This document shows positions 1-64,000 of a stretch of 64,000 nucleotides of DNA, piece by piece. The stretch is from Asanoa hainanensis (GTDB taxonomy: Bacteria > Actinomycetota > Actinomycetes > Mycobacteriales > Micromonosporaceae): positions 186,001 to 250,000 of the forward strand of contig NZ_FZPH01000003.1 of the NCBI RefSeq assembly GCF_900188485.1, in the 5' to 3' direction. The stretch's first letter is position 1; every line of letters begins with the position of its first letter. The notes under the pieces were generated by a model. That model did no database searches. It saw nothing but the letters and a program-made list of their open reading frames with translations, and had not been told where the DNA came from. Made by a program: the position numbers and the translations under genes.

Positions 1-914
1 TCGCCGTCGGACTTGCGCAGCACCCGGTCCTTGTCGTCGCCGAAGTCGGTGGTGCGCAGCCAGACGGCGCCGTCGGCGTCGAAGATGTGGCCCTCGGCGC
101 GCAACCGGGTCAGCGCCAGCTCGAGCTCGCCCTCGTCGTGGAGCTGCTTCTCGTTGAAGTAGACGTCGAAGCGCACACCGAAGTCGACGAGCGACGACTT
201 GATCTCGTCGAACATGATGTTGACGCCGGCCACCCGGAAGATCTCCAGGCTCTCCTGCTCGGGGGCCGTGAGCGCGTCCGGGTGCTCCTTGACGACCGTG
301 TTGGCGATCTCGCCGATGTAGGCGCCGCGGTAGCCGTCCTCGGGCGCCGGCTCGTCGTTGGCCGCCGCGCGCAGCGACCGGGCGAACCGGTCGATCTGCG
401 AGCCGGCGTCGTTGAAGTAGTACTCGGTGGTCACGTCGGCACCGGCGGCCCGCAGCAGCCGGCTCAGCGCGTCGCCGACGGCGGCCCAGCGGACGCCGCC
501 GATGTGGACGGGGCCGGTCGGGTTGGCGGAGACGAACTCGAGGTTGATCTTCTGACCCGCGAACCGGTCACTGTGCCCGTACGCCTCTCCCGCCTCGACC
601 ACCACACGCGCGAGCTGGCCGGCGGCGGCGGCGTCGAGCCGGATGTTGAGGAAGCCGGGCCCCGCGATCTCCACCGATTTGATGCCTGACGCCCGGCCGA
701 GCTGCTCGGCGATCGCCGACGCGAGCTCGCGCGGCGGCACGCCGGTCTTCTTGGCGAGCTGAAGTGCCAGCGTGGAGGCGTAGTCGCCGTGCTCGGGGTT
801 GCGGGGTCGCTCGACCGTCGTGCTCTCGGGCAGGGCGGACAGATCAAGGCCACGGCCGGTGAAGACGGCGTGGGCGGCGGCGAGCACGACCTCGGCGAGC
901 TTGGCGGGAGTCAC
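1..914 (-). CDS. argS: Arginyl-tRNA synthetase, N-terminal part (runs off the window)
   Basis: Class I aminoacyl-tRNA synthetase that charges tRNA-Arg in the cytoplasm. Read from a GTG at 914, the first 304 codons are present. They include the ArgRS N-terminal additional domain and the ATP-binding signature [11 protein letters not shown], the family's HIGH motif, near residue 130. The window cuts the protein within the catalytic domain, so the KMSK region and anticodon-binding domain are not visible. The gene is divergent from the DUF3105 gene. A tRNA-Arg gene lies 3 kb away on the other strand. The GTG start fits the usual ArgRS N-terminus and no in-frame ATG lies close by. Confidence 0.95.
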
Positions 915-1010
915 TGATCCATGCTAGCGGGGGTAGACTCTGTCACTCGGTGGCGACCCTGCGCGCCCGATGATGCATCCCCCCATCACCGACCGAACTG
1001 ACGAGGCACC

Positions 1011-1820
1011 ATGAGCATCAGCACTCCGGCCGGCGACTCGAGCCGTCAGACAGCGCCGCCCGCCGCCAAGAAGGCCACGGCCGGCGCGGGCCGACCCCCA
1101 GCCGCACGCGGCGCCCGCCCTTCGGGAGGCGGCGGAGGCAAGGGCACCCGGCCGGGCGGCGGAGGCAAGTCGCGCAAGCCGATCACACCGGTCAAGGTCA
1201 GCCAGGGCCGGAGCTGGGGCCCGATCGCGCTGTTCAGCGCCGTCGGCGTCATCGCCGCCGCAATCATCGGGTACGGCATCTACGCCGTCTCGGTCGGTCC
1301 GAAGGACTGGAAGGAAAAGGCCGAGGGCATCTCGGGGATCAGTGACTTCCGCAAGTCCGACCCCAAACTGGTCGACACCCGCTCGCACAAGAGCGGCTCG
1401 ATCCAATACCCGCAGACGCCTCCGGTCGCCGGCGACCACAACGTGAGCTGGCAGAACTGCATGGGCGACGTCTACGACGCGCAGATCGCCAACGAGAACG
1501 CGGTGCACAGCCTCGAGCACGGCGCCGTCTGGGTGACCTACCGCCCCGACCTGCCCAAGGACCAGGTCGACGCGCTCGCGTCCAAGGTGCGGGGTCAGGA
1601 GTTCACCATGATGAGCCCCTTCCCGGGGCTCGACAAGCCGATCTCGCTGCAGGCCTGGGGCTACCAGCTCAAGGTCGACAACGCCAGCGACGACCGGGTC
1701 GACGAGTTCATCCGCGCGCTGCGGCTCAACGCCACCCTCGAACCTGGCGTCGGCTGCTCGGGCGGCGTGACCGCTACCGGGACGACCCCCCGGGAGCTCC
1801 AGCAGCCGCAGGGACAGTGA
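1011..1820 (+). CDS. DUF3105 membrane-anchored protein
   Basis: 269 residues. A Gly/Pro/Lys-rich basic cytoplasmic tail (1-60) is followed by one transmembrane helix (about 67-90) and an extracytoplasmic DUF3105 domain. The domain carries the family's conserved stretches: TPPVAGDHNVSWQNC (about 130-145), ENAVHSLEHGAVWVTYRPDL (about 162-181) and two cysteines. No biochemical role is established for DUF3105. The ATG at 1011 is preceded by GAGG. It lies 3 nt upstream of the DUF305 gene, so the two are probably co-transcribed, a pairing that is common in actinomycetes. Confidence 0.9.
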   Translation: MSISTPAGDSSRQTAPPAAKKATAGAGRPPAARGARPSGGGGGKGTRPGGGGKSRKPITPVKVSQGRSWGPIALFSAVGVIAAAIIGYGIYAVSVGPKDWKEKAEGISGISDFRKSDPKLVDTRSHKSGSIQYPQTPPVAGDHNVSWQNCMGDVYDAQIANENAVHSLEHGAVWVTYRPDLPKDQVDALASKVRGQEFTMMSPFPGLDKPISLQAWGYQLKVDNASDDRVDEFIRALRLNATLEPGVGCSGGVTATGTTPRELQQPQGQ

Positions 1821-1823
1821 TCC

Positions 1824-2480
1824 ATGAGCACGACCTATGACGACACCGCGGTGTCTGACTCGTCCGTCGCGGCACCGCCGCGCCGAAGGGCTTTGTTGCT
1901 CACGTCCGCCGTCGTCGCGGCCGTGCTCGTGGTGATCGCCGCCTTCGGAGCGGGGTGGTTCGCGTCGTCGCGTAACCACCCCGGCGAAGACTCGGTCGAG
2001 GCTGGGTTCGCCCGCGACATGTCCTCGCACCACGCCCAGGCGGTCGAGATGTCGATGCTGGCGCTCGACAAGAGCACCCAGCCCGACCTGCGCCTGCTGG
2101 CCGGCGAGATCGCCCAGGCGCAGCAGGCCCAGATCGGCATGATGCAGACCTGGCTGCGCGACTGGCACCTCGGCCCGACCGGGCGCCAGCCGCAGATGAG
2201 CTGGATGACCGACGGCGCAAGCCTGGTGCACGACGGCCTCATGCCCGGCATGGCCAGCGCCGCCGACATGACCAAGCTGCGCAACGCGACCGGCCATGAC
2301 TTCGACCTGTTGTTCCTGCGGCTGATGCAGCAGCACCACCTGGGCGGCATTCACATGGTCGAGGGCGTGCTGGCCGAGACCAACGAGACCGACGTGGTCT
2401 GGCTGGCGCAGTCGATGGCCAACAACCAGCGCGCGGAACTCGAGTTCATCCAGCAGATCCTCGCCAAGATCGGTGCTTAG
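1824..2480 (+). CDS. DUF305 family protein, membrane anchored
   Basis: 218 residues with a short cytoplasmic N-terminus, one transmembrane segment (about 25-47) and an extracytoplasmic DUF305 domain. The domain shows the paired His/Met-rich motifs typical of the family: DMSSHHAQAVEMSMLAL and LMQQHHLGGIHMVEG. These motifs resemble metal-binding four-helix bundles; some DUF305 proteins occur in copper-related settings, but nothing nearby proves that here. It is the second gene of the DUF3105-DUF305 unit and is followed by a strong hairpin at 2511-2544. Confidence 0.9.
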   Translation: MSTTYDDTAVSDSSVAAPPRRRALLLTSAVVAAVLVVIAAFGAGWFASSRNHPGEDSVEAGFARDMSSHHAQAVEMSMLALDKSTQPDLRLLAGEIAQAQQAQIGMMQTWLRDWHLGPTGRQPQMSWMTDGASLVHDGLMPGMASAADMTKLRNATGHDFDLLFLRLMQQHHLGGIHMVEGVLAETNETDVVWLAQSMANNQRAELEFIQQILAKIGA

Positions 2481-2510
2481 CGTAGTTTCTTGGTTACATT
2501 GCGCTACCTA

Positions 2511-2544
2511 GCCCCCATGACGGTCGTTGACCTGTCATGGGGGC
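2511..2544 (+). terminator. Perfect 11-bp stem hairpin after the DUF305 gene
   Basis: GCCCCCATGAC at 2511-2521 pairs perfectly with GTCATGGGGGC at 2534-2544 around a 12-nt loop, 30 nt after the DUF305 stop codon. There is no T-tract, as is usual for actinomycete terminators. The candidate ATG of the next gene (2537) lies inside the right arm. Confidence 0.7.
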
Positions 2545-3208
2545 ACTTCTCGACCCGCGCGCGTCGGCGCTGAGCTGGTGCCGCCGAGAACGCATCGGCG
2601 GCGACGGTGCGTTGGCCGCCGGGCCACGCGCGGACTCCCGCACGCTCACCCGTACGCAGGAAAGCGCCCTGATCGACGCCATCCGCGGGTGCGCACCCAC
2701 CGACCTGGACCTGCCGGGCGACCTGTGGACCCGGCGGGCGGTCGCGGCCCTGGCGCTGGGCCGGTTGGGGATCAAGCTGACCGCCGCACGCGTCACGCGA
2801 TTGCTGACCGCGTGGGGCGCGATCGCCCGCGACCCGGCCCAGCGGGCCTGCCCGATGTGCGCGGGGGCGGTGGGTCGCTGGATGACCACGGCGTACCCCC
2901 TGATCGCCCGAACGGCGGCCACCCACCGGGGTGAACTGCACTGGATCGGCCGAGCACGGCTGTGCGGCGTGACACCCGCCGCCGACGTCGTGTCGGCGGT
3001 CTCGGGCCCGGTGGGCCGCGCCCGGATCGGCTTCATGATCGCGCCAGGCGGCCCGTCGGCGGCGCTCCCGCGCGACTTCCTGGGCCGGCTGAGCCCGGAC
3101 CGCACGGCACACGCCATCGTGGACGGCACGTGGGCGACGTGGCAGCTACCCCGCCGGGTCCCGGGCCGGGTCGTGCTGCACCCGATGCCGAGCTGCGAAC
3201 GGACCTAG
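2537..3208 (+). CDS. IS630/Tc1-mariner transposase relic, catalytic residues missing
   Basis: A 223-codon open frame resembling the N-terminal two thirds of an IS630 transposase. The winged-helix region has the family-like stretch DLWTRRAVAALALGRLGIKL (about 55-75). Around 137-175 there are equivalents of the DDE core: GELHWIGRARLCG, where active enzymes have a D-E-x-G sequence, then VVSAVSG and a short IVDG. The first catalytic aspartate is replaced, the second survives (IVDG), and the protein ends before the last acidic residue. No terminal inverted repeats are seen. The only early ATG lies inside a terminator stem, so expression is doubtful. It could be a decaying insertion or a domesticated DNA-binding protein. 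Confidence 0.55.
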   Translation: MGALLDPRASALSWCRRERIGGDGALAAGPRADSRTLTRTQESALIDAIRGCAPTDLDLPGDLWTRRAVAALALGRLGIKLTAARVTRLLTAWGAIARDPAQRACPMCAGAVGRWMTTAYPLIARTAATHRGELHWIGRARLCGVTPAADVVSAVSGPVGRARIGFMIAPGGPSAALPRDFLGRLSPDRTAHAIVDGTWATWQLPRRVPGRVVLHPMPSCERT

Positions 3209-3846
3209 TGGCTGTGGTCCGCCATGTCGCGACGGTTGCGTAGGCCGACCAGGGCAACACCGGCGGCCATCAGCCCGACGCCGACGAGCAGGACGATACC
3301 GACCGCCATGCCGGTCGCCTTGGGATCGGTGCCGTCGTCGCCACCGCCTCCGGTGCCCGGCACCGAGGGGCCGGTGGCGGACACGACGGCGGTGCCGGTC
3401 GGCAGGACGTCGTCCTTACGATCGACCACGCGGACCGCACTGTCGGTGGCGACCCGCAGGACCGCCTCGACGACGCCACCCGCGAGCCCTTGCCGCACGT
3501 TCCGCTGCCCCGAGCGGAGCCCGACCGGCGGAGGAGGCGGCGGCACGGGCGTCTTGTCCAGCCGGAGATCGTCAGCCGGGGTCGAGTCGGCATCGGGTGG
3601 TGGCGGGCCGGGCGGGTTCGTGCCGGTGCCCGGCGGGTCCGTGGCTGTGCCCGTGCCCGTGCTCGGCGGCGGGCTCGCCTGTTCTGGGCTGGCCGGCGGT
3701 GACGGCGGGCTGGCCGGCGACAGGGCCACACCCGGCTGCGAACGCCCGGCCGAGGCGGGTTGATCAGCCCAGGCGGGCCCGGCTCCAGAGAGCAGGGCAA
3801 CACCCACCGCCGAAGCGGCAAGTGCCAGCGCAGGCCGCCAACGCAT
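3205..3846 (-). CDS. Secreted proline-rich protein with C-terminal membrane anchor
   Basis: 213 residues from an ATG at 3846 preceded by GGAGG; an upstream in-frame start at 3885 would add residues before the signal peptide and is less likely. An N-terminal signal peptide ends near AWA (about 27). A long Pro/Ser/Thr-rich low-complexity stretch (about 28-105) and a short globular region (about 110-165) follow. A terminal helix (about 180-202) is followed by RNRR. There is no LPxTG sortase motif. Function unknown; the layout suggests a surface-exposed, wall-spanning protein. Its stop codon overlaps that of the IS630 relic within CTAG. Confidence 0.75.
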   Translation of the reverse strand: MRWRPALALAASAVGVALLSGAGPAWADQPASAGRSQPGVALSPASPPSPPASPEQASPPPSTGTGTATDPPGTGTNPPGPPPPDADSTPADDLRLDKTPVPPPPPPVGLRSGQRNVRQGLAGGVVEAVLRVATDSAVRVVDRKDDVLPTGTAVVSATGPSVPGTGGGGDDGTDPKATGMAVGIVLLVGVGLMAAGVALVGLRNRRDMADHSH

Positions 3847-4020
3847 GATCCTCCAGCCTCCGAACGTCCCTCCCGGTCGACACATGCTTCTCGGCGGCTG
3901 ACACCCGGCGCATCCACTGAAGGGACAGCTTCAACCGCAGCTCGGACCCCCGCCACCGGCACCTCCCGGGTGCCTTTACACCCCAGGGTCGGATCCCTGG
4001 TACTCTTTCTCGGTCGCTGA

Positions 4021-4092
4021 GCCCCCGTAGCTCAGGGGATAGAGCACCGCCCTCCGGAGGCGGGGGCGCAGGTTCGAATCCTGCCGGGGGCA
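4021..4092 (+). tRNA. tRNA-Arg (anticodon CCG)
   Basis: A full cloverleaf can be drawn. The acceptor stem is GCCCCCG (4021-4027) with CGGGGGC (4085-4091) and discriminator A4092. The D-stem is GCTC/GAGC. The anticodon stem is CCGCC (4047-4051) with GGCGG (4059-4063) around loop CTCCGGA, placing anticodon CCG at 4054-4056. The T-stem is GCAGG/CCTGC around TTCGAAT. It reads CGG arginine codons, which are frequent in this DNA. No CCA is encoded. Confidence 0.97.
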
Positions 4093-4130
4093 CAATTTAT
4101 CGATCGCTCCGCGAGCGAGAAATTGTGCTT
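4091..4130 (+). terminator. Terminator hairpin immediately after tRNA-Arg
   Basis: CACAATTT (4091-4098) pairs with AAATTGTG (4120-4127), with an inner TCGCTC (4104-4109)/GAGCGA (4113-4118) stem, followed by the T-rich CTTATTCCTT. The left arm begins on the last two bases of the tRNA. This is the most classical Rho-independent terminator in the window. Confidence 0.75.
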
Positions 4131-4141
4131 ATTCCTTGCCT

Positions 4142-4200
4142 GGGGCCCGAGCCCCAGACCCCACGCCGTGGGGCTCTGCCCCCGGACCCCGCCCGGACCG
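4142..4200. repeat. Palindromic GGGGC/GCCCC intergenic repeat cluster
   Basis: Successive short inverted repeats (GGGGC/GCCCC at 4142-4155; CCCCAC/GTGGGG at 4159-4173) are followed by GCCCCCGGACCCCGC. This resembles the small palindromic intergenic repeats scattered through many actinomycete genomes. The rest of 4201-4374 shows nothing recognisable. Confidence 0.4.
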
Positions 4201-4374
4201 CCGGCGTTGACGCTGTCTGACCCGGTTCACTTTCCCGGTGGCGGTCGTGGTGATTCAGACACTCGTCAGGTTCTGGGCAAGCCGCGTACGTGCGGCTCGG
4301 CTCGTGCCACGCCTCGCCCTCGAAACGGACCGCGACGACCGAGTCTTGGGCCAGGCCCGGCATAAGCTCCGACC

Positions 4375-4908
4375 GTGGTGTACCGGATCGAGCGGCATGA
4401 GCCGGACGTGTTGCGGCTGTTCAACGACGACCTGCTGGTCGATCAGGACGTCGAGCAGGAGGACGACACGTTGGCCGACATCGAACGCTGGGGTACCGGC
4501 GTCGCCTGGGCCGAGGACTACACCTGCATCGCCCGGTGGGACGCCGAGCCCATCGGCGATCGTTGGCAGGTGTTGGTCGGTGTGGCGTACCGGTATGTGT
4601 GCTGGCAACTCGACGGCGTGAGCGCGTGGGACGAGATCGGACCGGACGGCTGGTGCAGTCGGCACGTCGAGATGGGACCGGACGGACGCTACACGGCTGC
4701 GGCCGAGTCCGCTGCGGTGATCGAGGCAAGGGACACCGGCGGCGCCCACGCGGTCAGCGCCTACGAACGGGTGTACGGCGTCGTGCCCGAGTCGGCCTTT
4801 GGCCCGGACGCCGAGCCGCATCTGACGCCGATCAACGGCCGCGCGTTCCACGACCAGTGGATAGCGGCGCGAAGCGCGCTCGACCCTCAAGGTGGTCCGA
4901 CACCCTGA
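4375..4908 (+). CDS. Hypothetical acidic cytoplasmic protein
   Basis: 177 residues, acidic and aromatic-rich (many Asp/Glu/Trp), with no signal peptide or membrane segment and no motif I recognise. The stretch from residue 10 to 40 contains clustered acidic residues (VDQDVEQEDD). Third-position GC fits a real gene. Tandem GTG codons at 4375 and 4378 are both possible starts. It stands alone between the tRNA region and the TetR-controlled SDR. Confidence 0.6.
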   Translation: MVYRIERHEPDVLRLFNDDLLVDQDVEQEDDTLADIERWGTGVAWAEDYTCIARWDAEPIGDRWQVLVGVAYRYVCWQLDGVSAWDEIGPDGWCSRHVEMGPDGRYTAAAESAAVIEARDTGGAHAVSAYERVYGVVPESAFGPDAEPHLTPINGRAFHDQWIAARSALDPQGGPTP

Positions 4909-4944
4909 CGACGTCATACGAGTCGTGGCAGGTGCGGATGTCCG

Positions 4945-5112
4945 TCATCGTTCCGCCGACAACTCGTGGCGGAGATCAGTCGCGCCGGTCCAGATGAGGT
5001 GCCGCAGGTCCCCAGCCCAATGCCCCTGGGCGTGCTCTCGAAGGAGCGCAGCGGCCTCGTCCAGGTTCGCAATGAAACCGGCGAATCGCGCGTCAAAGTC
5101 GCCCTCAGTCAC
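4945..5112 (-). CDS. Possible small protein or gene remnant (55 aa)
   Basis: A GTG-initiated frame directly after an in-frame stop. It encodes a helical peptide with stretches such as ANLDEAAALLREHAQGHWAG. The tryptophan-containing helix is reminiscent of short actinobacterial proteins in which a similar helix begins a longer domain, so this may be a truncated copy. No clear ribosome-binding site. Weak call. Confidence 0.3.
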   Translation of the reverse strand: MTEGDFDARFAGFIANLDEAAALLREHAQGHWAGDLRHLIWTGATDLRHELSAER

Positions 5113-5247
5113 TCACGAACGGTAAGACGCCGTGCATTCTCATCGACAGAAGCGGATACGGCGATGAGGTGGCCGGTGCCCCGCCGAGGCCGCACGCCGT
5201 GGTCCACGCCTGGGTGACCGCCGTCACGGGCCAGCCCGTTGCGGCGG

Positions 5248-5290
5248 GTAAACAGATCTGTTTACTGTTGTCGGAAACAGGTCTGTTTAC
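5248..5290. promoter_or_regulatory. Two tandem palindromic operators upstream of the SDR gene
   Basis: GTAAACAGATCTGTTTAC (5248-5265) is a perfect 18-bp palindrome. GGAAACAGGTCTGTTTAC (5273-5290) is a near-perfect copy whose centre lies 25 bp further on. The same motif occurs at 7296-7315 upstream of the TetR gene, so the TetR protein at 7380-7958 very likely binds here. The second box abuts the SDR ribosome-binding site AAGGAGAGG (5292-5300), which suits repression. Confidence 0.75.
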
Positions 5291-5309
5291 CAAGGAGAGG
5301 GGCAGTGTT

Positions 5310-6005
5310 ATGCGGATCGAGGACGCGACGGTGCTGGTCACCGGCGGCAATCGGGGTATCGGGAAGTCGCTGGTCGCGGAGGCGTTGGCGCGCGGGGCGC
5401 GCAAGGTCTATGCCGCCGCGCGGAATCCGGAGGCGGTCACCAACCCGGACGCCGTGCCGGTGGCGCTGGATATCACCGACCCGGCGTCGATCACCGCAGC
5501 GGCCGAGCGCCTCACCGACGTCGACATCCTGATCAACAACGCGGGCGTGCATCTCGGCGGGGAGATCCTGGTCGACGAGCTCGACAAGATCCGTCGGGAG
5601 ATGGAGGTCAACTACTTCGGGCCGCTGCAGGTCTCGCGGGCGTTCGCGCCGATCCTCGCCGCCAACAACGGCCACCTGCTGACCATCAACTCAGGGCTGT
5701 CGTGGGCCGTGGTGCCGGACTACTCGTCGTACTCGGCGACAAAAGCGGCCTCGTGGATGATGACGAACGCCTTGCGCCTGGAGCTGGTAGCGCACGGTGT
5801 CGGCGTCACGAGCCTGCACGTCGGCTGGACCGACACCGACATGGTCGCGCACCGTAGCGACGAGAAGGTGCCGCCCGCGCAGGTGGCGCGCGAGGCGTTC
5901 GCCGGCATCGAGGCGGATGCCCTGGAGGTAGTGGTCGGCGAGGGCGCCTCGCAGTTGAAGGCCGCCCTGGCGCTGGACCCGAGCGTCCTCTACGGCGCCC
6001 GCTAG
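5310..6005 (+). CDS. Short-chain dehydrogenase/reductase (TetR-controlled)
   Basis: 231 residues. Classical SDR fold: nucleotide-binding TGGNRGIG near residue 11, NNAG near 76, catalytic Ser and YSATK near 140-146. The substrate cannot be read from sequence. The ATG at 5310 is chosen because AAGGAGAGG lies just upstream and two operator palindromes precede it. An earlier in-frame start at 5169 would run through the operators. It is monocistronic and convergent with the acetolactate decarboxylase gene; their stop codons overlap in CTAG. Confidence 0.9.
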   Translation: MRIEDATVLVTGGNRGIGKSLVAEALARGARKVYAAARNPEAVTNPDAVPVALDITDPASITAAAERLTDVDILINNAGVHLGGEILVDELDKIRREMEVNYFGPLQVSRAFAPILAANNGHLLTINSGLSWAVVPDYSSYSATKAASWMMTNALRLELVAHGVGVTSLHVGWTDTDMVAHRSDEKVPPAQVAREAFAGIEADALEVVVGEGASQLKAALALDPSVLYGAR

Positions 6006-6775
6006 CCGCCCTCGCTCTGGCGGATCTGCTTGCCGATATCGGCCCCTGAGAGGTTGGCCCGCGCGAACTCCGGCGTTCGAGGCAGGCTCAGGTGCAGTTG
6101 CGACTCCGTGCAGACGCGCACCTCGCCGTCGGTCAGCTCGAAGTCGAGGCTGTGCCCGCCGTGCTGGTGGTCGTCGGTGAGGAAATGCAGGTGGTAGCCG
6201 GCAACGGAGATGCCCTGTTCGTACTCGGGGGTGCGGAAGCCGGCCAGGTCGCCGTCGCGTTCGTCGAACGTGGTGACGGCCTGGCCGGCGGTGGCCTTGG
6301 TCAACGGTGGGTACGGCTGCTTCTGCGCCATCACGGTTCTGGTCTCGACGCTCCGGAAGTGGCCGTGGATTCGTACCGCCGCCGTCATGTTCGTGGTGGG
6401 CAGGGCCTGGTCGATCCGCGTGAGCAGATCCGCGCGCTTGATCGGGGCGTCGACCCGCAACGTGGTCGAGGGCCGGAACCAGGTCACCGCCGCGAACGGA
6501 GTCCGGTCGTCCGGCGCGGCGATGCGCGCGCTGCCGTCGGCGCGGAGATGGTGGCATCTGCCGTCGAGGATCACCATCTCGCCGTCGAGCCGGTTGAAGG
6601 TGCCGAGGCCGAAGTCGCCGTGCGAAAGCAGCTCGGCGATCGTGACGTCGCCGTCGTAGAGGCCGTCGAGTAGCGCACCCATCGTCGAGGTCTGGTAGAT
6701 CTCGTTGGTGCCTGTCCGGTGGTGCAGAGTCGCTCGTGCCCACGCTCGGAACCGGTCGTACGCGTCCGCGGCCAT
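6002..6775 (-). CDS. alsD: Acetolactate decarboxylase
   Basis: 257 residues. Converts alpha-acetolactate to acetoin and CO2, the second step of acetoin/2,3-butanediol formation. Family signatures are IYQTSTMGALLDGLYDGD near the N-terminus, HGDFGLGTF, and the zinc-ligand stretch GYHLHFLTDDHQHGGH near residue 190. The start is 2 nt after the stop of the preceding chimeric gene, so the two are translationally coupled. Its natural partner, acetolactate synthase, survives only as a C-terminal fragment upstream. Substrate would therefore have to come from another acetolactate synthase, for example IlvBN. Confidence 0.92.
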   Translation of the reverse strand: MAADAYDRFRAWARATLHHRTGTNEIYQTSTMGALLDGLYDGDVTIAELLSHGDFGLGTFNRLDGEMVILDGRCHHLRADGSARIAAPDDRTPFAAVTWFRPSTTLRVDAPIKRADLLTRIDQALPTTNMTAAVRIHGHFRSVETRTVMAQKQPYPPLTKATAGQAVTTFDERDGDLAGFRTPEYEQGISVAGYHLHFLTDDHQHGGHSLDFELTDGEVRVCTESQLHLSLPRTPEFARANLSGADIGKQIRQSEGG

Positions 6776-6777
6776 GG

Positions 6778-7263
6778 TCAGATCAGCACTTCCTCGTGCA
6801 GCTGGGCCGCGATGTCCGTGCTGTGGCTGTAGTCGACGGGTGCGTCGATGATGGACACTCCGTTCTCGGCGAGGGCGCGCTCCAGTGTGGACGCGAACTG
6901 CGCCGGGCCGTCCAGGCGGTAGCCGTGCGCGCCGAACGCGCGCGCGTAGGCGGTGATGTCATAGTCGCCGAGCTGGACGCCCGACTGGCGGATCCGCACG
7001 CCGGCCATGAACTCGACCTCGACCTGCGGTGGGATCGCCCCGGCCAGCGGGTCCACGCCGGTGCGCCGGATGAGCTCGCCGATCATCGGCGGAATCTCTT
7101 CGCCAGCAGCCAGGAACTCGATGGCTTCGGGTGCGAGAGCCGGTGCGAGCGATCGCGGTCCGAGAAAGGCGACCCCGTGCCCGCGCCGTTTCATGGCACG
7201 GGCCATCGGCAACAGTGGCAAAACGTGCCCGAATACCGGAACGGACGTAAAGAGAATGCGCAT
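6778..7263 (-). pseudogene. Chimeric remnant: glycosyltransferase N-terminus fused to acetolactate synthase C-terminus
   Basis: 161 codons, fully in frame. Residues 1 to about 91 match the N-terminal domain of a macrolide/UGT-type (GT1) glycosyltransferase: MRILFTSVPVFGHVLPLLPM, the HV motif and AFLGPR. From about residue 92 the sequence is the last 70 residues of acetolactate synthase AlsS: LGDYDITAYARAFGAHGYR, then IIDAPVDYS. The glycosyltransferase acceptor/donor domains and the AlsS thiamine-diphosphate core are absent, so neither activity should remain. The junction lies near 6990. The simplest history is an in-frame deletion between a glycosyltransferase gene and alsS that left alsD under the glycosyltransferase promoter, which carries a TetR operator. 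Confidence 0.75.
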
Positions 7264-7295
7264 GCGATACCCCCGGAAAGCGTAGTTCTATTCCC

Positions 7296-7348
7296 AGGAA
7301 ACAGACCTGTTTCCTAAATCGGCATGAAGGTACACCGACCTGTTTTGC
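7296..7348. promoter_or_regulatory. TetR operator between the chimeric gene and tetR
   Basis: AGGAAACAGACCTGTTTCCT (7296-7315) is a 20-bp near-perfect palindrome of the same type as the boxes at 5248 and 5273. A weaker half-site, GACCTGTTTT (7337-7346), follows 33 bp on. The position fits autoregulation of tetR and control of the minus-strand operon. Confidence 0.7.
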
Positions 7349-7379
7349 GGACGCAACCCGGGGAGCTAAGCTTGCCGGC

Positions 7380-7958
7380 ATGGCAGACCCGCGCCAGCCG
7401 GACGAGGTACGAGACCGCGTGCTCGCGACCGCGCGACAGCTCTTCAACCACCAGGGCATCAACGCCACCGGCGTCGACCTCCTCTCGGAGCGCGCCGGCG
7501 TGTCGAAGCGGACGCTCTACCAACGCTTCCGCACCAAGGACGACCTGATCGCGGCCTACCTCACACAGGAAACCGAGTGTTTTCTCGAGGATCTGCTCCC
7601 ACCGGACGACAGCGGCAAACCACCGGCGGAACGCATCGTCTCGGTTTTCTCGGCAGTTAGGGAAAAGTCGCAGGATCCGGACTTCCAGGGCTGCCCGGTC
7701 CTGAACACGACCGCCGAAATCCGCGACCCGGCCCATCCGGCGCGCGTAGTCGGACTCACCTACAAACAATGCCTGCAGCAATTCTTCGCCGACGAGGCCC
7801 GGGCAGCCGACGCCACCGATCCGGACCAACTCAGCGAGCAGCTGGTGATGCTCTTCGACGGTGCCATGTCCTATTCGGCGGTGCGCGGCACGCCCATTCC
7901 CCACAGCATCGAGGTCGCTGTGCGCACCCTCGTCGACGCCGCCATCCCGCCTGCTTAG
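7380..7958 (+). CDS. TetR/AcrR family regulator
   Basis: 192 residues. The N-terminal TetR HTH (about 10-55) includes ATGVDLLSERAGVSKRTLYQ and RFRTKDDLIAAYL. The C-terminal ligand domain (60-190) has a cysteine at GCPVLNTT. It is divergent from the chimeric gene/alsD operon and linked by identical palindromes to the SDR at 5310, so it is the likely repressor of all three. The inducer is unknown. The stop codon overlaps that of the downstream convergent gene. Confidence 0.92.
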   Translation: MADPRQPDEVRDRVLATARQLFNHQGINATGVDLLSERAGVSKRTLYQRFRTKDDLIAAYLTQETECFLEDLLPPDDSGKPPAERIVSVFSAVREKSQDPDFQGCPVLNTTAEIRDPAHPARVVGLTYKQCLQQFFADEARAADATDPDQLSEQLVMLFDGAMSYSAVRGTPIPHSIEVAVRTLVDAAIPPA

Positions 7959-8950
7959 CCGGAAGTCGGCTCCGTCGCCGCGCGGGCGAGTGCCTGCTTG
8001 GTTCGGTCGCGGAGGCCTTCGAGCTCGGTTGTGCTGCCTCTGACGTCGATGATCAGCTCGGCCGCGGCCAGCAGGTGTTCGAGGGCGATGACGTCCTCGT
8101 CTAACGGCGCGTCTTCCTCGAACTGGTCTAGCAGAGGCGCGAAATCGGCCAGTACGTCTTCGGCGAACCTCGCGGCCCGGTCCGGATCGCCGTTTCGCCG
8201 GATGCAGCGTGCTGACTCGATCATCGCTCGTCCCACGAAAGCCGCACATTGGCCCAGCAGGCGCGTGACGATGCGTCCGACGAGGCCGAGGCCGCGCTCC
8301 TCGAGCTCGGGATCGGGCTGGGCGGCGAACTTCGCGGTGACCTGACGCGCGGCCGCGGCGAGCGCGACGCCGTCGACCCACTCCTGGGAGCCCTCCGGGG
8401 CGCAAGGCCGCTGCCCTAACCGCGCGATGCAGGCTTCGGCCGCGACCGAGATGGACGTCGCCGCTTCCAGGAGGAGATGGAAGCGCGTCTGATCCGGCTC
8501 CTGCGACGCGACCGCCAAGCGGGCCACTTCGAGCGCCACGGCGACGTCTTCGGTGCCCTGCGTGGGTTCGCCACGCCTCGCGCGGTCCAGGAGCGCCTCC
8601 GCGGACGCCCGCTCCTCCGCCGATGGTTCAACCGCGTCGTCCTCGATGGGCAACCCGAGCTCGATCCGGTACGACGTCCACGCCAGCGGGTCCTTCGCCG
8701 GGTCCGGCTCGTTGGCGGGGTTGCCGGTCGCGGCACGTACGACTCCGCCGGCGACCCGGTCCAGTGCGAGCCGGGCGTCGTCGAACGGCAGGGCGAACCG
8801 CTCGGTCAGGACGGCAAGGACCTCGCGCCGGGGCGTCCCAGACTTGTCCGCCGCGCGCAGGTACGAGACCAGAGCGAACGTCGATGTTCCGCGAGCGAGA
8901 CGCACAGTCAGGTCGTCAGTCCATTGCACGGCATCGAGGATGCCCGTCAC
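7955..8950 (-). CDS. Unknown helical protein coupled to the nucleotidyltransferase
   Basis: 331 residues from a GTG at 8950 that overlaps the nucleotidyltransferase stop as GTGA. Predicted almost entirely alpha-helical, acidic, without signal peptide, membrane helix or recognisable motif. The N-terminal 90 residues (ILDAVQWTDDLTVRLARGT and on) look like a compact domain. A Glu/Ala-rich linker (about 108-135) leads to a longer helical bundle. The 4-nt overlap implies production in step with the nucleotidyltransferase, so it may be its substrate, partner or inhibitor. I do not recognise the family. Confidence 0.75.
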   Translation of the reverse strand: MTGILDAVQWTDDLTVRLARGTSTFALVSYLRAADKSGTPRREVLAVLTERFALPFDDARLALDRVAGGVVRAATGNPANEPDPAKDPLAWTSYRIELGLPIEDDAVEPSAEERASAEALLDRARRGEPTQGTEDVAVALEVARLAVASQEPDQTRFHLLLEAATSISVAAEACIARLGQRPCAPEGSQEWVDGVALAAAARQVTAKFAAQPDPELEERGLGLVGRIVTRLLGQCAAFVGRAMIESARCIRRNGDPDRAARFAEDVLADFAPLLDQFEEDAPLDEDVIALEHLLAAAELIIDVRGSTTELEGLRDRTKQALARAATEPTSG

Positions 8951-9714
8951 GACCTTGAACGACAACCCGGTTCGGCGGCGAACAGGGCCTCCGCGGCCGC
9001 CACCGCACTGGTCAGCACCGCCGGCTCCGGTCGGAGCCCGGCCACGATCGTGTCGAGGGCGCGTAGGCCCGCCCGGTCCAGCAGCCGCTTCTCGTTGGTG
9101 ACCCACGCGCCGCGAGCGGCGAGAACGGCGTGACCGGTCTGCATCGCGGCGGTGACCAGGGTGCCGGCGACCTCGGCGGCCTGGCCCCGCGGCGCGTAGG
9201 AGCCTCGGGCGTACCCGAGCGTCATGGCGGCCCGCTGCCGCCACACCGGCGGAGCCGCCAAACGCAGCGCCGCCGGGAACTCCGGGCGCGGCAGCGTGCC
9301 GCGTAGCACCTGGTTGACGGCGAGCTCGGCGACCAGCAGGTAGCTCGGGATGCCGGCGAGATGGAACATCAGCGGCTCCCAGTGGAACCGGCCCTGCCGC
9401 GCCTCGGCCAGCTCGTGGTCGACCACGTCGAGATCGCGGTAGTGCACGTCGACGCGGCGCCCCTCGATGGTGAGCCAGGCCCCGCCGTTGAAGACCCCGC
9501 CGCCCCAGCCACCGAGCGCGGAGACCTCGCCGGCCCAGCCCACCGCGCGCAGGTCCGCCGGATCGAACGCGCCCCGGTAGTAGACGGCCAGGTCCCAGTC
9601 GCTCTCCGGGGTGTGGGTGCCTTCCGCGCGGGACCCGCCGAGCGTCACCGCCTCGACGGCGGGCAACGCGGCAAGCCGGTCGGCGACAGCATCCAGGAAC
9701 GTGTGGTCGCTCAT
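8947..9714 (-). CDS. Nucleotidyltransferase (Pol beta superfamily)
   Basis: 255 residues from the ATG at 9714; an alternative ATG at 9732 adds 6 residues. The N-terminal NTase core has the signature GGSRAEGTHTPESDWDLAVYY (about 24-44, GS followed by DxD) and a third acidic residue in RRVDVHYRDLD. The C-terminal half is helical, as in aminoglycoside or lincosamide nucleotidyltransferase-like proteins. It probably transfers a nucleotide to a small molecule or protein, but the substrate is unknown. It is the first gene of a two-gene unit with the helical protein, joined by GTGA. Confidence 0.8.
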   Translation of the reverse strand: MSDHTFLDAVADRLAALPAVEAVTLGGSRAEGTHTPESDWDLAVYYRGAFDPADLRAVGWAGEVSALGGWGGGVFNGGAWLTIEGRRVDVHYRDLDVVDHELAEARQGRFHWEPLMFHLAGIPSYLLVAELAVNQVLRGTLPRPEFPAALRLAAPPVWRQRAAMTLGYARGSYAPRGQAAEVAGTLVTAAMQTGHAVLAARGAWVTNEKRLLDRAGLRALDTIVAGLRPEPAVLTSAVAAAEALFAAEPGCRSRS

Positions 9715-9746
9715 GGAAGTACATCCCAGCATTAGGACTCACCACG

Positions 9747-10751
9747 ATGAATTGCGGTGGTGTGGCACTCTGCGGAACCGTGCAAGGGGAACCGGCGTCG
9801 ACGGCGAGGGACGAAGCCGAAGCGAGCCTGACCTGGCGTCGCTTCCCGGCGGGTCGGGGGCGCATCGTCGCGAACCGGTGGCTCGACCGCCGGCGCGCTC
9901 TTCTGTTCGTCGCGTGGTTCTGCCTCGTGCTGGTGCCGGCCTTGGCATTGATCTCGTGGGCGGCACGGGTTGGCGGCGTCGCGGGGTTCGTTCTTCTTGC
10001 CGTCGCCGTGGTGGTCGCGTTCTACGTCCCCGTCTTACCGATGGTGAGCGTCGGCGAATGGCGCACCACCGTCAACTCGGCGAGCGCGATCGACGGGCAC
10101 ACCCTGTTGACGAAGCACGGGCAGCGGCAGCCGATCGATCAGGACCTGCACGCGGGCGTCATCGAGGTCCTCGAGCCGGGCTGGCGCCGCGGCCGAGCGC
10201 ACGTCCTCGGGGTGCACACCGACCCGGCGATGGACGGCTCGCTCGATCTCGTCGGCCTCGTCCTGCTGCCCCTGCTTCCCGTCGTGAAGGCGCGTCGGCG
10301 GGCGACGCCCTGGCGGTTGCTGAGCAACCCGGCCACCGGCGAGCTCCGGGACGCGCGCGACCTGCGGCAACTGGCCGACGTGTTGTGCGCGTCGCCGATG
10401 GAGCGCGACCGGGTGGTTGGACGGACGGTGCTGGCGTTGAGCGCGCGGGCCGCCGACACCACGGCGGCGCAGCCGGAGCCCGACGAGCTGCCGCGCGGCG
10501 TCTGGACCGCGCTCAAATCGGTCGGACGGACGCTGCCGTTGCTGCCCGCGATCCTGGTCACGATCGTGGTCGGCGGTTCGATCGAGGCGTGGCGGGAGAC
10601 GGGAGCAGGCGACGCGGTGGCGAATACGGCTGTCCACATCCTCCTGCTCTCGGGAGTGGCAGCCGCGGCCTCGTGGTCGGTGTACTTCCTCTACCGGCTG
10701 GGCGGCCTGCTCGCGGCGACGGTTCGCGCCGCCGCACGGCTGAGGCGCTAA
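9747..10751 (+). CDS. Integral membrane protein of unknown function
   Basis: 334 residues with about four transmembrane helices. Two lie near 49-70 and 74-98, directly after a basic WRRFPAGRGRIVANRWLDRRR segment. A cytoplasmic region (about 100-260) follows, then two more helices near 268-288 and 300-322. The N-terminal 30 residues are not membrane-like, and a later GTG could be the true start. No family recognised. It is divergent from the nucleotidyltransferase pair and convergent with the MFS gene, sharing stop codons. Confidence 0.65.
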   Translation: MNCGGVALCGTVQGEPASTARDEAEASLTWRRFPAGRGRIVANRWLDRRRALLFVAWFCLVLVPALALISWAARVGGVAGFVLLAVAVVVAFYVPVLPMVSVGEWRTTVNSASAIDGHTLLTKHGQRQPIDQDLHAGVIEVLEPGWRRGRAHVLGVHTDPAMDGSLDLVGLVLLPLLPVVKARRRATPWRLLSNPATGELRDARDLRQLADVLCASPMERDRVVGRTVLALSARAADTTAAQPEPDELPRGVWTALKSVGRTLPLLPAILVTIVVGGSIEAWRETGAGDAVANTAVHILLLSGVAAAASWSVYFLYRLGGLLAATVRAAARLRR

Positions 10752-12178
10752 GAGCGGACAACCGCGTCGCGACCAGCTGGTACGGGGTCCGTTCGCACCG
10801 CTGAGGCGGGTTGTGCGCCGGGTAGCCACAGGGACAGGACCACGGCAACGGCGGAGAAGGCGACCGACCACCAGAAGGCGACGTGGAACGCCGAAGCCGC
10901 TGATTCGTGGTGGGCGGTGGCCGCTGCCAGGATCACCGCGAGCACGGCCGTCCCGAACGAGCCACCGATCTGTTGCGCCGTGCGGGTCAGGACGCTGGAG
11001 TGCGGGATCTGCTGCTTCTCCAGTCCGATGTAGCCGGCCACCATCACGGGCATGGTGACGGCTCCCAGGCCGAAGCCGCGGACGACCATCCAGAAGGCCA
11101 GCAGCCAGGCGCTGGTGTGCGAGTCGGCCAGCGCGAACGGGACCGTCGCCGCGGCCACGACGAGAAAGCCGGCCAGGGCGATGACGCGGGCGCCGAAGCG
11201 GTCGACGTTGCTTCCGACGACGGTGCGGGACAACAGGGCACCCACGCCCTGGGGTACGAGCATGAGCCCGGCGGTCAGCGACGTCGTGCCGCGCACGCCC
11301 TGGTAGTAGAGGGGCATCAGCAGCATCGCGCCGTACAACGAGAAGCCCGAGAAGAACAGCACCGCGCTCGACGAGGCGACGGATCGCTTGGCCAGCAAGC
11401 CGATCTCGACGAGCGGGTGGCTCTTGCGCAACGCGTACCCGATGAAAGCCACGAGCAACGCGATGCCCGACGCGAGCGGGACGACGACGTCAGGATGGGC
11501 GAAGCCGGCGGCGGTGCCCGCGTTGGCCAAGCCCAGCAGGACCAGCAGGATGCCCGGCGCGACGAGGACGAGCCCGACGACATCGAGCCGGGCCCGGGTC
11601 CGGTCCGGCGCGTCGAGGTGCAGGTAGCGCTGGACGAGCAGGAGGCCGGCCACACAGAACGGCACGTTCACCGCGAACATGAACCGCCAGCTCAGATGGG
11701 TCAGGATCGCGCCGCCGATCAGCGGGCCGAGGATCGGGCCGAGCAGCGCCGGCAGCGCCACATACGTCACCAGCCGGCCCAGCGACCTCCCGTGCGCCGC
11801 TTGGAAGATCAGCGTCGTCATCAGCGGGAGCATGAGGCCACCGCCGATGCCCTGGACCACCCGCCACCCGATCAGCGAGTCGACGTTCCACGCCAGGCTG
11901 GCTCCGACCGAGCCCAAGAGGAACACCGACAAGGCGAACATCCACAGGCGCTTGCCGCCGAAGCGTTGGAGGCCCCAGGTGCTCAGCGGCACCGCGATGC
12001 CGAGGGCCAGCAGGTAGCCCGTGGTCACCCACTGGATCGTCGTGACCGAGGTGTCGAGCTTCGCCGCGAGGGTGTGCAGGGCGACGCTGACGATCGTCGT
12101 GTCGAAGACGACGGCCATCGCGCCGACGATCAAGATCAGGGCGGTCCGCACCACCCCGGAGTCCAGCTTCTCGTCCAT
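10748..12178 (-). CDS. MFS multidrug exporter (DHA2/EmrB-QacA type)
   Basis: 476 residues with about 14 hydrophobic segments. The N-terminal motif FDTTIVSVALHTLA and motif C-like GPILGPLIGGAI are typical of drug:proton antiporters of the DHA2 family. It is divergent from the TetR gene at 12278, with two inverted-repeat operators between them, so it is expected to be derepressed by the exported compound. Substrate not predictable. Confidence 0.9.
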   Translation of the reverse strand: MDEKLDSGVVRTALILIVGAMAVVFDTTIVSVALHTLAAKLDTSVTTIQWVTTGYLLALGIAVPLSTWGLQRFGGKRLWMFALSVFLLGSVGASLAWNVDSLIGWRVVQGIGGGLMLPLMTTLIFQAAHGRSLGRLVTYVALPALLGPILGPLIGGAILTHLSWRFMFAVNVPFCVAGLLLVQRYLHLDAPDRTRARLDVVGLVLVAPGILLVLLGLANAGTAAGFAHPDVVVPLASGIALLVAFIGYALRKSHPLVEIGLLAKRSVASSSAVLFFSGFSLYGAMLLMPLYYQGVRGTTSLTAGLMLVPQGVGALLSRTVVGSNVDRFGARVIALAGFLVVAAATVPFALADSHTSAWLLAFWMVVRGFGLGAVTMPVMVAGYIGLEKQQIPHSSVLTRTAQQIGGSFGTAVLAVILAAATAHHESAASAFHVAFWWSVAFSAVAVVLSLWLPGAQPASAVRTDPVPAGRDAVVRS

Positions 12179-12194
12179 GCGGGTCCGCCTTCAT

Positions 12195-12257
12195 TAAGAG
12201 AGGTGTTCTTCTCTTACGAAGCTAGGCGCCCGCTTTAAGGAACGCAAGCCTCTCTTA
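12195..12257. promoter_or_regulatory. Two TetR operators between the MFS exporter and tetR
   Basis: TAAGAGA-N8-TCTCTTA (12195-12216) is a perfect inverted repeat. TAAGGAA-N8-TCTCTTA (12236-12257) is an imperfect second copy centred 41 bp away. The pair spans the whole divergent promoter region and predicts joint repression of exporter and regulator. Confidence 0.75.
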
Positions 12258-12277
12258 TCGCTGGTACGCTGTGCCGC

Positions 12278-12868
12278 ATGACCGAACAGGCGCAACCCAC
12301 GCGGCGACGGCGCGGGGAGGCGCTCGAGAACGCGCTGTTGGAGACCGCCTGGGACGAGCTCGTCGAGGTCGGCTTCGCCCGGCTGACGATGGAGTCGGTC
12401 GCGGCCCGCGCGCGCACGGGGGTCGCGGTGCTCTACCGGCGCTGGCCGCGCAAGGACGACCTCGTACTCGCCGCGATCCAGCATTTCGGCGAGACGCACC
12501 CGATCGAGGTCCCGGACACCGGGAGCCTGCGCGGCGACATGATCGCGTTGCTCCGGGGAGCCAGCAACGGCCGCGTCCCCTTCGTCACGGTCGTCAGCGC
12601 CGCCTTCTCGGGCCTGCTGGCCAGCAGCGGCCTCACGCCGGCCCAGGTGCGCGAGAAGCTGCTCGGCGATCGCCAGCCGAGGTCGACGGCGCTCTACCGC
12701 CGGGCACACGAGCGGGGCGAGATCGACCTCGGCCGCATCCCGCCGGCCGTCCTGACGATGCCCTTCGATCTGATGCGCCACGACATGCTGATGACCTTCC
12801 AGCCCATCAGCGACAAGCGGATCCTGGAGATCGTGGACGACCTGTTCCTGCCGCTCGTGACCGCCTGA
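12278..12868 (+). CDS. TetR/AcrR family regulator of the MFS exporter
   Basis: 196 residues. The N-terminal HTH (about 15-60) includes FARLTMESVAARARTGVAVL and YRRWPRKDDLV, followed by a TetR C-terminal domain with SAAFSGLLAS. It is divergent from the MFS gene with two TAAGAGA-type operators in between. Convergent with the ArsR gene, 4 nt between stops. Confidence 0.92.
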   Translation: MTEQAQPTRRRRGEALENALLETAWDELVEVGFARLTMESVAARARTGVAVLYRRWPRKDDLVLAAIQHFGETHPIEVPDTGSLRGDMIALLRGASNGRVPFVTVVSAAFSGLLASSGLTPAQVREKLLGDRQPRSTALYRRAHERGEIDLGRIPPAVLTMPFDLMRHDMLMTFQPISDKRILEIVDDLFLPLVTA

Positions 12869-12872
12869 CGTC

Positions 12873-13235
12873 TCAGGCCGTCGGCGTCAGCGCCGAGGTG
12901 TCGAGCAGTTGGGACAGCGGCGCGAGGGCGCTCGGGATCACCCAGTAGTAGACCCAGGTGCCGCGGCGCTCGCAGTCGATCAGGCCGGCTTCGCGCAGCA
13001 CGCGCAGGTGGTGCGAGATCGTCGGGCCCTTGACCGCGAACGCGTCCGTCAGGTCGCAGACACACACCTCGTTGCCGCCGCGGGCGGCGATCATCGAGAG
13101 CAGCCGCAGGCGCACCGGGTCGCCCAGCGCCTTGAATCCCCTCGCGAGGTCGACGGCGGCCGCCTCGGTCAGCGCCTCGTCGACCATCGGCGGGCAACAG
13201 GCGAGCGCGCTGACATCCGTGAGCTCCAGTTCCAT
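12873..13235 (-). CDS. arsR: ArsR family arsenite-responsive repressor
   Basis: 120 residues from the ATG at 13235; a GTG at 13241 is an alternative. Winged-helix ArsR/SmtB fold with FKALGDPVRLRLLSMI and recognition helix PTISHHLRVLREAGL. Two candidate arsenite-binding cysteine sets are present: a CC pair near residues 13-14, as in the Corynebacterium-type ArsR, and CVCDL at the position used in the R773-type ArsR. It is divergent from arsM, and two TTGAC-N5-ATCGAA elements lie between them. Expected to repress arsM and itself until As(III) binds. Confidence 0.9.
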   Translation of the reverse strand: MELELTDVSALACCPPMVDEALTEAAAVDLARGFKALGDPVRLRLLSMIAARGGNEVCVCDLTDAFAVKGPTISHHLRVLREAGLIDCERRGTWVYYWVIPSALAPLSQLLDTSALTPTA

Positions 13236-13250
13236 CCCCACGACCCCATC

Positions 13251-13304
13251 TTGACAACTATCGAAACAGCGTGCAAGTCTCTGTCTTGACGGTTATCGAA
13301 TCAA
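13251..13304. promoter_or_regulatory. ArsR operator pair upstream of arsM
   Basis: Two direct copies: TTGACAACTATCGAAACA (13251-13268) and TTGACGGTTATCGAATCAA (13286-13304). The second also forms TTGA...TCAA. They overlap the region where the arsR and arsM promoters must lie. The arsM ribosome-binding site AAGGAGG follows at 13303-13309. Confidence 0.6.
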
Positions 13305-13315
13305 GGAGGATCAAG

Positions 13316-14101
13316 ATGGCCACGGGGTACGAACTGCCGGTGACCCGCGAGGACGTCCGGGACCGGTACGCGGCGGCGGCGCTCAAGGTGCTGGGCAAGC
13401 AGACAGGCGGCGGGTGTTGCGGATCGTCCGCGGATGCCGGCTGCTGCGGATCGGCGGCGGAGGCCGACGGTCCGCTCGGCGACCTTTATTCCGACGCGGA
13501 GCGGGCAGCGGTGCCGGGTGCGGCGGTCGAGGCGAGCTTGGGTTGCGGCAACCCGCTGATGGTCGCTGACCTGCACGCGGGCGAGACCGTGCTCGACCTG
13601 GGCTCCGGCGGCGGGATCGACGTGCTGTTGTCAGCCCGTCGGGTCGGGCCGACCGGCAAGGCCTACGGCCTGGACATGACCGACGAGATGCTCGACCTGG
13701 CCCGCCGCAACGCGGCCGAGGCCGGCGCGACCAACGTCGAGTTCCTGCGCGGGCACATCGAGGACATCCCGCTGCCGGCCGGCAGCGTCGACGTCGTCAT
13801 CTCCAACTGCGTGATCAACCTGTCGACCGACAAGCCGGCCGTGTTCGCCTCGACGTTCGCGGTGCTCAAGCCCGGCGGCCGGATCGGCGTCTCCGACGTG
13901 GTCGCCGACGACGACCTCACGCCGCAGGAGCGGGCCGAACGCGGCGACTGGGTCGGCTGCATCGCGGGCGCCCTGTCGTTCGCCGAGTACGAGCGGGGGC
14001 TCACCGCCGCCGGCTTCGTCGACGTGGAGATCACACCGACGCACGAGGCGGCCGCGGGCATGCACTCGGCGATCGTCCGCGCCCGCAAGCCGCAGGCGTA
14101 G
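13316..14101 (+). CDS. arsM: Arsenite S-adenosylmethionine methyltransferase
   Basis: 261 residues from the ATG at 13316 with AAGGAGG 6 nt upstream. Methylates As(III) to mono- and dimethylarsenicals using SAM. Features: Cys-rich N-terminal segment GGGCCGSSADAGCCGS (about 31-46), the SAM motif VLDLGSGGGIDVLLSA, SNCVINLSTDK and GDWVGCIAGAL, which supply the conserved arsenic-binding cysteines. Divergent from arsR and convergent with the aquaporin gene; their stop codons abut without a gap. Confidence 0.93.
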   Translation: MATGYELPVTREDVRDRYAAAALKVLGKQTGGGCCGSSADAGCCGSAAEADGPLGDLYSDAERAAVPGAAVEASLGCGNPLMVADLHAGETVLDLGSGGGIDVLLSARRVGPTGKAYGLDMTDEMLDLARRNAAEAGATNVEFLRGHIEDIPLPAGSVDVVISNCVINLSTDKPAVFASTFAVLKPGGRIGVSDVVADDDLTPQERAERGDWVGCIAGALSFAEYERGLTAAGFVDVEITPTHEAAAGMHSAIVRARKPQA

Positions 14102-14905
14102 TCAGCCGTCGTTCCCGGTGCCGCCCGCCGCCACCGGGGCGGCCGGCACCGGACCGGCCGGCACGGGGGCGGCGGGCAGGTGGGCGACCGGCACCGGACC
14201 GGCCGGCCCAGGAGCGGCCGGCACTCCGGCGTCGACCGCCGCGCGGGCATCGGGATAGAGGGCAGCCAGAGCGGCGACACCGACGACCAGGCCGACGAGT
14301 TGAGCGCCGACGAAGCCGGGCACCGACCCGGGTGCGATGCCGGCGAACGAGTCGGTCAGCATTCGGGCGACCGTCACGGCCGGGTTGGCGAAGGACGTCG
14401 AGGACGTGAACCAGTAGGCGGCGCCGATGTACGCGCCGACCGCGGCCGGCGCCACCGCCGCTCGGTTCGTGCGGGCCAGGGCGAAGACGAGCAGCACCAG
14501 GCCGCCGGTCGCGACCACCTCCCCCAGCCACAGCGGCCCGCCGCCGCGCTCGGTCGAGGAGAACGTGACGGGCCGAAGGTCGAACATCAGGTTCGCCAAC
14601 ACGCAGCCCAGCGCGCCACCGGCCAGCTGGGCCAGCACGTAGACGCCGAGCTCACGAGCTGTCAGGCGCCGGCCGAGCCACCAGTCGGCGAGCGAGACGA
14701 CCGGGTTGAAGTGCGCACCGGAAACCGGGCCGAAGACCAGGATCAGCACCGCCAGCGCGAATGCCGTCGCGAGCGAGTTCGCCAGCAGTTGCACACCGAC
14801 GTTTCCGGGCGACAGCCGGGCGGCCATGACGCCCGAGCCGACGACCGCGGCCACCAGCAGTCCGGTGCCGAGCGCCTCGGCCAGCGCCCGCCGCGCGAGG
14901 GGCAT
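14102..14905 (-). CDS. MIP/aquaporin family channel of the ars operon
   Basis: 267 residues with six transmembrane helices and the two half-helix motifs HFNPVVS (NPA variant, about 65) and FANPAVTVAR (about 190). A C-terminal tail of about 40 residues is built of Ala/Pro/Val/Gly repeats such as PAAPVPAGPVPAAPV. The ATG shares one base with the arsC stop (TGATG). In Sinorhizobium meliloti, aquaglyceroporin AqpS together with ArsC gives arsenate resistance by letting arsenite leave passively. The same job is likely here because no ArsB or Acr3 pump is present in the locus. Confidence 0.85.
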   Translation of the reverse strand: MPLARRALAEALGTGLLVAAVVGSGVMAARLSPGNVGVQLLANSLATAFALAVLILVFGPVSGAHFNPVVSLADWWLGRRLTARELGVYVLAQLAGGALGCVLANLMFDLRPVTFSSTERGGGPLWLGEVVATGGLVLLVFALARTNRAAVAPAAVGAYIGAAYWFTSSTSFANPAVTVARMLTDSFAGIAPGSVPGFVGAQLVGLVVGVAALAALYPDARAAVDAGVPAAPGPAGPVPVAHLPAAPVPAGPVPAAPVAAGGTGNDG

Positions 14906-15318
14906 CACCGGGAGACCGGCACGTGCAGCTCCGCCAGCAGGAGCCGCACCCGCCGCTCGATCTCGTCGCGCACCGGGCGCACCTCGGCCACGCCTTTGCC
15001 CGCCGGGTCGTCGAGCTCCCAGTCGACGTAGCGCTTGCCCGGAAACCACGGGCACGTGTCGCCGCAACCCATGCTGACCACCACGTCGGCGGCCCGCACC
15101 ACGTCGTCGGTCCACGGCTTCGGATACTCGCGCGAGATGTCGATGCCCCGCTCGCGCATCGCCGCCACGGCCGCCGGGTTCACCGCGTCGGCCGGCTCCG
15201 ACCCGCCGGACCAGGCGACCGCGGCGTCCCCGGCGAGATGCTGGAAGAACCCGAGCGCCATCTGACTGCGGCCCGCGTTGTGCACGCAGAGGAAGAGCAC
15301 GGCGGGGCGGTCAGACAC
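14905..15318 (-). CDS. arsC: Arsenate reductase, low-molecular-weight phosphatase type
   Basis: 137 residues. LMW-PTP fold with the P-loop VLFLCVHNAGRSQMA at the N-terminus and further cysteines in VSMGCGDTCPWFPG, as in thioredoxin- or mycothiol-linked ArsC. It reduces arsenate to arsenite. It overlaps the fused ArsR-phosphatase gene upstream by 8 nt and the aquaporin gene downstream by 1 nt, forming a tight operon. Confidence 0.92.
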   Translation of the reverse strand: MSDRPAVLFLCVHNAGRSQMALGFFQHLAGDAAVAWSGGSEPADAVNPAAVAAMRERGIDISREYPKPWTDDVVRAADVVVSMGCGDTCPWFPGKRYVDWELDDPAGKGVAEVRPVRDEIERRVRLLLAELHVPVSR

Positions 15319-15988
15319 GGTCGGGACCTTCCAGGACGGGGACCAGGCGCTCGACCCGGTCCGCGATCTCCTCGTACGCCCGCTCGAACGCCGCGTCGGT
15401 GTCGACGCGCGCGGGATCGGGGATCGACCAGTGCATCGCGGCCGGCGTGCCGGAGCGCTCGTGCGCCTGGTCGCACACCGAGATCACCAGGTCGCCCGGC
15501 CGGACGACCTGGTCGACGTGCACCGGACGCACGCGGCCGAGGCGCACTCCGTGGCGCCGGCCGACCCGCACCGCCCGCGGATGAACCTTCGCGGCCGGCT
15601 CCGTCCCGCCCGACGCCGTCGCGACCGCGGCCCGCTCGGCCAGCAGAGCCGCGGCCAACTGCGAGCGCGCCGAGTTGTGCGTGCACACGAAGACCACCCG
15701 TGGCGCCCGAATCGGCCGGGGTGCGAGCAGGCCCGCGAGCACCTCCCGCCGCAGCCGCAGATAGCTGCGCCGCCGGTCACCCTCCGACCTGGTCTTCGAG
15801 ATCAGGCTCGCGTCGGACAGCACGCCGAGGTGGTGCGCGATCAGGTTCGTCGGAAGGTCCAACAGCTGCGCCAACTCACCAGGTGACGCGTCGCTGACCG
15901 CGAGCCGGTCCACGATCGCCAACCGCGCCGGGTCACCGAGCGCCGCGTGGACCCGGGCCCGCTCGACCAAAGAAGCCTCAGTGTTCAT
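15311..15988 (-). CDS. ArsR-LMW phosphatase fusion
   Basis: 225 residues. Residues 1-90 form an ArsR-type winged helix (HAALGDPARLAIVDRLAVSD and LPTNLIAHHLGVLSDASL). Residues 95-225 form a low-molecular-weight phosphatase/arsenate reductase-like domain with the P-loop VVFVCTHNSARSQLAAALLA. It is the first gene of the fusion-arsC-aquaporin operon. Such fusions occur in actinomycete ars loci. Whether the second domain reduces arsenate or only senses it cannot be told from the sequence. Confidence 0.88.
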   Translation of the reverse strand: MNTEASLVERARVHAALGDPARLAIVDRLAVSDASPGELAQLLDLPTNLIAHHLGVLSDASLISKTRSEGDRRRSYLRLRREVLAGLLAPRPIRAPRVVFVCTHNSARSQLAAALLAERAAVATASGGTEPAAKVHPRAVRVGRRHGVRLGRVRPVHVDQVVRPGDLVISVCDQAHERSGTPAAMHWSIPDPARVDTDAAFERAYEEIADRVERLVPVLEGPDRV

Positions 15989-16005
15989 TGAGGCAATGAT
16001 GATTG
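15986..16005. promoter_or_regulatory. Overlapping inverted repeats at the start of the ars operon
   Basis: CATTG-AGG-CAATG (15986-15998) and CAAT-GATG-ATTG (15994-16005) overlap each other and the start codon of the ArsR fusion. The position suits autorepression by the ArsR domain. Confidence 0.45.
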
Positions 16006-16007
16006 AG

Positions 16008-17140
16008 CTATCCCCCGGCCGTCAAGCTGAAGGCGAGGCCGCCCGAGATCGAGTGGGTCGGCGACAGGCCCGTGGTCACCGCCGAAGCCCGGTTGCTCGA
16101 CTCGAATCCGCCGATGCCGAGTTGACCCCTGTTGTTCTCGCCCCACGCCCGCACGCCACCGTGGGTGATCGCGAGGCTGTGGCCGTTGGCGCTGAAGCCG
16201 TCGTAACCGGCGGCGACAGCCGAAGCCCCGGTCAGGCCGAGTACGTCGACGGGTACGAGGCGCGGCGTGTTCGTGCCGTCGCCGAGCTGGCCGGACGCGT
16301 TGCTGCCCCACGCCTTGACCCGGCCGTTGGTCGGCAGCGCCAAGGAGTGGCCGAACCCGCCGTCAACGGACTTGACCCGCACGCCGCGCAGGCCGACCAC
16401 CGCGACCGGGGTGGGCTGCACGCTGACCGCGTTGCTGCCGTTTCCGACCTGGCCCTCGTTGTTGAGGCCCCAACCGCGCGCCGAGCCGTCGGCCAGCACC
16501 GCCAAGCTGTGGAACAGGCCCGCGCCGATGCTCGTCGCCCGCTGCGGGAGCGGCACCGTGAGCGGCACCGGGTGCGGCTGGTTGTCGGCCGTGCCCTGGC
16601 CGAGCTCGCCAGAGCTGTTGAGTCCCCAGGCCAGGACGGTGCCGTCGGCCAGCAGGGCCAGCGCGGTGCTGTTTCCGGCGGCGATCGCGGTCACGTGACC
16701 AGGCAGCCCCAAAACCTCGACCGGAAGGGTGCGGTCCGATGTGGTGCCGTCGCCCAGTTGGCCCGACGAGTTCTGGCCCCAGGCGCGCAGCGTGCCGTCC
16801 CGCAGGAGGGCGAGGCTGAACCGGCCGCCGGCGGCAACGGCCGTGACCTCACGCAGGCTGGCCACGCTTCCCGGGATCGGTCGCGAGGTGTGCGTGCCGT
16901 CATCGAGCTGGCCGAAGTCGTTGCCTCCCCAGGCTTTCACCGTGCCGTTGGACAGCAGGGCCAGGCCGTGCCTGGCACCCGCGGAGACCGCCCGCACGGT
17001 GTGCGGGCCGGCCACGGTCACCGCTGACGGCCGGGTCTCCGTCTCCCCGACCGTCCCGATGCCTAGCTGTCCGACGAAGTTGTATCCCCAGGATTCGGCC
17101 TGGCTGCCATCCCGACTCGGCGCTGCCGACTCGCATCTGT
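16008..17140 (-). pseudogene. RCC1-repeat protein copy without a start or signal peptide
   Basis: The frame encodes seven RCC1-type repeats of the form AWG-N-SGQLGDG, ending FSLTAGG. It is closely similar to the neighbouring gene at 17203-18441. Reading upstream, homology continues to AESWGYNFVGQLGIG (about 17100). No ATG, GTG or TTG is found in frame between there and the upstream stop, and the signal peptide region is missing. The first usable start (GTG, 17021) would cut into the first blade. It lies directly downstream of a 14-bp terminator hairpin. Probably a 5'-truncated tandem duplicate. Confidence 0.7.
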
Positions 17141-17156
17141 TTCCCGCGGTGAGAAA

Positions 17157-17196
17157 CGACGAGGGCCTCGCCCGGATCCGGTCGAGGCCCTCGTCG
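17157..17196 (-). terminator. 14-bp stem terminator between the RCC1 copies
   Basis: CGACGAGGGCCTCG (17157-17170) pairs perfectly with CGAGGCCCTCGTCG (17183-17196) around a 12-nt loop, directly after the stop of the intact RCC1 gene on the minus strand. No T-tract. Confidence 0.75.
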
Positions 17197-17202
17197 GCGT
17201 GG

Positions 17203-18441
17203 TTAGGAAGCCAAGCTGAACTGGAAGCCGGCCGAGATCGACCGCGTCGTAGCCAGGCCTGTGGTCACCGGCTGAGCCCGGTTGGTCGACTCGGTGCTCC
17301 CGATCCCGAGCTGACCCCTGTTGTTCTCGCCCCACGCCAGCACGTCGCCGCGGGCGATCGCGAGGCTGTGCCCGAAGGGGCTGCCGCCGGTGTAGCCGGC
17401 CGCGACGGCGGTCGCGCCGGTCACGCCGAGCACGTCGACCGGGGTGTTCGACTCGGTGTTGGTGCCGTCGCCGAGCTGGCCGGCGGTGTTGCTGCCCCAG
17501 GCCTTGACGCGGCCGTTGGTGAGCAGGGCCAGTGTGTGGCCGAACCCGCCGTCCACGGACTTGACGCGTACGCCGGACAGGCCCAGGGTGGCGACCGGGC
17601 TGGGCTGCGGGGTGACGAAGTTGCCGATCCCGAGCTGGCCGGAGCCGTTGGCACCCCAACCGCGGAGCGAGCCGTCGGCCAGCACCGCGAGGCTGAAGAA
17701 CTCGCCCGCGCCGATGCTCGTCGCCCGCTGTGGCAGGGGCACCTCGAGCGGCGCCGGGTGCGGCTGGTTGTCGGCCGCGCCCTGCCCGAGCTCTCCGTCA
17801 CGGTTGTTGCCCCACGCCAGCACGGTGCCGTTGGCCAGCAACGCCAGGGCGGTGCCGTCGCCGGCGGCGATCGCGGTCACGCGACCGGGCAGCCCGGAGA
17901 CCTCGACCGGGAGACTCCGGTTGGCGGTGGTGCCGTCGCCCAGCTCACCCGAGAAGTTCCCACCCCATGCCCGGAGCGTGCCGTCCCGCAGGAGGGCGAG
18001 GCTGAAATGGCCGCCGGCCGCGACGGCCGTGACCCCGCTCAAGCCCGCGACGCTGCCCGGGATCGTGCGCGAGACCTGGGTGCCGTCACCGAGCTCCCCG
18101 GACTCGTTGGATCCCCATGCTTTCACCGTGCCGTTGGAGAGCAACGCCAGGCCGTGGTTGTCACCCGCCGAGACCGCGCGCACGGTGTGCGGGCCGGCCA
18201 CCGTCACGGCCGTCGTCCGGAACTCCGTTATCCCGGCCGAACCGATGCCGAGCTGTCCGACGGAGTTGCTTCCCCAGGCTTCGGCGTGACTACCGCGCTG
18301 GCCACCGCCCCCGCCGTGATCACCCCAATCGCCACCGGTCGGTGCCGCCGACGCCGGCGCGCCCAACACACTAGGCAGGGCCAGCAACGCCCCGACAACT
18401 ACGGCGGCGAGACGGCGCCGCCCTATGACCTGTGCCCGCAT
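17203..18441 (-). CDS. Secreted seven-bladed RCC1-repeat protein
   Basis: 412 residues from the ATG at 18441; the run GGGGGGAAG upstream serves as ribosome-binding site. An earlier in-frame start at 18501 would precede the signal peptide. The signal peptide (RRRLAAVVVGALLALPSVLG, cleavage near ASAAP) is followed by a Gly-rich linker. Seven RCC1 repeats follow, each with an AWG-x-N-x-x-GxLGxG core (for example AWGSNESGELGDG), giving a beta-propeller. The role of bacterial extracellular RCC1 proteins is unknown; adhesion or ligand binding is plausible. Confidence 0.88.
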   Translation of the reverse strand: MRAQVIGRRRLAAVVVGALLALPSVLGAPASAAPTGGDWGDHGGGGGQRGSHAEAWGSNSVGQLGIGSAGITEFRTTAVTVAGPHTVRAVSAGDNHGLALLSNGTVKAWGSNESGELGDGTQVSRTIPGSVAGLSGVTAVAAGGHFSLALLRDGTLRAWGGNFSGELGDGTTANRSLPVEVSGLPGRVTAIAAGDGTALALLANGTVLAWGNNRDGELGQGAADNQPHPAPLEVPLPQRATSIGAGEFFSLAVLADGSLRGWGANGSGQLGIGNFVTPQPSPVATLGLSGVRVKSVDGGFGHTLALLTNGRVKAWGSNTAGQLGDGTNTESNTPVDVLGVTGATAVAAGYTGGSPFGHSLAIARGDVLAWGENNRGQLGIGSTESTNRAQPVTTGLATTRSISAGFQFSLAS

Positions 18442-18582
18442 ATGGCTTCCCCCCGGTGAATGCGAACGCGGGCTGACCGCGCAAAAGCGCAGCTCAGCCA
18501 CCCTGCGTCACATTACGCACTCAGGCCACTCCAGACCCGGGAAAAACTCACACGGCTGTGCGTCCAGCCACACGCGGCTAAC

Positions 18583-18634
18583 CGGACTCGCGAGACCGGT
18601 TACGCTCGACCGCGATCCGGACTAGCGAGTCCGC
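18583..18634. promoter_or_regulatory. Two palindromic operators upstream of the MFS gene
   Basis: CCGGACTCGCGAGACCGG (18583-18600) and CCGGACTAGCGAGTCCGC (18617-18634) are direct copies of one palindrome, 34 bp apart. The second lies just before the ribosome-binding site. A TetR-type repressor is expected, but none is encoded next to the gene. Confidence 0.65.
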
Positions 18635-18648
18635 TTATGGGGGGAACG

Positions 18649-20034
18649 ATGAGACACAACAGGGCACTCGCCGCCATGGGGCTCGGCACCCTCGCGTACG
18701 CGCTGGCCCAGACGACCGTGCTGCCAGCCCTGCCCGCGCTCGCGTCCGCGCTGCACACCGAGCCGCAGAGCGTCACCTGGATGTTGACCTCGTACCTGAT
18801 CGCCTCGGCGGTCCTCACCCCGGTCTTCAGCCGGCTCGGCGACCTCTTCGGCCGGCGCCGGCTGCTCGTGGTCGTGCTGGCGGTGTTCGCGGCCGGATCC
18901 GTGATCAGCGCGCTCTCCGCCAACCTGGGTGTGGTGCTGGCCGGTCGCGTGCTGCAGGGTGCCGGCGGCGGGGTCATCCCGCTGGCGGTGGGCATCGCCC
19001 GCTCGTCGTTCCCGGCCGAGCGCCGGGCCCCGGCGATCGGCCTGATCTCCGCGATCTTCGGCGTCGGCAGCGGCCTCGGCCTCGTGCTCGGCGGCCTGAT
19101 CGTGGACCACACCTCGTACACCTGGATCTTCTGGATCACCGCCGGCATGGCGGCCGTGGCGGCCGCAGCCGTCGGCCTCGGCATGCCGGAGACGGCGGGA
19201 CACTCGACGGGCGGGCGGGTCGACGTGGCCGGCACCCTGTTGCTGGCCGTCGGCGTGACGCTCCCGCTGCTCGCGATCAGCCGGGCCGGCGTCTGGGGTT
19301 GGACCTCCGGGCGCACGCTCGGCCTGATCGCCGCAGGGCTGGTCGTGCTGGTGCTGTTCGGCCTGGTGGAACGGCGCCGGGAACACCCGTTGGTCGATCT
19401 GGGGCTGCTGGTCCGGCCCTCGGTGCTGGTCACGAACATCACGACGTTCCTGGTCGGCTGCGGCATGTTCGGCGCGTTCGTGCTGGTGCCGCAGTTCGCC
19501 GAGGCGCCGGCGGGCACCGGCTACGGCTTCGGTGCCGATGCCACCCGTGCCGGCCTGCTCCTGCTGCCCGGGAGCCTGGCCATGATGGCCGGCGGCCCGA
19601 TCTCCGCGATGCTCTACCACCGCTACGGCGGCCGCGCCGCGCTCGCCGCTGCCGCCGGCGTGACGGCGCTCGGCTCGGTCCTGCTCGCCGTCGGGCACGG
19701 CAGCCAACTGGCGGTGCTGTGTTGGTCGTTCGTCGCGCTCTTCGGCGTCGGCGTCGCGCTGGCCGTGATCCCCACTACGGTCGTCCACGCGGTGCCGGCC
19801 GCCCGCGCGGCGGAGGCGGCCGGGGTCAACGCCCTGATCCGCTCCGTGGGCTCGTCGATCGGCACCCAGGTCATGGCCGGCATCCTGGTCGGCGGCGTGA
19901 CCGTCGGAAGCCGGTTCCCGCAGGCATCCGCGTACACCAGCGCGTTCCTGTTCTGTGCCGCCGGCGCCCTGGTGGCCGCGGTCGCAGCGGCCTTCATCCC
20001 CCGCGCGGCCGTCACCCCCGTGCCCGCGAGCTAG
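18649..20034 (+). CDS. MFS drug exporter
   Basis: 461 residues from the ATG at 18649, chosen because GGGGGGAAC precedes it; the ATG at 18637 lies within that run. About 14 membrane segments, with motif A-like GDLFGRRRLLVVVL (about 62-75) and ARSSFPAERRAPAIG. Drug:proton antiporter family. Likely controlled through the two palindromes directly upstream. Convergent with the XRE regulator gene, stop codons overlapping in CTAG. Confidence 0.9.
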   Translation: MRHNRALAAMGLGTLAYALAQTTVLPALPALASALHTEPQSVTWMLTSYLIASAVLTPVFSRLGDLFGRRRLLVVVLAVFAAGSVISALSANLGVVLAGRVLQGAGGGVIPLAVGIARSSFPAERRAPAIGLISAIFGVGSGLGLVLGGLIVDHTSYTWIFWITAGMAAVAAAAVGLGMPETAGHSTGGRVDVAGTLLLAVGVTLPLLAISRAGVWGWTSGRTLGLIAAGLVVLVLFGLVERRREHPLVDLGLLVRPSVLVTNITTFLVGCGMFGAFVLVPQFAEAPAGTGYGFGADATRAGLLLLPGSLAMMAGGPISAMLYHRYGGRAALAAAAGVTALGSVLLAVGHGSQLAVLCWSFVALFGVGVALAVIPTTVVHAVPAARAAEAAGVNALIRSVGSSIGTQVMAGILVGGVTVGSRFPQASAYTSAFLFCAAGALVAAVAAAFIPRAAVTPVPAS

Positions 20035-20832
20035 GCCAGGTCCAGCAGGGCTTCCTCGGACGGCGACCCGGGGTCGGCCGTGTAGATGACCATGCGCTGG
20101 TCCTGGTCGGCGATGTCGAGCACGTCGCAGTTGACCGTGACCGGGCCGACCCGCGGGTGCGCGAAGGTCTTGCGCAGCGTGTGGTGGGCGGAGACGTCGT
20201 GGGAGCGCCACAACCGGGCGAACTCGGCGCTCCCGGCCAGGAGGTCGGTCACGAGCGCCCGCAACTCCGGGTCGTCCGGGTAGCGGGCCCGCGGCCGCCC
20301 GCAGGTGGTGGGTCGCCGTGCGGCCGAAGGTGTCGGGGTCGGAGACGCCGTACAACCGGCGCGGACCCGGGTCCAGGAAGGTGCGGCGCAGCAGGTTGCG
20401 CTCGCGGGGCGGGACGGCGGAGAAGTCCTCCATGAGGGCGGCCGCGAGATCGTTCCAGGCGAGCACGTCGTACGTCGCGGAGGTCACGAACGCGGCCGCG
20501 CCCGGCAGGCGGCGGAGCAGTTCGAGGATGCTCGGGCGCACGTCGCGCGCGGGTCCGGGCGGCGGGCCGGGCGGCTCGCCCGCGAGATGGTGGAGGTGGG
20601 CACGCTCGGCGTCGGACAGGCCGAGCGCCCGGGCGAGGCCGGTCAGCACCTCGCGCGACGGCCGGGGGCCACGGGCCTGTTCCAGGCGCGTGTAGTACTC
20701 CGTCGAGATGAACGCCAGCCGCGCCACCTCCTCGCGCCGCAACCCCGGGGTGCGGCACCGCGGCGCGACCGGCACCGGGGTGATCCGCTCGCGGCGACTG
20801 CGCAGGAAGGCAGCCAGTTCCGCTCTGTTCAC
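20031..20832 (-). pseudogene. MmyB-like XRE regulator with a frameshift
   Basis: Reads from a GTG at 20832 (VNRAELAAFLRSRRERITP) through an HTH_31/XRE domain (about 5-75) and into a MmyB-type ligand domain as far as GRTATHHLRAA. Homology then continues in another frame with RYPDDPELRALVTDLLAGSA to the stop at 20031. The shift lies in the G/C run at about 20284-20293, and removing one base restores a 266-residue protein. Either a genuine mutation or a homopolymer error. It is divergent from the SDR gene, with a 27-bp inverted repeat between them, the usual arrangement for this regulator-reductase pair. Confidence 0.8.
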
Positions 20833-20863
20833 CGTTCCCAGTGTGCCCGGCGCCGGCGCGAGC

Positions 20864-20890
20864 CAGCCAGGTACCGCTGGTGCCTGGCTG
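20864..20890. promoter_or_regulatory. 27-bp inverted repeat between the XRE regulator and SDR
   Basis: CAGCCAGGTACC (20864-20875) and GGTGCCTGGCTG (20879-20890) are reverse complements with one mismatch around GCT. The element sits midway in the divergent region and is the probable operator of the XRE/MmyB-like protein. Confidence 0.7.
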
Positions 20891-20920
20891 ACCTCGCTGC
20901 CCCGCACGACGCTCGAACGC

Positions 20921-21682
20921 ATGACAAACTTGTTGGCCGAAAAGGTCGCATTCGTCACCGGCGCGGGCCGGGGAATCGGCGCCGCCGCCGCGCGGCTGTT
21001 CGCCCGGGAGGGCGCGCGGGTGGTGCTCGCCGCCCGCACCGACAGCGAACTGAACGCGGTGGCCGAGGACATCCGGGCGGCGGGCGGCACCGCGCATCAT
21101 GTGGTGTGTGACCTGGGCGACGGCGCCAGCGTGCGGGCGGCGGTGGCCCAGGTGGTCGATCTGCACGGCCGGCTCGACGTCGCGTTCAACAACGGTGCGA
21201 CGTTCGTGCCGCCCGGTCCGATGGACGAGCTCTCGGAGGAGCGGTTCGACCACCTCTACACCGTGAACCTCAAGGGCGTCTGGCTGGCCATGGTCGCCGA
21301 GGTCAACGCGATCCGGGCGACCGCCGGGACGGGCGCCATCGTCAACAACTCGTCGATCGGCAGCCTGATGGGCAATCCCCAGCTTCCGGTGTACGGAGCG
21401 ATGAAACGCGCGGTCAACAGCCTGACCGAGTCGGCGGCCATCACGTACGGGCCGGAAGGCATCCGCGTCAATGCGATCGCACCCGGCAACACGGCGACGA
21501 AGATGATCGACACCTGGGCGGCCCACTCCCCCGGCCTGGTCGAGCGCCTCACCGCGCTCACGCCCCTCGGCCGCGCCGCGCGGCCGGAGGAGATCGCCGA
21601 GGCCGCGGCCTGGCTCCTGAGCGACCGCGCGTCCTGGGTGACAGGCACGATCCTGCGCGTCGACGGCGGCGCCCGCGCTTAG
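20921..21682 (+). CDS. SDR family oxidoreductase
   Basis: 253 residues from the ATG at 20921, the first start downstream of the operator. TGAGRGIG (about 12-19), FNNGA in place of the usual NNAG, catalytic Ser near NNSSIGS, and YGAMK (Tyr/Lys). It ends GTILRVDGG, the classical SDR C-terminus. Divergent from the frameshifted XRE regulator, which probably controls it. Its stop codon forms the left edge of a terminator hairpin shared with the PspC gene. Confidence 0.9.
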   Translation: MTNLLAEKVAFVTGAGRGIGAAAARLFAREGARVVLAARTDSELNAVAEDIRAAGGTAHHVVCDLGDGASVRAAVAQVVDLHGRLDVAFNNGATFVPPGPMDELSEERFDHLYTVNLKGVWLAMVAEVNAIRATAGTGAIVNNSSIGSLMGNPQLPVYGAMKRAVNSLTESAAITYGPEGIRVNAIAPGNTATKMIDTWAAHSPGLVERLTALTPLGRAARPEEIAEAAAWLLSDRASWVTGTILRVDGGARA

Positions 21683-21721
21683 GGTCTGTCCTGCCGATCA
21701 ACGCGGCCTGGACGGACCCTA
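21680..21721. terminator. Bidirectional terminator flanked by both stop codons
   Basis: TAGGGTCTGTCC (21680-21691) pairs with GGACGGACCCTA (21710-21721), with one G-U pair and an 18-nt loop. The first three bases of each arm are the TAG stops of the two convergent genes. Confidence 0.75.
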
Positions 21722-22213
21722 GGCGACGGCCGGGCTGTCGCGTTGGCGCTCGTATTCCGCGAACGTCGGGACGACCGGGAGCACGAACAGCAGCACCAGG
21801 TAAGGGATCGCGAGTAGGCCGCCCGTGAAGACGAGCAGGGCGAGCGCGATCGTCCGGGTCCAGTCGAGGCTGAAGTCGCCGTAGGCGGACAGGCCTCCGC
21901 AGATGCCGCCGAACCACTGCTTCTCCTGGATGCGGCAGAGGAAGCGGCCGCGGGGTGGCGACGAGTGTGCGACGCCCACCGGGCCGAGGTCGGCCAGGAT
22001 TGCCGTCATCTGGGTGCCGGTCAGCACGTCGTGGGTGCTCAGGCGGTCGCCGATCGCCGACTCGAGGTCGCGGACGATCTCGTCGGCGTCGGGGTCGAAG
22101 CGCAGCCTGGCCCGGGCGTCGTCGAGGTAGCGGCGCAGGGTGTCGCGGGCGTCGGGGGTGGCGGGGAAGGCCGCGGCGTGCCCGGTCAGGCGGAGGGAGA
22201 TCGGCTCGGCCAT
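21719..22213 (-). CDS. PspC-domain membrane protein with HAAS-like N-terminus
   Basis: 164 residues. The N-terminal helical region (about 1-80, including RRYLDDARARLRFDPDADEI and AIGDRLSTHDVLT) resembles the small helical domain often encoded beside PadR regulators. A PspC domain (about 95-150) has WFGGICGGLSAYGDFSLDWT and a hydrophobic pair of helices. PspC proteins sit in the inner membrane and take part in envelope stress sensing. It starts 3 nt after the padR stop, so the two form an operon. Confidence 0.82.
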   Translation of the reverse strand: MAEPISLRLTGHAAAFPATPDARDTLRRYLDDARARLRFDPDADEIVRDLESAIGDRLSTHDVLTGTQMTAILADLGPVGVAHSSPPRGRFLCRIQEKQWFGGICGGLSAYGDFSLDWTRTIALALLVFTGGLLAIPYLVLLFVLPVVPTFAEYERQRDSPAVA

Positions 22214-22216
22214 GGC

Positions 22217-22540
22217 TCACAGTCCAATCGTGTCGATCATGTAGGACAGCTCGTTCCAGTACGAGCGGAACGACGCCAACTGAGCCCGGCCAGCATCCGT
22301 CAGGGAGAAGTATTTCCGCGGTGGGCCGGACAGGGACTCGCGCCACTCGTGCTCGACCAGCCCGTCCCGGCGGAGCGTGCTCAGCAGCGGATAGAGCGCG
22401 CCCTCCTGGGCCGGGAACCCCACCTCGTGCAACGCCGCGAGGATCTCCGCCGCGTAGCGCTGTTGCGTGGAGACCGCGGCCAGGACGAGGGGTTCGAGCA
22501 GGCCGCGCCGCAGCGCGACGAGCTTCGGGTCGGCCTGCAT
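22217..22540 (-). CDS. PadR family regulator
   Basis: 107 residues from the ATG at 22540. An upstream frame to 22585 would run through the operator. Winged helix with LEPLVLAAVSTQQRYAAEIL, GALYPLLSTLRRDGLVEHEW and PRKYFSLTDAGRAQL. The operator TACCTTGC-CACA-GCAAGGTA lies 6 bp upstream, so the gene is autoregulated. It is co-transcribed with the PspC gene. Confidence 0.9.
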   Translation of the reverse strand: MQADPKLVALRRGLLEPLVLAAVSTQQRYAAEILAALHEVGFPAQEGALYPLLSTLRRDGLVEHEWRESLSGPPRKYFSLTDAGRAQLASFRSYWNELSYMIDTIGL

Positions 22541-22546
22541 GGCTAC

Positions 22547-22566
22547 TACCTTGCCACAGCAAGGTA
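22547..22566. promoter_or_regulatory. PadR operator
   Basis: TACCTTGC-CACA-GCAAGGTA is a perfect 8+4+8 palindrome directly upstream of the padR start. It overlaps the expected -10 or leader region. Confidence 0.7.
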
Positions 22567-22639
22567 CCTTTCGACAACCCAACAAAAACAGGCGCCGCCG
22601 GGCCGGTGAGGCCTCGGCGGCGCCTGCCGGCGCCAGCGT

Positions 22640-25600
22640 CTACCGCGCGGTTCGCACCGTCACGTACGCGTCGCCTTCCTCGAGGTCGATGAGCTGGTTG
22701 TCGGGGTAGACCTGCTGCTTCAACGGACCCTTGGGCTCGGCGAGGTTGGACGAAGCCGGGTCGACCCCGGCCGCCGCCAGGATGCTGCCCGCGGTCTGGT
22801 GCGCGTCGGTGAACGCGACCGGATGCCCGTCGACCGTGATCTTGACCGAGCGCGCGGGATCGAGCGGCGCCACGTACCGCGGCGTACCGGCCGACGTGCC
22901 CAGCGCGATCGTGAGCTTGGCCAACGTCGGCACCGCGATGCGCACCGTCGCGTCGCCGGTGGAGTCGAGCGCCGCCTCGTTGAGGTACGCGATGCGCTCA
23001 CCGTCGAGCAGCAGCACGCTGAGCCGCGCACCCCCGGCCTTCGAACCCAGGTGTGCGGTCACCGTCGCCACGCCGTCCGCACCGAGCACCGCCTCGTGAC
23101 CGACGGACGTGATCCCCAGCTCCGGCGCGGCTTCGAGCACCAGACCGGCGGGCGCGGCCACGGGCGATGACACGTTCCGGAGCACCGGCCGGTGAGCCGT
23201 GTCGTCCCACGTCCAGACCGTGCCGAAGTCCCAGCCCAGCCCCGACTCCCAGGTCGCCCGCGTCCCCGCCTCGGCCGACGTGCGCGTCTCCCCGTTGAGG
23301 GTCGCCGGCCCGGTCGCCGGGTTGCTCTGCACGCCGGCCACGAGCGTCTCGACCGCGAAGTTGTTGGCCAGCGTCCCCGTCTGACCGTTGGCGAACCGGG
23401 CGACCACCCGCTGCGCGAGCGACCCGGCGGTCACCGTCGGGTTGAGGGCGAAGCTGTCCCGCACCACGGTCCGGCTGTCCCGGGCGTAGCCGGTGAGGCC
23501 ACCGGCCGTGGTGCCGCCCGCCTTGACCGCGCCCGTCGCGTAGACGCGCTCCGTGACGCTCGGGCTGTCCGCCACGCCGATGATCCCGCCGGCGTAGTTG
23601 CTGGTCGTGGTCGTCGCGCTCGCCGTCGAGTACGCGTCGCGGATCGTCCCGAACGACGTGCCCGCGATGCCGCCGGCGTACGACGGGGTGGTGACCGAAC
23701 CGGACGTGAAGACCCGCTCGATCGTGCCCCGATGGGTGTCCACGAGAATGCCGGCGATATTGGCCGACTTCGTCACCGAAGCGTCGACCACGCCGAGGTC
23801 GTGCACGTTCCCGGTGGTGCCGATCGTGCTGAACAAGCCACCCGTGGTCGACGTGAAGCCGGTGAGCACGTGCCCGGCACCGTCGAGCTCGCCGGTGAAC
23901 CCGGTCGCACCGCCGATGCCGCCGACGGAACCGGAGACCGCGATGTCCGCGGCGAGCCGGAACTTCTCCGCCGGCCAGGCCGCGACCTCCGCCAGGTCGG
24001 CGGACGTGCGCACCAGGTAGTGCCCGTCGGTGTCCCGGTCGAGCGCCGGCGCGGTCGGCGGAGTCACGGTCTGCTCGGGCACCGACCGCAGGACGGGACG
24101 GTCGCCGGACCACTGCCACACGCCCGTGAAGTCCCAGCCGAGCCCGGTCTCCCACGTGTCCTGCGTCCGCGCCTCGGACACCGTGCGACTCAACCCGTTC
24201 AGCGTCGCGGCACCGACCGTGGTGTCGGCCTGCTTCCCGGCCGTCAGCGTCTCCACCGCGTAGTTGTTCTCCAGCGTGGGCGTGTGCCCCGCGTAGGTCC
24301 GGGCCACCACCCGCTGCCCGTAGTTGCTCGCGGTCACCGACGGGTTCAGCGCGAAGTTGTTCCGGACCACGGTGCCCGTGTACGAGTACCCGGTGATGCC
24401 GCCGGCGCTCTCGTTGGCGTTGGTCGCGATGGCCCCGGTGGCATACGTGCGCTCGGTGACGCTGCCCGCGGCCGGCACGCCGACGATCCCGCCGGAATAG
24501 CGTCCACTGGTGACGGTCACGTCGGCACGCGAGTAGGCGTCCCGGATGGTGCCCGCCGACGTGCCCGCGATGCCGCCGACATAGCCGGCACCGCTGATCG
24601 TGCCCGTCACGTACACCCGCTCGATCGTCCCGGAGTTGGTGTTGGCGACGATCCCGTTGTTGGCGGTCGACTTCGTGACCGTCGCGTCGACGATGCCGAG
24701 GTCGTGCACCGAACCGCTCAGGTTGTTGAAGAGCCCGCCGGTGGTCGACGTCAGCCCGCTGATGGTGTGGCCGGCGCCGTCGAACGAGCCGGTGAAGGCG
24801 CGCGCCCCGCCCAGCGACGTGAAGGAGGTCCCCTTCAGGGAGAGGTCGGCGGCGAGCACGAAGTCGTACTCGGGGAACTCGCCCACCTGGGCCAGATCGG
24901 CCGCACTGTCCACAATGTAAGCACCGGAGGCGTCGCGCGGCAGCGACGGCGTCGCGATCGGCGCCACGTCCTCCCGCGCCGCGCGCAGCACCGGACGCAG
25001 GCCGGTCTCGCTCCAGTCCCAGACGGTGCCGAAGTCCCAGCCGCGCTGCTCGTAGAAGGCCTTCGTGCGCACCTGCGCCACCGGCACGAGGGCGCCCTTC
25101 CAGTTGTCCGCCGCCGGCGGCGCCGCCAGCGACTGGACGCTCACCGGGACGACCGCGCTCGTGTGGTTGTCGGTGAGCGTGGCGACGTTGCCGTCCAACA
25201 CCCGACCGACGATGCCGTGGGCGAAGCTCGGTGCCGTGACGGCCGCATTGATCGCCACGACGTGCTGCACGACGGTCTCGTCGTAGCCGTAGCTGACCAC
25301 CCCACCGGCGTTGCGCGCGTCGGCGATGACCGCGCCGCTGGCGTACGCGTTCTCGGTCGTGGATCCGCCGAGCGCGATGCCGACCAGGCCGCCGGAGTAG
25401 ACGTTGGTCGCGTGGACCGCGGCGGTCGAGTAGCTGTCGCGGAGCGTGCCGTAGTGGTCGCCGACGATGCCGCCGACCCGCTCGGTCGCGGTGATCGAGC
25501 CGGACGTGCGTACCCGCTCGATCGTGCCGTGGTTGACGTCGGCCACGATGCCCGCCGTGATTTTCGCGGCGTTGACGGTGGCGTCCACCGACAGGTTCCG

Positions 25601-28600
25601 GATCGTGCCGTGGTTGTCGGCGAACAGGCCGGAGCCCTCGTCGGCCGGCGCGGTGTAGCCACGGATGGTGTGGCCGGCGCCGTCGAAGACGCCGGTGAAG
25701 CTGACCAGGCGACCGATCTGCGACATGGTGGTGCCGGTCAGGTCGAGGTCCGCGGTGAGCTGGTAGACGCCGGCCGGATCGTTGGCGATCTTCGGCAGGT
25801 CGGCCGCCGTCCTGATCAGGTACGGGTCCGCGGCGGTGCCGTTGCCGGCGATGCCCTCGCGGACCGTGACCGCCGGGATCAGCGACCGGCCACCGGCGAG
25901 GCTGTCCCAGACGAACACCTTGACCGTGTCGCCCGGCGCGACCGGCAGCGGCTTGTCGAAGGTGACGAACTGCTCGGCGCCCCGATGGTCCAGCTTCACG
26001 TCGGCGGTGCGGAGCTCGATCATCCGCTGCTGGCTGTTGTCGTACGTCGCCGCGGCGACGGTCAGCGTGTCCCGGCTGCCGGTGTAGCTGCGGAAGCCGA
26101 CCCCACGCAGCTCGCGGTTCTCGATGTCCGTCGTGGCCAGCTCGAAGTCGCCGGTCGGCTTGTGCACCGTGTACGCGTCGACCACCCGGCCGTCGATCGT
26201 GTAGGTGCTCATCGTGAGCCCGTCTCCGTCGGCCCGCAGGACGCCGCCGACCTGGGTGTTCTCGTCGAAGACGACGTCGTCCCACCAGTGGACGGTGTTG
26301 TCGTAGAACTTCGGGCCGGCGGAGCCCATCGTGACGAACGTGGTGCCGCGTGCCTCCTCGTCGGGGTTCCGCGCGAGGCGACCGTCGAAGATGGTCGACC
26401 GCTTGTAGACGTGGTCGTGCGCGCCGATATACAGGTCCACCCCGAGGTCGTGCAGCGCCTTCGTCACCTTTGGACGGTCGGCCGCCAGGCCCGCGTCGTT
26501 GCCGTGCTCGCCTCCGTAATAGGAGAAGTGACCGGTGACGACGTTCCACCTGCGGGTGGACGCGCGGACGTCGGATCGCAACCACGCGAGCTGCTTGTCC
26601 ATATCCACATTGGAGTTGAGCACCGAGAAGTGGATGTCGCCCCGGTCGAACGAGTAGTTGCTCTCGCCGATGACGCCGTTCTTCGGCGTGTCGAACATGT
26701 TGGAGAAGATCGCGGTGCGCTCCGGCGAGTACGCGTTGTAGTCCAGGTCGCCGTAGGTCTCGTGGTTGCCCGCCACCGGCGCGTACTGCAGGTCCAAGCC
26801 GTCGAAGACGTGGTCCGCGACCTCGTCCCAGTACTGGCCGCGACCGCCGTTGTCGACCAGGTCGCCGAGCTGGAGCACGGTGCCGCCGCCGGGCTGCTCC
26901 GTCTTGAGCCGGTCGACCACGCCGCGCAGCAGCCCGAGGTCGGCCGCGTCGTGCGTGGTCGCCTGCAGGTCGCCGACGACGTAAACCGGCTCGTTCCCGG
27001 TGCCGCCCGCGACGAACTGCCCCTTGACCGCGGTCCAGGCCGAGGCGTCGGAGGGCGACGGCGCGCGGCCCTTGACCGCGACGCCGAAGCGGTACTGGTA
27101 ACGCTCCCCGCCGCGCAGGTCCGCGACGTCGAACTCGTGGCTGCGCAACGCCTGCCCGGTGATCGAGTGCTGGTACTCCGGCTCGTCGTTGCCGATCGTG
27201 TTGACCTCGTACGCCCGGTCGTTCGTCGACGTGCGCACCTGCGCCTTGGACCAGTCCTGCGATCCGGCGGGCAGCACCTGGGCGTACACCTTGCCGATGC
27301 TCCGGTCGGTGGTCACCGCGACGCCGGCACCGCCGGGACGCTCGGACACCGCCGCCGTGCTGCCGAAGTAGGCGAACACCCCGGCCGGGTCGAGCTTCTT
27401 CTGGTCGACGGTGATGCGCAGCAGCTCCGCGTTGGTGCTGCCGGTCGCGTCGGTCGCCTTGACCACCACGAAATGGTCCTGGTAGCTGCGGATCCGGAAG
27501 GCGCCGCCGGTCACGGGGACCCGGCCGGCGCTGTCGTAGACCTCGTAGGAGACCGTCGGGGTCACCCCCGAGTCGTCGGTCGCGCTGACCGCGGGCAGTT
27601 TGATCGTCTGGCCGTACCCGGCGTGGTCCGGCACCCGGTCCTGGACGGTGATCACCGGCGCGTAGTTCGCGTCACGAGTCTTCTTGCCGAACCAGATCGG
27701 GGCCGAGACGACGAAGTCGCCGTCGGCCTGGTCCGCGCGGACGTAGTAGTAGTCGCCGTCCGCGACCGGCTGGTCCAGGGTCAGGTGCACGTTGTTGCCG
27801 CTGACGCCCGGGAACGCGTGCGCCACCTGGCCGTGGTTCGTGTAGAGCCGCACCGACGTGAACGAGTCGCTCGCGTCCGGGTCGGTCAGCCAGACGTCGA
27901 ACGAGGTCGACGTCTTGGTCGCGGGCAGGATCGAGCCCATCAGGTGGTCGTCCGCGCTGAAGCCCAGGATCGAGTTGACGTCCAGCGTGCTGAAGACGCT
28001 GCGGTCCCGCATCGCCGCGTACAGCCCGCTCAGGGAGTGGCTCTTCGCCCAGACGCCGGTGATCGCGGGGTTGCTCTTGACCCAGTTGGCGGTGTGCTCG
28101 TCGCCGTTCCAGACGGGGCCGAGGTGCCAGCCGACGTCCAGCGCCTGCTGGAACTGGGCGAACTGGCCGTCGGTCTTCACTTCGATGAGGTCGATCCGGT
28201 CGTCCACCGTCGGGTCTAGCCCCTTGAACCCGAAGAAGTTGCCCTTCGAGGTCGTGCTCGGGTGGTTGAACTGCGCGATCGCGTCCGGGTCGAGCTTGAG
28301 CCGGGCGAAGAACGTCGGCATGTCGTACTTCAGGTCGCCGGTGCCGAACGAGTTGGCGAACCCGTCGATGCTGCCCTTCTCCGTCGCGCGGGCGGTGGCG
28401 TGCCAGTCGGTGTTGAAGACGTTGATGTGCCCGGTGCCGTCGTACCAGGTGTTCTCGATCGCCGGGACGGCCACCAGGTCCTGCTGGCTCTTGTTGAAGG
28501 CGATGGCCTGCTGGTGCACCGTCCGCCACTCGGTCGAGTCGGCGTCGCGCCAGTCGTCGAGGAAGTCCTCGCCGGTGCGCAGGTCCCACATGACGTCGTG

Positions 28601-28834
28601 CTCGGACAGCGTGACGAAGTCGGCGTCGGTCTGGCCGCGCACGTAGTCGAACGCGTCCTGCGGCATTTCCACGCCGTCGCTGACCGACGTGTGCGCGTGG
28701 AACTCACCGGTGTAGAACGTCTTGCCCAGATACTTCGGGTGCGCCGGATCCTGGTGCGCCGCGAGCACCGATGGTGACACCAGCCCCACCGCCGCCAACA
28801 CCAGGACGACGGCCCCCGCCACCGACTTCACCAT
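22640..28834 (-). CDS. Giant secreted PHP-hydrolase/metallophosphoesterase/GLUG-repeat protein
   Basis: 2064 residues. A signal peptide (1-26) is followed by a PHP/CehA-type metal-dependent hydrolase domain (about 38-330): FHAHTSVSDG with H46/H48, LSEHD near 80, FNHPS near 195. Ig- or cadherin-like and purple-phosphatase N-terminal-like domains come next (about 390-600), then a calcineurin-like phosphoesterase (about 610-860) with GDLQ, LGDLVDNG, GNHETYG, HFSYYGG and GAHDHVY, all metal-ligand motifs. Three GLUG-containing blocks (about 995-1290, 1290-1585, 1585-1885) each end in a WxFxxVWxW...RPVLR motif. A C-terminal Ig/G5-like region follows (about 1890-2064). Probably an extracellular enzyme that frees phosphate from esters; the GLUG part suggests surface or polymer attachment. 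Monocistronic. Confidence 0.9.
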   Translation of the reverse strand: MVKSVAGAVVLVLAAVGLVSPSVLAAHQDPAHPKYLGKTFYTGEFHAHTSVSDGVEMPQDAFDYVRGQTDADFVTLSEHDVMWDLRTGEDFLDDWRDADSTEWRTVHQQAIAFNKSQQDLVAVPAIENTWYDGTGHINVFNTDWHATARATEKGSIDGFANSFGTGDLKYDMPTFFARLKLDPDAIAQFNHPSTTSKGNFFGFKGLDPTVDDRIDLIEVKTDGQFAQFQQALDVGWHLGPVWNGDEHTANWVKSNPAITGVWAKSHSLSGLYAAMRDRSVFSTLDVNSILGFSADDHLMGSILPATKTSTSFDVWLTDPDASDSFTSVRLYTNHGQVAHAFPGVSGNNVHLTLDQPVADGDYYYVRADQADGDFVVSAPIWFGKKTRDANYAPVITVQDRVPDHAGYGQTIKLPAVSATDDSGVTPTVSYEVYDSAGRVPVTGGAFRIRSYQDHFVVVKATDATGSTNAELLRITVDQKKLDPAGVFAYFGSTAAVSERPGGAGVAVTTDRSIGKVYAQVLPAGSQDWSKAQVRTSTNDRAYEVNTIGNDEPEYQHSITGQALRSHEFDVADLRGGERYQYRFGVAVKGRAPSPSDASAWTAVKGQFVAGGTGNEPVYVVGDLQATTHDAADLGLLRGVVDRLKTEQPGGGTVLQLGDLVDNGGRGQYWDEVADHVFDGLDLQYAPVAGNHETYGDLDYNAYSPERTAIFSNMFDTPKNGVIGESNYSFDRGDIHFSVLNSNVDMDKQLAWLRSDVRASTRRWNVVTGHFSYYGGEHGNDAGLAADRPKVTKALHDLGVDLYIGAHDHVYKRSTIFDGRLARNPDEEARGTTFVTMGSAGPKFYDNTVHWWDDVVFDENTQVGGVLRADGDGLTMSTYTIDGRVVDAYTVHKPTGDFELATTDIENRELRGVGFRSYTGSRDTLTVAAATYDNSQQRMIELRTADVKLDHRGAEQFVTFDKPLPVAPGDTVKVFVWDSLAGGRSLIPAVTVREGIAGNGTAADPYLIRTAADLPKIANDPAGVYQLTADLDLTGTTMSQIGRLVSFTGVFDGAGHTIRGYTAPADEGSGLFADNHGTIRNLSVDATVNAAKITAGIVADVNHGTIERVRTSGSITATERVGGIVGDHYGTLRDSYSTAAVHATNVYSGGLVGIALGGSTTENAYASGAVIADARNAGGVVSYGYDETVVQHVVAINAAVTAPSFAHGIVGRVLDGNVATLTDNHTSAVVPVSVQSLAAPPAADNWKGALVPVAQVRTKAFYEQRGWDFGTVWDWSETGLRPVLRAAREDVAPIATPSLPRDASGAYIVDSAADLAQVGEFPEYDFVLAADLSLKGTSFTSLGGARAFTGSFDGAGHTISGLTSTTGGLFNNLSGSVHDLGIVDATVTKSTANNGIVANTNSGTIERVYVTGTISGAGYVGGIAGTSAGTIRDAYSRADVTVTSGRYSGGIVGVPAAGSVTERTYATGAIATNANESAGGITGYSYTGTVVRNNFALNPSVTASNYGQRVVARTYAGHTPTLENNYAVETLTAGKQADTTVGAATLNGLSRTVSEARTQDTWETGLGWDFTGVWQWSGDRPVLRSVPEQTVTPPTAPALDRDTDGHYLVRTSADLAEVAAWPAEKFRLAADIAVSGSVGGIGGATGFTGELDGAGHVLTGFTSTTGGLFSTIGTTGNVHDLGVVDASVTKSANIAGILVDTHRGTIERVFTSGSVTTPSYAGGIAGTSFGTIRDAYSTASATTTTSNYAGGIIGVADSPSVTERVYATGAVKAGGTTAGGLTGYARDSRTVVRDSFALNPTVTAGSLAQRVVARFANGQTGTLANNFAVETLVAGVQSNPATGPATLNGETRTSAEAGTRATWESGLGWDFGTVWTWDDTAHRPVLRNVSSPVAAPAGLVLEAAPELGITSVGHEAVLGADGVATVTAHLGSKAGGARLSVLLLDGERIAYLNEAALDSTGDATVRIAVPTLAKLTIALGTSAGTPRYVAPLDPARSVKITVDGHPVAFTDAHQTAGSILAAAGVDPASSNLAEPKGPLKQQVYPDNQLIDLEEGDAYVTVRTAR

Positions 28835-28838
28835 CAGG

Positions 28839-28864
28839 TCCCCCTCGCGAAAGTTCTCGGGGGA
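28839..28864 (-). promoter_or_regulatory. Leader hairpin covering the ribosome-binding site of the giant protein
   Basis: On the minus strand TCCCCC (28864-28859) can pair with GGGGGA (28844-28839), and the second arm is the Shine-Dalgarno sequence just upstream of the ATG at 28834. This may limit translation. The remaining leader to 28949 is AT-richer, with no other feature I can name. Confidence 0.4.
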
Positions 28865-28949
28865 GTAGATCCGCAGCGATCAACGAAATGGTGAGCAGAA
28901 GAAGAACAAACGTAATTTCATGATCATCGACACGTACGCGTCGCGACTC

Positions 28950-29456
28950 TCAGAGCTTGATGGGGTCGAGCAGGCGGCGTGGCTGGTTCATCGCCTGCGA
29001 CACGAGATCGGGATTCGTCGCGGTCGGTTGGAACCCGGGGCCGGGCTGGATCCGGGTATCCGGGACACCGACCACCGAACCGCACCGCTCGCAGCGTCCC
29101 TCGGCGTCGAGCGGGCCACCGTCCTCGTCGTGGAGCAGCGCCCGCCGCACCCCGGCCGGCGAGTAGAACTCGTCGCCCCAGGCCATCAGGGCGCGTACGG
29201 TCGGCCAGAGAGCGACGCCCTTGGGGGTCAGCTGGTATCCGTCGGCGTCCCGCTCGAGCACGCCCTCCTCGACCAGTGCCTTGAGCCTGCTGGTCAGGCT
29301 GGCGCGGGGAATGCCGAGCTGCGTGGCGAAGTCACCGAACCGGCGCACGCCGTAGAACGCGTCCCGGACGATCAGCAGCGTCCACCGCTCTCCGACGACC
29401 TCCAGGGCGCGCGCGAGTGAGCAGTTGCGGTCCGCATAGGTGCTGGGCAAAACCAT
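28950..29456 (-). CDS. HxlR family regulator
   Basis: 168 residues. Winged helix of the HxlR type: CSLARALEVVGERWTLLIVR, FGDFATQLGIPRASLTSRLK and YQLTPKGVALWPTV. An unusual C-terminal extension contains a CERCGS motif (about 122-127), perhaps a metal or redox site. Divergent from the monooxygenase gene. The two GTTCA-N5-TGAAC palindromes between them are its probable operators. Confidence 0.9.
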   Translation of the reverse strand: MVLPSTYADRNCSLARALEVVGERWTLLIVRDAFYGVRRFGDFATQLGIPRASLTSRLKALVEEGVLERDADGYQLTPKGVALWPTVRALMAWGDEFYSPAGVRRALLHDEDGGPLDAEGRCERCGSVVGVPDTRIQPGPGFQPTATNPDLVSQAMNQPRRLLDPIKL

Positions 29457-29476
29457 GCGACCAGCTTACCCGTTCC

Positions 29477-29527
29477 GGTTCATTCACTGAACCAGACTGC
29501 TAGGCTAGATGAGTTCATTCATTGAAC
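29477..29527. promoter_or_regulatory. Two HxlR operators
   Basis: GGTTCA-TTCAC-TGAACC (29477-29493) and GTTCA-TTCAT-TGAAC (29513-29527) are matching inverted repeats with centres 35 bp apart, in the gap between hxlR and the monooxygenase gene. Confidence 0.75.
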
Positions 29528-29552
29528 TGACGCACCTGAGGAGGATGTGGCG

Positions 29553-29858
29553 ATGTACCAGTTCCTCGTTTCCTTCACCGTCCAGCCCGAGCACCGCGAC
29601 GACTTCGTGCGTGCGGCTCGCAAGACCGCGCAGGACTCGCTCGCGAACGAGCCCGGCTCCCAGCGGTTCGAGGTGATCGCCGACGAGCAGGACCCGAACC
29701 TCTTCTACCTGAACGAGGTCTACACGGACGCCGAGGCGTTCGACACCCACGCCAGCGGCCCCTACTTCGGTGCGTTCTTCGCCGAGGCGAGCACCTACGC
29801 GCAGGGGCCGAACTGGCTGATGCGGGGCAACCTCGTGGGCGACAAGGCCGCCGTCTAG
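29553..29858 (+). CDS. ABM-type (antibiotic biosynthesis monooxygenase) protein
   Basis: 101 residues from the ATG at 29553, spaced correctly after AGGAGG (29539-29544). A dimeric ferredoxin-like ABM domain with FTVQPEHRDDFVRAARKTAQ, EPGSQRFEVI and FYLNEVYTDAEAFDTH. Related proteins oxidise quinones or act on autoinducer-type compounds. Controlled by the divergent HxlR regulator. Confidence 0.88.
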   Translation: MYQFLVSFTVQPEHRDDFVRAARKTAQDSLANEPGSQRFEVIADEQDPNLFYLNEVYTDAEAFDTHASGPYFGAFFAEASTYAQGPNWLMRGNLVGDKAAV

Positions 29859-29868
29859 GCCGCGCCGC

Positions 29869-30864
29869 TCAGAACGTGCGGATCGCGATGTCGGCCGGCG
29901 CGGACAGCCCGTTGACGATCTCGTCGTCGAGCTTGACGAGGGTCAGCGACGCGCCGGCCATGTCGAGCGAGGTGCAGTACTCGCCGACGTAGTTGCGGCG
30001 CACGTGGATGCCGCGGGCCTCGAGCTGTTCGAAGGCCCGGCCGTACAGGATGTACAGCTCGCCGATCGGCGTACCGCCGAGGCCGTTGATCATCAGAGCG
30101 ACGTCGTCACCCTTCTCGTACGGCAGGTCGGTCACCACGGCTTCCAGCAGCTCGTCGACGATGGTGTTGGCATCGGCGAGCTTCTCGCGGCGGCGGCCCG
30201 GCTCGCCGTGGATCCCGACGCCCATCTCCATCTCGTCGGCGCCCAGGTCGAACAGCGGCGTGCCCTTGGCCGGCGGCGTGCACGAGGTGAGCGCCATGCC
30301 CATGGTCCGGGTGACCGAGTTGACCTTCTCGCCGAGCCGCACGAGCTCGTCGATGTCGGCGCCCTGCTCGGCGGCCGCGCCGACCACCTTGATGACGAAG
30401 AAGTTGCCCGCCACGCCACGCCGACCGATCGTGTACGTGGAGTCCGCGACGGCCACGTCGTCGTCGACCAGCAGCGTCTTGATCTGGACGCCCTCGGCCT
30501 CGGCGAGCTCCTTGCCCATGTCGAAGGCCATCCGGTCGCCCGTGTAGTTGTTGATGATGTGCAGGACGCCCTTCGGCGAGGCGAGCATCTTGCTGGTCTC
30601 CAGCACGTAGTCCATGGGCGGCGCGGAGAACACGTCGCCGGGGCAGGCGGCGTCGAGCATGCCCTTGCCGACGATCATCGCGTGGGCGGGCTCGTGACCG
30701 GAGCCGGAGCCCTGGATGAGCGAGACCCGGTCGTCGCTCGGCGCGTCCACCCTCATGATCAGGTTGTACTCGGGCACGTAGCGCAGCGTGTCCGGGTTCG
30801 CCAGGGCCACGCCCTTGAGCATCTCGGGGACGAACTGGTTGGGATCGTTGACGAACTTCTTCAT
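29869..30864 (-). CDS. dhaK: Dihydroxyacetone kinase subunit DhaK
   Basis: 331 residues. Binds dihydroxyacetone, or a related ketose, covalently through a histidine; GSGSGHEPAHAMIVGKGMLD carries the family's conserved region, with NNYTGDRMAFDMG and MINGLGGTP following. It lies 18 nt after dhaL and carries GGGGGAG upstream of its ATG. No DhaM or other PTS phosphodonor gene is present, so the phosphate source is unclear. Last gene of the aldolase-HAD-dhaL-dhaK operon. Confidence 0.93.
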   Translation of the reverse strand: MKKFVNDPNQFVPEMLKGVALANPDTLRYVPEYNLIMRVDAPSDDRVSLIQGSGSGHEPAHAMIVGKGMLDAACPGDVFSAPPMDYVLETSKMLASPKGVLHIINNYTGDRMAFDMGKELAEAEGVQIKTLLVDDDVAVADSTYTIGRRGVAGNFFVIKVVGAAAEQGADIDELVRLGEKVNSVTRTMGMALTSCTPPAKGTPLFDLGADEMEMGVGIHGEPGRRREKLADANTIVDELLEAVVTDLPYEKGDDVALMINGLGGTPIGELYILYGRAFEQLEARGIHVRRNYVGEYCTSLDMAGASLTLVKLDDEIVNGLSAPADIAIRTF

Positions 30865-30882
30865 GGCGGCTCCCCCTTCAGG

Positions 30883-31518
30883 TCAGACGGCCCAGGTGTC
30901 GGCAAGGGCTTCGAAGATGACGGCGACGGCGACCGCTCCGGGATCGACGCTGCCGATGCTGCGCTCGCCCGTGTAGCTCTGGCGGCCGCGCCGGGCCTGG
31001 AGCTTGGCGGTCTCCTCGGCGGTGGACCGGGCGACCGTCGCGGCGGCCCGCACCGTGGTCGGCCCGTCGCTGCCGAGCCCGATCTGGCGCTCGATCTCGT
31101 CGGTGGCCGGCACGAGCGAGTCGAGCAGGGTCTTGTCGCCGAGGCTCGCGTTGCCCCGGGTCGCGATGCCCTCGCTCGCCGCGCGCAGCATCGCGACGGC
31201 GGTCGGTCCGTCCACTGCGGACTTGCTGGTCACCGCGGTGGCCGCGCGCAGGAAGGCGGTGCCCCACAACGGTCCTGAGGTGCCGCCGATCCGGCTGGTG
31301 ATGACGACGGCGACCTTGCGCAGGAAGGTGGCCGGGTCGGTGCGGTCGAAGTCGTCCCAGTCCCGGATGACGAGCTCGAAGCCGCGGGCCAGCGAGTAGC
31401 CGAAGTCGCCGTCACCGACGACCGCGTCGAGGTCGCCGAAGTACTTCTCGTTCGCCACGGCGGTGTCCGCGATCGTCCGCACCACGAACTCCACCTGGCC
31501 GAGCGGGTAGTCGGTCAT
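30883..31518 (-). CDS. dhaL: Dihydroxyacetone kinase subunit DhaL
   Basis: 211 residues. Nucleotide-binding all-helical DhaL domain: VVGDGDFGYSLARGFE (metal-binding aspartates, about 33-48), GGTSGPLWGTAFLRA and GDKTLLDSLVPA. Works with DhaK to phosphorylate dihydroxyacetone or an erythrulose-like ketose. The start overlaps the HAD gene stop as ATGA, so it is translationally coupled. Confidence 0.93.
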   Translation of the reverse strand: MTDYPLGQVEFVVRTIADTAVANEKYFGDLDAVVGDGDFGYSLARGFELVIRDWDDFDRTDPATFLRKVAVVITSRIGGTSGPLWGTAFLRAATAVTSKSAVDGPTAVAMLRAASEGIATRGNASLGDKTLLDSLVPATDEIERQIGLGSDGPTTVRAAATVARSTAEETAKLQARRGRQSYTGERSIGSVDPGAVAVAVIFEALADTWAV

Positions 31519-32294
31519 CCCCTGTCCCCTTCGAAGACGGCCGCGAGGTCGGCCAGCGTCACGTACGTGCCGGGCCGCGCCGGGCTGTGGTTGGCCAGCA
31601 CCGTGATCGGTTCGGCGCCCGGCTCACCGAGCGAGTCGACGACGAACGCGGCCCCGGTGAAGTCCTCGTCGGCGGTGTAGCCGTTGACCGTGACCACGCA
31701 GGCGATCCCGGCCGCCTTCGCAGCCTCCAGGCCGTTCTGCGAGTCCTCCACGACGACGGCCTGGTTCGCCGCGAGCCCGAGCCGGTCGAGGGTCAGCAGG
31801 TAGATGTCGGGCGCCGGCTTCTTGTGCGGCACGACGTCGCCGGCCAGCACCGTGAAGTCGCGCGCCCGGTCCGGCCCGACGGCGTGCTCCAGCACGGCGC
31901 GCACGGAAGGCTCGGCCGATGTGGACGCCACCGCTAACGGCCAGTCCGCGGCGAACGCCTCCTCGACGACGCGGGCGATCCCGGGGCGGGCCGGCAGTTT
32001 CCCCGCCTGGACCATGGCGGTGTAGATCTGGGTCTTGCGGCGGTGCCAGGCGGCGACGGCCTCGGCCTGCCCGGCCGCGTCGGTCGGCAGGCCGGCCTCG
32101 GCGACGAACTCGGGAGTCAGCAGGCTCTTCATGCGCTCCTTGCCGCCACCGATGGCGAGCCGCCGGCCGTACTCCTCCTCGTCCCACCGCACCGGCAGGC
32201 CGAACTCCTCGAATGTCTGGTTGAACGCTGGCAGGTGCCCGAACCGCTCGGTGTCGGCGAGGACGCCGTCGCAGTCGAACACCAGGGCGGTCAC
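31515..32294 (-). CDS. HAD hydrolase, CbbY/beta-phosphoglucomutase-like
   Basis: 259 residues from the GTG at 32294, which overlaps the aldolase stop as GTGA. HAD motifs: VFDCDGVLADTE (I), VASTSAEPSVRA (II), PHKKPAPDIYL (III) and VVEDSQNGLEAAKAAG (IV). Probably a sugar-phosphate phosphatase or mutase acting beside the aldolase and kinase. Overlaps on both sides show it belongs to one operon. Confidence 0.9.
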   Translation of the reverse strand: MTALVFDCDGVLADTERFGHLPAFNQTFEEFGLPVRWDEEEYGRRLAIGGGKERMKSLLTPEFVAEAGLPTDAAGQAEAVAAWHRRKTQIYTAMVQAGKLPARPGIARVVEEAFAADWPLAVASTSAEPSVRAVLEHAVGPDRARDFTVLAGDVVPHKKPAPDIYLLTLDRLGLAANQAVVVEDSQNGLEAAKAAGIACVVTVNGYTADEDFTGAAFVVDSLGEPGAEPITVLANHSPARPGTYVTLADLAAVFEGDRG

Positions 32295-33151
32295 CACGCC
32301 CGCCCCGCGCTGCCGAAGCGGTCGACGTAGCCGGCGGCCATCGCGGTGACGTCCGCCGAGACGTGCCGGAACAGCGACGGCGGGTCCCACTTCCCGCGCT
32401 CTTCGGTCTCCCGCAGGAAAGCCAGGTTCGACTGCATGTAGGTCACCTTCAGCGCGGTGGACACGTTGACCTTCGCGCAACCGCGGGCGATCAGGTCGGT
32501 GAACTGCTCGTCGGTCATGCCTGTGCCGCCGTGCAGCGCGATCGGCACGCCGGTCGCCGCGACGATGTCGGTGACGCGCTGGCCGTCGAGGTGAGGCTCG
32601 GCCGAGTAGACGCCGTGCGCGTTGCCAATCGATGGCGCGAACACGTCGACGCCGGACGTCTCGACGAAGTGCACCGAGACCTCCAGCGACTGCCGCCGGG
32701 ACTCCTCGTCGCTGCCCACGTCGTCCTCGACGCCCTTGATCGCCTCGATCTCGCCCTCGACATGGGCGCCGTGCGCGCGCGCCTCGGCGACCACCTCGAT
32801 GGTCTGGCGCAGGTTCTCCTCGACCGGCATGGTCGATGCGTCGAACAGCACCGAGTTCCAGCCCTTGTCGAGGCACTCGGTGATCACGGCCCGCTCCGGG
32901 CAGTGGTCGAGGTGGAGGCAGACCGGCACCTCGATGCCGGCCGTCATCGCGCGCCACATCGCCATCAGCACGTCGGACCCGATGGACTTCACGGTCTTCA
33001 CCGAGGTTTGGACGATGATCGGTGAGCGCCGTTCGACCGCCGCCGCGAGTACGCTTTCCAGCGTCAGGTCGTTGACGATGTTGATCGCGGCCACGCCGTA
33101 CCGGTCGCGCTGCGCCCGGTCGACGATCTCCTTGAGCGGCACCACACCCAT
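32291..33151 (-). CDS. Class II fructose-bisphosphate aldolase-like enzyme
   Basis: 286 residues. Zn-dependent TIM-barrel aldolase: CLHLDHCPERAVITECLDKG (zinc-binding His), EGEIEAIKGVEDD, NAHGVYSAEP (His) and LHGGTGMTDEQ (His). It splits a ketose bisphosphate, or a related sugar phosphate, into DHAP and an aldehyde. First gene of a four-gene operon that also makes a HAD phosphatase and both dihydroxyacetone-kinase subunits, so the set links an unknown sugar to DHAP. Confidence 0.9.
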   Translation of the reverse strand: MGVVPLKEIVDRAQRDRYGVAAINIVNDLTLESVLAAAVERRSPIIVQTSVKTVKSIGSDVLMAMWRAMTAGIEVPVCLHLDHCPERAVITECLDKGWNSVLFDASTMPVEENLRQTIEVVAEARAHGAHVEGEIEAIKGVEDDVGSDEESRRQSLEVSVHFVETSGVDVFAPSIGNAHGVYSAEPHLDGQRVTDIVAATGVPIALHGGTGMTDEQFTDLIARGCAKVNVSTALKVTYMQSNLAFLRETEERGKWDPPSLFRHVSADVTAMAAGYVDRFGSAGRAW

Positions 33152-33222
33152 GTGCCGAACGCTAGAAGCGCCACGGTGCCGGCGGCATCAGGGAAAGTAC
33201 CCGCCCGGCATGGGTAACCTGC

Positions 33223-34929
33223 CTACCCCGCGGGCAGCCCGCGCGCGATGAGCTCGGCGCGGCCGCGCGAACCGGTCTTGCGGAGCACCGCGCCGACGTG
33301 CTTGCCAACGGTCTTGGCCGCGATGCCCAGCCGGGCTGCGATCATCTTGTCGGAGAGACCCTGGCTGACCAGGGCGTACACCTCCAACTCCCGGGCGGTC
33401 AGGCCGGCCGGGTTGGGCTCGCTGGACAGCCGCCCGGCCCAGACGCCGCTGTCGGATACCAGGGACTCCCCGCGCGAAGCGGCCACCACCGCCCGGGCCA
33501 GGGTCGGCCCGTCCGCGGTGGTCTCGACGCAGCAGTGCGCGCCGGCGAGCAGCGCCTCGGCGACCGCGTGGTGGTCACCGGCGGCGCACATCGCGACCAC
33601 CGCGACGCCCGCCTTCCTGATCAGCTCGCCCTGGCCGTCGAGATCCGGGCCCACCACGACGACGGCGGGGCGGGCGGCCGCGATCGCGGCTCCGTCGGCG
33701 GCCTCGCCCACCACGGCCACGCTCGGACCGGACCAGGCCAACAGGCGGGAGATCCCGGCCCGCAGCAGCGGACGGGCCGCCACGACGAGCACCTCGATCC
33801 GTTCGTCGTCGGTGCTTGCCGTGCGCTGGTAAGGAAAGGAGGCCCGCACGCTGGTTCCCCAGCCGGGCACGGACTCGACCGTGGCCGACCCGCCGACGCT
33901 GCCGGTCAGCTCGACCATGCGGCGCAGGCCGACCCCGGCGCGCTGGTCGCCGGAGTCGAGCACGAAACCCTGCCCGTCGTCCTGCACGAGCAGCGTCAGC
34001 GCGGCCGAGTTGTAGACCAGGCCCAGCCGGATCGTCGACGCGCCCGAATGCCGCACGATGTTGGACACCGCCTCCTGCGCCACGCTCAGCACGTGTTCGG
34101 CCAAACCGCGATCCAGCGGCACCGGCGCTCCGGCGACCACCAGCCGCACGTCGGCGCCGCGCGCCCGGTGCGCCCAGCCGAGCTCGGCCCGCAGCGCGTC
34201 CTCCAGCGTCCGGCCCTCCAACGGCGAATGGCCGGCGGCACCGAGCGACAGCCGCACCGCGGTCATCGTGTTCTCCGCCTCGGCCCGGGCCCGCCGCAGA
34301 TACCCGGTGACCCTTTCCGGCGCGTACCGCTCGGCCTGGTCGAGCTCGGCGGTCAGATCGACGAGACCCTTGGCCAGCAGGCCCTGCACCTCGACGAGGA
34401 GCCGCTCGCGCTCGGCGCCGGCCGCCTGCAGGCGCGCGCGTTCCTCCGCGGCCTCGTGTGAGTCGGCGTTGACCATTGCCACCGCGGCGTACCGGGCGAA
34501 CCCGCGCAGCAGGTCGGCGTCCGCCTCCGTGAAGACCCGGTGATCGTCGCGGCCGAACACCACGCAGGCGCCGATGATCCGGCCCCGCCATTCGATCGGC
34601 ACCCCGATCACACCGTGCGACCTGGCCGGGTCGGAGTCGGGCAGATGGCCGCCCGCCACCTCGGCGTACCGGTCGAATCTGACCGGGCCGCGGCGGCGCA
34701 CCACCTCGCCCGTCATGCCCTCCGTCAACGGAAACACCCGGCCGGACTGGCAGTTGACCCCGACGTCGGCCTCTTTGCGGTAGGTGCCGGCCAGTTCGTC
34801 GACGCTGGAGATCGATCCGGCGTCGCACTCGAGCAAATCGGTGCAGCGGCGCAGGATTCGCTCCAGCAACGGGCGCGATCCCAGCTCCCCGGCCAGATCT
34901 TCGGCGGCCGCGTGCAGCGCGTCCTTCAC
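33223..34929 (-). CDS. Fused GAF-histidine-kinase-receiver-LuxR protein with missing phosphotransfer residues
   Basis: 568 residues from a GTG at 34929 behind GGGGGAGG; an in-frame ATG at 35043 has no such site. A GAF domain (about 15-160) is followed by a HisKA_3-like helix pair (about 175-245) reading EVQGLLAKGLVDLTAELDQA where sensor kinases have the phospho-accepting ELHD. A well-kept HATPase (about 265-375) has QEAVSNIVRHS, DDGQGF and GVGLRRMVEL. In the receiver-like domain (about 380-485) the expected acceptor aspartate is replaced in VVVVGPDLDG. A LuxR HTH (about 505-560) has LTARELEVYALVSQGLSDKM. Probably signals without phosphorelay. It lies upstream of, and co-directional with, the aldolase operon. 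Confidence 0.85.
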   Translation of the reverse strand: MKDALHAAAEDLAGELGSRPLLERILRRCTDLLECDAGSISSVDELAGTYRKEADVGVNCQSGRVFPLTEGMTGEVVRRRGPVRFDRYAEVAGGHLPDSDPARSHGVIGVPIEWRGRIIGACVVFGRDDHRVFTEADADLLRGFARYAAVAMVNADSHEAAEERARLQAAGAERERLLVEVQGLLAKGLVDLTAELDQAERYAPERVTGYLRRARAEAENTMTAVRLSLGAAGHSPLEGRTLEDALRAELGWAHRARGADVRLVVAGAPVPLDRGLAEHVLSVAQEAVSNIVRHSGASTIRLGLVYNSAALTLLVQDDGQGFVLDSGDQRAGVGLRRMVELTGSVGGSATVESVPGWGTSVRASFPYQRTASTDDERIEVLVVAARPLLRAGISRLLAWSGPSVAVVGEAADGAAIAAARPAVVVVGPDLDGQGELIRKAGVAVVAMCAAGDHHAVAEALLAGAHCCVETTADGPTLARAVVAASRGESLVSDSGVWAGRLSSEPNPAGLTARELEVYALVSQGLSDKMIAARLGIAAKTVGKHVGAVLRKTGSRGRAELIARGLPAG

Positions 34930-35280
34930 GTCGCCACCTCCCCCACCCGCAGCACCTTCGGCAACTGGGGCATGCCTCGCGAACATCCGAGCCGGCACCT
35001 CGATCGTCATCCCAGACGGGCGCACGGTCAACCGAAACGGCACAGGTCACACAATGCCGGCGAAGGCCCAGCCAGGCGCGAACTCGACCTGTCCACAGTG
35101 GTCAACATCACGACGGGGCACATCAGGTCGATAGATTCGTTGCCACGGCTATCCGTTTGGTCGATGATCACAACAGTTCGGCCGAACCTCGCGTTACGGC
35201 CTTGCGCCAGACACCGTGAGGTGGTCTGGTATCGATGCCCTCCCAATCCCATCTTTACGTCCAGTCACACGGGGTGATCA
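34930..35280. other. 351-nt intergenic region, no gene seen
   Basis: AT-richer than its surroundings. It must hold the divergent promoters for the fused kinase/regulator and the secreted repeat protein. A ribosome-binding site GGGGTG (35271-35276) belongs to the latter. No strong palindrome or RNA structure recognised. Confidence 0.4.
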
Positions 35281-36609
35281 ATGCGCATACTGCGCACAGT
35301 CCTCGCCGGCACGGCAGCGGCCGCGTTCGCTGTCACCGGCTCCGTCTACGTCCTGGCGTCCCCCGCTTCGGCGGCGGCAGCAGCGACGGCGGTCGGCACC
35401 TACACGCCGCTCGCACCGAGCCGGATCCTCGACACCCGGCACGGCAACGGCGCCCCCACGGGCATCGTCACCGCGGGCAAGACCGTCCACCTCCAGGTCG
35501 CCGGCCGTGGTGGCGTGCCCGCGTCGGGCGTCTCGGCCGTCATCCTCAACCTGACGGTCACCGGCAGCCTCGGCAACGGATACCTCACCGCCTACCCGGA
35601 CGGCGCCACGCGTCCGACCGCCGCCTCCATCAGCTTCGCCAAGGGGGTGACGCGGGCCAACACGGTCACCGTCGCCGTCGGCGCGAGCGGTTTCGTCAAC
35701 ATCTTCCAGAGCAGCCTCGGCACGCACATCGTCGCCGACGTCGCCGGCTACTACAACGGCGACGCGGCTGGTCCGGTCGGCAGCGTCTACCTCCCGGACG
35801 GCGTCGGCCCGTGGCGGCTCGACGACACCCGCCTGGGTGGAGCGCCGCCGGTGCCCTCGACCGGCTGGATCCAGTACGCGATCACGTTCGGCGACGACCA
35901 CCCGCTCAACGAGGCCGTCACGGCGATCGCGATGAACCTCACCGCGGTCAACCCGGCCAGCAGCGGTTACCTGACCACCTGGAACGGTTCGGGCGAGCCG
36001 CCGGTTGGCGTCTCCGCACTCAACTACGGCAAGGGCGGCATCTGGCCCAACAGCGCCACCGTGCCGGTCGCGCCGTGCGACTTCTGCGCGGACCCGCGGC
36101 TGCCGATGTTCGGCGTCTACACCAGCACCAACACGCACTGGCTCGTCGACATCTACGGTTACTACTTCAACGACACCGTCGATGGCCTGACGTTCAAGCC
36201 GATCACCCCGCAGCGGATTCTCGACACCCGCCCGGGTGCCCCGATCGGTGTCGGCACCCGCACCGTTCCGGCTCCGTCGACCATCACCCCCGAGACAATG
36301 GCGCTTTCGCTCAACGTCACGGCGGTGGCACCGACGGCCAACACCTACCTGACGGTGTACCCGGAGAACCCGCGTCCGCCGGTGAGCACCCTCAACCCCT
36401 TCAAGGGTGAGACGGTGTCCAACGGCACCATCGCGGCACTCTCCACCACCAACGATTTCCTGATCTACAACAACGGTGGGCAGATCGACGTCGTCGCCGA
36501 CATGGGCGGCCTCTTCGAATACATCGCGCCGACCGGGACCGCTCGCGCCAAGGGCCTGCCGCAGATCAGCGGCCAGGTCGGCGGCAAGCTCGCCGCCAGC
36601 ACCCGCTGA
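35281..36609 (+). CDS. Secreted protein with three beta-rich repeats
   Basis: 442 residues. A signal peptide (1 to about 33, AxA before AAAATAVG) is followed by three modules of about 125 residues (about 40-158, 165-297, 303-428). Each begins near (T/W)RILDTR or WRLDDTR. Each contains a strand pattern NLTVTxxxxxGYLTAYP and ends in a DVAGYYN- or DIYGYYF-type motif. Such repeats are common in actinomycete exported proteins, alone or attached to enzymes; no enzymatic domain accompanies them here. Function unknown, with surface or polymer binding plausible. A strong terminator follows. Confidence 0.85.
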   Translation: MRILRTVLAGTAAAAFAVTGSVYVLASPASAAAAATAVGTYTPLAPSRILDTRHGNGAPTGIVTAGKTVHLQVAGRGGVPASGVSAVILNLTVTGSLGNGYLTAYPDGATRPTAASISFAKGVTRANTVTVAVGASGFVNIFQSSLGTHIVADVAGYYNGDAAGPVGSVYLPDGVGPWRLDDTRLGGAPPVPSTGWIQYAITFGDDHPLNEAVTAIAMNLTAVNPASSGYLTTWNGSGEPPVGVSALNYGKGGIWPNSATVPVAPCDFCADPRLPMFGVYTSTNTHWLVDIYGYYFNDTVDGLTFKPITPQRILDTRPGAPIGVGTRTVPAPSTITPETMALSLNVTAVAPTANTYLTVYPENPRPPVSTLNPFKGETVSNGTIAALSTTNDFLIYNNGGQIDVVADMGGLFEYIAPTGTARAKGLPQISGQVGGKLAASTR

Positions 36610-36626
36610 CGGTCCCAGCACACGCG

Positions 36627-36664
36627 AAAGGCCCCGTCCCGGGTTCGCCCGGGGCGGGGCCTTT
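36627..36664 (+). terminator. Strong terminator after the secreted repeat protein
   Basis: AAAGGCCCCG (36627-36636) with CCCGGG (36638-36643) pairs across a TTCG loop (36644-36647) with CCCGGG and CGGGGCCTTT, giving about 17 paired bases ending in TTT. An A-rich start and T-rich end make it usable in both directions. The VOC gene converges from the right. Confidence 0.85.
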
Positions 36665-36676
36665 CCCGTTGGCCAG

Positions 36677-37066
36677 TCAGCCGTTCAGCTGGGCGATCTG
36701 GATCAGGTTGCCGCAGGTGTCGTCGAGGACCGCGGTGGTCACGGGGCCCATCTCGGTGGGCTCCTGGGTGAAGTGCACTCCCAGCCCGCGCAGCCGTTCG
36801 TGCTCCGCCCGGACGTCGCCGACGGCGAACGACGTGAACGGGATGCCGTCCGCGACCAGCGCGCTCTTGAACGGCTTGACCGCCGGGTGCTCGTCGGGTT
36901 CGAGGACGAGCTCGGTGCCGTCCGGGTCTTCCGGCGACACCACGGTGATCCACGCGTGCTCGCCGAGCGGCACGTTGGTCTTCTCCCTGAACCCGAGGAT
37001 CTCGGTGTAGAACCGCAGCGCCTTTTTCTGGTCGTCGACCAGGACGCTGGCCAGGTTGATCCTCAT
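36677..37066 (-). CDS. VOC/glyoxalase-like protein
   Basis: 129 residues from the ATG at 37066, which overlaps the ArsR stop as ATGA. Two beta-alpha-beta-beta-beta modules of the vicinal oxygen chelate fold: LVDDQKKALRFYTEILGF and DDTCGNLIQIAQL. Substrate unknown. ArsR-VOC pairs of this kind are widespread in actinomycetes. Confidence 0.88.
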   Translation of the reverse strand: MRINLASVLVDDQKKALRFYTEILGFREKTNVPLGEHAWITVVSPEDPDGTELVLEPDEHPAVKPFKSALVADGIPFTSFAVGDVRAEHERLRGLGVHFTQEPTEMGPVTTAVLDDTCGNLIQIAQLNG

Positions 37067-37341
37067 GTCGGTCCCTTCGTCAGCCACCGCCGCACGATCG
37101 GTTCGAGCGGCGTGGTGTTGATGTAGTGAAACTTGTAGCGGCCCTCGCGGCGGGTCTCGACCAGACCCGCGGCCTCGAGGAGGTCGAGGTGCTGCGAGAT
37201 GGCCTGCCGCGACGAGCCGAGCCCGTGCTTGGACGCCAGGCGCGCGCAGATCTCGAAGAGCGTCTGGCCGTCGCGGTCGGTCAGCTCGTCGAGGATCGTG
37301 CGCCGCGTGGGATCGGCCAGGGCCTTGAAGACGTCACCCAC
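37063..37341 (-). CDS. ArsR family regulator, probably leaderless
   Basis: 92 residues from the GTG at 37341: VFKALADPTRRTILDEL, SSRQAISQHLDLLEAAGLV and YKFHYINTTPLEPI. No metal-binding cysteine set is visible. TTG at 37359 and GTG at 37350 are also in frame. The promoter TTGACA-16-CATAAC would start transcription near 37344, so a leaderless GTG at 37341 fits best. Co-transcribed with the VOC gene. Confidence 0.85.
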   Translation of the reverse strand: MGDVFKALADPTRRTILDELTDRDGQTLFEICARLASKHGLGSSRQAISQHLDLLEAAGLVETRREGRYKFHYINTTPLEPIVRRWLTKGPT

Positions 37342-37350
37342 GCCCCGCAC

Positions 37351-37378
37351 GTTATGCAAGTGACTGCTTGCCTGTCAA
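37351..37378 (-). promoter_or_regulatory. Promoter of the ArsR-VOC operon
   Basis: On the minus strand TTGACA (37378-37373), a 16-nt spacer and CATAAC (37356-37351) form a near-consensus housekeeping promoter. Its expected transcription start lies 2-4 nt before the GTG at 37341. Confidence 0.6.
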
Positions 37379-37452
37379 TGCCCGACTGGTCCTGCCACTC
37401 CTAGGGACAGCAGGCACTGGCTCCGCCCGCCGTGGCCCGGACAGTGGACGCC

Positions 37453-38217
37453 ATGGCTAACTCAACCCAGATCGCACTGATCACCGGCGGCAACAGGGGC
37501 ATCGGGCGCAGCACCGCGCTCCACCTGGCCCGCGAAGGCGTCGACGTCATCCTGACCTACCGTTCGCACCCCGAAGAGGCCGCGCTGGTGGTCCAGGAGA
37601 TCGCTGAGCTCGGTGGCACCGCCGTGGCGCTGGAGCTCGACGCCGGTGCGGTCGAGTCGTTCGACGGCTTCGTGGCGTCGGTGACCGACGCGCTGCGGCG
37701 GACCTGGGACCGGGACACCTTCGACTACCTGGTCAACAACGCCGGCATGCAGATCCCGATGTCGTTCGGCAACGTGACCGAGGAGAACTTCGACCGGGTC
37801 GTGAACGTCTACTTCAAGGGCGTCTTCTTCCTCACCCAGAAGCTCTCGGGCCTCCTGGCCGACAACGGCGCCATCGTCAACGTCTCGTCCGCGATGACCC
37901 GGTTCTACGTGCCGGAGCGCATCGTCTACAGCGCGGCCAAGGGCGCCGTCGAAGTGCTCACCCGCTATCTCGCCCAGGACCTCGGCCGGCGCGGCATCCG
38001 CGTCAACACCGTCGCACCGGGCGCGGTCGCCACCGACTTCAGCGGCGGCCTGCTGCGCGACAACCCGCACGTCCAGGAGCACATCGCCGGCCTGACCGCG
38101 CTGGGCCGCATCGCGGTCGCGGACGACGCGGGCGGCGCGATCGCCGCCCTGCTGCGCGCCGACAACCGCTGGGTCAGCGGCCAACGCATCGAGGCCTCCG
38201 GCGGAATGCACCTCTGA
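37453..38217 (+). CDS. SDR family oxidoreductase
   Basis: 254 residues from the ATG at 37453; a GTG at 37432 would add seven residues. TGGNRGIG (about 12-19), NNAGMQ, a catalytic Ser in VSSAM, YSAAKGAVE (Tyr/Lys), and APGAVATDFSGG after the active site. Resembles 3-oxoacyl-ACP or sugar-type reductases, substrate unknown. Stands alone, convergent with the GNAT gene. Confidence 0.9.
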   Translation: MANSTQIALITGGNRGIGRSTALHLAREGVDVILTYRSHPEEAALVVQEIAELGGTAVALELDAGAVESFDGFVASVTDALRRTWDRDTFDYLVNNAGMQIPMSFGNVTEENFDRVVNVYFKGVFFLTQKLSGLLADNGAIVNVSSAMTRFYVPERIVYSAAKGAVEVLTRYLAQDLGRRGIRVNTVAPGAVATDFSGGLLRDNPHVQEHIAGLTALGRIAVADDAGGAIAALLRADNRWVSGQRIEASGGMHL

Positions 38218-38233
38218 GGACCGTCCAGTGTGG

Positions 38234-38731
38234 TCAGGCCGTGAGGTCGTAGCGCCAGTCGTTGCTGCGCATGAAGCGGCCCGGCGGATACTCGAACTCC
38301 GTCTCGCCGACGAGGGTGAAGCTGGCCTTGCGGCAGACCGCGTTCGACGGCGCGTTCGCCACGCTCGGGAACGCGTGGAGCCACCGGTGCCGGCCGTCCT
38401 CCCGGGCGGCCGCCAGCACCGCCCGCACGGCCGCGCTCGCGATGCCCTGGCCCTGGAACTCCGGCAGGACGTCCCAGCCCGACTCGTACACGGGCTCGTC
38501 GTGCCACACCCGGCTCCAGAAGGCGACGCTGCCGGCCGCCTCGCCGCTGGGCAGCTCCACCCGGAACATCCAGCCGTTCTCGAGGGCGAGGTAGCGCTGG
38601 TGGCGCGCCAGCACCTGCTCCTCGGTCTCGGCACCGCCGACGTGCGCGCGCATCTCCGGGGTGTTGATCCGGCGCAGCAGGGGCAGGTCGGCGGCGGACC
38701 ACGGCACGAGGCGGACGGTGGGTTCGTTCAT
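38234..38731 (-). CDS. GNAT acetyltransferase
   Basis: 165 residues from the ATG at 38731. GNAT fold with the acetyl-CoA loop [20 protein letters not shown] (about 90-109) and [17 protein letters not shown] near the C-terminus, similar to RimJ/RimL-like N-acetyltransferases. Substrate unknown. Divergent from the L31 gene. Confidence 0.88.
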
Positions 38732-38816
38732 CGGGACACCATCGCACGTGGGATTCCGGCGGTCGCGGGTAGATGACGGGCTGGTCGAGAGGCCCGGAAC
38801 CGCCCAAGGAGTGACA

Positions 38817-39074
38817 GTGAAGCCCAATACTCACCCGAAGTACCAACCGGTGGTCTTCCGCGATCGCGGCGCGGACTTCGCGATCCTGACCCGGTCCACC
38901 GAGACCAGCGACAAGACGATCGAGTGGACCGACGGGAACACGTACCCGGTGATCGACGTCGAGATCTCCTCCGCGAGCCACCCGTTCTGGACCGGCCGCC
39001 AGCGGGTCCTGGACAGCGCGGGTCAGATCGAGAAGTTCCGCCGGAGGTACGGGGACCGCAAGAACCAGTCCTAG
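38817..39074 (+). CDS. rpmE2: Ribosomal protein L31 type B (zinc-independent)
   Basis: 85 residues from the GTG at 38817, five bases after AAGGAG (38806-38811). [20 protein letters not shown], then [14 protein letters not shown] and FRRRYG, match L31 and not other ribosomal proteins. The CxxC zinc ligands of the standard form are absent, which defines the type B paralogue that replaces zinc-L31 under zinc starvation. No recognisable Zur box upstream. Its stop codon overlaps that of the MarR gene within CTAG. Confidence 0.92.
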
Positions 39075-39541
39075 GCGTCGGCGGTGTCGGCGCCGCCGGC
39101 CGGCAGGCTGGCCACGCCGTCGTGCAGGGCGGCCCGGAACGCGCGGTAGGTGTCGGCACCCAGCGTGGCGGCCAGGTCGCGCTCGATCTCGCCGACCAGG
39201 TCGTCGGTGACCTCCATGAACCGCAGGCCGCGCTCGGTCGGCACGATCAGCTTCGCCCGGCGGTCGGCCGGGTCGGGCTCCCGGCGCACGTAGCCCAGCC
39301 GTTCGAGCTCGTCCACGATCGCGCCCATCGTCTGCTTGTTGCGCCCGGCCAACCGGGCCAGTTCACCCGGCCGGGTGCCGTTCGCGTCCAGGTAGGCGAG
39401 CACGGCGCCGTGCCGGGGGCGGGCGTCGGCGAAGCCCTGGGCGGCCGCGCGGGCGAAGATCTGCCGCTGGACCCGGGCCGACAGTTGGACGGCCAGGATC
39501 CCGAGGTCGGGCTCCCGCTCTTTGCGTGTGCTTCGGTTCAT
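39071..39541 (-). CDS. MarR family regulator
   Basis: 156 residues from the ATG at 39541; a TTG at 39553 lies inside the operator and is less likely. Winged helix with [20 protein letters not shown] and the wing [20 protein letters not shown]. Divergent from the NmrA-like gene. A 15-bp palindrome between them is the probable operator. Confidence 0.9.
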
Positions 39542-39547
39542 ACTTTG

Positions 39548-39580
39548 GTCCAATCATTGGACGGTCACAGGTTTGGACTA
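39548..39580. promoter_or_regulatory. MarR operator
   Basis: GTCCAA-TCA-TTGGAC (39548-39562) is a perfect palindrome. A related half-site, TTTGGAC (39572-39578), lies next to TATACC, a candidate -10 for the NmrA-like gene. Confidence 0.7.
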
Positions 39581-39593
39581 TACCGTATTCGCC

Positions 39594-40439
39594 ATGACCA
39601 TTCTGATCACTGGAGCGAACGGCGCCGTGTCCCGGGAGGTAATCCGGGAGCTGGCCGGCAAGACCCCCGTGCGGGCCCTGGTCCGCGACAAGTCCCGGGC
39701 CACCGACCTGGACGGCGTCGAGTACGTGGTCGGCGACCTCGACCACCCCGACACGCTGGGCCCGGCGTTCGCGGGAATCCGCACGGTGTGGCTGCTCAAC
39801 GCGATGGGCCCGATGGCGCCGAGCCAGAGCATGAACGCCGTGTGGGCGGCCAAGCAGGCCGGCGTGAAGCACATCGTCCGGATGTCCGCGATCGGAGCCG
39901 CGTTCGACGCGCCCACCCGCAACGGGCGGCTGCACGCGCTCTCCGACGTCGAGTTGCAGAACTCGGGCATACCCTGGACCATCCTGCGCCCCAGCCACTT
40001 CATGCAGAACCTGTTCGGCTCGGTCGGAGACGGCGAGCTCAACGGCCTCATCGGCGAGAGCAAGGTCGGCTTCATCGACATCCGCGACATCGCGGCGGTG
40101 GCGGCCGAGATCCTGCAGCGGCCGGAGCCGCACACGGGCAAGATCTACACGCTGACCGGCCCGGAGAGCCTCTCGCTCTACGAGGTGGCGGAGGAGTTCG
40201 GGCGGACGCTCGACCGGCCGGTGCGCTACGTGTCGGACAGCCCGGAGGAGACCTTGGCGCGCCTTCTGGCGTACGGCATCGACCGCTGGATGTCCGAGGT
40301 GCTGGCCGAGTACCGCGTCGCGTACGGCGCCGGTTGGGGCGACTTCGCCAACGACCACGTCGCCAGCGTCGTCGGGCGGCAGCCGCGCAGCCTGGCGGCG
40401 TTCGCCCGCGACCACCGCGAGCAGCTCGCCCGGGACTGA
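39594..40439 (+). CDS. NmrA-like NAD(P)-binding protein
   Basis: 281 residues from the ATG at 39594. Rossmann start ILITGANGAVSREVIREL, then VRALVRDKSRA, VRMSAIGA and LRPSHFMQNL, typical of atypical SDRs of the NmrA/QOR2 group, often quinone reductases or redox sensors. Probably repressed by the divergent MarR protein. One nucleotide separates its stop from that of the methyltransferase gene. Confidence 0.88.
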   Translation: MTILITGANGAVSREVIRELAGKTPVRALVRDKSRATDLDGVEYVVGDLDHPDTLGPAFAGIRTVWLLNAMGPMAPSQSMNAVWAAKQAGVKHIVRMSAIGAAFDAPTRNGRLHALSDVELQNSGIPWTILRPSHFMQNLFGSVGDGELNGLIGESKVGFIDIRDIAAVAAEILQRPEPHTGKIYTLTGPESLSLYEVAEEFGRTLDRPVRYVSDSPEETLARLLAYGIDRWMSEVLAEYRVAYGAGWGDFANDHVASVVGRQPRSLAAFARDHREQLARD

Positions 40440-40440
40440 C

Positions 40441-41262
40441 CTACGGCTTGCGGGCCAGCCCGGCCCAGTAGTAGGCGGCGCGCGGGTCCTCGGGGGGTGG
40501 GCCCTCGGGCCGCCAGGACAGCACGGGCACCACGCCGGGCTCGACCAGGTCCCAGCCGGAGAAGAACCGGCTGACCTGGTCGCGCTCGCGGGGCACCAGG
40601 GTGATCCCGCCCCGGGTGGCCGCGCCGACCACGGCGGCCATCGCCTCCGGGTCGAAATCCTGACCCGGGTGGCTGATCGCGACGTAGCTGCCGGACGGCA
40701 GGGCGTCGAGCAGGGTCCGCACGACGCCGTACGGGTCGTCCGAGTCCTCGAGCAGCATCAGGATCGCGATCAACAGCAGCCCGACCGGCTGGTCGAGGTC
40801 GAGGGTGTCGCGCAGCTCCGGGTGGGCGAGGATCTTCTCGGGCTCGCGCACGTCGGCGTCGATGTAGGCGGTGCGCCCGTGCTCGCCGCTGACCTGCAGC
40901 GCGCGGGCGTGGGCCAGCACGATCGGGTCGTTGTCGAGATAGACGACGCGGGTCTCGGCGCCGCCCTCCTCGGCGATCTCGTGCACGTTGGGCCGGGTCG
41001 GGATGCCCGTGCCGATGTCGAGGAACTGGTGGACACCCGCCTGCGCGGACAGGTAGCGCACGACCCGGTGCATGAACGCCCGGTTGGCCCGGGCCATCGT
41101 GCGGATGCTCGGAATGGCCTCGACGAACGCGGCGCCCATCGCCCGGTCAGCCGCGAAGTTGTCCTTGCCGCCGATCCACCAGTCGTACATGCGCGCGGAG
41201 TGCGGCATCGTGACGTCGATCCCCGGTGGCGCCCACTCCGACTCCGCCGATTCCTGAGACAT
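40441..41262 (-). CDS. SAM-dependent methyltransferase (PF04672 type)
   Basis: 273 residues from the ATG at 41262. SARMYDWWIGGKDNFAADR near the N-terminus, QFLDIGTGIPTRPNVHE (SAM binding), VYLDNDPIVLAHARAL and YYWAGLARKP at the end. This actinobacteria-specific family is found in many copies per genome, and its substrate is unknown. Divergent from the two-component genes. Confidence 0.9.
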   Translation of the reverse strand: MSQESAESEWAPPGIDVTMPHSARMYDWWIGGKDNFAADRAMGAAFVEAIPSIRTMARANRAFMHRVVRYLSAQAGVHQFLDIGTGIPTRPNVHEIAEEGGAETRVVYLDNDPIVLAHARALQVSGEHGRTAYIDADVREPEKILAHPELRDTLDLDQPVGLLLIAILMLLEDSDDPYGVVRTLLDALPSGSYVAISHPGQDFDPEAMAAVVGAATRGGITLVPRERDQVSRFFSGWDLVEPGVVPVLSWRPEGPPPEDPRAAYYWAGLARKP

Positions 41263-41289
41263 CGACGCCCCTCCCCCTCTTCGGACAAC

Positions 41290-41308
41290 AGTGACCAATG
41301 TAGTCACT
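41290..41308. promoter_or_regulatory. Palindrome upstream of the two-component system
   Basis: AGTGAC-CAATGTA-GTCACT (41290-41308) is the type of inverted repeat bound by NarL/LuxR-type response regulators. The core TGACCAATGT-GTCA recurs at 42286-42300 inside the kinase gene. It may control both the divergent methyltransferase gene and the kinase-regulator pair. Confidence 0.5.
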
Positions 41309-41345
41309 CCTACCCCGAAGCACAGCCCGCCCACCCGTCTCCGTC

Positions 41346-42536
41346 GTGAGAGTGAGGCGGTCGGGCGCGGGCGCGGCGGATACTGCCTGCGTGGCTTCGC
41401 CCAGCCGAGCGGCCCGCCAGGTGGTCGACCGGGTCCGTGCGCTTCCCGTGCTCGTGGTGGACACCGGCATCGCGGTGTTGTGCTTCGTCGCGTCCGTGCT
41501 CTCGGCCGACCTCATGGGTGGCCGCGGCAGTCTCGTCCTGCTGGTCTGCGCGCTGGCCAGCCTTCCCCTCGTCTGGCGCCGGCGGCATCCGCTGGTGGTC
41601 ACCACGTTCTGCGGCATCGGCACGGTGTGGCTGAGCATGCTCGGCGCCGTCGACGAGCAGCCGGTCGGGCAACTGGTCGCGACCTACACGTTCGCCGCGC
41701 TGTGCGGGCCCGTCGGGCGGATGGTCGGGGTGCTGGGCACCGCGGCCGGCGTCGCGGTCTCGATCCTGGTGCCGGGCGGGTCGGTGCGCGCCGTCTCGTT
41801 CGTAGGGCTGCTCTTCGCGGTCGCGTACGCCCTCGGCACCAGCGCCCGCGCCCGGCGCGACCGGATCGCGCTCCTGGAGGAGCGTGCCCGCCGGCACGCC
41901 GAGGAGCAGACCGCCGTCGCGGCCCGGGAGCGCGAGGCGATCGCCCGCGACATGCACGACATCCTGGCGCACTCGTTCAGCCTCATCGCCGTGCAGGCCG
42001 AGGCCGGGCCGGTGCTGGTGCGGCCCGATCCGGCGCGGGCGGAGCGGGCGTTCGACGTCATCGGCGACACCGCCCGCGAGGCCCTGGCCCAACTGCGGCA
42101 GACCCTCGGCACGGTACGCGGGCCCGGCGACGACCTGGCGCCCCAGCCACAGCTGGCCGACCTGTCCACATTGGTGGAACGGGCCGGCGCGACCGGGCTG
42201 CGGGTCACGGTCGCCCAGCACGGCCGGGCCCGCGCGCTGCCGCCCCTGCTCGGCACGGCGGCGTACCGCGTCGTGCAGGAGTCACTGACCAATGTGGTCA
42301 GACACGCCAACGCGACCCACGTCGAGGTCGGCCTGGACTGGTCCCCCGACGGCCTCCGCATCGACGTGTCCGACGACGGCTCGCCGGGGCCGGCGACGCC
42401 CGGCAACGGGCTCATCGGCATGCGGGAACGGATGACGGCCATCGGCGGCACCCTGCACGCCGGCCCGCGCACCGACGGCGCCGGCTTCCGGGTGACCGCG
42501 CTGGTGCCGCTGGCCGAGGCGGCGCCCGATGGCTGA
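41346..42536 (+). CDS. Sensor histidine kinase (HisKA_3 type)
   Basis: 396 residues from a GTG at 41346; another GTG at 41391 is possible. About five transmembrane helices (about 33-160), then a cytoplasmic coiled segment and HisKA_3 with EREAIARDMHDILAHSFSLI, where the first His is the phospho-acceptor. The HATPase has QESLTNVVRHANATHVEV, DDGSPG and GLIGMRERM. Signal unknown. Overlaps the response regulator gene by 8 nt. Confidence 0.92.
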   Translation: MRVRRSGAGAADTACVASPSRAARQVVDRVRALPVLVVDTGIAVLCFVASVLSADLMGGRGSLVLLVCALASLPLVWRRRHPLVVTTFCGIGTVWLSMLGAVDEQPVGQLVATYTFAALCGPVGRMVGVLGTAAGVAVSILVPGGSVRAVSFVGLLFAVAYALGTSARARRDRIALLEERARRHAEEQTAVAAREREAIARDMHDILAHSFSLIAVQAEAGPVLVRPDPARAERAFDVIGDTAREALAQLRQTLGTVRGPGDDLAPQPQLADLSTLVERAGATGLRVTVAQHGRARALPPLLGTAAYRVVQESLTNVVRHANATHVEVGLDWSPDGLRIDVSDDGSPGPATPGNGLIGMRERMTAIGGTLHAGPRTDGAGFRVTALVPLAEAAPDG

Positions 42537-43212
42537 CCCGCTGCGGGTGCTGGTCGTCGACGACGAGGCGCTGATCCGCGACGGCATCACCGTCATCCTG
42601 GAGGCCCAGCCCGACCTCACGGTCGTCGGCGAGGCGGGCGACGGTGCGGAGGCGGTCCGGGCGGCGCACGCCCTGCGGCCCGACGTCGTGCTGATGGACA
42701 TCCGAATGCCGAAGCTCGACGGCATCGCCGCGACCGGCCAGATCTGCGCCGGAACCGACGCGCGCGTGCTGGTGCTGACCACGTTCGATCTCGACGAGTA
42801 CGTCTACGCCGCGCTGCACGCCGGTGCCAGTGGCTTCCTGCTCAAGAACACCCGCCGGGCCGACCTCGTCGCGGGCGTCCGCACGGTGGCGGCCGGCGAT
42901 GCGTTGCTGGCCCCGACCGTGACCCGGCGGCTGATCGCCCAGATGGTGGAGCGGGGACGCGAGCCGCCCGGCCCGCCGGCCCGGCTCGACCAGCTCACCG
43001 GCCGGGAGACCGACACGCTGCACCTGCTGGCCCGCGGCCTGTCCAACGCGGAGATCGCCGCTCAGCTCTTCGTCACGGAGCACACGGTCAAGACGCACGT
43101 CAGCAACCTGCTGGCGAAGCTCGGCCTGCGCGACCGGGTCCAGGCGGTCGTCCTGGCGTACGAGTCGGGCCTGGTCGTGCCCGGCCGTCAGAGCCGCTCG
43201 CCGCGCACGTAG
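42529..43212 (+). CDS. NarL/LuxR family response regulator
   Basis: 227 residues. Receiver with DDE near the N-terminus, acceptor Asp in VVLMDIRMPKLDG and Lys in GFLLKN. LuxR HTH with LTGRETDTLHLLARGLSNAE and HTVKTHVSNLLAKLGLRDR. Partner of the overlapping kinase. The gene runs 25 nt into the convergent amidohydrolase gene. Confidence 0.93.
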   Translation: MADPLRVLVVDDEALIRDGITVILEAQPDLTVVGEAGDGAEAVRAAHALRPDVVLMDIRMPKLDGIAATGQICAGTDARVLVLTTFDLDEYVYAALHAGASGFLLKNTRRADLVAGVRTVAAGDALLAPTVTRRLIAQMVERGREPPGPPARLDQLTGRETDTLHLLARGLSNAEIAAQLFVTEHTVKTHVSNLLAKLGLRDRVQAVVLAYESGLVVPGRQSRSPRT

Positions 43213-44390
43213 ACGGCCTGGATCTCGTCCAGCGCGGCCGGGTCGACCAGCGGGTCCCCCGCCACGGCGAGCAGGTCGGCGTCGTAACCGGAGGCGATCC
43301 GGCCCTTGCGGTCGCCCAGGCCCAGCACGACCGCCGCGCGTGCCGTGTTGGCGCGCAGCGCCTCCGCCGGCGTCATGCCGACCGCGGTGGACAGCATGCC
43401 AATCGCCGACCGGAGCACGTCCGGCGGCTTGACCGGCCCGATGCCCGCGTCGGTGCCGGCGATCAGGTCGACGCCACCGGCGTACAGCTTGCGGAAGTTG
43501 GTCGCGATCGTCGGCATGCGCGCGGCCATGGCGGGCAACGGCTGCGCGCCCGGCGCCAGGATCAGCCCGAGCGTGAGCCCGAGCGTGACCGGGGCGGCGG
43601 CAAGCCCGGCCACGAGGTCGTCGGGCATCTCGTCGACACCGTCGGCGGTCATCAGCGTGACGTGCTCGAGACCGTCGACGCCGGCGGCCAGCGCGTCGCG
43701 GACGGCCCGCAGGCCGTGCACGTGCGCGGTGATCGGCAGGCCGCACGCGTGTGCCTCGTCCACCGCGACCCGCAGCTCGTCGGCCGTGAACTGGGAGAGC
43801 TCGGGCCGGCTGCCCGGCGTCAGGTTGCCGCCGCTCGCCATGATCTTGATGACGTCGGCTCCGCGCTCCGCGTGGGCACGCACGGCGGCCCGGATCCCGT
43901 CTGCACCGGACGCCGCCGCGCCCAGGTAGTGGCAGTGCCCGCCGGGCGTGGTGATCGGAGGCCCGGACGCCACGACCGTCGGCAGCGTGCGGTCGCCCGC
44001 CGCGGCGTCGCGCACCCGCAACGCCAGGTAGTTCCGGTCGCCCAGGTCACGCACGGTGGTCACGCCGCCGGCGGCGGTGCGTCGGGCGGCCACCAGCATG
44101 GCGGCGTACGCGGCCTCGTCGTCGCGGGCGGCCAGGGCGCCGACCGGATCGGGAGACGCGTCGAACGCCAGGTGGACGTGCCCGTCGACCAGCCCGGGCA
44201 ACAGCGTGGCGGCACCGAGGTCGACCACCTCCGCCTCGGCCGGACCGGCCGTGCCCACCGAGACGATCCGGCCGGAGTCGGAGTCGACCGTGACCACCGG
44301 ATCCGGGGTGAGGGCGTCGCCGGTCCCGTCGAACAGCCGGGCAGCCCGGATGGCGGTCAGCCGCCGGCGCGGCGTCGCGGTGGTGGTCAT
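43188..44390 (-). CDS. Amidohydrolase family metal-dependent hydrolase
   Basis: 400 residues. TIM-barrel amidohydrolase: GLVDGHVHLAFD (HxH), VIKIMASGGNL (bridging Lys), ITAHVHGL (His), LEHVTLM and GTDAGIG (Asp). Resembles imidazolonepropionase- and prolidase-like members. No signal peptide. Substrate unknown. Convergent overlap with the response regulator. Confidence 0.9.
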   Translation of the reverse strand: MTTTATPRRRLTAIRAARLFDGTGDALTPDPVVTVDSDSGRIVSVGTAGPAEAEVVDLGAATLLPGLVDGHVHLAFDASPDPVGALAARDDEAAYAAMLVAARRTAAGGVTTVRDLGDRNYLALRVRDAAAGDRTLPTVVASGPPITTPGGHCHYLGAAASGADGIRAAVRAHAERGADVIKIMASGGNLTPGSRPELSQFTADELRVAVDEAHACGLPITAHVHGLRAVRDALAAGVDGLEHVTLMTADGVDEMPDDLVAGLAAAPVTLGLTLGLILAPGAQPLPAMAARMPTIATNFRKLYAGGVDLIAGTDAGIGPVKPPDVLRSAIGMLSTAVGMTPAEALRANTARAAVVLGLGDRKGRIASGYDADLLAVAGDPLVDPAALDEIQAVYVRGERL

Positions 44391-44434
44391 GCTGGCAGTC
44401 TCGCGCCGACCGCCGTCCGGCGCCGTCAACTGGG

Positions 44435-45151
44435 CTACACCCGTTGGAGGAACCGGAGACCTCGTTTGAGGAACGCACGAGGGTTGGTGTCCAGGTGCCC
44501 GGCCCAGGCGGGGTTCCGCTCCCCGCGCAGCCAGGCGTAGCGGGCCAGGGCGTACCCGAACATCGGTTCGGTCAGGTAGCCCAGGCGGGACGTACGCGAG
44601 TAGCCGCCACCCACGCTGTAGTCGAAGGCCGCGTTGGCGCCGAAGATGCCGAGGCCGAAGAACACGGTGAGCAGGTCGGTCAGCGGCTCGTGGTCTTCGC
44701 GGTCCGCCGAGACCCGACCGTCGCCGATCAGCAGGACGTGCCCGAGCTCGTGGCTGATAGTCGCCACCAGAGCCATCGGGGCCGCCGCCTGGTCGTCCCG
44801 GATCCCGATCACCGACCTGCCGGCACGCAGCCGATGGTGCCCGGCGGCGCCCGACGACGCCCAGTTCAGCGGCACGTGGTCTGACAGCTCGGAGACCTCG
44901 TCGTTCGCGAAGTGCTCGAGCTCGACCCGGTCCCGGGACACTCCCATGTGGACACAGAGCCGGCGGAGCACCGACTCGACGTCGGCGCGGCTGCCGCGAT
45001 AGACGCCCGGGAAGAACTCGTCGTTCGGCAGCACGACCGTGCCGCGCAACCGTTCGTCGCCGAACTCGGCCAGCAGCCAGTCGAGCGACGTGTCGACCCA
45101 CTCCGCTTCGACCGGCCGCACCGGACAGGCGGCCCGACCCCACCACACCAT
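44435..45151 (-). CDS. Putative HExxH metalloprotein of unknown family
   Basis: 238 residues from the ATG at 45151; a start at 45193 would cross the divergent gene's leader. It begins MVWWGRAACPVRPVEAEWVD. It has a zinc-binding-like TISHELGHVLL (about 132-142) and a hydrophobic C-terminal half. No secretion signal. It may be a cytoplasmic zinc protein; family not recognised. Divergent from the metallo-beta-lactamase gene, 40 bp between starts. Confidence 0.75.
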   Translation of the reverse strand: MVWWGRAACPVRPVEAEWVDTSLDWLLAEFGDERLRGTVVLPNDEFFPGVYRGSRADVESVLRRLCVHMGVSRDRVELEHFANDEVSELSDHVPLNWASSGAAGHHRLRAGRSVIGIRDDQAAAPMALVATISHELGHVLLIGDGRVSADREDHEPLTDLLTVFFGLGIFGANAAFDYSVGGGYSRTSRLGYLTEPMFGYALARYAWLRGERNPAWAGHLDTNPRAFLKRGLRFLQRV

Positions 45152-45191
45152 GCCAAGATTGTGCGGCCACGCCGCAAGTAGGGTGGTGATC

Positions 45192-45821
45192 ATGTTGCTC
45201 ACCAAGTACAAGCACGCCTGCGTCCGGTTCGATGACGGCGACCGGGCGCTGCTGGTCGATCCGGGCATCTGGACCGAGCCGGCGGCCTACGAGGGCATCA
45301 CCGACATCCTGGTCACCCACGAGCACGCCGACCATTTCGCTGTCCAGCAGATCGCGTCCCTGATCGAGACGCGCGAGCTGCGGATCCACGGCGACGCGTC
45401 GCTGCGGGCGGCGGCCGGCGACGAGCGGGTGGCGGCGGCGATCCAGCCGGTCGCGGTCGGTGACCGGCTGACCGTCGCGGGCTTCGAGGTCGTGGCCCTC
45501 GGCGGGCTGCACGCCGAGGTCTACGCCGGCCTGCCCGGCCGCGCCAACATCGGCTTCCTCGTCGACGGCGTCTACCACCCGGGCGACTCGTACTTCGTGC
45601 CGACCGAGCGGGTGGAAACCCTGCTCGTGCCGACCAGCGGGCCGTGGGCCAAGCTCGCCGAGTCGCTCGACTTCACCCGCGCGGTCGCGCCGACCCGGGC
45701 CTTCCCGATCCACGACGAGCTCCTATCGGACATCGGCAACGCCAACTTCGACGGTTGGCTGGTGGAGCAGGGCCAGACCGACTACAAGCGGATCGCGGCC
45801 GGCGACTCCGTGACCATCTGA
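45192..45821 (+). CDS. Metallo-beta-lactamase fold hydrolase (UlaG-like)
   Basis: 209 residues from the ATG at 45192. LVTHEHADHF (HxHxDH), HPGDSYF (Asp) and FPIHDELLS (His) give the two-metal site of the UlaG/L-ascorbate-lactone hydrolase-like group. Its last 40 nt overlap the 3' end of the convergent MFS gene. Confidence 0.9.
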   Translation: MLLTKYKHACVRFDDGDRALLVDPGIWTEPAAYEGITDILVTHEHADHFAVQQIASLIETRELRIHGDASLRAAAGDERVAAAIQPVAVGDRLTVAGFEVVALGGLHAEVYAGLPGRANIGFLVDGVYHPGDSYFVPTERVETLLVPTSGPWAKLAESLDFTRAVAPTRAFPIHDELLSDIGNANFDGWLVEQGQTDYKRIAAGDSVTI

Positions 45822-47197
45822 GCCGGCGCGGGCCGGAGCAGCAGCGCCGCGGTCACGAAGGCGACCGCGACCAGCCCGGCACCGACGCCGAAGGCGAGCC
45901 GGTAGCCACCGGTCAGCGCCTCGGCCACGCCCTGGCCGGCGGTCCGCAGCGTTTCCGTGCGGGCCGCCGCCAGGGTGGCCAGCACGGCCACACCGAGGGC
46001 CATCCCGATCTGCTGCGTCGTGTTGAACAGCCCCGAGACCAGGCCCGCGTCGTCGGCGCGCGCACCCGACATCGCCAGCGTCGCCAGGGCGGGGAGCACC
46101 AGGCCGAACCCGCTGGCGAGCAGCATCACCGGCAGCACGTCGACGACGTAGCCGGCATGCACCGGCACCCGGGCGAGCAGCCCGAGCACGCCACCGAGCA
46201 GCACCAGGCCGACCAGCAGCATCCGCCGTTCGCCGAACCGGGCGTTGAGCCGGGCCGAGAGACCCAGTGAGACGGCGCCGATCGCCACGGCCGCGGGCAG
46301 CATGGCCAGGCCGGTGCGCAGGGCGTCGTACCCGAGCACGTTCTGCAGGTAGAGGGTCACCAGCACCTGGAAGGCGAAGCAGGCGGCGAGGGTGAGCACC
46401 TGCACCAGGTTGGCCGCGGCCACGCCGGGCGCGCGCAGCACCCGCACGGGCAGCAGCGGATCGCGGGCCGTGGCCTGGCGCACCACGAAGCCGGCCAGCA
46501 GGGCGATCGCGAGGGCGAACAGGCCAGCGGTGCGCACCGACCTCTCCAGCTCGACCACCGCGTAGATCGCCGTCACGAGGCCGGCGGTGACCAGCAGCGC
46601 GCCGGTGAGGTCGGCGCCGGAGCGCAGCCCGATCCCGCGCTCCGCCGGCAGCACGCGGTGGCCGAGGAGCAGGGCGGCCAGGCCGATCGGCAGGTTGATG
46701 AAGAAGATCCAGTGCCAGCTCAGCACGTCGGTGATGACGCCACCGACCACCTGGCCGATCGCCGCGCCGGCCGCGCCGGTGAAGCTGAACAGGGCGATCG
46801 CGCGGGACCGCTCGGCCGGCGCGGTGAACAGGGTGACCAGGATGCCGAGGCTGACCGCCATGGCCATCGCGCTGCCGACACCCTGCAGGAAGCGGGCGAC
46901 GATCAGCGGTGCCGGGCTGGTCGCGGCGCCGGCCAGCAGGGATGCGGCGGTGAACACCGCGGTGCCGGCCAGGAACATCCGCTTGCGACCGAGCAGGTCG
47001 CCGAGGCGGCCGGCGAGCAGCAGCAGGCTGCCGAAGGCGATCAGGTAGGCGTTGACCACCCAGCTCAGCCCCGCGGGCGAGAAGCCGAGGTCGGCCTGGA
47101 TGGCCGGCAGCGCGACGGTGACGATGCTGCCGTCGAGGATGGTCATCAACGAGCCCGTGGCGAGCACGCCGAGGGCGGTCCAACGCGTACGGTCCAT
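45782..47197 (-). CDS. MFS exporter (DHA2 family)
   Basis: 471 residues from the ATG at 47197; a GTG at 47233 is in frame. About 14 helices, LDGSIVTVALPAIQADLGFS at the N-terminus and a motif C-like GAAIGQVVGGVITDVLSWHW. It lies downstream of the MarR gene in the same direction with its own operator-like repeat, so it is probably repressed by MarR. The last 40 nt overlap the metallo-beta-lactamase gene. Confidence 0.9.
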   Translation of the reverse strand: MDRTRWTALGVLATGSLMTILDGSIVTVALPAIQADLGFSPAGLSWVVNAYLIAFGSLLLLAGRLGDLLGRKRMFLAGTAVFTAASLLAGAATSPAPLIVARFLQGVGSAMAMAVSLGILVTLFTAPAERSRAIALFSFTGAAGAAIGQVVGGVITDVLSWHWIFFINLPIGLAALLLGHRVLPAERGIGLRSGADLTGALLVTAGLVTAIYAVVELERSVRTAGLFALAIALLAGFVVRQATARDPLLPVRVLRAPGVAAANLVQVLTLAACFAFQVLVTLYLQNVLGYDALRTGLAMLPAAVAIGAVSLGLSARLNARFGERRMLLVGLVLLGGVLGLLARVPVHAGYVVDVLPVMLLASGFGLVLPALATLAMSGARADDAGLVSGLFNTTQQIGMALGVAVLATLAAARTETLRTAGQGVAEALTGGYRLAFGVGAGLVAVAFVTAALLLRPAPAQMVTESPAAIRL

Positions 47198-47207
47198 ATG
47201 TGGGACC

Positions 47208-47227
47208 GTAGCGGATAGTTCCGTTGC
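47208..47227. promoter_or_regulatory. MarR-type operator before the MFS gene
   Basis: GTAGCGGATAGTTCCGTTGC (47208-47227) contains CGGA-TAGT-TCCG. It shares GTA-CGGAT and TCCG with the element upstream of the marR gene at 47750-47767. Confidence 0.5.
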
Positions 47228-47244
47228 AGACAATCTTTAAAGGA

Positions 47245-47727
47245 CTAGCGCTCCCGGGCTCGCCGGACGGGGCGCGGGCTCTCCACGGGGGTGGCCAGGT
47301 GGTCGCCGACCAGGCGCTCGAGGGCACGCAGGAACGCCTTGCGCTCGGTCGCCGGCAGCGCGCCGAGCGCCTCGTCGTGCACCCGGTCGACGATCTGCTG
47401 GCTGCGCCGGGCCACCCGGGCGCCCTCCGGCGTCACCGCGATGATCCGGGCCCGCCGGTCGGTGCTGGACGGCCGGCGCTCGGCGAGCCCGGCCTCTTCC
47501 AACGCGTCCACCGTGACCACCATCGTGGTCTTGTCCATGTCACCGAGCTCGGCGAGCTGGATCTGGGTGCGCTCCTCCTCCAGTGCGTGCACCAGCACGC
47601 AGTGCATCCGCGCGGTGAGGCCGATCTCGGCCAGCGCCGCGGCCATCCGCGAGCGCAGCACGTGGCTGGCGTGGTCGAGCAGGAACGACAGGTCCGGACT
47701 GTCGCGCCTGGGTGCCATGGAGGTCAT
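47245..47727 (-). CDS. MarR family regulator
   Basis: 160 residues. Winged helix with TQIQLAELGDMDKTTMVVTV and AERRPSSTDRRARIIAVTPE. An ATG three codons on (47718) is also possible. Upstream of the MFS exporter in the same direction, with related operator-like repeats in front of each gene. Confidence 0.9.
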   Translation of the reverse strand: MTSMAPRRDSPDLSFLLDHASHVLRSRMAAALAEIGLTARMHCVLVHALEEERTQIQLAELGDMDKTTMVVTVDALEEAGLAERRPSSTDRRARIIAVTPEGARVARRSQQIVDRVHDEALGALPATERKAFLRALERLVGDHLATPVESPRPVRRARER

Positions 47728-47749
47728 GCGGCCAGCATACCCATTTCGG

Positions 47750-47767
47750 TCCGTAACGGATTATCCG
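47750..47767. promoter_or_regulatory. Overlapping palindromes upstream of marR
   Basis: TCCGT-A-ACGGA (47750-47760) and CGGAT-T-ATCCG (47757-47767) overlap to form an 18-bp element, the probable MarR autoregulatory site. Confidence 0.6.
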
Positions 47768-47776
47768 CCGAAGACG

Positions 47777-49621
47777 TTATCCGTTGAGCTCGTTGAGGAC
47801 CTCGGTCAGGGTCTCCCGGCTGTTGCGCTCCAGGTCCTCACCGTCCCACTTCTCGCGCAGCGTGATCTGGCGCCCGTCGTGCAGGGTGAGCGTCGCCCGG
47901 ATCGGCGTGCGCTTCTCGATCGTCGTCGACGCGATCTCCTCGTACGGGAGAAAACGGTGCCGCTCGGCCAGCGCCTCGGCGGGCGCGGAGCCGACGAGCG
48001 CGCGCAGCCGCTCCCGGCCCTTGTCGACGTCACCCGGGTTCGACACGAAGACGAAGCCGTTGTTCAGCAGCAGCAGATCGTGCGCCACGTCGTCGATCTT
48101 GACGTTCGCCATGGCGGCGATCACCTGCGCGCCGCGGGCCGTCGCCCGCTCGTCCACCATCGCCGCGGCGGCCGGGTCGATGCCAAGGTCCGCCAGCCGC
48201 TTGCGGGCCTCGCCGAGGGTGTCCGGCGACACCGCGAGCTCCGCGATCTCGCGCAGCCCGAGCGGCTGGCCGTCGTTGCCGGTGAACACCGCGGGCTCCG
48301 ACCACGAGTGCTGCCAGCGCCCGGCGCCCGAGCGCACTGCGGCGACCCGGAGCAGCAACGTCATCGGCCCGGCGAACTGGACCGCCGCCTCGCGCTTGGT
48401 CGCGTTCTCGAAGAACGGCGCCGCGAAGTCGCCCAACTTGCCCTCGGGCACCAGGCCGAGCACGGTCTCCAGGCCGGCCTGGGCGGTGCCGGTCGACCGG
48501 GCCGCGGCCCGGAACAGGGCGTCGGCCTGGCGCTGGTCGGCGGAGGCGATCGCGGCGGCGGTGAAGTCCGGCCAGGGCAGCACCTGCCGGTCGGCGATGT
48601 CGACCAGCTGCTCCTGCATCCGCATGCCGGTGGCACGCAGGTCCGGCAGCAGCGCGCCGGCCTTGCGCGTGTCGGCGGCCCGGTCGACCTCGGGCGCGTC
48701 CGCCATCGCCGCCACCCGCGCGCCGAGCGGCGGGTGGGTGTCCCACGCCGAGCTGCGGTCCTCGGGCTCGCGCTCGCGCAGTGCCGCCAGCTCGTCGGTC
48801 CGGGCGTCGAGGAGCGCGCCGAACCCGCCGAACAGGTCGTCCGGCGCGAAGCGGGCGGTCCAGCCCAGCTCGACGTACCGCTGGAAGAAGAAGCCCCAGG
48901 CGGCGGACAGGCCGGGCAGCTCGCGCAGCGCGGACATGGCGGCGGTGCGACCGGCTACCCGCACGGCGGCGCGGTCGGCCTCCAGCTCCTGCCGGCGCGA
49001 GACCACGTTGTCGAGCAGCCGGTAGAGCCGGGCATAACCCCGGAAGACCCAACCCAGCGGGTTGTACGTGGAGAGCCGGCCGATCGTGCCGGCGATGGTG
49101 AGCCGGCCCCGGTAGGCGACGCCGGCGAGCTGCGTGTGCATGCCGGAGTAGTGGCCCAGCTCGTGCGCGATCACCGCGCGGAGCTGGTCGACGGTCATCG
49201 CCTGGAGCAGCGGCAGTCCGATGTAGAGATACCGCCGGCCGCCCAGCAGGCCGAGCAGCCGGGGGTGCTCGCTGACCGCCGCGTTGACCTCGGGCACGAG
49301 CCGGATCTCGTCGGGCATCCGGGTGCGCACGGCGGCGGCGAGCTCACGGACGGTCGCCCACAGCTCCGGGGCCTCCGCCTCGGTGAGCGGCACGCCCTCG
49401 TCCAGCTCGGGCTTGTCGCGGATCGCCCGCCACATCGCGACCGCGAGCGCGCCGATCGACGCGATCAGGACCGGCACCACCAGCTTGACCGCGGCCAGGC
49501 CGGAAACCCAGTCGTGCACCAGGAATCCGATCACGACCAGGGCCGCGAGCTGGACCAACGCCACGACGTAGAAGCCGGCCAGCATGACGACCGAGACGAG
49601 TGCGCGCACCGCGCCGATCAT
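47777..49621 (-). CDS. M48 family membrane metallopeptidase
   Basis: 614 residues from an ATG behind GGAGG. Two N-terminal transmembrane helices (about 8-37 and 44-64). M48 catalytic core with AVIAHELGHYSGMHTQLAG (HExxH, about 150) and third ligand Glu in RRQELEADRAAVR. The long C-terminal region (about 330-614) is not typical of HtpX and contains no motif I know. The active site is expected at the membrane, as in HtpX-like quality-control proteases. Confidence 0.9.
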   Translation of the reverse strand: MIGAVRALVSVVMLAGFYVVALVQLAALVVIGFLVHDWVSGLAAVKLVVPVLIASIGALAVAMWRAIRDKPELDEGVPLTEAEAPELWATVRELAAAVRTRMPDEIRLVPEVNAAVSEHPRLLGLLGGRRYLYIGLPLLQAMTVDQLRAVIAHELGHYSGMHTQLAGVAYRGRLTIAGTIGRLSTYNPLGWVFRGYARLYRLLDNVVSRRQELEADRAAVRVAGRTAAMSALRELPGLSAAWGFFFQRYVELGWTARFAPDDLFGGFGALLDARTDELAALREREPEDRSSAWDTHPPLGARVAAMADAPEVDRAADTRKAGALLPDLRATGMRMQEQLVDIADRQVLPWPDFTAAAIASADQRQADALFRAAARSTGTAQAGLETVLGLVPEGKLGDFAAPFFENATKREAAVQFAGPMTLLLRVAAVRSGAGRWQHSWSEPAVFTGNDGQPLGLREIAELAVSPDTLGEARKRLADLGIDPAAAAMVDERATARGAQVIAAMANVKIDDVAHDLLLLNNGFVFVSNPGDVDKGRERLRALVGSAPAEALAERHRFLPYEEIASTTIEKRTPIRATLTLHDGRQITLREKWDGEDLERNSRETLTEVLNELNG

Positions 49622-49740
49622 TGTTTCCTCCCCGTTCTCCCAGGCCGCCGCGCGACCTGGCGCAGGGCAACCTACGGCGTCGATCTCCGTACGGCAAGGC
49701 CCTTCCGATCGAAGATCACCTCCGTTTACGATCGGCGGCC

Positions 49741-50679
49741 ATGTGGCCGTTCAACCGAACACCTGCCCCCCGGCTCGACCCGGCCGTGGGCGACCCGACC
49801 ACGCGGGCCCTGCACGACGCTCTGACCGGGCACGACTGGTCGGCCGCCGAGGCGGTCCTGCGCGGCGTCCCGGACGCCGACGACCGGGCCCACCACCTGA
49901 GCCGGATCGACGAGCTGCCGGACCTGTGGCCCGCCCTGGGATCGTGGGTGGCCGACGCGGCCGGCGACCCGTTGCCGCTGACCGTGCGCGGCGCGTACGC
50001 GATCGGGTGGGCCTGGCAGGCCCGCACCGCGGCGCGGGCCAAGTACGTGACCAAGGAGCAGTTCCAGGAGTTCTTCCGCCGGCTGCGGCTCGCCGAGAAC
50101 GACCTGGACCAGGCGATCGCCCTCGACCCCGGCAACGTCACCGCGCGCGCCTTCCTGGTGCTGTCGGCCCGGGGCCGCCAGGTCGAGCCGGACGAGGCCG
50201 CCGAGCGGTTCGCCGCGGTGGTCGACCGCCACCCGCACCACTCCTTCGCACACCAGCACCGGCTGCAGTACCTGTGCCGCAAGTGGTTCGGCAGCGACGA
50301 CGAGATGTTCGGCTTCGCCCGCGCCTCCTTCGCCGCCGCACCGGACGGCAGCCTGCTCGGCGCGCTCGTCCCGGACGCGCACGTCGAACGCTCCATGGAC
50401 GACCGCGGCGACTACTGGACCGCCGAGGTGCGCGCGGAACTGCACGCCGCGGCCGAGCGGTCGGTCTTCCACCCCGACTACCAGCCTCGGGCGGGGTCCG
50501 TCTGGGCGATGAACCTGTTCGCGTACGCGTTCTCGATGACCGGTGACCGCCAGGCGGCGGCCGCCTGCTTCGCGGCCCTCGGCGACCGGGTCACCGAGTA
50601 CCCGTGGACCTACGACACCGTCCTGGCGAGCCCGGCGAAGGCGTACGCCCGGCATCGAGCGAAAGCCCTCGCCGCCTAA
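49741..50679 (+). CDS. TPR-like helical protein
   Basis: 312 residues from MWPFNRTPAPR at 49741. Repeated helix pairs with TPR character around NDLDQAIALDPGNVTARAFL and DDRGDYWTAEVRAELHAAAE. No signal peptide. Protein-protein scaffold of unknown partner. An inverted repeat CCGATCG/CGATCGG (49705-49735) lies just upstream. Confidence 0.75.
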   Translation: MWPFNRTPAPRLDPAVGDPTTRALHDALTGHDWSAAEAVLRGVPDADDRAHHLSRIDELPDLWPALGSWVADAAGDPLPLTVRGAYAIGWAWQARTAARAKYVTKEQFQEFFRRLRLAENDLDQAIALDPGNVTARAFLVLSARGRQVEPDEAAERFAAVVDRHPHHSFAHQHRLQYLCRKWFGSDDEMFGFARASFAAAPDGSLLGALVPDAHVERSMDDRGDYWTAEVRAELHAAAERSVFHPDYQPRAGSVWAMNLFAYAFSMTGDRQAAAACFAALGDRVTEYPWTYDTVLASPAKAYARHRAKALAA

Positions 50680-50732
50680 TCGACTCACATCCATAAAGGG
50701 GATGTCCCCAAGTCAGTGACGCACGTAAATTT

Positions 50733-50763
50733 CTCTCCGACGGCAAAGCGGCCGTCCGGAGAG
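50733..50763 (+). promoter_or_regulatory. Leader hairpin before the M36 peptidase
   Basis: CTCTCCGACGGC (50733-50744) pairs with GCCGT-C-CGGAGAG (50751-50763), one bulged base, loop AAAGCG. The right arm ends in the first base of the ribosome-binding site GGAGGGG (50763-50769). An additional ACATCC/GGATGT repeat lies at 50687-50705. Confidence 0.4.
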
Positions 50764-50771
50764 GAGGGGCC

Positions 50772-53726
50772 GTGCAAAGACGACTTCTTGGCTCGCGAGG
50801 GTCCACCGTGCTGCTGACCGCGGCGGTGCTGGTCCTCGCGTCGGGTGCGGCTGGCGGCGCCGCACGTCAGGCGCCGCAGCAGCAACGTGGACCGTCGGAC
50901 GGCGGCGTGGTGGTGCAGGGCGACCACGCCGATTCCCGCGACAAGGACAACCGGCGCGGCGCGGTCGCGCCGACCAGTGCGCAACGCGACCGCGCAGCCC
51001 GCACGCACGCGCGGGCGACCTTCAACGACCTCGGCACGACCGCGGTCCTCTCCCCCACCGACCGGGCGCTGGCCACGGGGCTGTCCGCCGACCCGGTGGC
51101 GGCGGTCCGCGAATACGTGGCCGCCAACCGCGACCTGCTCGGCCTGTCCGAGTCGGGCGCGGCCGCCCTGGAGCCGCTGACCGTGCGGCCGATGGGTGAG
51201 GGTGCGGTCGTCGTGCTGCGGCAACGGTTCGGCGACCTGCCGGCCGGCCACGACGGCATCCTGAGCGTCGGCGTCCGGGCGGGCTCGGTCTGGCACGTCA
51301 GTTCCTCGCTGGCCCGCGACGGCGGCGCGCCCGAGCCGGCGACGCTGTCCGCGGCCGACGCGGAACGGATCGCGATCGCCGACGCGGCGGCGCCCGGTGC
51401 CCGGGTCATGCGCACCGACCTGGTGGCCGTGCCCACCGCCGACCGGGGCGCCCGCTCGGCGTACCAGGTGGTGCTGGTGGCCAGCGGCGCCGAGCCGGTC
51501 GGCTACTCCACCTATGTGGACGCTCGTGACGGCGGTGTGCTGGTCCGCGAGGACCTGGTCGACCACCACGACGACGCCGACGACAACCCGCGGTGGCAGG
51601 TCTTCCCGCACGCGCCGCGGGTCGACTACAGCTCCACCGACACCCGCGTCGACTGGTGCTGGACCAGCGCCCGCGGCTGCGACGAAGTGGTCGGCACGCC
51701 GGCCTCGCCGCTGCCCTGGGACGTCGACCCGGCCACCGGCCTGTCCACCAACACCACCCGCGGCAACAACGCGATCGCGGTGCACAACTGGAACAGCGCC
51801 GACCCCTTCACCGTCGGCACGGAGACCGCGACGCCGAGCGCGACCCGCGACTACAGCTACCCCTGGACCAACCAGTGGTACGAGCGCGGCTGCGACCCGT
51901 CCGTGTTCACCTCGCCGGAGCGCAACGACATCGACGCCGCCCGGGCCAACCTGTTCGGCATGCACAACCGGATGCACGACTGGACCTACCACCTGGGCTT
52001 CACCGAACAGGCCTGGAACATGCAGGGCGACAACTTCGGCAAGGGCGGTCTGGGCAACGACTTCGAGCAGGGCAACGCGCAGGCCGGCGGCATCGCGGGC
52101 GGGTTCCCCGGCTTCGCGGCCCGCGACAACGCCAACCAGATCACACCCCCGGAAGGCACCGCGCCGATCACCAACATGTACCTGTGGCAGTCGATCCCCG
52201 GCACGTTCTACGCACCGTGCGTCGACGGCGACTACGACATGTCCGTGATCGCGCACGAATACGGCCACGCCGTGACCGGCCGCATGATCGCCGGCCCGAA
52301 CATGGGCCTGAGCAGCCCGCAGGGCATGAGCGAGAGCTGGTCCGACCAACTGGCGATGGAGTACGCCTACGAGTACGGCTACGCGCCCTCGGGCATCCGT
52401 GGCTACACGATCGGCCAGTACGTCACCTCGGACCCGATCGCCGGCATCCGCAACTACAACATGAGCCAGAGCCCGCTCAACTACAGCTCGGTCGACTACG
52501 ACTTCGTCGGCCTGCAGGTGCACGCCTCGGGCGAGGTGTGGACGGCGACCAACTTCGACATCCGGGCCGCGATGATGAAGCGGTACGGGTCCGGCAACGC
52601 CGCGATCCAGAAGGCATGCGCCAACGGCACCCGGGCCGTCACGTCCTGCCCTGGCAACCGGCGCTGGATCCAGCTCGTCTTCGACTCGTACCTGTTGATG
52701 GCCGTCAGCGGGGTCAGCATGGTCGACTCCCGCGACGCGCTGCTGGCCGCCGACAACATCCGCTTCGGCGGCGCCAACCAGGATCTGCTCTGGAACGCGT
52801 TCGCCAAGCGCGGCCTGGGCTCCGGCGCGACCAGTGCCGGCCCGGCCGACGTCAACCCGGTGCCGAGCTTCGAGTCGCCGCACGCGACCGAGGCGCGGGT
52901 GCAATTCAAGCCGATCGCCCTCGGCAACGGCACCGGCGCGCTGGAGAACGCCAAGCTCTACGTGGGCCGCTACCAGGCCCGCGCGGTCCCGGTGGCCGAC
53001 ACCGACGCCGCGACGCCGCTGGGCAACGAGGTCCGCCTCGTGCCGGGCAGCTACGAGTTCGTGGTGCAGGCGCCCGGCCGGGGCCTGGCCCGGGTCGGCC
53101 CGATCACCGTCAAGGCCGGCCAGACCGTGCCGCTGCCGGTGGTCATGCTGCCCAACGTCGCCTCGGCCAGCGCCGGCGCGGTTGCCACCGGCGACGGCGT
53201 CAACCAGGCCAGGCTGATCGACGAGGACGAGTCGACCAACTGGGCGTCCCTGAACAGCCCGGTCGCCGGCAAGCAGGTCACGGTCGACCTGGCCGGCGGG
53301 CCGCAACTGGTCAGCCGGGTCAACGTCAGCGCCATGCTCCGGCCGGCGATCGCCGGCGATCCGGACGCGGGAGGCCAGAACAGGTTCAGCGCGTTGCGCC
53401 AGTTCAAGGTCTCGGCCTGCACGGCCCGCGGCACGGTGACCTGTGCCGACGCGGCCGACTTCCGGTCGGTCTACACGAGTCCGAAGGACGCGTTCCCGTC
53501 GGTCGCACCGCGGCCGAGGGCGCCGGAGCTGATCTTCGAGAGCTTCCGGATCCCGCTCACCCTGGCCACCCACCTGCGCTTCGAGGTGGTCACCAACCAG
53601 TGCACCGGCGCGCCCGACTACGCCGGCGAACAGGACCAGGACCCGCAGTTCACCACGGACTGCGCGGCCGGCAGCATCCAGGACGACTTCGTCCGGGCCG
53701 CCGAGTTCCAGGCCTTCCTGGCCTGA
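50772..53726 (+). CDS. Secreted M36 (fungalysin-type) metallopeptidase
   Basis: 984 residues from a GTG behind GGAGGGG. Signal peptide (1 to about 30), a propeptide (about 40-270, FTP-like), and an M36 catalytic domain (about 275-680) with [19 protein letters not shown] (HExxH, about 493-511) and the third-ligand region [19 protein letters not shown]. The C-terminal part contains a discoidin/F5-8C-like module (about 800-980): [20 protein letters not shown] and VTVDLAGG. Extracellular zinc protease, probably degrading protein polymers. A terminator follows. Confidence 0.92.
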
Positions 53727-53732
53727 GGTCAG

Positions 53733-53785
53733 CGGCACAGGGCCCCTGTCGACTTTCCCGTCGGCAGGGGTCCCCTGCTGTGCCG
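53733..53785 (+). terminator. Terminator after the M36 peptidase
   Basis: Nested stems CGGCACAG (53733-53740)/CTGTGCCG (53778-53785) and CCCCTG (53743-53748)/CAGGGG (53765-53770), 7 nt after the stop codon and 30 nt before the next start. Confidence 0.6.
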
Positions 53786-53815
53786 GCGACGAGCTGCCTG
53801 GTTGAGAATGTCCGC

Positions 53816-55348
53816 ATGGAGACGATCGTCGGTAGGTATCTGGGCGCGGTTGAGCACGGGCGGTTGGATCCGTCCGCTATCGGGTTCTACGCGATGCTCG
53901 ACGCGGTGCGGGCGGTCGATCCCGGCATCGCCGCCGCGACCGTGCAGGAGTTGCTCGACCAGCGGTCGCATCTCAAGCTCATCGCGTCCGAGAACTTCAG
54001 CTCGCTGGCCGTGCAGGCGGCACAGGGCTCGTTGCTCACCGACAAGTACGCCGAGGGTTACCCCGGCCACCGCTTCTACGCCGGTTGCGACAACGTCGAC
54101 ACCATCGAGGCGACCGCGGCCAAGCTGGCCACCGACCTGTTCGGCGCCGCGCACGCGTACGTGCAGCCGCACTCCGGCGCCGACGCCAACCTCGTGGCCT
54201 TCCTGGCCATCCTGGCCACCCGGGTCGAGGCCGACGCGCTCACCCGGTTCGGCACCGCCGACGCGCCGGCCCGGCTGCCGCAGATCACCGCCGAGCAGTT
54301 CGCGGAGCTGCGCGCCGAGCTCAACAACCAGCGGCTGCTCGCGATGGACTACTACTCGGGCGGGCACCTGACGCACGGCTACCGGTTCAACATCTCCAGC
54401 CGGATGTTCGAGGCGCACTCGTACTCCGTCGACCCCCAGACCAAGCTGCTCGACCTGGCCGAGGTGCGGCGGCAGGCGCGCGAGGTGCGCCCGCTGATCC
54501 TGCTCGCCGGCTACTCCGCGTACTCCCGGAAAATCAACTTCGCGGAGCTGCGCTCGATCGCCGACGAGGTCGGGGCGACGCTGATGGTCGACATGGCGCA
54601 CTTCGCCGGTCTGGTCGCCGGCAAGGTGTTCACCGGCGACTTCGACCCGGTCGCACACGCGCACGTGGTCACCACGACCACCCACAAGACCCTGCGCGGC
54701 CCGCGCGGCGGCATGGTGCTCTCGACGGGCGAATACGCGGAGGCCATGGACAAGGGCTGCCCGGCGATCCTCGGCGGCCCGCTGTCGCACGCGATGGCCG
54801 CCAAGGCCGTCGCGCTGCGCGAGGCGTCCCAGCCCGCGTTCGCCGACTACGCCCAGCGGATCGTCGCCAACTCCCAGGCGCTCGCCGACGGCCTGCTGCG
54901 CCGCGGCGTCCCGGTGCTCACCGGCGGCACCGACAACCACCTGCTGCTGGTCGACGTCGAGGAGGGCTTCGGCCTCACCGGCCGGCAGGCCGAGCAGGCG
55001 CTGCGCGACTGCGGCATGACGCTCAACCGCAACAGCCTGCCCGGCGACCCGAACGGCGCCTGGTACACCAGCGGGCTGCGGCTGGGCACGCCGGCGCTGA
55101 CCACGCTCGGCATGGGCACCGCCGAGATGGACGAGATCGCCGACATCGTCGCCCGCGTGCTGGGTGCCACCACGCCGGCGGGCAGCAAGGCCAAGTTCAC
55201 CACCACGCCTGACGCGGTCGACGAGGCCGGCAAGCGGGTGCACGCGCTGCTCGCCCAGCACGTGCTCTACCCGGAGCTCGACCTCGACCACGTGCACCCG
55301 GCCGACTTCGGCATCAACGCCTTCGAGCATCGCGGCGCAGCCGCCTAG
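53816..55348 (+). CDS. glyA: Serine hydroxymethyltransferase, long form
   Basis: 510 residues, about 90 longer than the usual 415-430. Converts serine and tetrahydrofolate to glycine and 5,10-methylene-THF. [54 protein letters not shown] (PLP lysine in HKT) and [13 protein letters not shown] are conserved. The extra length is an N-terminal extension (about 1-45) and an insertion (about 130-185, rich in Arg/Glu/Leu), as in the chlamydial-type enzymes. No glycine riboswitch fits the 90-nt leader. Confidence 0.92.
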
Positions 55349-55366
55349 CAGGCAGAGCGGTGCGTC

Positions 55367-56359
55367 CTATGCGTTGGGCAGATCCACCACCATCGCCGAG
55401 TACGACAGCCCCGCGCCGAAGCCCACCAGCAGGGCCGAGCCGCGCGGGGCGTCGGCGGTGGCGAGCAGCGCGTCCAGCGCCAGCGGGATCGAGGCGGCCG
55501 AGGTGTTGCCGGCCGTCTCGATGTCGCGGGCGACCACACAGGACGACGTCAGGTCCAGGCCGGCGACCATCCGGTCGGTGATCCGGGCGTTGGCCTGGTG
55601 CGGCACGAACGCGGCCACCTCCGCCGGCACCAGCCCGGCCATCGTGACCGCCGCGCGGGCGGTCGCCGTGACCTCCTGCACCGCCCAGCGGAAGACCTCG
55701 GGCCCGGCCATCGACATGGTCGGCCAGAAGTCGGGCTTCTCGAGCATGCTGGTGTACGGCTCCGGGTGCCCGATCAGCCCGGCCCGGGCGCCGTCGGAGC
55801 CCCAGACCACCGGGCCGACGCCGGGCTCGGGCGCGGGGCCGACGACCACCGCTCCGGCCCCGTCCGCGAACAGGAACGCCAGCGAACGGTCGGTGGGATC
55901 GATGATGTCGGTCATCTTCTCCGAGCCGATCACCAGGACGTGCCGGGCGCTGCCGGCCCAGATCAGTCCGTCGGCGATCGCGATGCCGTGGCAAAAACCG
56001 GCGCACGCCGCGCCCAGGTCGAGGGCCGCGGCGGTGGTGGCGCCGAGCTCGTGGGCGACCTGGGGCGCGGCCGGCGGCGACTGCTGGACCCGCGACATCG
56101 TCGCGAGCAGCACCATGTCGATGTCGGTCGGTTCGAGGCCGGCGCGCAGCACCGCCTGGCGCCCCGCCGCGGCCGCCATGCTGATCACGGTCTCGGTCTC
56201 GTCGGCGAACCGGCGGCTGACGATGCCGGACCGCCGCCGGATCCACTCGTCGGTCGAGTCGATCCGTTCGCAGATCTCGGCGTTGGTCACCACCCGCGCG
56301 GGCCGGTAGGCGCCGACACTGACCACTCGGCTCCCACTGGCCTCTGCCGACACCCGCAT
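55367..56359 (-). CDS. 3-oxoacyl-ACP synthase III (KAS III-like)
   Basis: 330 residues from the ATG at 56359 behind GAGGTG. Thiolase fold with the triad Cys in AALDLGAACAGFCHG, His in FVPHQANARI and Asn in IETAGNTSAAS. Could start fatty-acid or secondary-metabolite chains. No acyl-carrier or other FAS gene is adjacent. 18 nt from the glyA stop, convergent. Confidence 0.9.
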   Translation of the reverse strand: MRVSAEASGSRVVSVGAYRPARVVTNAEICERIDSTDEWIRRRSGIVSRRFADETETVISMAAAAGRQAVLRAGLEPTDIDMVLLATMSRVQQSPPAAPQVAHELGATTAAALDLGAACAGFCHGIAIADGLIWAGSARHVLVIGSEKMTDIIDPTDRSLAFLFADGAGAVVVGPAPEPGVGPVVWGSDGARAGLIGHPEPYTSMLEKPDFWPTMSMAGPEVFRWAVQEVTATARAAVTMAGLVPAEVAAFVPHQANARITDRMVAGLDLTSSCVVARDIETAGNTSAASIPLALDALLATADAPRGSALLVGFGAGLSYSAMVVDLPNA

Positions 56360-56442
56360 CAACCACCTCACCGGTCCGCGTCTACAGCCAATTACAGCCA
56401 GGCCCCGCCCCGGTCGGGCCGGTTTCGTCAAACACCGGAGGC

Positions 56443-57450
56443 TCAACCCGCGGGAGCGGCCGCGCGCGCCAACTCGCCCGACGCGGAGCGGACGTGGTCC
56501 GCCACCTGTGGCGACACGCCGGCCAGACGCTCGTGGGACGGCGCGGCGGGCCGGGCCGCCGGGCGGTCCTCCGGGCGCAACAGGGACGCGACCAGCTCGT
56601 CGGTGCCGCGCGCCAGCGCCGAGACCGCGTCGACCAGGTCGTCCGGCACTCCGGCCACCAGCTCGTCCGCCTCGGCCCGGAGGGCGAGATGGGTGTGGGT
56701 GAGGGCGGCTCCCAGAAAGGGCAGCTTGGCCTCGGCCGACGCGAGGATCCGGCGGGTGCGGCGATGGACGAGCGCTACCGAGATCACCTTGGCAAGCTTT
56801 CCCGTCTCCTCGGCCACGTCCCGCAGGACGGTCTGTGCCGACTCGAGCCGGGCCGCCGCGTCCCGCGTGATCGGCTGGTCAGCGGCGCGCAGTCCGGCAT
56901 GGGCGCCGTCGAACGCCTCGCCCAGTTGAGCGCGCAGGACGCCGGTCGCGCGGCGGAGCGCGAGCGGCAGCAGCGGCACGACGGCGGCCCGCACGACGAG
57001 CGCGACCCCGGCACCGATCAACGCGTCCAGCCAGCGTTCGTAGAAGATGCCGGAGCTGGCCGACGGATACAGGGCCACGATCAGCACCGCTGTCGTCGTG
57101 GCCTGGTTCAGCAGCATCTTGCCGCCGCTGACCAGCAGCGCCAGGCCGGCCGACAACGCCACGACCACCCCGAGCTGGACCGGCCCCCGGCCGATCAGGT
57201 GGATCAGCCCATCGGCGAGGACGAGTCCGACGGTGATGCCGGCGATCAGCTCGACCGTCTGCCGCAGTTGCCGACCGATCGACCCGCCGACCACCAGCAC
57301 CGCGGCCGCCGGCGCGAAGAACGAGTTGGTCTGCCCGAGCAGCATCCCGGCGAGGAACCAGGCCAGCCCGGCCGCGACCCCCAGTTCCAGGACGACCCAC
57401 CGGTCGATCCAGGTGGAGCGCAGGCGGTCCCGCAGCCAGCCGTCAGCCAC
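56443..57450 (-). CDS. FUSC-like membrane protein (aromatic acid exporter-like)
   Basis: 335 residues. About six N-terminal helices (about 17-165) with GQTNSFFAPAAAVLVVGGS, then a long cytoplasmic helical region with an R-rich stretch near HRRTRRILAS. Matches the fusaric-acid-resistance-like FUSC/ArAE group in layout. The start is 8 nt inside the 3' end of the DoxX-like gene, so the two are co-translated. Confidence 0.82.
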   Translation of the reverse strand: MADGWLRDRLRSTWIDRWVVLELGVAAGLAWFLAGMLLGQTNSFFAPAAAVLVVGGSIGRQLRQTVELIAGITVGLVLADGLIHLIGRGPVQLGVVVALSAGLALLVSGGKMLLNQATTTAVLIVALYPSASSGIFYERWLDALIGAGVALVVRAAVVPLLPLALRRATGVLRAQLGEAFDGAHAGLRAADQPITRDAAARLESAQTVLRDVAEETGKLAKVISVALVHRRTRRILASAEAKLPFLGAALTHTHLALRAEADELVAGVPDDLVDAVSALARGTDELVASLLRPEDRPAARPAAPSHERLAGVSPQVADHVRSASGELARAAAPAG

Positions 57451-57883
57451 GCACCCGGTAGAACGTCCGGACCAGGTCGTCGGCCAGCAGGGACAGCCCG
57501 ATGCCGAGCAGCCAGGTGTCCTTGGCCAGCACCGTGCCCGCCTCGGTGGGTCGCAGGCTGCCGTCGAGGCGCATGCCGGGTGTCTTCAGGTAGAGACCCA
57601 CCAGCCCGGCGGCGAACCCGGTCAACGTGAGCCCGGCCAGCCCCTCCGGCACCAGCGGGAACAGCAGCACCGCGCCCACCGTGATCTCCGCCGTCGACAG
57701 GAGCTTCGCGAACTTCCGCGGCTCCATCCGGCCCAGGAAGGGGTACGCCGTGGTGGCGAAGCCGTGCATGCCGGTCGCCGCGTCCGCGTCGGCACCCCGC
57801 TTGCCCAGCCCGGAGTTGAGCACGAACGCACCCGTCGCCAACCGCAGGGGTGCCTGGTGGGCGAGATCTCGCAACAACAACAC
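57443..57883 (-). CDS. DoxX-like small membrane protein
   Basis: 146 residues from a GTG at 57883 after AAGGAGGAG; upstream in-frame codons to 57973 lack such a site. Three to four helices with LRLATGAFVLNSGLGKRGAD, typical of DoxX-like proteins, and a charged C-terminus. Overlaps the FUSC-like gene by 8 nt. Confidence 0.8.
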   Translation of the reverse strand: MLLLRDLAHQAPLRLATGAFVLNSGLGKRGADADAATGMHGFATTAYPFLGRMEPRKFAKLLSTAEITVGAVLLFPLVPEGLAGLTLTGFAAGLVGLYLKTPGMRLDGSLRPTEAGTVLAKDTWLLGIGLSLLADDLVRTFYRVRG

Positions 57884-58036
57884 GCGTACTCCTCCTTGTG
57901 CGCGACAGCGAAAGGGGGATTGCTTGGCGCCTACCCGGTGCCGACGGGTCCAAACGGTCCATCTCTCGTCCACCGGGGCTTAACGCGGCCGGGCTATCCT
58001 CACCGGCCAGGTGACCGCGGCACGGAAGGTTGGGCA

Positions 58037-59560
58037 TTGGACGCCATTCCGCGGGTGCTCCGCAACGACTGGTCGACGGTCGCGGTGCCGGAGCTTGCCG
58101 GCTGGCAACCGACCCGGTCGGTCAGCGTGGTCATCCCGGCCTACCGGGCGCAGGCGACGCTCGACCTCACGCTGGCCTCGCTGAGCCGCCAGACGTATCC
58201 GGCCGACCTGCTCGAGGTGGTCGTCGTCGACGACGGCTCGGAGCCGGCCCTGGAGCTGCCGCCGATCCGGCCGGCCCGCACCAAGCTGGTGCGCGTCGAA
58301 AACGGTTGGGGCCGGGCCAACGCGCTGGCCTGGGGCGTCCGGCACAGCACCGGCGAGATCCTGCACTGGCTGGACGCCGACATGGTGGTCTACCCGGAGC
58401 ACGTCGCGGCGCAGGCCCGCTGGCAGCACGTCCTGCCGTACGCCGTGACGCTGGGCTACAAGCGGTTCGTCGACCCGGAGACGCACGGCCCGTGGCCGGC
58501 CGCCGCGGTGGTCGACGACGTCTGGCGGAGCGGCACGCCGGACGGCCTGTTCGGCGGGGCGACCGGCGAGCCGCACAGCTACGTCGAGCGCTACATCAAC
58601 CAGACCGACCAGCTCCGCACCGCCGACCACCTGGCGTTCCGGATCCACGTCGGCGCCACCGCCGCCCTGCGCCGGGAGCTCTACGAGGCGGCCGGCGGGT
58701 TCGACACCGACCTGCGGCTCGGCGAGGACACCGAGTTCGGCTACCGGCTCGCCCAGGCCGGCGCCGTGTTCGTGCCCGAGCCGGCGGCCCGCGCCTGGCA
58801 TCTCGGCCGGACCCAGGTGATGCGGGCGCGGGAGCAGGTGGCCCGCTACAACCAGGCGTTCTTCGCCGACCGGATCCCGTACCCCCGGCACACCCGGCGG
58901 ACCGGCGGCACGGTGTGGACCGTACCGCTGGCCGAGGTGGTCATCCCGGTCGGCGACGAGCCGTTGGAGCGGGTCCGGGCGGCGACCGACGCGGTGCTCC
59001 GCGGCACCGACCTCGACGTGCGGGTCAACCTGCTCGGCGCGTGGGACGAGCTGGCCGACGCCCGGGTGTCGCCGCTCGCCGACCCGCACCTCGACCTGCG
59101 GCTGATCGCCGCCACCTATCGCGGTGAGCCGCGGGTCCGGCTGGTCACCGAGCCGGTGGCGGCGTTCCCGGCGCCCTACCTGCTGGATCTGCCGCCGTCG
59201 CACCGGCTCGCCCCGGACACCCTGCGCCACCTCGTGGAGCTGGCCGACCACCACCAGGTCGGGCTCGTCCAGGCCGGCGACGCGCTGCTGTGGCGGACCG
59301 CCGCGGTCCGGCGGGCGGAGCAGGTGCGGGCGCCCGGCGAGTCGCTGCGCGACGCGGTCACCGCCGTCCACGGCAGCCGGGCGGAGCCGCCGGCCGCCGT
59401 CGGCATCACCGCGCACTGGGAAGGCGCGTCGGGGCGGCGCAAGCGGCCCATGCCGTCCACCCTCGAGGTCGGCGGCGTGCGCTCGCTGGCTCGGGCCACG
59501 GTGATGGTCGGCCGGCTCACCGGCCGCCAGCTCAGAGCGCGACTGATTCGCCGGGGCTGA
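58037..59560 (+). CDS. GT2 glycosyltransferase with a second degenerate GT-A-like domain
   Basis: 507 residues from a TTG at 58037 behind GGAAGG. The N-terminal GT-A domain (about 25-280) has SVVIPAYRAQATLDLTLASL, VVVDDGS, HWLDADMVVYPEH (DxD), GAT-HVGATAALRRELYEAAGG and DTEFGYRLAQAG. A C-terminal region (about 305-470) begins LAEVVIPVGDEPLERVRAAT and looks like a second GT-A fold without a DxD. Cytoplasmic, probably making a polysaccharide or glycolipid with the neighbouring GT2. Its last 29 nt overlap the convergent GT2 gene. Confidence 0.88.
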   Translation: MDAIPRVLRNDWSTVAVPELAGWQPTRSVSVVIPAYRAQATLDLTLASLSRQTYPADLLEVVVVDDGSEPALELPPIRPARTKLVRVENGWGRANALAWGVRHSTGEILHWLDADMVVYPEHVAAQARWQHVLPYAVTLGYKRFVDPETHGPWPAAAVVDDVWRSGTPDGLFGGATGEPHSYVERYINQTDQLRTADHLAFRIHVGATAALRRELYEAAGGFDTDLRLGEDTEFGYRLAQAGAVFVPEPAARAWHLGRTQVMRAREQVARYNQAFFADRIPYPRHTRRTGGTVWTVPLAEVVIPVGDEPLERVRAATDAVLRGTDLDVRVNLLGAWDELADARVSPLADPHLDLRLIAATYRGEPRVRLVTEPVAAFPAPYLLDLPPSHRLAPDTLRHLVELADHHQVGLVQAGDALLWRTAAVRRAEQVRAPGESLRDAVTAVHGSRAEPPAAVGITAHWEGASGRRKRPMPSTLEVGGVRSLARATVMVGRLTGRQLRARLIRRG

Positions 59561-60497
59561 CCGACGGCCGGCGGCGCAGCACCAGGTCGCGCAGCCTCGC
59601 CCGCAGCTTCGGCGGCAGCAGCCAGATCTGCAGGAACGTGACGTAGTCGAGCACGCCGGGCCGGCCGTGCCGGCGGGCCTCGCGCAGGACCTCGCGGAAC
59701 ACCGCGAAGCTGCCGCTGGCCACCGCCATCGAGCTGATCACGCTGAGCGTGACCGCCGCGTACGCCCGCGGGGTGAACAACGACCGGTTGGCCCGCGACC
59801 AGGCGAACATCTTCTCCCACGGCGACGCGAGGCTCAGCCGCGGCCGGTTCTCGTCGGTGTGCCAGACGAGCAGCGCCTCGGGCGCGACGAACAGGTCGAC
59901 ACCGTCCACGGTCAGCGCCCGCAGCGTCCAGTCCAGCTCCTGCAGCCGGGGCAGCCCGACGGTGAACGGCACCTGCCGGAACAGCTCGGTCGGCGCCAGG
60001 ATCATCGAGGTCTGCACGAAGCCGTCGCCGTGGGTCAGGCCACGCCGGACCGTCAGGTACTCGCTGCGCGGCTCGCCGTGGTCGGGCAGCCGGCGGGGCA
60101 TGACGACGTCGGCCCGCGGCGTGCGGTTGACCAACCGGCACGTGACGACCGGCAGCGGCACGTTCGCGGCCTTGGCCTCGTCGAGCTGCACGGCCAGCTT
60201 GTCCGGCAGCCACTCGTCGTCGTCGTCGAGCATCGCGGTCCAGGGCGCCTGCGCCGCACCGACGCCGGCGTTGCGGGCGTTCGGCGCGCCGCCGCGCCGG
60301 GGCAGCACCACGGTCCGCAGGCGGGGGTCGTCCAGGGCCCGCAGCGTCGCGACGGTCTCCTCGTCGGGTCCGTCGACCACCACGATGACCTCGAAGTTGT
60401 CGAAGGTCTGGGCCAGGACGCTGCGCACCGCCCGGGTGACCAGGGCCGGCCGCGAACGGGTCGGGATGACGACGCTGACTTCCGGGATGGCCGACAT
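59532..60497 (-). CDS. GT2 glycosyltransferase
   Basis: 321 residues. VSVVIPTRSRPALVTRAVRS, VVVDGPDEETV, GAPNARNAGVGAAQAPWTAM and LDDDDEWLPDKL (DxD) define a GT2 inverting enzyme. QELDWTLRAL may be the catalytic region. No membrane helices. The 3' end overlaps the opposite GT2 gene by 29 nt. Confidence 0.9.
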   Translation of the reverse strand: MSAIPEVSVVIPTRSRPALVTRAVRSVLAQTFDNFEVIVVVDGPDEETVATLRALDDPRLRTVVLPRRGGAPNARNAGVGAAQAPWTAMLDDDDEWLPDKLAVQLDEAKAANVPLPVVTCRLVNRTPRADVVMPRRLPDHGEPRSEYLTVRRGLTHGDGFVQTSMILAPTELFRQVPFTVGLPRLQELDWTLRALTVDGVDLFVAPEALLVWHTDENRPRLSLASPWEKMFAWSRANRSLFTPRAYAAVTLSVISSMAVASGSFAVFREVLREARRHGRPGVLDYVTFLQIWLLPPKLRARLRDLVLRRRPSVSPGESVAL

Positions 60498-60568
60498 GGA
60501 GCGGAAGCTATCGACGCTTCCCTACGGGAAGATGAAGTCGAGGTGGCGTGCGCGCGTAGCGTGGAGTG

Positions 60569-61249
60569 ATGTTGGCGCAACCCGCGCAGGCCCTGACCGA
60601 CCTGCTCCTCGGTCTGGTCGTGTGCGGGCTGGCGATCGCCCTGCTGCGCCGCCGGGTGGCGCCGACCCACCGTTACTGGGAGTTCGCCCTCGCCTGTCTG
60701 GCGGTGTCCGCGCTGGCCGGTTTCGTCCACCACGGGTTCCTCGTCCGGTGGCCGGCGGTGGCGACCGTGAGCTGGACGCTGATCAGCGTCACCGTCGTGC
60801 TCGGCATCTCGTACCTACTGGCCGCCACGGTGGAGGAGGTGTTGGGCCCGGGCCACCGGCGGGTCTTCTGGGTGCTCCGGGCGGCCGGGCTCGGCGCGTA
60901 CCTGGGCCTGGTCATCACCACCGGAGCCGGGGTCGGCGCGCTGGTCCTCTGCGAGTCGATCACCTTCGCCTGCATCGTCGGGCTGTGGTTGTGGGCGGCC
61001 CGCCGCCGGCACCCGCTGGCGCTGCCGGTGCTGGTCGCGATCCTGGCCAGCGCCGCGGCGGCCGGCACCAAGGTGATCTCGGACAGCCTCACCGGCGCCG
61101 TCTACCTGGACGGTGACTCCCTCTACCACCTGGCCCAGATCATCGGCATCGTGTTGCTGTACCGCGCGGTGTCGATCCGTCGGACCCCCGTTCGTGTAGG
61201 GGTCGACGGGCCGGCACGGACGCCGGCCCGAGACGGAGGGCAACCTTGA
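60569..61249 (+). CDS. Multi-pass membrane protein of unknown family
   Basis: 226 residues with about six to seven helices, no recognised motif, and a basic Arg/Pro-rich C-terminus. A GTG at 60566 is an alternative start; the GGAG at 60563-60566 lies close to both. Its TGA shares a base with the next ATG, so it is coupled to the YCII gene. A sigma-factor-type element lies within its 3' end. Confidence 0.7.
   Translation: MLAQPAQALTDLLLGLVVCGLAIALLRRRVAPTHRYWEFALACLAVSALAGFVHHGFLVRWPAVATVSWTLISVTVVLGISYLLAATVEEVLGPGHRRVFWVLRAAGLGAYLGLVITTGAGVGALVLCESITFACIVGLWLWAARRRHPLALPVLVAILASAAAAGTKVISDSLTGAVYLDGDSLYHLAQIIGIVLLYRAVSIRRTPVRVGVDGPARTPARDGGQP
61170..61196 (+). promoter_or_regulatory. Candidate ECF42 promoter element
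   Basis: TGTCGA (61170-61175) matches the -35 element known for ECF42 sigma factors. At the expected distance there is CGTG (61193-61196), one base from the CGTC/CGAC-type -10 of that group. It lies in the 3' end of the membrane protein gene, 73 nt before the YCII start. Confidence 0.45.
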
Positions 61250-61614
61250 TGAGGCACTACCTGTTGACGGTCCAGCAGCCCGGCGAGGGGCGCCAGCTGC
61301 CGCCCGAGCAGCTGGAACCGATCATGAAGGACGTCACGGCGGTCAACGACGAGCTGCGGGCGGCGGGGGCGTGGGTCTTCGCGGGCGGCCTGCACCCGCC
61401 GAGCACCGCGACGGTCGTCCGGCTCGACGGCACCGAGCTGGTGACCACCGACGGACCCTATGCGGAGGGCAAGGAGCACGTCGGCGGCCTCACCGTGCTG
61501 GCGGCCGAAGACCTCGACGAGGCGCTCGAGTGGGGTCGCCGCTTCGCCCGGGCCACCCGGCTCCCGATCGAGGTACGCCCGTTCCACGGCGACCCGGGGA
61601 CGCACCTCCCATAG
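61249..61614 (+). CDS. YCII/DGPF-domain protein, partner of ECF42 sigma factor
   Basis: 121 residues from the ATG at 61249 after GGAGGG. YCII-related fold with the DGPF-like motif TTDGPYAEGKEHVGGLTVL. Such proteins are encoded next to ECF42 sigma factors and are their known regulon members. The role is unresolved. Overlaps the upstream gene by one base and is 3 nt from the sigma factor gene. Confidence 0.9.
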   Translation: MRHYLLTVQQPGEGRQLPPEQLEPIMKDVTAVNDELRAAGAWVFAGGLHPPSTATVVRLDGTELVTTDGPYAEGKEHVGGLTVLAAEDLDEALEWGRRFARATRLPIEVRPFHGDPGTHLP

Positions 61615-61617
61615 GGC

Positions 61618-62841
61618 ATGATGCCCGTTGTGGCAGAGGTGTCCACGGCGGAGATCGAGCAGGTCTTCCGGTCCGAGTACGGTCGCGCCGTCGCGGTCCT
61701 GGTGCGCGTCCTCGGCGACATCGACGCCGCCGAGGACGCGGTCCAGGACGCCTTCACGATCGCGGTGCGCCGCTGGCCGGAGACCGGCCTGCCGCCCAGC
61801 CCGGCCGGCTGGATCATCACCACCGCCCGCAACCGCGCGATCGACCACGCCCGCCGGGAGTCGACCCGGGACTCGCGCCAGGCCGAGGCCGCGCGGCTGT
61901 TCGCGGCGGCGGAAACCGTCGAGCCGGACCCCGTCGGCGACGACACGCTGCGGCTGATCTTCACCTGCTGCCACCCGGCGCTGGCTCTGCCGGCCCGGGT
62001 GGCGCTCACCCTGCGGCTGCTGGGCGGGCTGACCACCGCCGAGATCGCCCGCGCGTTCCTGGTGCCGGAGCCGACCATGGCGCAGCGGCTGGTGCGGGCC
62101 AAGGGCAAGATCCGGGACGCCGGCATCCCGTACCGGGTGCCCGCCAAGACCGACCTGCCCGAGCGGCTGCGGGCGGTGCTCGCGGTGGTCTACCTGATCT
62201 TCAACGAGGGTTACACCGCGACGTCCGGCGCCGAGCTCACCCGGGAGCCGCTGACCACCGAGGCGATCCGGCTCGGCCGCCTCCTCGCCGACCTGCTGCC
62301 GGACGAGCCCGAGGTGGCCGGGCTGCTCGCGCTCATGTTGCTCACCGACGCGCGCCGGGCCGCCAGGACCACGGCCGCGGGCGACCTGGTGCTGCTCGCC
62401 GACCAGGACCGGGATCGCTGGGACGCGGCGCTGATCCACGAGGGGCGGGCGATCGTCCGATCCTGCCTGGCGCTCGGCCGGCCAGGCCCGTACCAGATCC
62501 AGGCCGCGATCAACGCGGTGCACACGGACGACGGCGACACCGACTGGCGACAGATCGTGCGGCTGTACGACCAGCTGCTGGTGGTCGCGCCGAGCCCGGT
62601 GGCGGCGCTGCACCGGGCGGTCGCGGTCGCCGAGGTCGACGGTCCCGGGCCGGCCCTGGCCATCGTCGAGACGCTGGACCTCGACCGGTACCACCTCTAC
62701 CACTCGGTGCGCGCCGACCTGCTCCGCCGGTTGGGACGCGGCGGCGAGGCGGTCACCGCGTACGACGAGGCGATCGCGCGCACCGACAACGCGGCCGAAC
62801 GCCGCTTCCTGGAGCGGCGGCGGGCCGCGTCAGCGGGGTAG
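61618..62841 (+). CDS. ECF42-group sigma factor with C-terminal TPR-like domain
   Basis: 407 residues; ATG at 61618, 61621 or GTG at 61630. Region 2 with [20 protein letters not shown] and [18 protein letters not shown]. Region 4 with [20 protein letters not shown] and [16 protein letters not shown] long C-terminal helical domain (about 190-400) contains [15 protein letters not shown] and [12 protein letters not shown]. This domain marks the ECF42 group, which has no anti-sigma factor and depends on its own extension. Partner DGPF gene directly upstream. Confidence 0.93.
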
Positions 62842-63453
62842 CAGGCCGGAGACGTCGACCGGGGGGTACGCCGAGACCATCGAGGCGCGGTCCTCGAACA
62901 CCTTGACCGACGGGTAGCTGGCGCTCAGCCGGTCCTGCCACTTGCGCGGGTGGCCGAGGTAGAGCACGAGCTCCACCGTCTTGACCACGCGCCCGTCCGG
63001 TAGCGCGGTGCGGCGGCGCTCGTCGAAGATGTAGCGCGACTCGCCGAGCGCACCGACCAGGTTGGCCTGGGTCGGCATGGCGTACTCGAGCGCGACGATC
63101 TGGCTGTGCTGCGCGCGGAAGCCGCGCTCGCCGACCTCGACCCGGCCCCAGGCCTCGACCACGCCGGTGACGACGCAGCCGGGGTGCAGCACCGAACGGG
63201 TCGCCAGCTGGTCGTCGTCCGGGCGGTGGCAGGCGTAGATGCCGCAGGCACAGTCGGCGTGCGGCGCGGCGTGGTCGGTCTCGGGGTGGCGGCAGATCGC
63301 GCGCATGGGGGAATGCCAGACGTGGTTCTGCGTCACCGCCTTGAGCCGCATGTCGAGGGTGACCTCCCACTGGCGGTACCCGCGAAGCGCGCCGGCCACC
63401 AGGGTCGCTGGTCGGTCGGCGCTGAACTGGTCCTGGAAGGGAGACCGCGTCAC
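62830..63453 (-). CDS. Unknown protein with a Cys/His cluster
   Basis: 207 residues from a GTG at 63453, which overlaps the small upstream gene as GTGA. A candidate metal site lies in [20 protein letters not shown] ending ACH (about 53-77), followed by [20 protein letters not shown], a motif I have seen in uncharacterised actinobacterial proteins. No membrane segment. Its 3' end overlaps the sigma factor gene by 12 nt. Confidence 0.75.
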
Positions 63454-63581
63454 GTTGTCGCTGGCTCCTTTACGGGCGCCGGCTCGACCGGGGCGGGGAT
63501 GGCGGGTTCTCCAGGTGCCACGAACGGGTCGCTGTGCAGGGGCGCGAACTCGTATTCGTGCGTCTCCTTGCCAATGTCCAT
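63450..63581 (-). CDS. Small protein, probably leaderless (43 aa)
   Basis: A 43-codon gene (begins MDIGKETHEYEFAPLHSDPF, ends in a Pro/Ala/Glu-rich tail) directly upstream of and overlapping the Cys/His protein by GTGA. A candidate -10 TATTCT ends about 7 nt before the ATG, so the message may lack a leader. Function unknown. A longer frame from 63659 would cover the promoter. Confidence 0.6.
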   Translation of the reverse strand: MDIGKETHEYEFAPLHSDPFVAPGEPAIPAPVEPAPVKEPATT

Positions 63582-63678
63582 GACGGGCAGAATACAAGGC
63601 TTTGAGCTGGGAATTCGCTGGCAGGAGGCGGACTTCCGCCCAAGGCACAGACCACCCAAGTCCGAAATATCCGGAGTG

Positions 63679-63990
63679 CTAGCGGCGACGGCGCACGAGC
63701 TCCCGCAACGACCGCCCGGCCACCTTCGGCGACGGGCGCGCCGCCAGCTCCGTCGGGCCGACCGCCCGGAAGCCCGCGAACGTCGCGATGCCGAGGAAGA
63801 TCAGCCCGAAGATGTGCGAGACGGCCGGCTCCGCGATCGTCAGCAACACGAACCCGGCGAGCAGGAAGCCGATGCCGGCCTGCGCCGCGTGCTTGCGCCG
63901 CTCACGGGTGACCGGCCCACCCGGGACCGGCGGCGGGCCCTGCGCGGCCGGGTCGAACCGCCCCGCCAGGGTGAGCCGGAACAGCAGCAC
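63679..63990 (-). CDS. Small two-helix membrane protein (start uncertain, near window edge)
   Basis: 103 residues from a GTG at 63990; the frame stays open to the end of the window, so the true start may lie outside. Two hydrophobic helices (about 37-55 and 58-78) are flanked by Arg-rich ends (RERRKHAAQ; LRELVRRRR). No family recognised. Confidence 0.6.
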   Translation of the reverse strand: MLLFRLTLAGRFDPAAQGPPPVPGGPVTRERRKHAAQAGIGFLLAGFVLLTIAEPAVSHIFGLIFLGIATFAGFRAVGPTELAARPSPKVAGRSLRELVRRRR

Positions 63991-64000
63991 GAGGCTCGGG

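Follow-up and report, generated by a model that had tools for sequence, protein, structure and literature searches.

The window, as we call the whole 64-kb stretch of DNA analysed here, lies inside the 754-kb contig 24 of an 8.64-Mb genome, probably of an actinomycete to judge by its genes, that is assembled in 44 contigs and is 99.97% complete. At positions 7263-6778, on the minus strand, it carries a single open reading frame of 161 codons, from ATG to TGA, whose two parts have different parents. Its first 91 codons (6991-7263) correspond to the beginning of a GT-B glycosyltransferase of the CalG1/EryCIII-like kind, judged by protein, structure and DNA matches, and its last 70 codons with the stop (6778-6990) correspond to the end of a catabolic acetolactate synthase, AlsS, judged by protein, profile and DNA matches. 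Downstream on the same strand follows a full-length, 257-aa alsD for acetolactate decarboxylase (6002-6775; PF03306 at 273 bits, TIGR01252, structure 6j92). The locus is completed by two plus-strand genes: a short-chain dehydrogenase (SDR) gene at 5310-6005 (PF00106 at 121 bits), which converges with alsD so that their ends overlap by 4 nt, and a TetR-family regulator at 7380-7958 (PF00440, PF16925), divergent from the fused frame. The SDR start was picked by eye, and the Pfam scan used 5313-6002.

Two gene fragments share one reading frame

In protein comparisons, residues 1-98 of the fusion are 65% identical to an intact 376-aa glycosyltransferase of the congener G005, itself EryCIII-like (PF06722, PF21036), and residues 92-161 are 86% identical to an intact 559-aa AlsS of the congener G001. 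Codon by codon, the likeness changes from one parent to the other between codons 91 and 92 (6990/6991), and DNA searches of the congeners gave matches that abut at the same place, the alsS-alsD pair of G001 matching 6003-6991 and the glycosyltransferase gene of G005 matching 6991-7264. Among solved structures, residues 92-155 match the chain ends of catabolic acetolactate synthases (best E 5e-12) and residues 1-81 match CalG1 (3otg residues 21-102, E 6.6e-5), with a weak match of the N-terminal part to a rhamnosyltransferase as well. There is no stop or frameshift in either half. The in-frame fusion is real and sharply defined: an earlier sequence-only reading had described residues 1-91 as glycosyltransferase and residues 92-161 as AlsS with no stop between them, and comparing the halves separately confirms this, with the coordinates right and the frame on the minus strand.

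A draft assembly in 44 contigs invites the explanation that the junction is an assembly error uniting two loci, but we regard this as extremely unlikely. The junction is internal to a 754-kb contig and, besides the fused frame, nothing in the same genome resembles AlsS at more than 32% identity or the G005 glycosyltransferase at more than 34%. Had intact loci been misjoined, their missing parts should sit elsewhere in so complete an assembly; both are absent there, which leaves a misassembly unsupported.

The fusion scores 52 bits with the AlsS model TIGR02418 (cut-off 551) and 60 bits with NF006378 (cut-off 510), and only model positions 478-537 and 487-554 (of 556), respectively, are present; the AlsS of G001 reaches 771 bits with NF006378 and 697 with TIGR02418. 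Placed on the G001 sequence, the AlsS-derived part begins downstream of the GDGG...N region, which we take to be TPP-binding. On the other side, residues 1-91 alone align, and only with N-terminal parts of solved glycosyltransferases. A Pfam scan of the fusion found no glycosyltransferase domain at E 0.01, and the region of the G005 enzyme that curated models match (residues 166-375 for NCBIfam, 91-164 and 260-371 for Pfam) is missing from it. The hybrid therefore most probably works as neither enzyme: it has lost AlsS residues 1-489, which include the presumed TPP-binding region, and, on the glycosyltransferase side, the C-terminal half that binds the donor.

Among 354 genomes of the family, searched at E 1e-10 with the ten best candidates scored in most genomes, both halves occur in one frame in this genome only. 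Matches were found in 31 genomes at 34 places, a single one of which, the fusion itself, covers residues 1-161. The 27 other places that start at residue 1 end at residues 85-98 (23 places), 110-112 (three) or 79 (one), and all six AlsS-type places start at residue 92. Within the genus, three of six genomes give a match at E 1e-6, and the chimera is present in one. A scan of GTDB found 111 stretches encoding a relative, and none of the best 80 covers residues 1-161; seven of these 80, matching from residues 17-50, lie in reading frames of 430-682 codons. None of 104 matching plasmid records covers 80% of the fusion in one place. Both of these collections may lack records from this genome or very near ones. 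The open-licence articles in PubMed Central yielded nothing relevant on such fusions. A full-length family with this architecture had been named beforehand as the finding that would speak against a chimera; we looked for it in the family genomes, in GTDB and among plasmids, and reject it, as only this genome among the 354, none of the best 80 GTDB stretches and none of the matching plasmid records has the exact arrangement. The fusion gene is so far unique, while the type of event is ordinary.

This distribution also bears on whether the hybrid might work as a novel protein, such as a regulator or a ligand binder, that combines a GT-B N-terminal piece with the tail of a TPP enzyme. The frame is open through both halves, and pairwise dN/dS is about 0.20 for each (AlsS tail 0.20, glycosyltransferase part 0.20), but these values largely record evolution before the two halves were joined. 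Each half is an incomplete domain and the protein occurs in one genome only, and we consider such a function very unlikely.

Chromosomal setting and origin of the join

The fusion lies beyond an edge of conserved gene order at a tRNA-Arg(CCG) gene (4021-4093, plus strand), where ordered matches to the congeners end at 4093-4250. For G001, G003, G004 and G005, matches that run in order from the first base of the window stop at the tRNA or at most 157 bases beyond it; in G002 the sequence leading up to the tRNA and that at the tRNA itself are on separate contigs. Order returns at 20045 in G001, the nearest congener by identity, whose intervening 14.8 kb has no match of at least 150 bases to the window. 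No match of that length was found beyond the tRNA in the stretches sampled from G002-G005 either (60 kb for G003 and G004, about 7 kb for G005, 20 kb either side for G002). Individual genes at 4.3-14 kb of the window match scattered places in the congeners.

Window 4093-20045 is thus a stretch of gene turnover adjoining the tRNA. It also includes an arsenic-type gene group at 12873-15988, with an ArsR-type regulator, an arsenite methyltransferase (NF008823, above cut-off), an aquaporin-family reading frame and a helix-turn-helix protein with a low-molecular-weight phosphatase domain, followed at 16008-18501 by two consecutive RCC1-repeat proteins of 337 and 432 aa. An integrated element at the tRNA was considered and rejected, as no integrase and no att-like repeat were found: the last 12 tRNA bases do not recur within the window, and there is no exact repeat of at least 14 bases between 3901-4400 and 4501-21000 and no integrase among 18 Pfam-scanned segments at 4375-20031, a subset of the possible reading frames that includes the fusion and alsD.

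The sequence-only reading had proposed that one deletion removed most of both genes and put alsD under the glycosyltransferase promoter. Comparison with the congeners lends a single deletion in a contiguous operon no support: intact glycosyltransferase, alsS and alsD genes do exist there, yet at the loci examined never all three side by side. The glycosyltransferase gene (G005 contig 92), the SDR-TetR pair (G005 contig 11) and alsS-alsD (G001 contig 6) occupy three separate places, and no contiguous glycosyltransferase-alsS-alsD arrangement occurs among the loci examined. A broken alsS'-alsD piece joined into a glycosyltransferase gene by rearrangement explains the locus equally well. Considering the scattered matches, the turnover stretch and the lack of a contiguous locus, a join of pieces that came from different places is no less likely than a single deletion.

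The divergent TetR gene, the SDR gene and operator-like palindromes

A perfect copy of a probable TetR operator, AAACAGACCTGTTT, is found at 7299-7312, between the TetR gene and the fusion, with a second operator-like copy (two mismatches) at 7332-7345; two further perfect copies, at 5250-5263 and 5275-5288, precede the SDR gene. Allowing up to two mismatches, the 14-mer AAACAGNNCTGTTT occurs four times in the 64-kb window, always at the fusion locus, and in shuffled controls four occurrences were reached in none of 100 (mean 0.14), so the clustering is not due to chance. The earlier claim of a TetR operator ahead of the fusion is strengthened by these palindromes, putative operators before both the fusion and the SDR gene, to which the divergent regulator would bind; TetR control appears likely.

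On contig 11 of G005 an orthologous SDR gene (79% identity) adjoins a TetR gene whose product is 66% identical to that of the window, and a perfect copy of AAACAGNNCTGTTT stands before the aligned SDR start; regulator, SDR gene and one of the predicted operators are therefore kept as a set in that congener. Further SDR-TetR neighbours, at 41-52% identity, are present in congeners and in the genome studied here. From the G005 pair with its 14-mer and these other neighbours, the SDR and TetR genes seem to be a long-standing pair, between which the fusion-alsD unit would have arrived later. The two genes stand tail to tail in G005 and TetR has the opposite orientation in the window; because TetR is inverted relative to SDR, the fusion locus has been rearranged. 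At 13 glycosyltransferase loci, searched with flanks of about 1.5 kb at E 1e-6, the window TetR had no relative, so an old TetR-glycosyltransferase pairing gains no support. A sigma-70 scan of 5000-8000 gave no promoter-like site; such scans cover actinomycete-type promoters poorly.

alsD without alsS, and a possible source of acetolactate

Searched with the AlsS of G001, the genome yields the 86% tail in the fusion together with eight TPP enzymes that share 24-32% identity with the query. Curated models place six of them in other families: one is a biosynthetic acetolactate synthase (NF005860, 1138 bits, cut-off 881), another an acetolactate synthase of the PRK05858 type (877 bits, cut-off 587), and four satisfy the models of pyruvate dehydrogenase (PRK09124), a PRK08199-type protein, IolD and benzoylformate decarboxylase. 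The remaining two pass none of the models listed, and none of the eight reaches an AlsS cut-off where AlsS models are listed. The genome is without an intact AlsS and has an intact gene for biosynthetic acetolactate synthase. With no other AlsS present, a different enzyme would have to supply acetolactate, in agreement with the earlier suggestion that it must be made elsewhere. As background, one article states for Corynebacterium glutamicum that the acetohydroxyacid synthase encoded by ilvBN can make acetolactate, a precursor of branched-chain amino acids (PMC4625470). The AlsD of the window may draw on the biosynthetic acetolactate pool.

AlsD is present in 8 of 300 family genomes, and AlsS stands beside it in six of the seven other than this one. 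The exception is G005, which has no AlsS at E 1e-6 when searched with the AlsS tail of the chimera (all 56 candidates scored). Its alsD, on contig 64 (8725-9495 of the segment), has no alsS neighbour and occupies a place different from those of the two alsD genes of the present genome. The second of these, also without alsS, is on contig 23 (positions 7267-8037 of segment 163000-178000), in the order NUDIX-DinB-alsD-sigma factor; the counterpart in G001 is NUDIX-alsS-alsD-sigma factor, a DinB-family gene occupying the place of the G001 alsS. In G002, G003 and G004 the NUDIX-DinB and sigma-factor matches are 12-216 bases apart with no alsD between them, and none of the three has AlsD anywhere; G005 has the NUDIX-DinB part at this site and no alsD. 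Within the genus, three alsD genes (window, contig 23, G005 contig 64) are without an intact alsS beside them and one has it. Across the class, AlsD was found in 34 of 394 genomes at E 1e-15, and 24 of 29 loci from 29 of the 33 other genomes have no AlsS relative better than 24% identity near alsD, within about 1.5 kb on each side or less at some contig ends. A stand-alone alsD is not unusual more widely.

The alsD gene behind the fusion

The alsD product scores 268 bits with TIGR01252 (cut-off 181) and matches 6j92 at E 1.5e-72, with GYHLHF...GGH aligned and the HxH...H histidines, presumably metal ligands, kept; it is predicted to be an acetolactate decarboxylase that converts 2-acetolactate to acetoin. 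Its start is 2 nt past the stop of the fusion (TGA-CC-ATG), a ribosome-site-like stretch is kept in the AlsS tail, and over the 29 bases from TGCACGAGGAAGT to the ATGG of alsD the window and G001 differ once. The 2-nt gap, the ribosome-site-like stretch and the full-length AlsD support the claim of an intact alsD adjoining the fusion with signals for translational coupling, which may operate here. The further statement that the fusion heads an acetoin operon is right in that alsD follows; the wording is generous, as alsD stands alone before the convergent SDR gene. Instead of the intact alsS of an alsSD operon, only the last 70 alsS codons lie beside it.

A tree of 16 AlsD proteins places the window copy as the sister of (G005,(G001, contig 23)); support is 96/91 for the group of those three and 100/99 for all four. 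The window copy may be a second alsD long present in the genus, or one acquired by transfer from a close relative. Its branch is the longest in the genus clade (0.18 against 0.04-0.11). In all eight outgroup comparisons, which are not independent as they use the same two tails, the AlsS tail of the window has more unique changes than that of G001 (3-5 against 0-2), an excess that fits weak decay.

These observations suit the view that the whole unit is decaying, with the fusion a pseudogene remnant and alsD redundant, without a role and still present only because the event is recent. The second alsD on contig 23 and the position of the locus in a high-turnover stretch point the same way. At the same time, alsD is full length, has kept its HxH...H and, compared pairwise with its three nearest relatives, shows dN/dS of 0.29-0.38, neither fusion half has acquired a stop or frameshift, and the operator-like palindromes and the alsD junction are retained; on balance we consider decay of the whole unit unlikely, if by no means far-fetched.

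Discussion

We think it fairly probable that the relic hybrid is a translated leader that put alsD in the TetR regulon. An illegitimate join in a fast-turnover stretch of the chromosome would have linked codon 91 of the glycosyltransferase gene to codon 490 of alsS (G001 numbering), keeping, on one side, the glycosyltransferase start with the TetR-flanked region upstream of it and, on the other, the AlsS tail, the ribosome-site-like stretch and the TGA-CC-ATG junction of alsD. With these two ends kept, the fused frame could serve as a leader carrying alsD, transcribed from the upstream region, and would bring alsD, like the SDR gene, under the divergent TetR; the acetolactate that AlsD decarboxylates would come from a biosynthetic acetolactate synthase of the IlvB type. 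The separated halves, the kept alsD junction, the full-length alsD, the palindromes and the lack of a second AlsS all argue for the leader, as does the recurrence of an alsD without neighbouring alsS on contig 23 and in G005. Against it weigh the sigma-70 scan without a promoter-like site, the excess of unique changes in the AlsS tail and the 13 glycosyltransferase loci with no TetR relative close by. The in-frame state of the fusion could be luck, at a chance of about one in three, and the alsD of the window may be dispensable because the genome has another.

More tentatively, and with a good deal of doubt, we suggest that the acetoin branch of this genus is being rebuilt around AlsD alone, that a chance fusion captured alsD into the TetR/SDR regulon with its frame kept for the translation of alsD, and that AlsD acts as a regulated vent for acetolactate of the branched-chain pathway. 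If the leader reading is true, the locus is a snapshot of regulatory capture, in which an intact metabolic gene comes under a different regulator by way of a damaged gene pair that survives as a translated leader; it raises the question of whether AlsD can function without AlsS, fed by the valine/leucine pathway. Its general importance is limited because the fusion is so far singular.

Chimeric leader reading frames and deletion-fusion pseudogenes are a known general kind, with which the locus shares an in-frame join and an intact downstream gene under a foreign upstream region; there is no difference in principle, and the glycosyltransferase/AlsS pair was seen nowhere else in the collections searched. 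Stand-alone acetolactate decarboxylases fed by an anabolic acetohydroxyacid synthase are likewise known, and the resemblance here lies in an alsD in a genome with no AlsS and with a biosynthetic acetolactate synthase, the difference being that the window alsD has a fused AlsS tail as its putative leader. The fusion resembles GT-B glycosyltransferases of the CalG1/EryCIII group over its first 91 residues and lacks their C-terminal donor-binding half. Compared with an alsS-alsD (budB-budA) operon, the locus agrees with the intact operon of G001 in the stop, the 2-nt gap and the ribosome-site-like stretch, but is without the first 489 residues of AlsS. The regulator near the fusion is of the TetR type, whereas the alsR of Acetobacter is described, in the portion of the article on which we rely, as LysR-type (PMC8148554).
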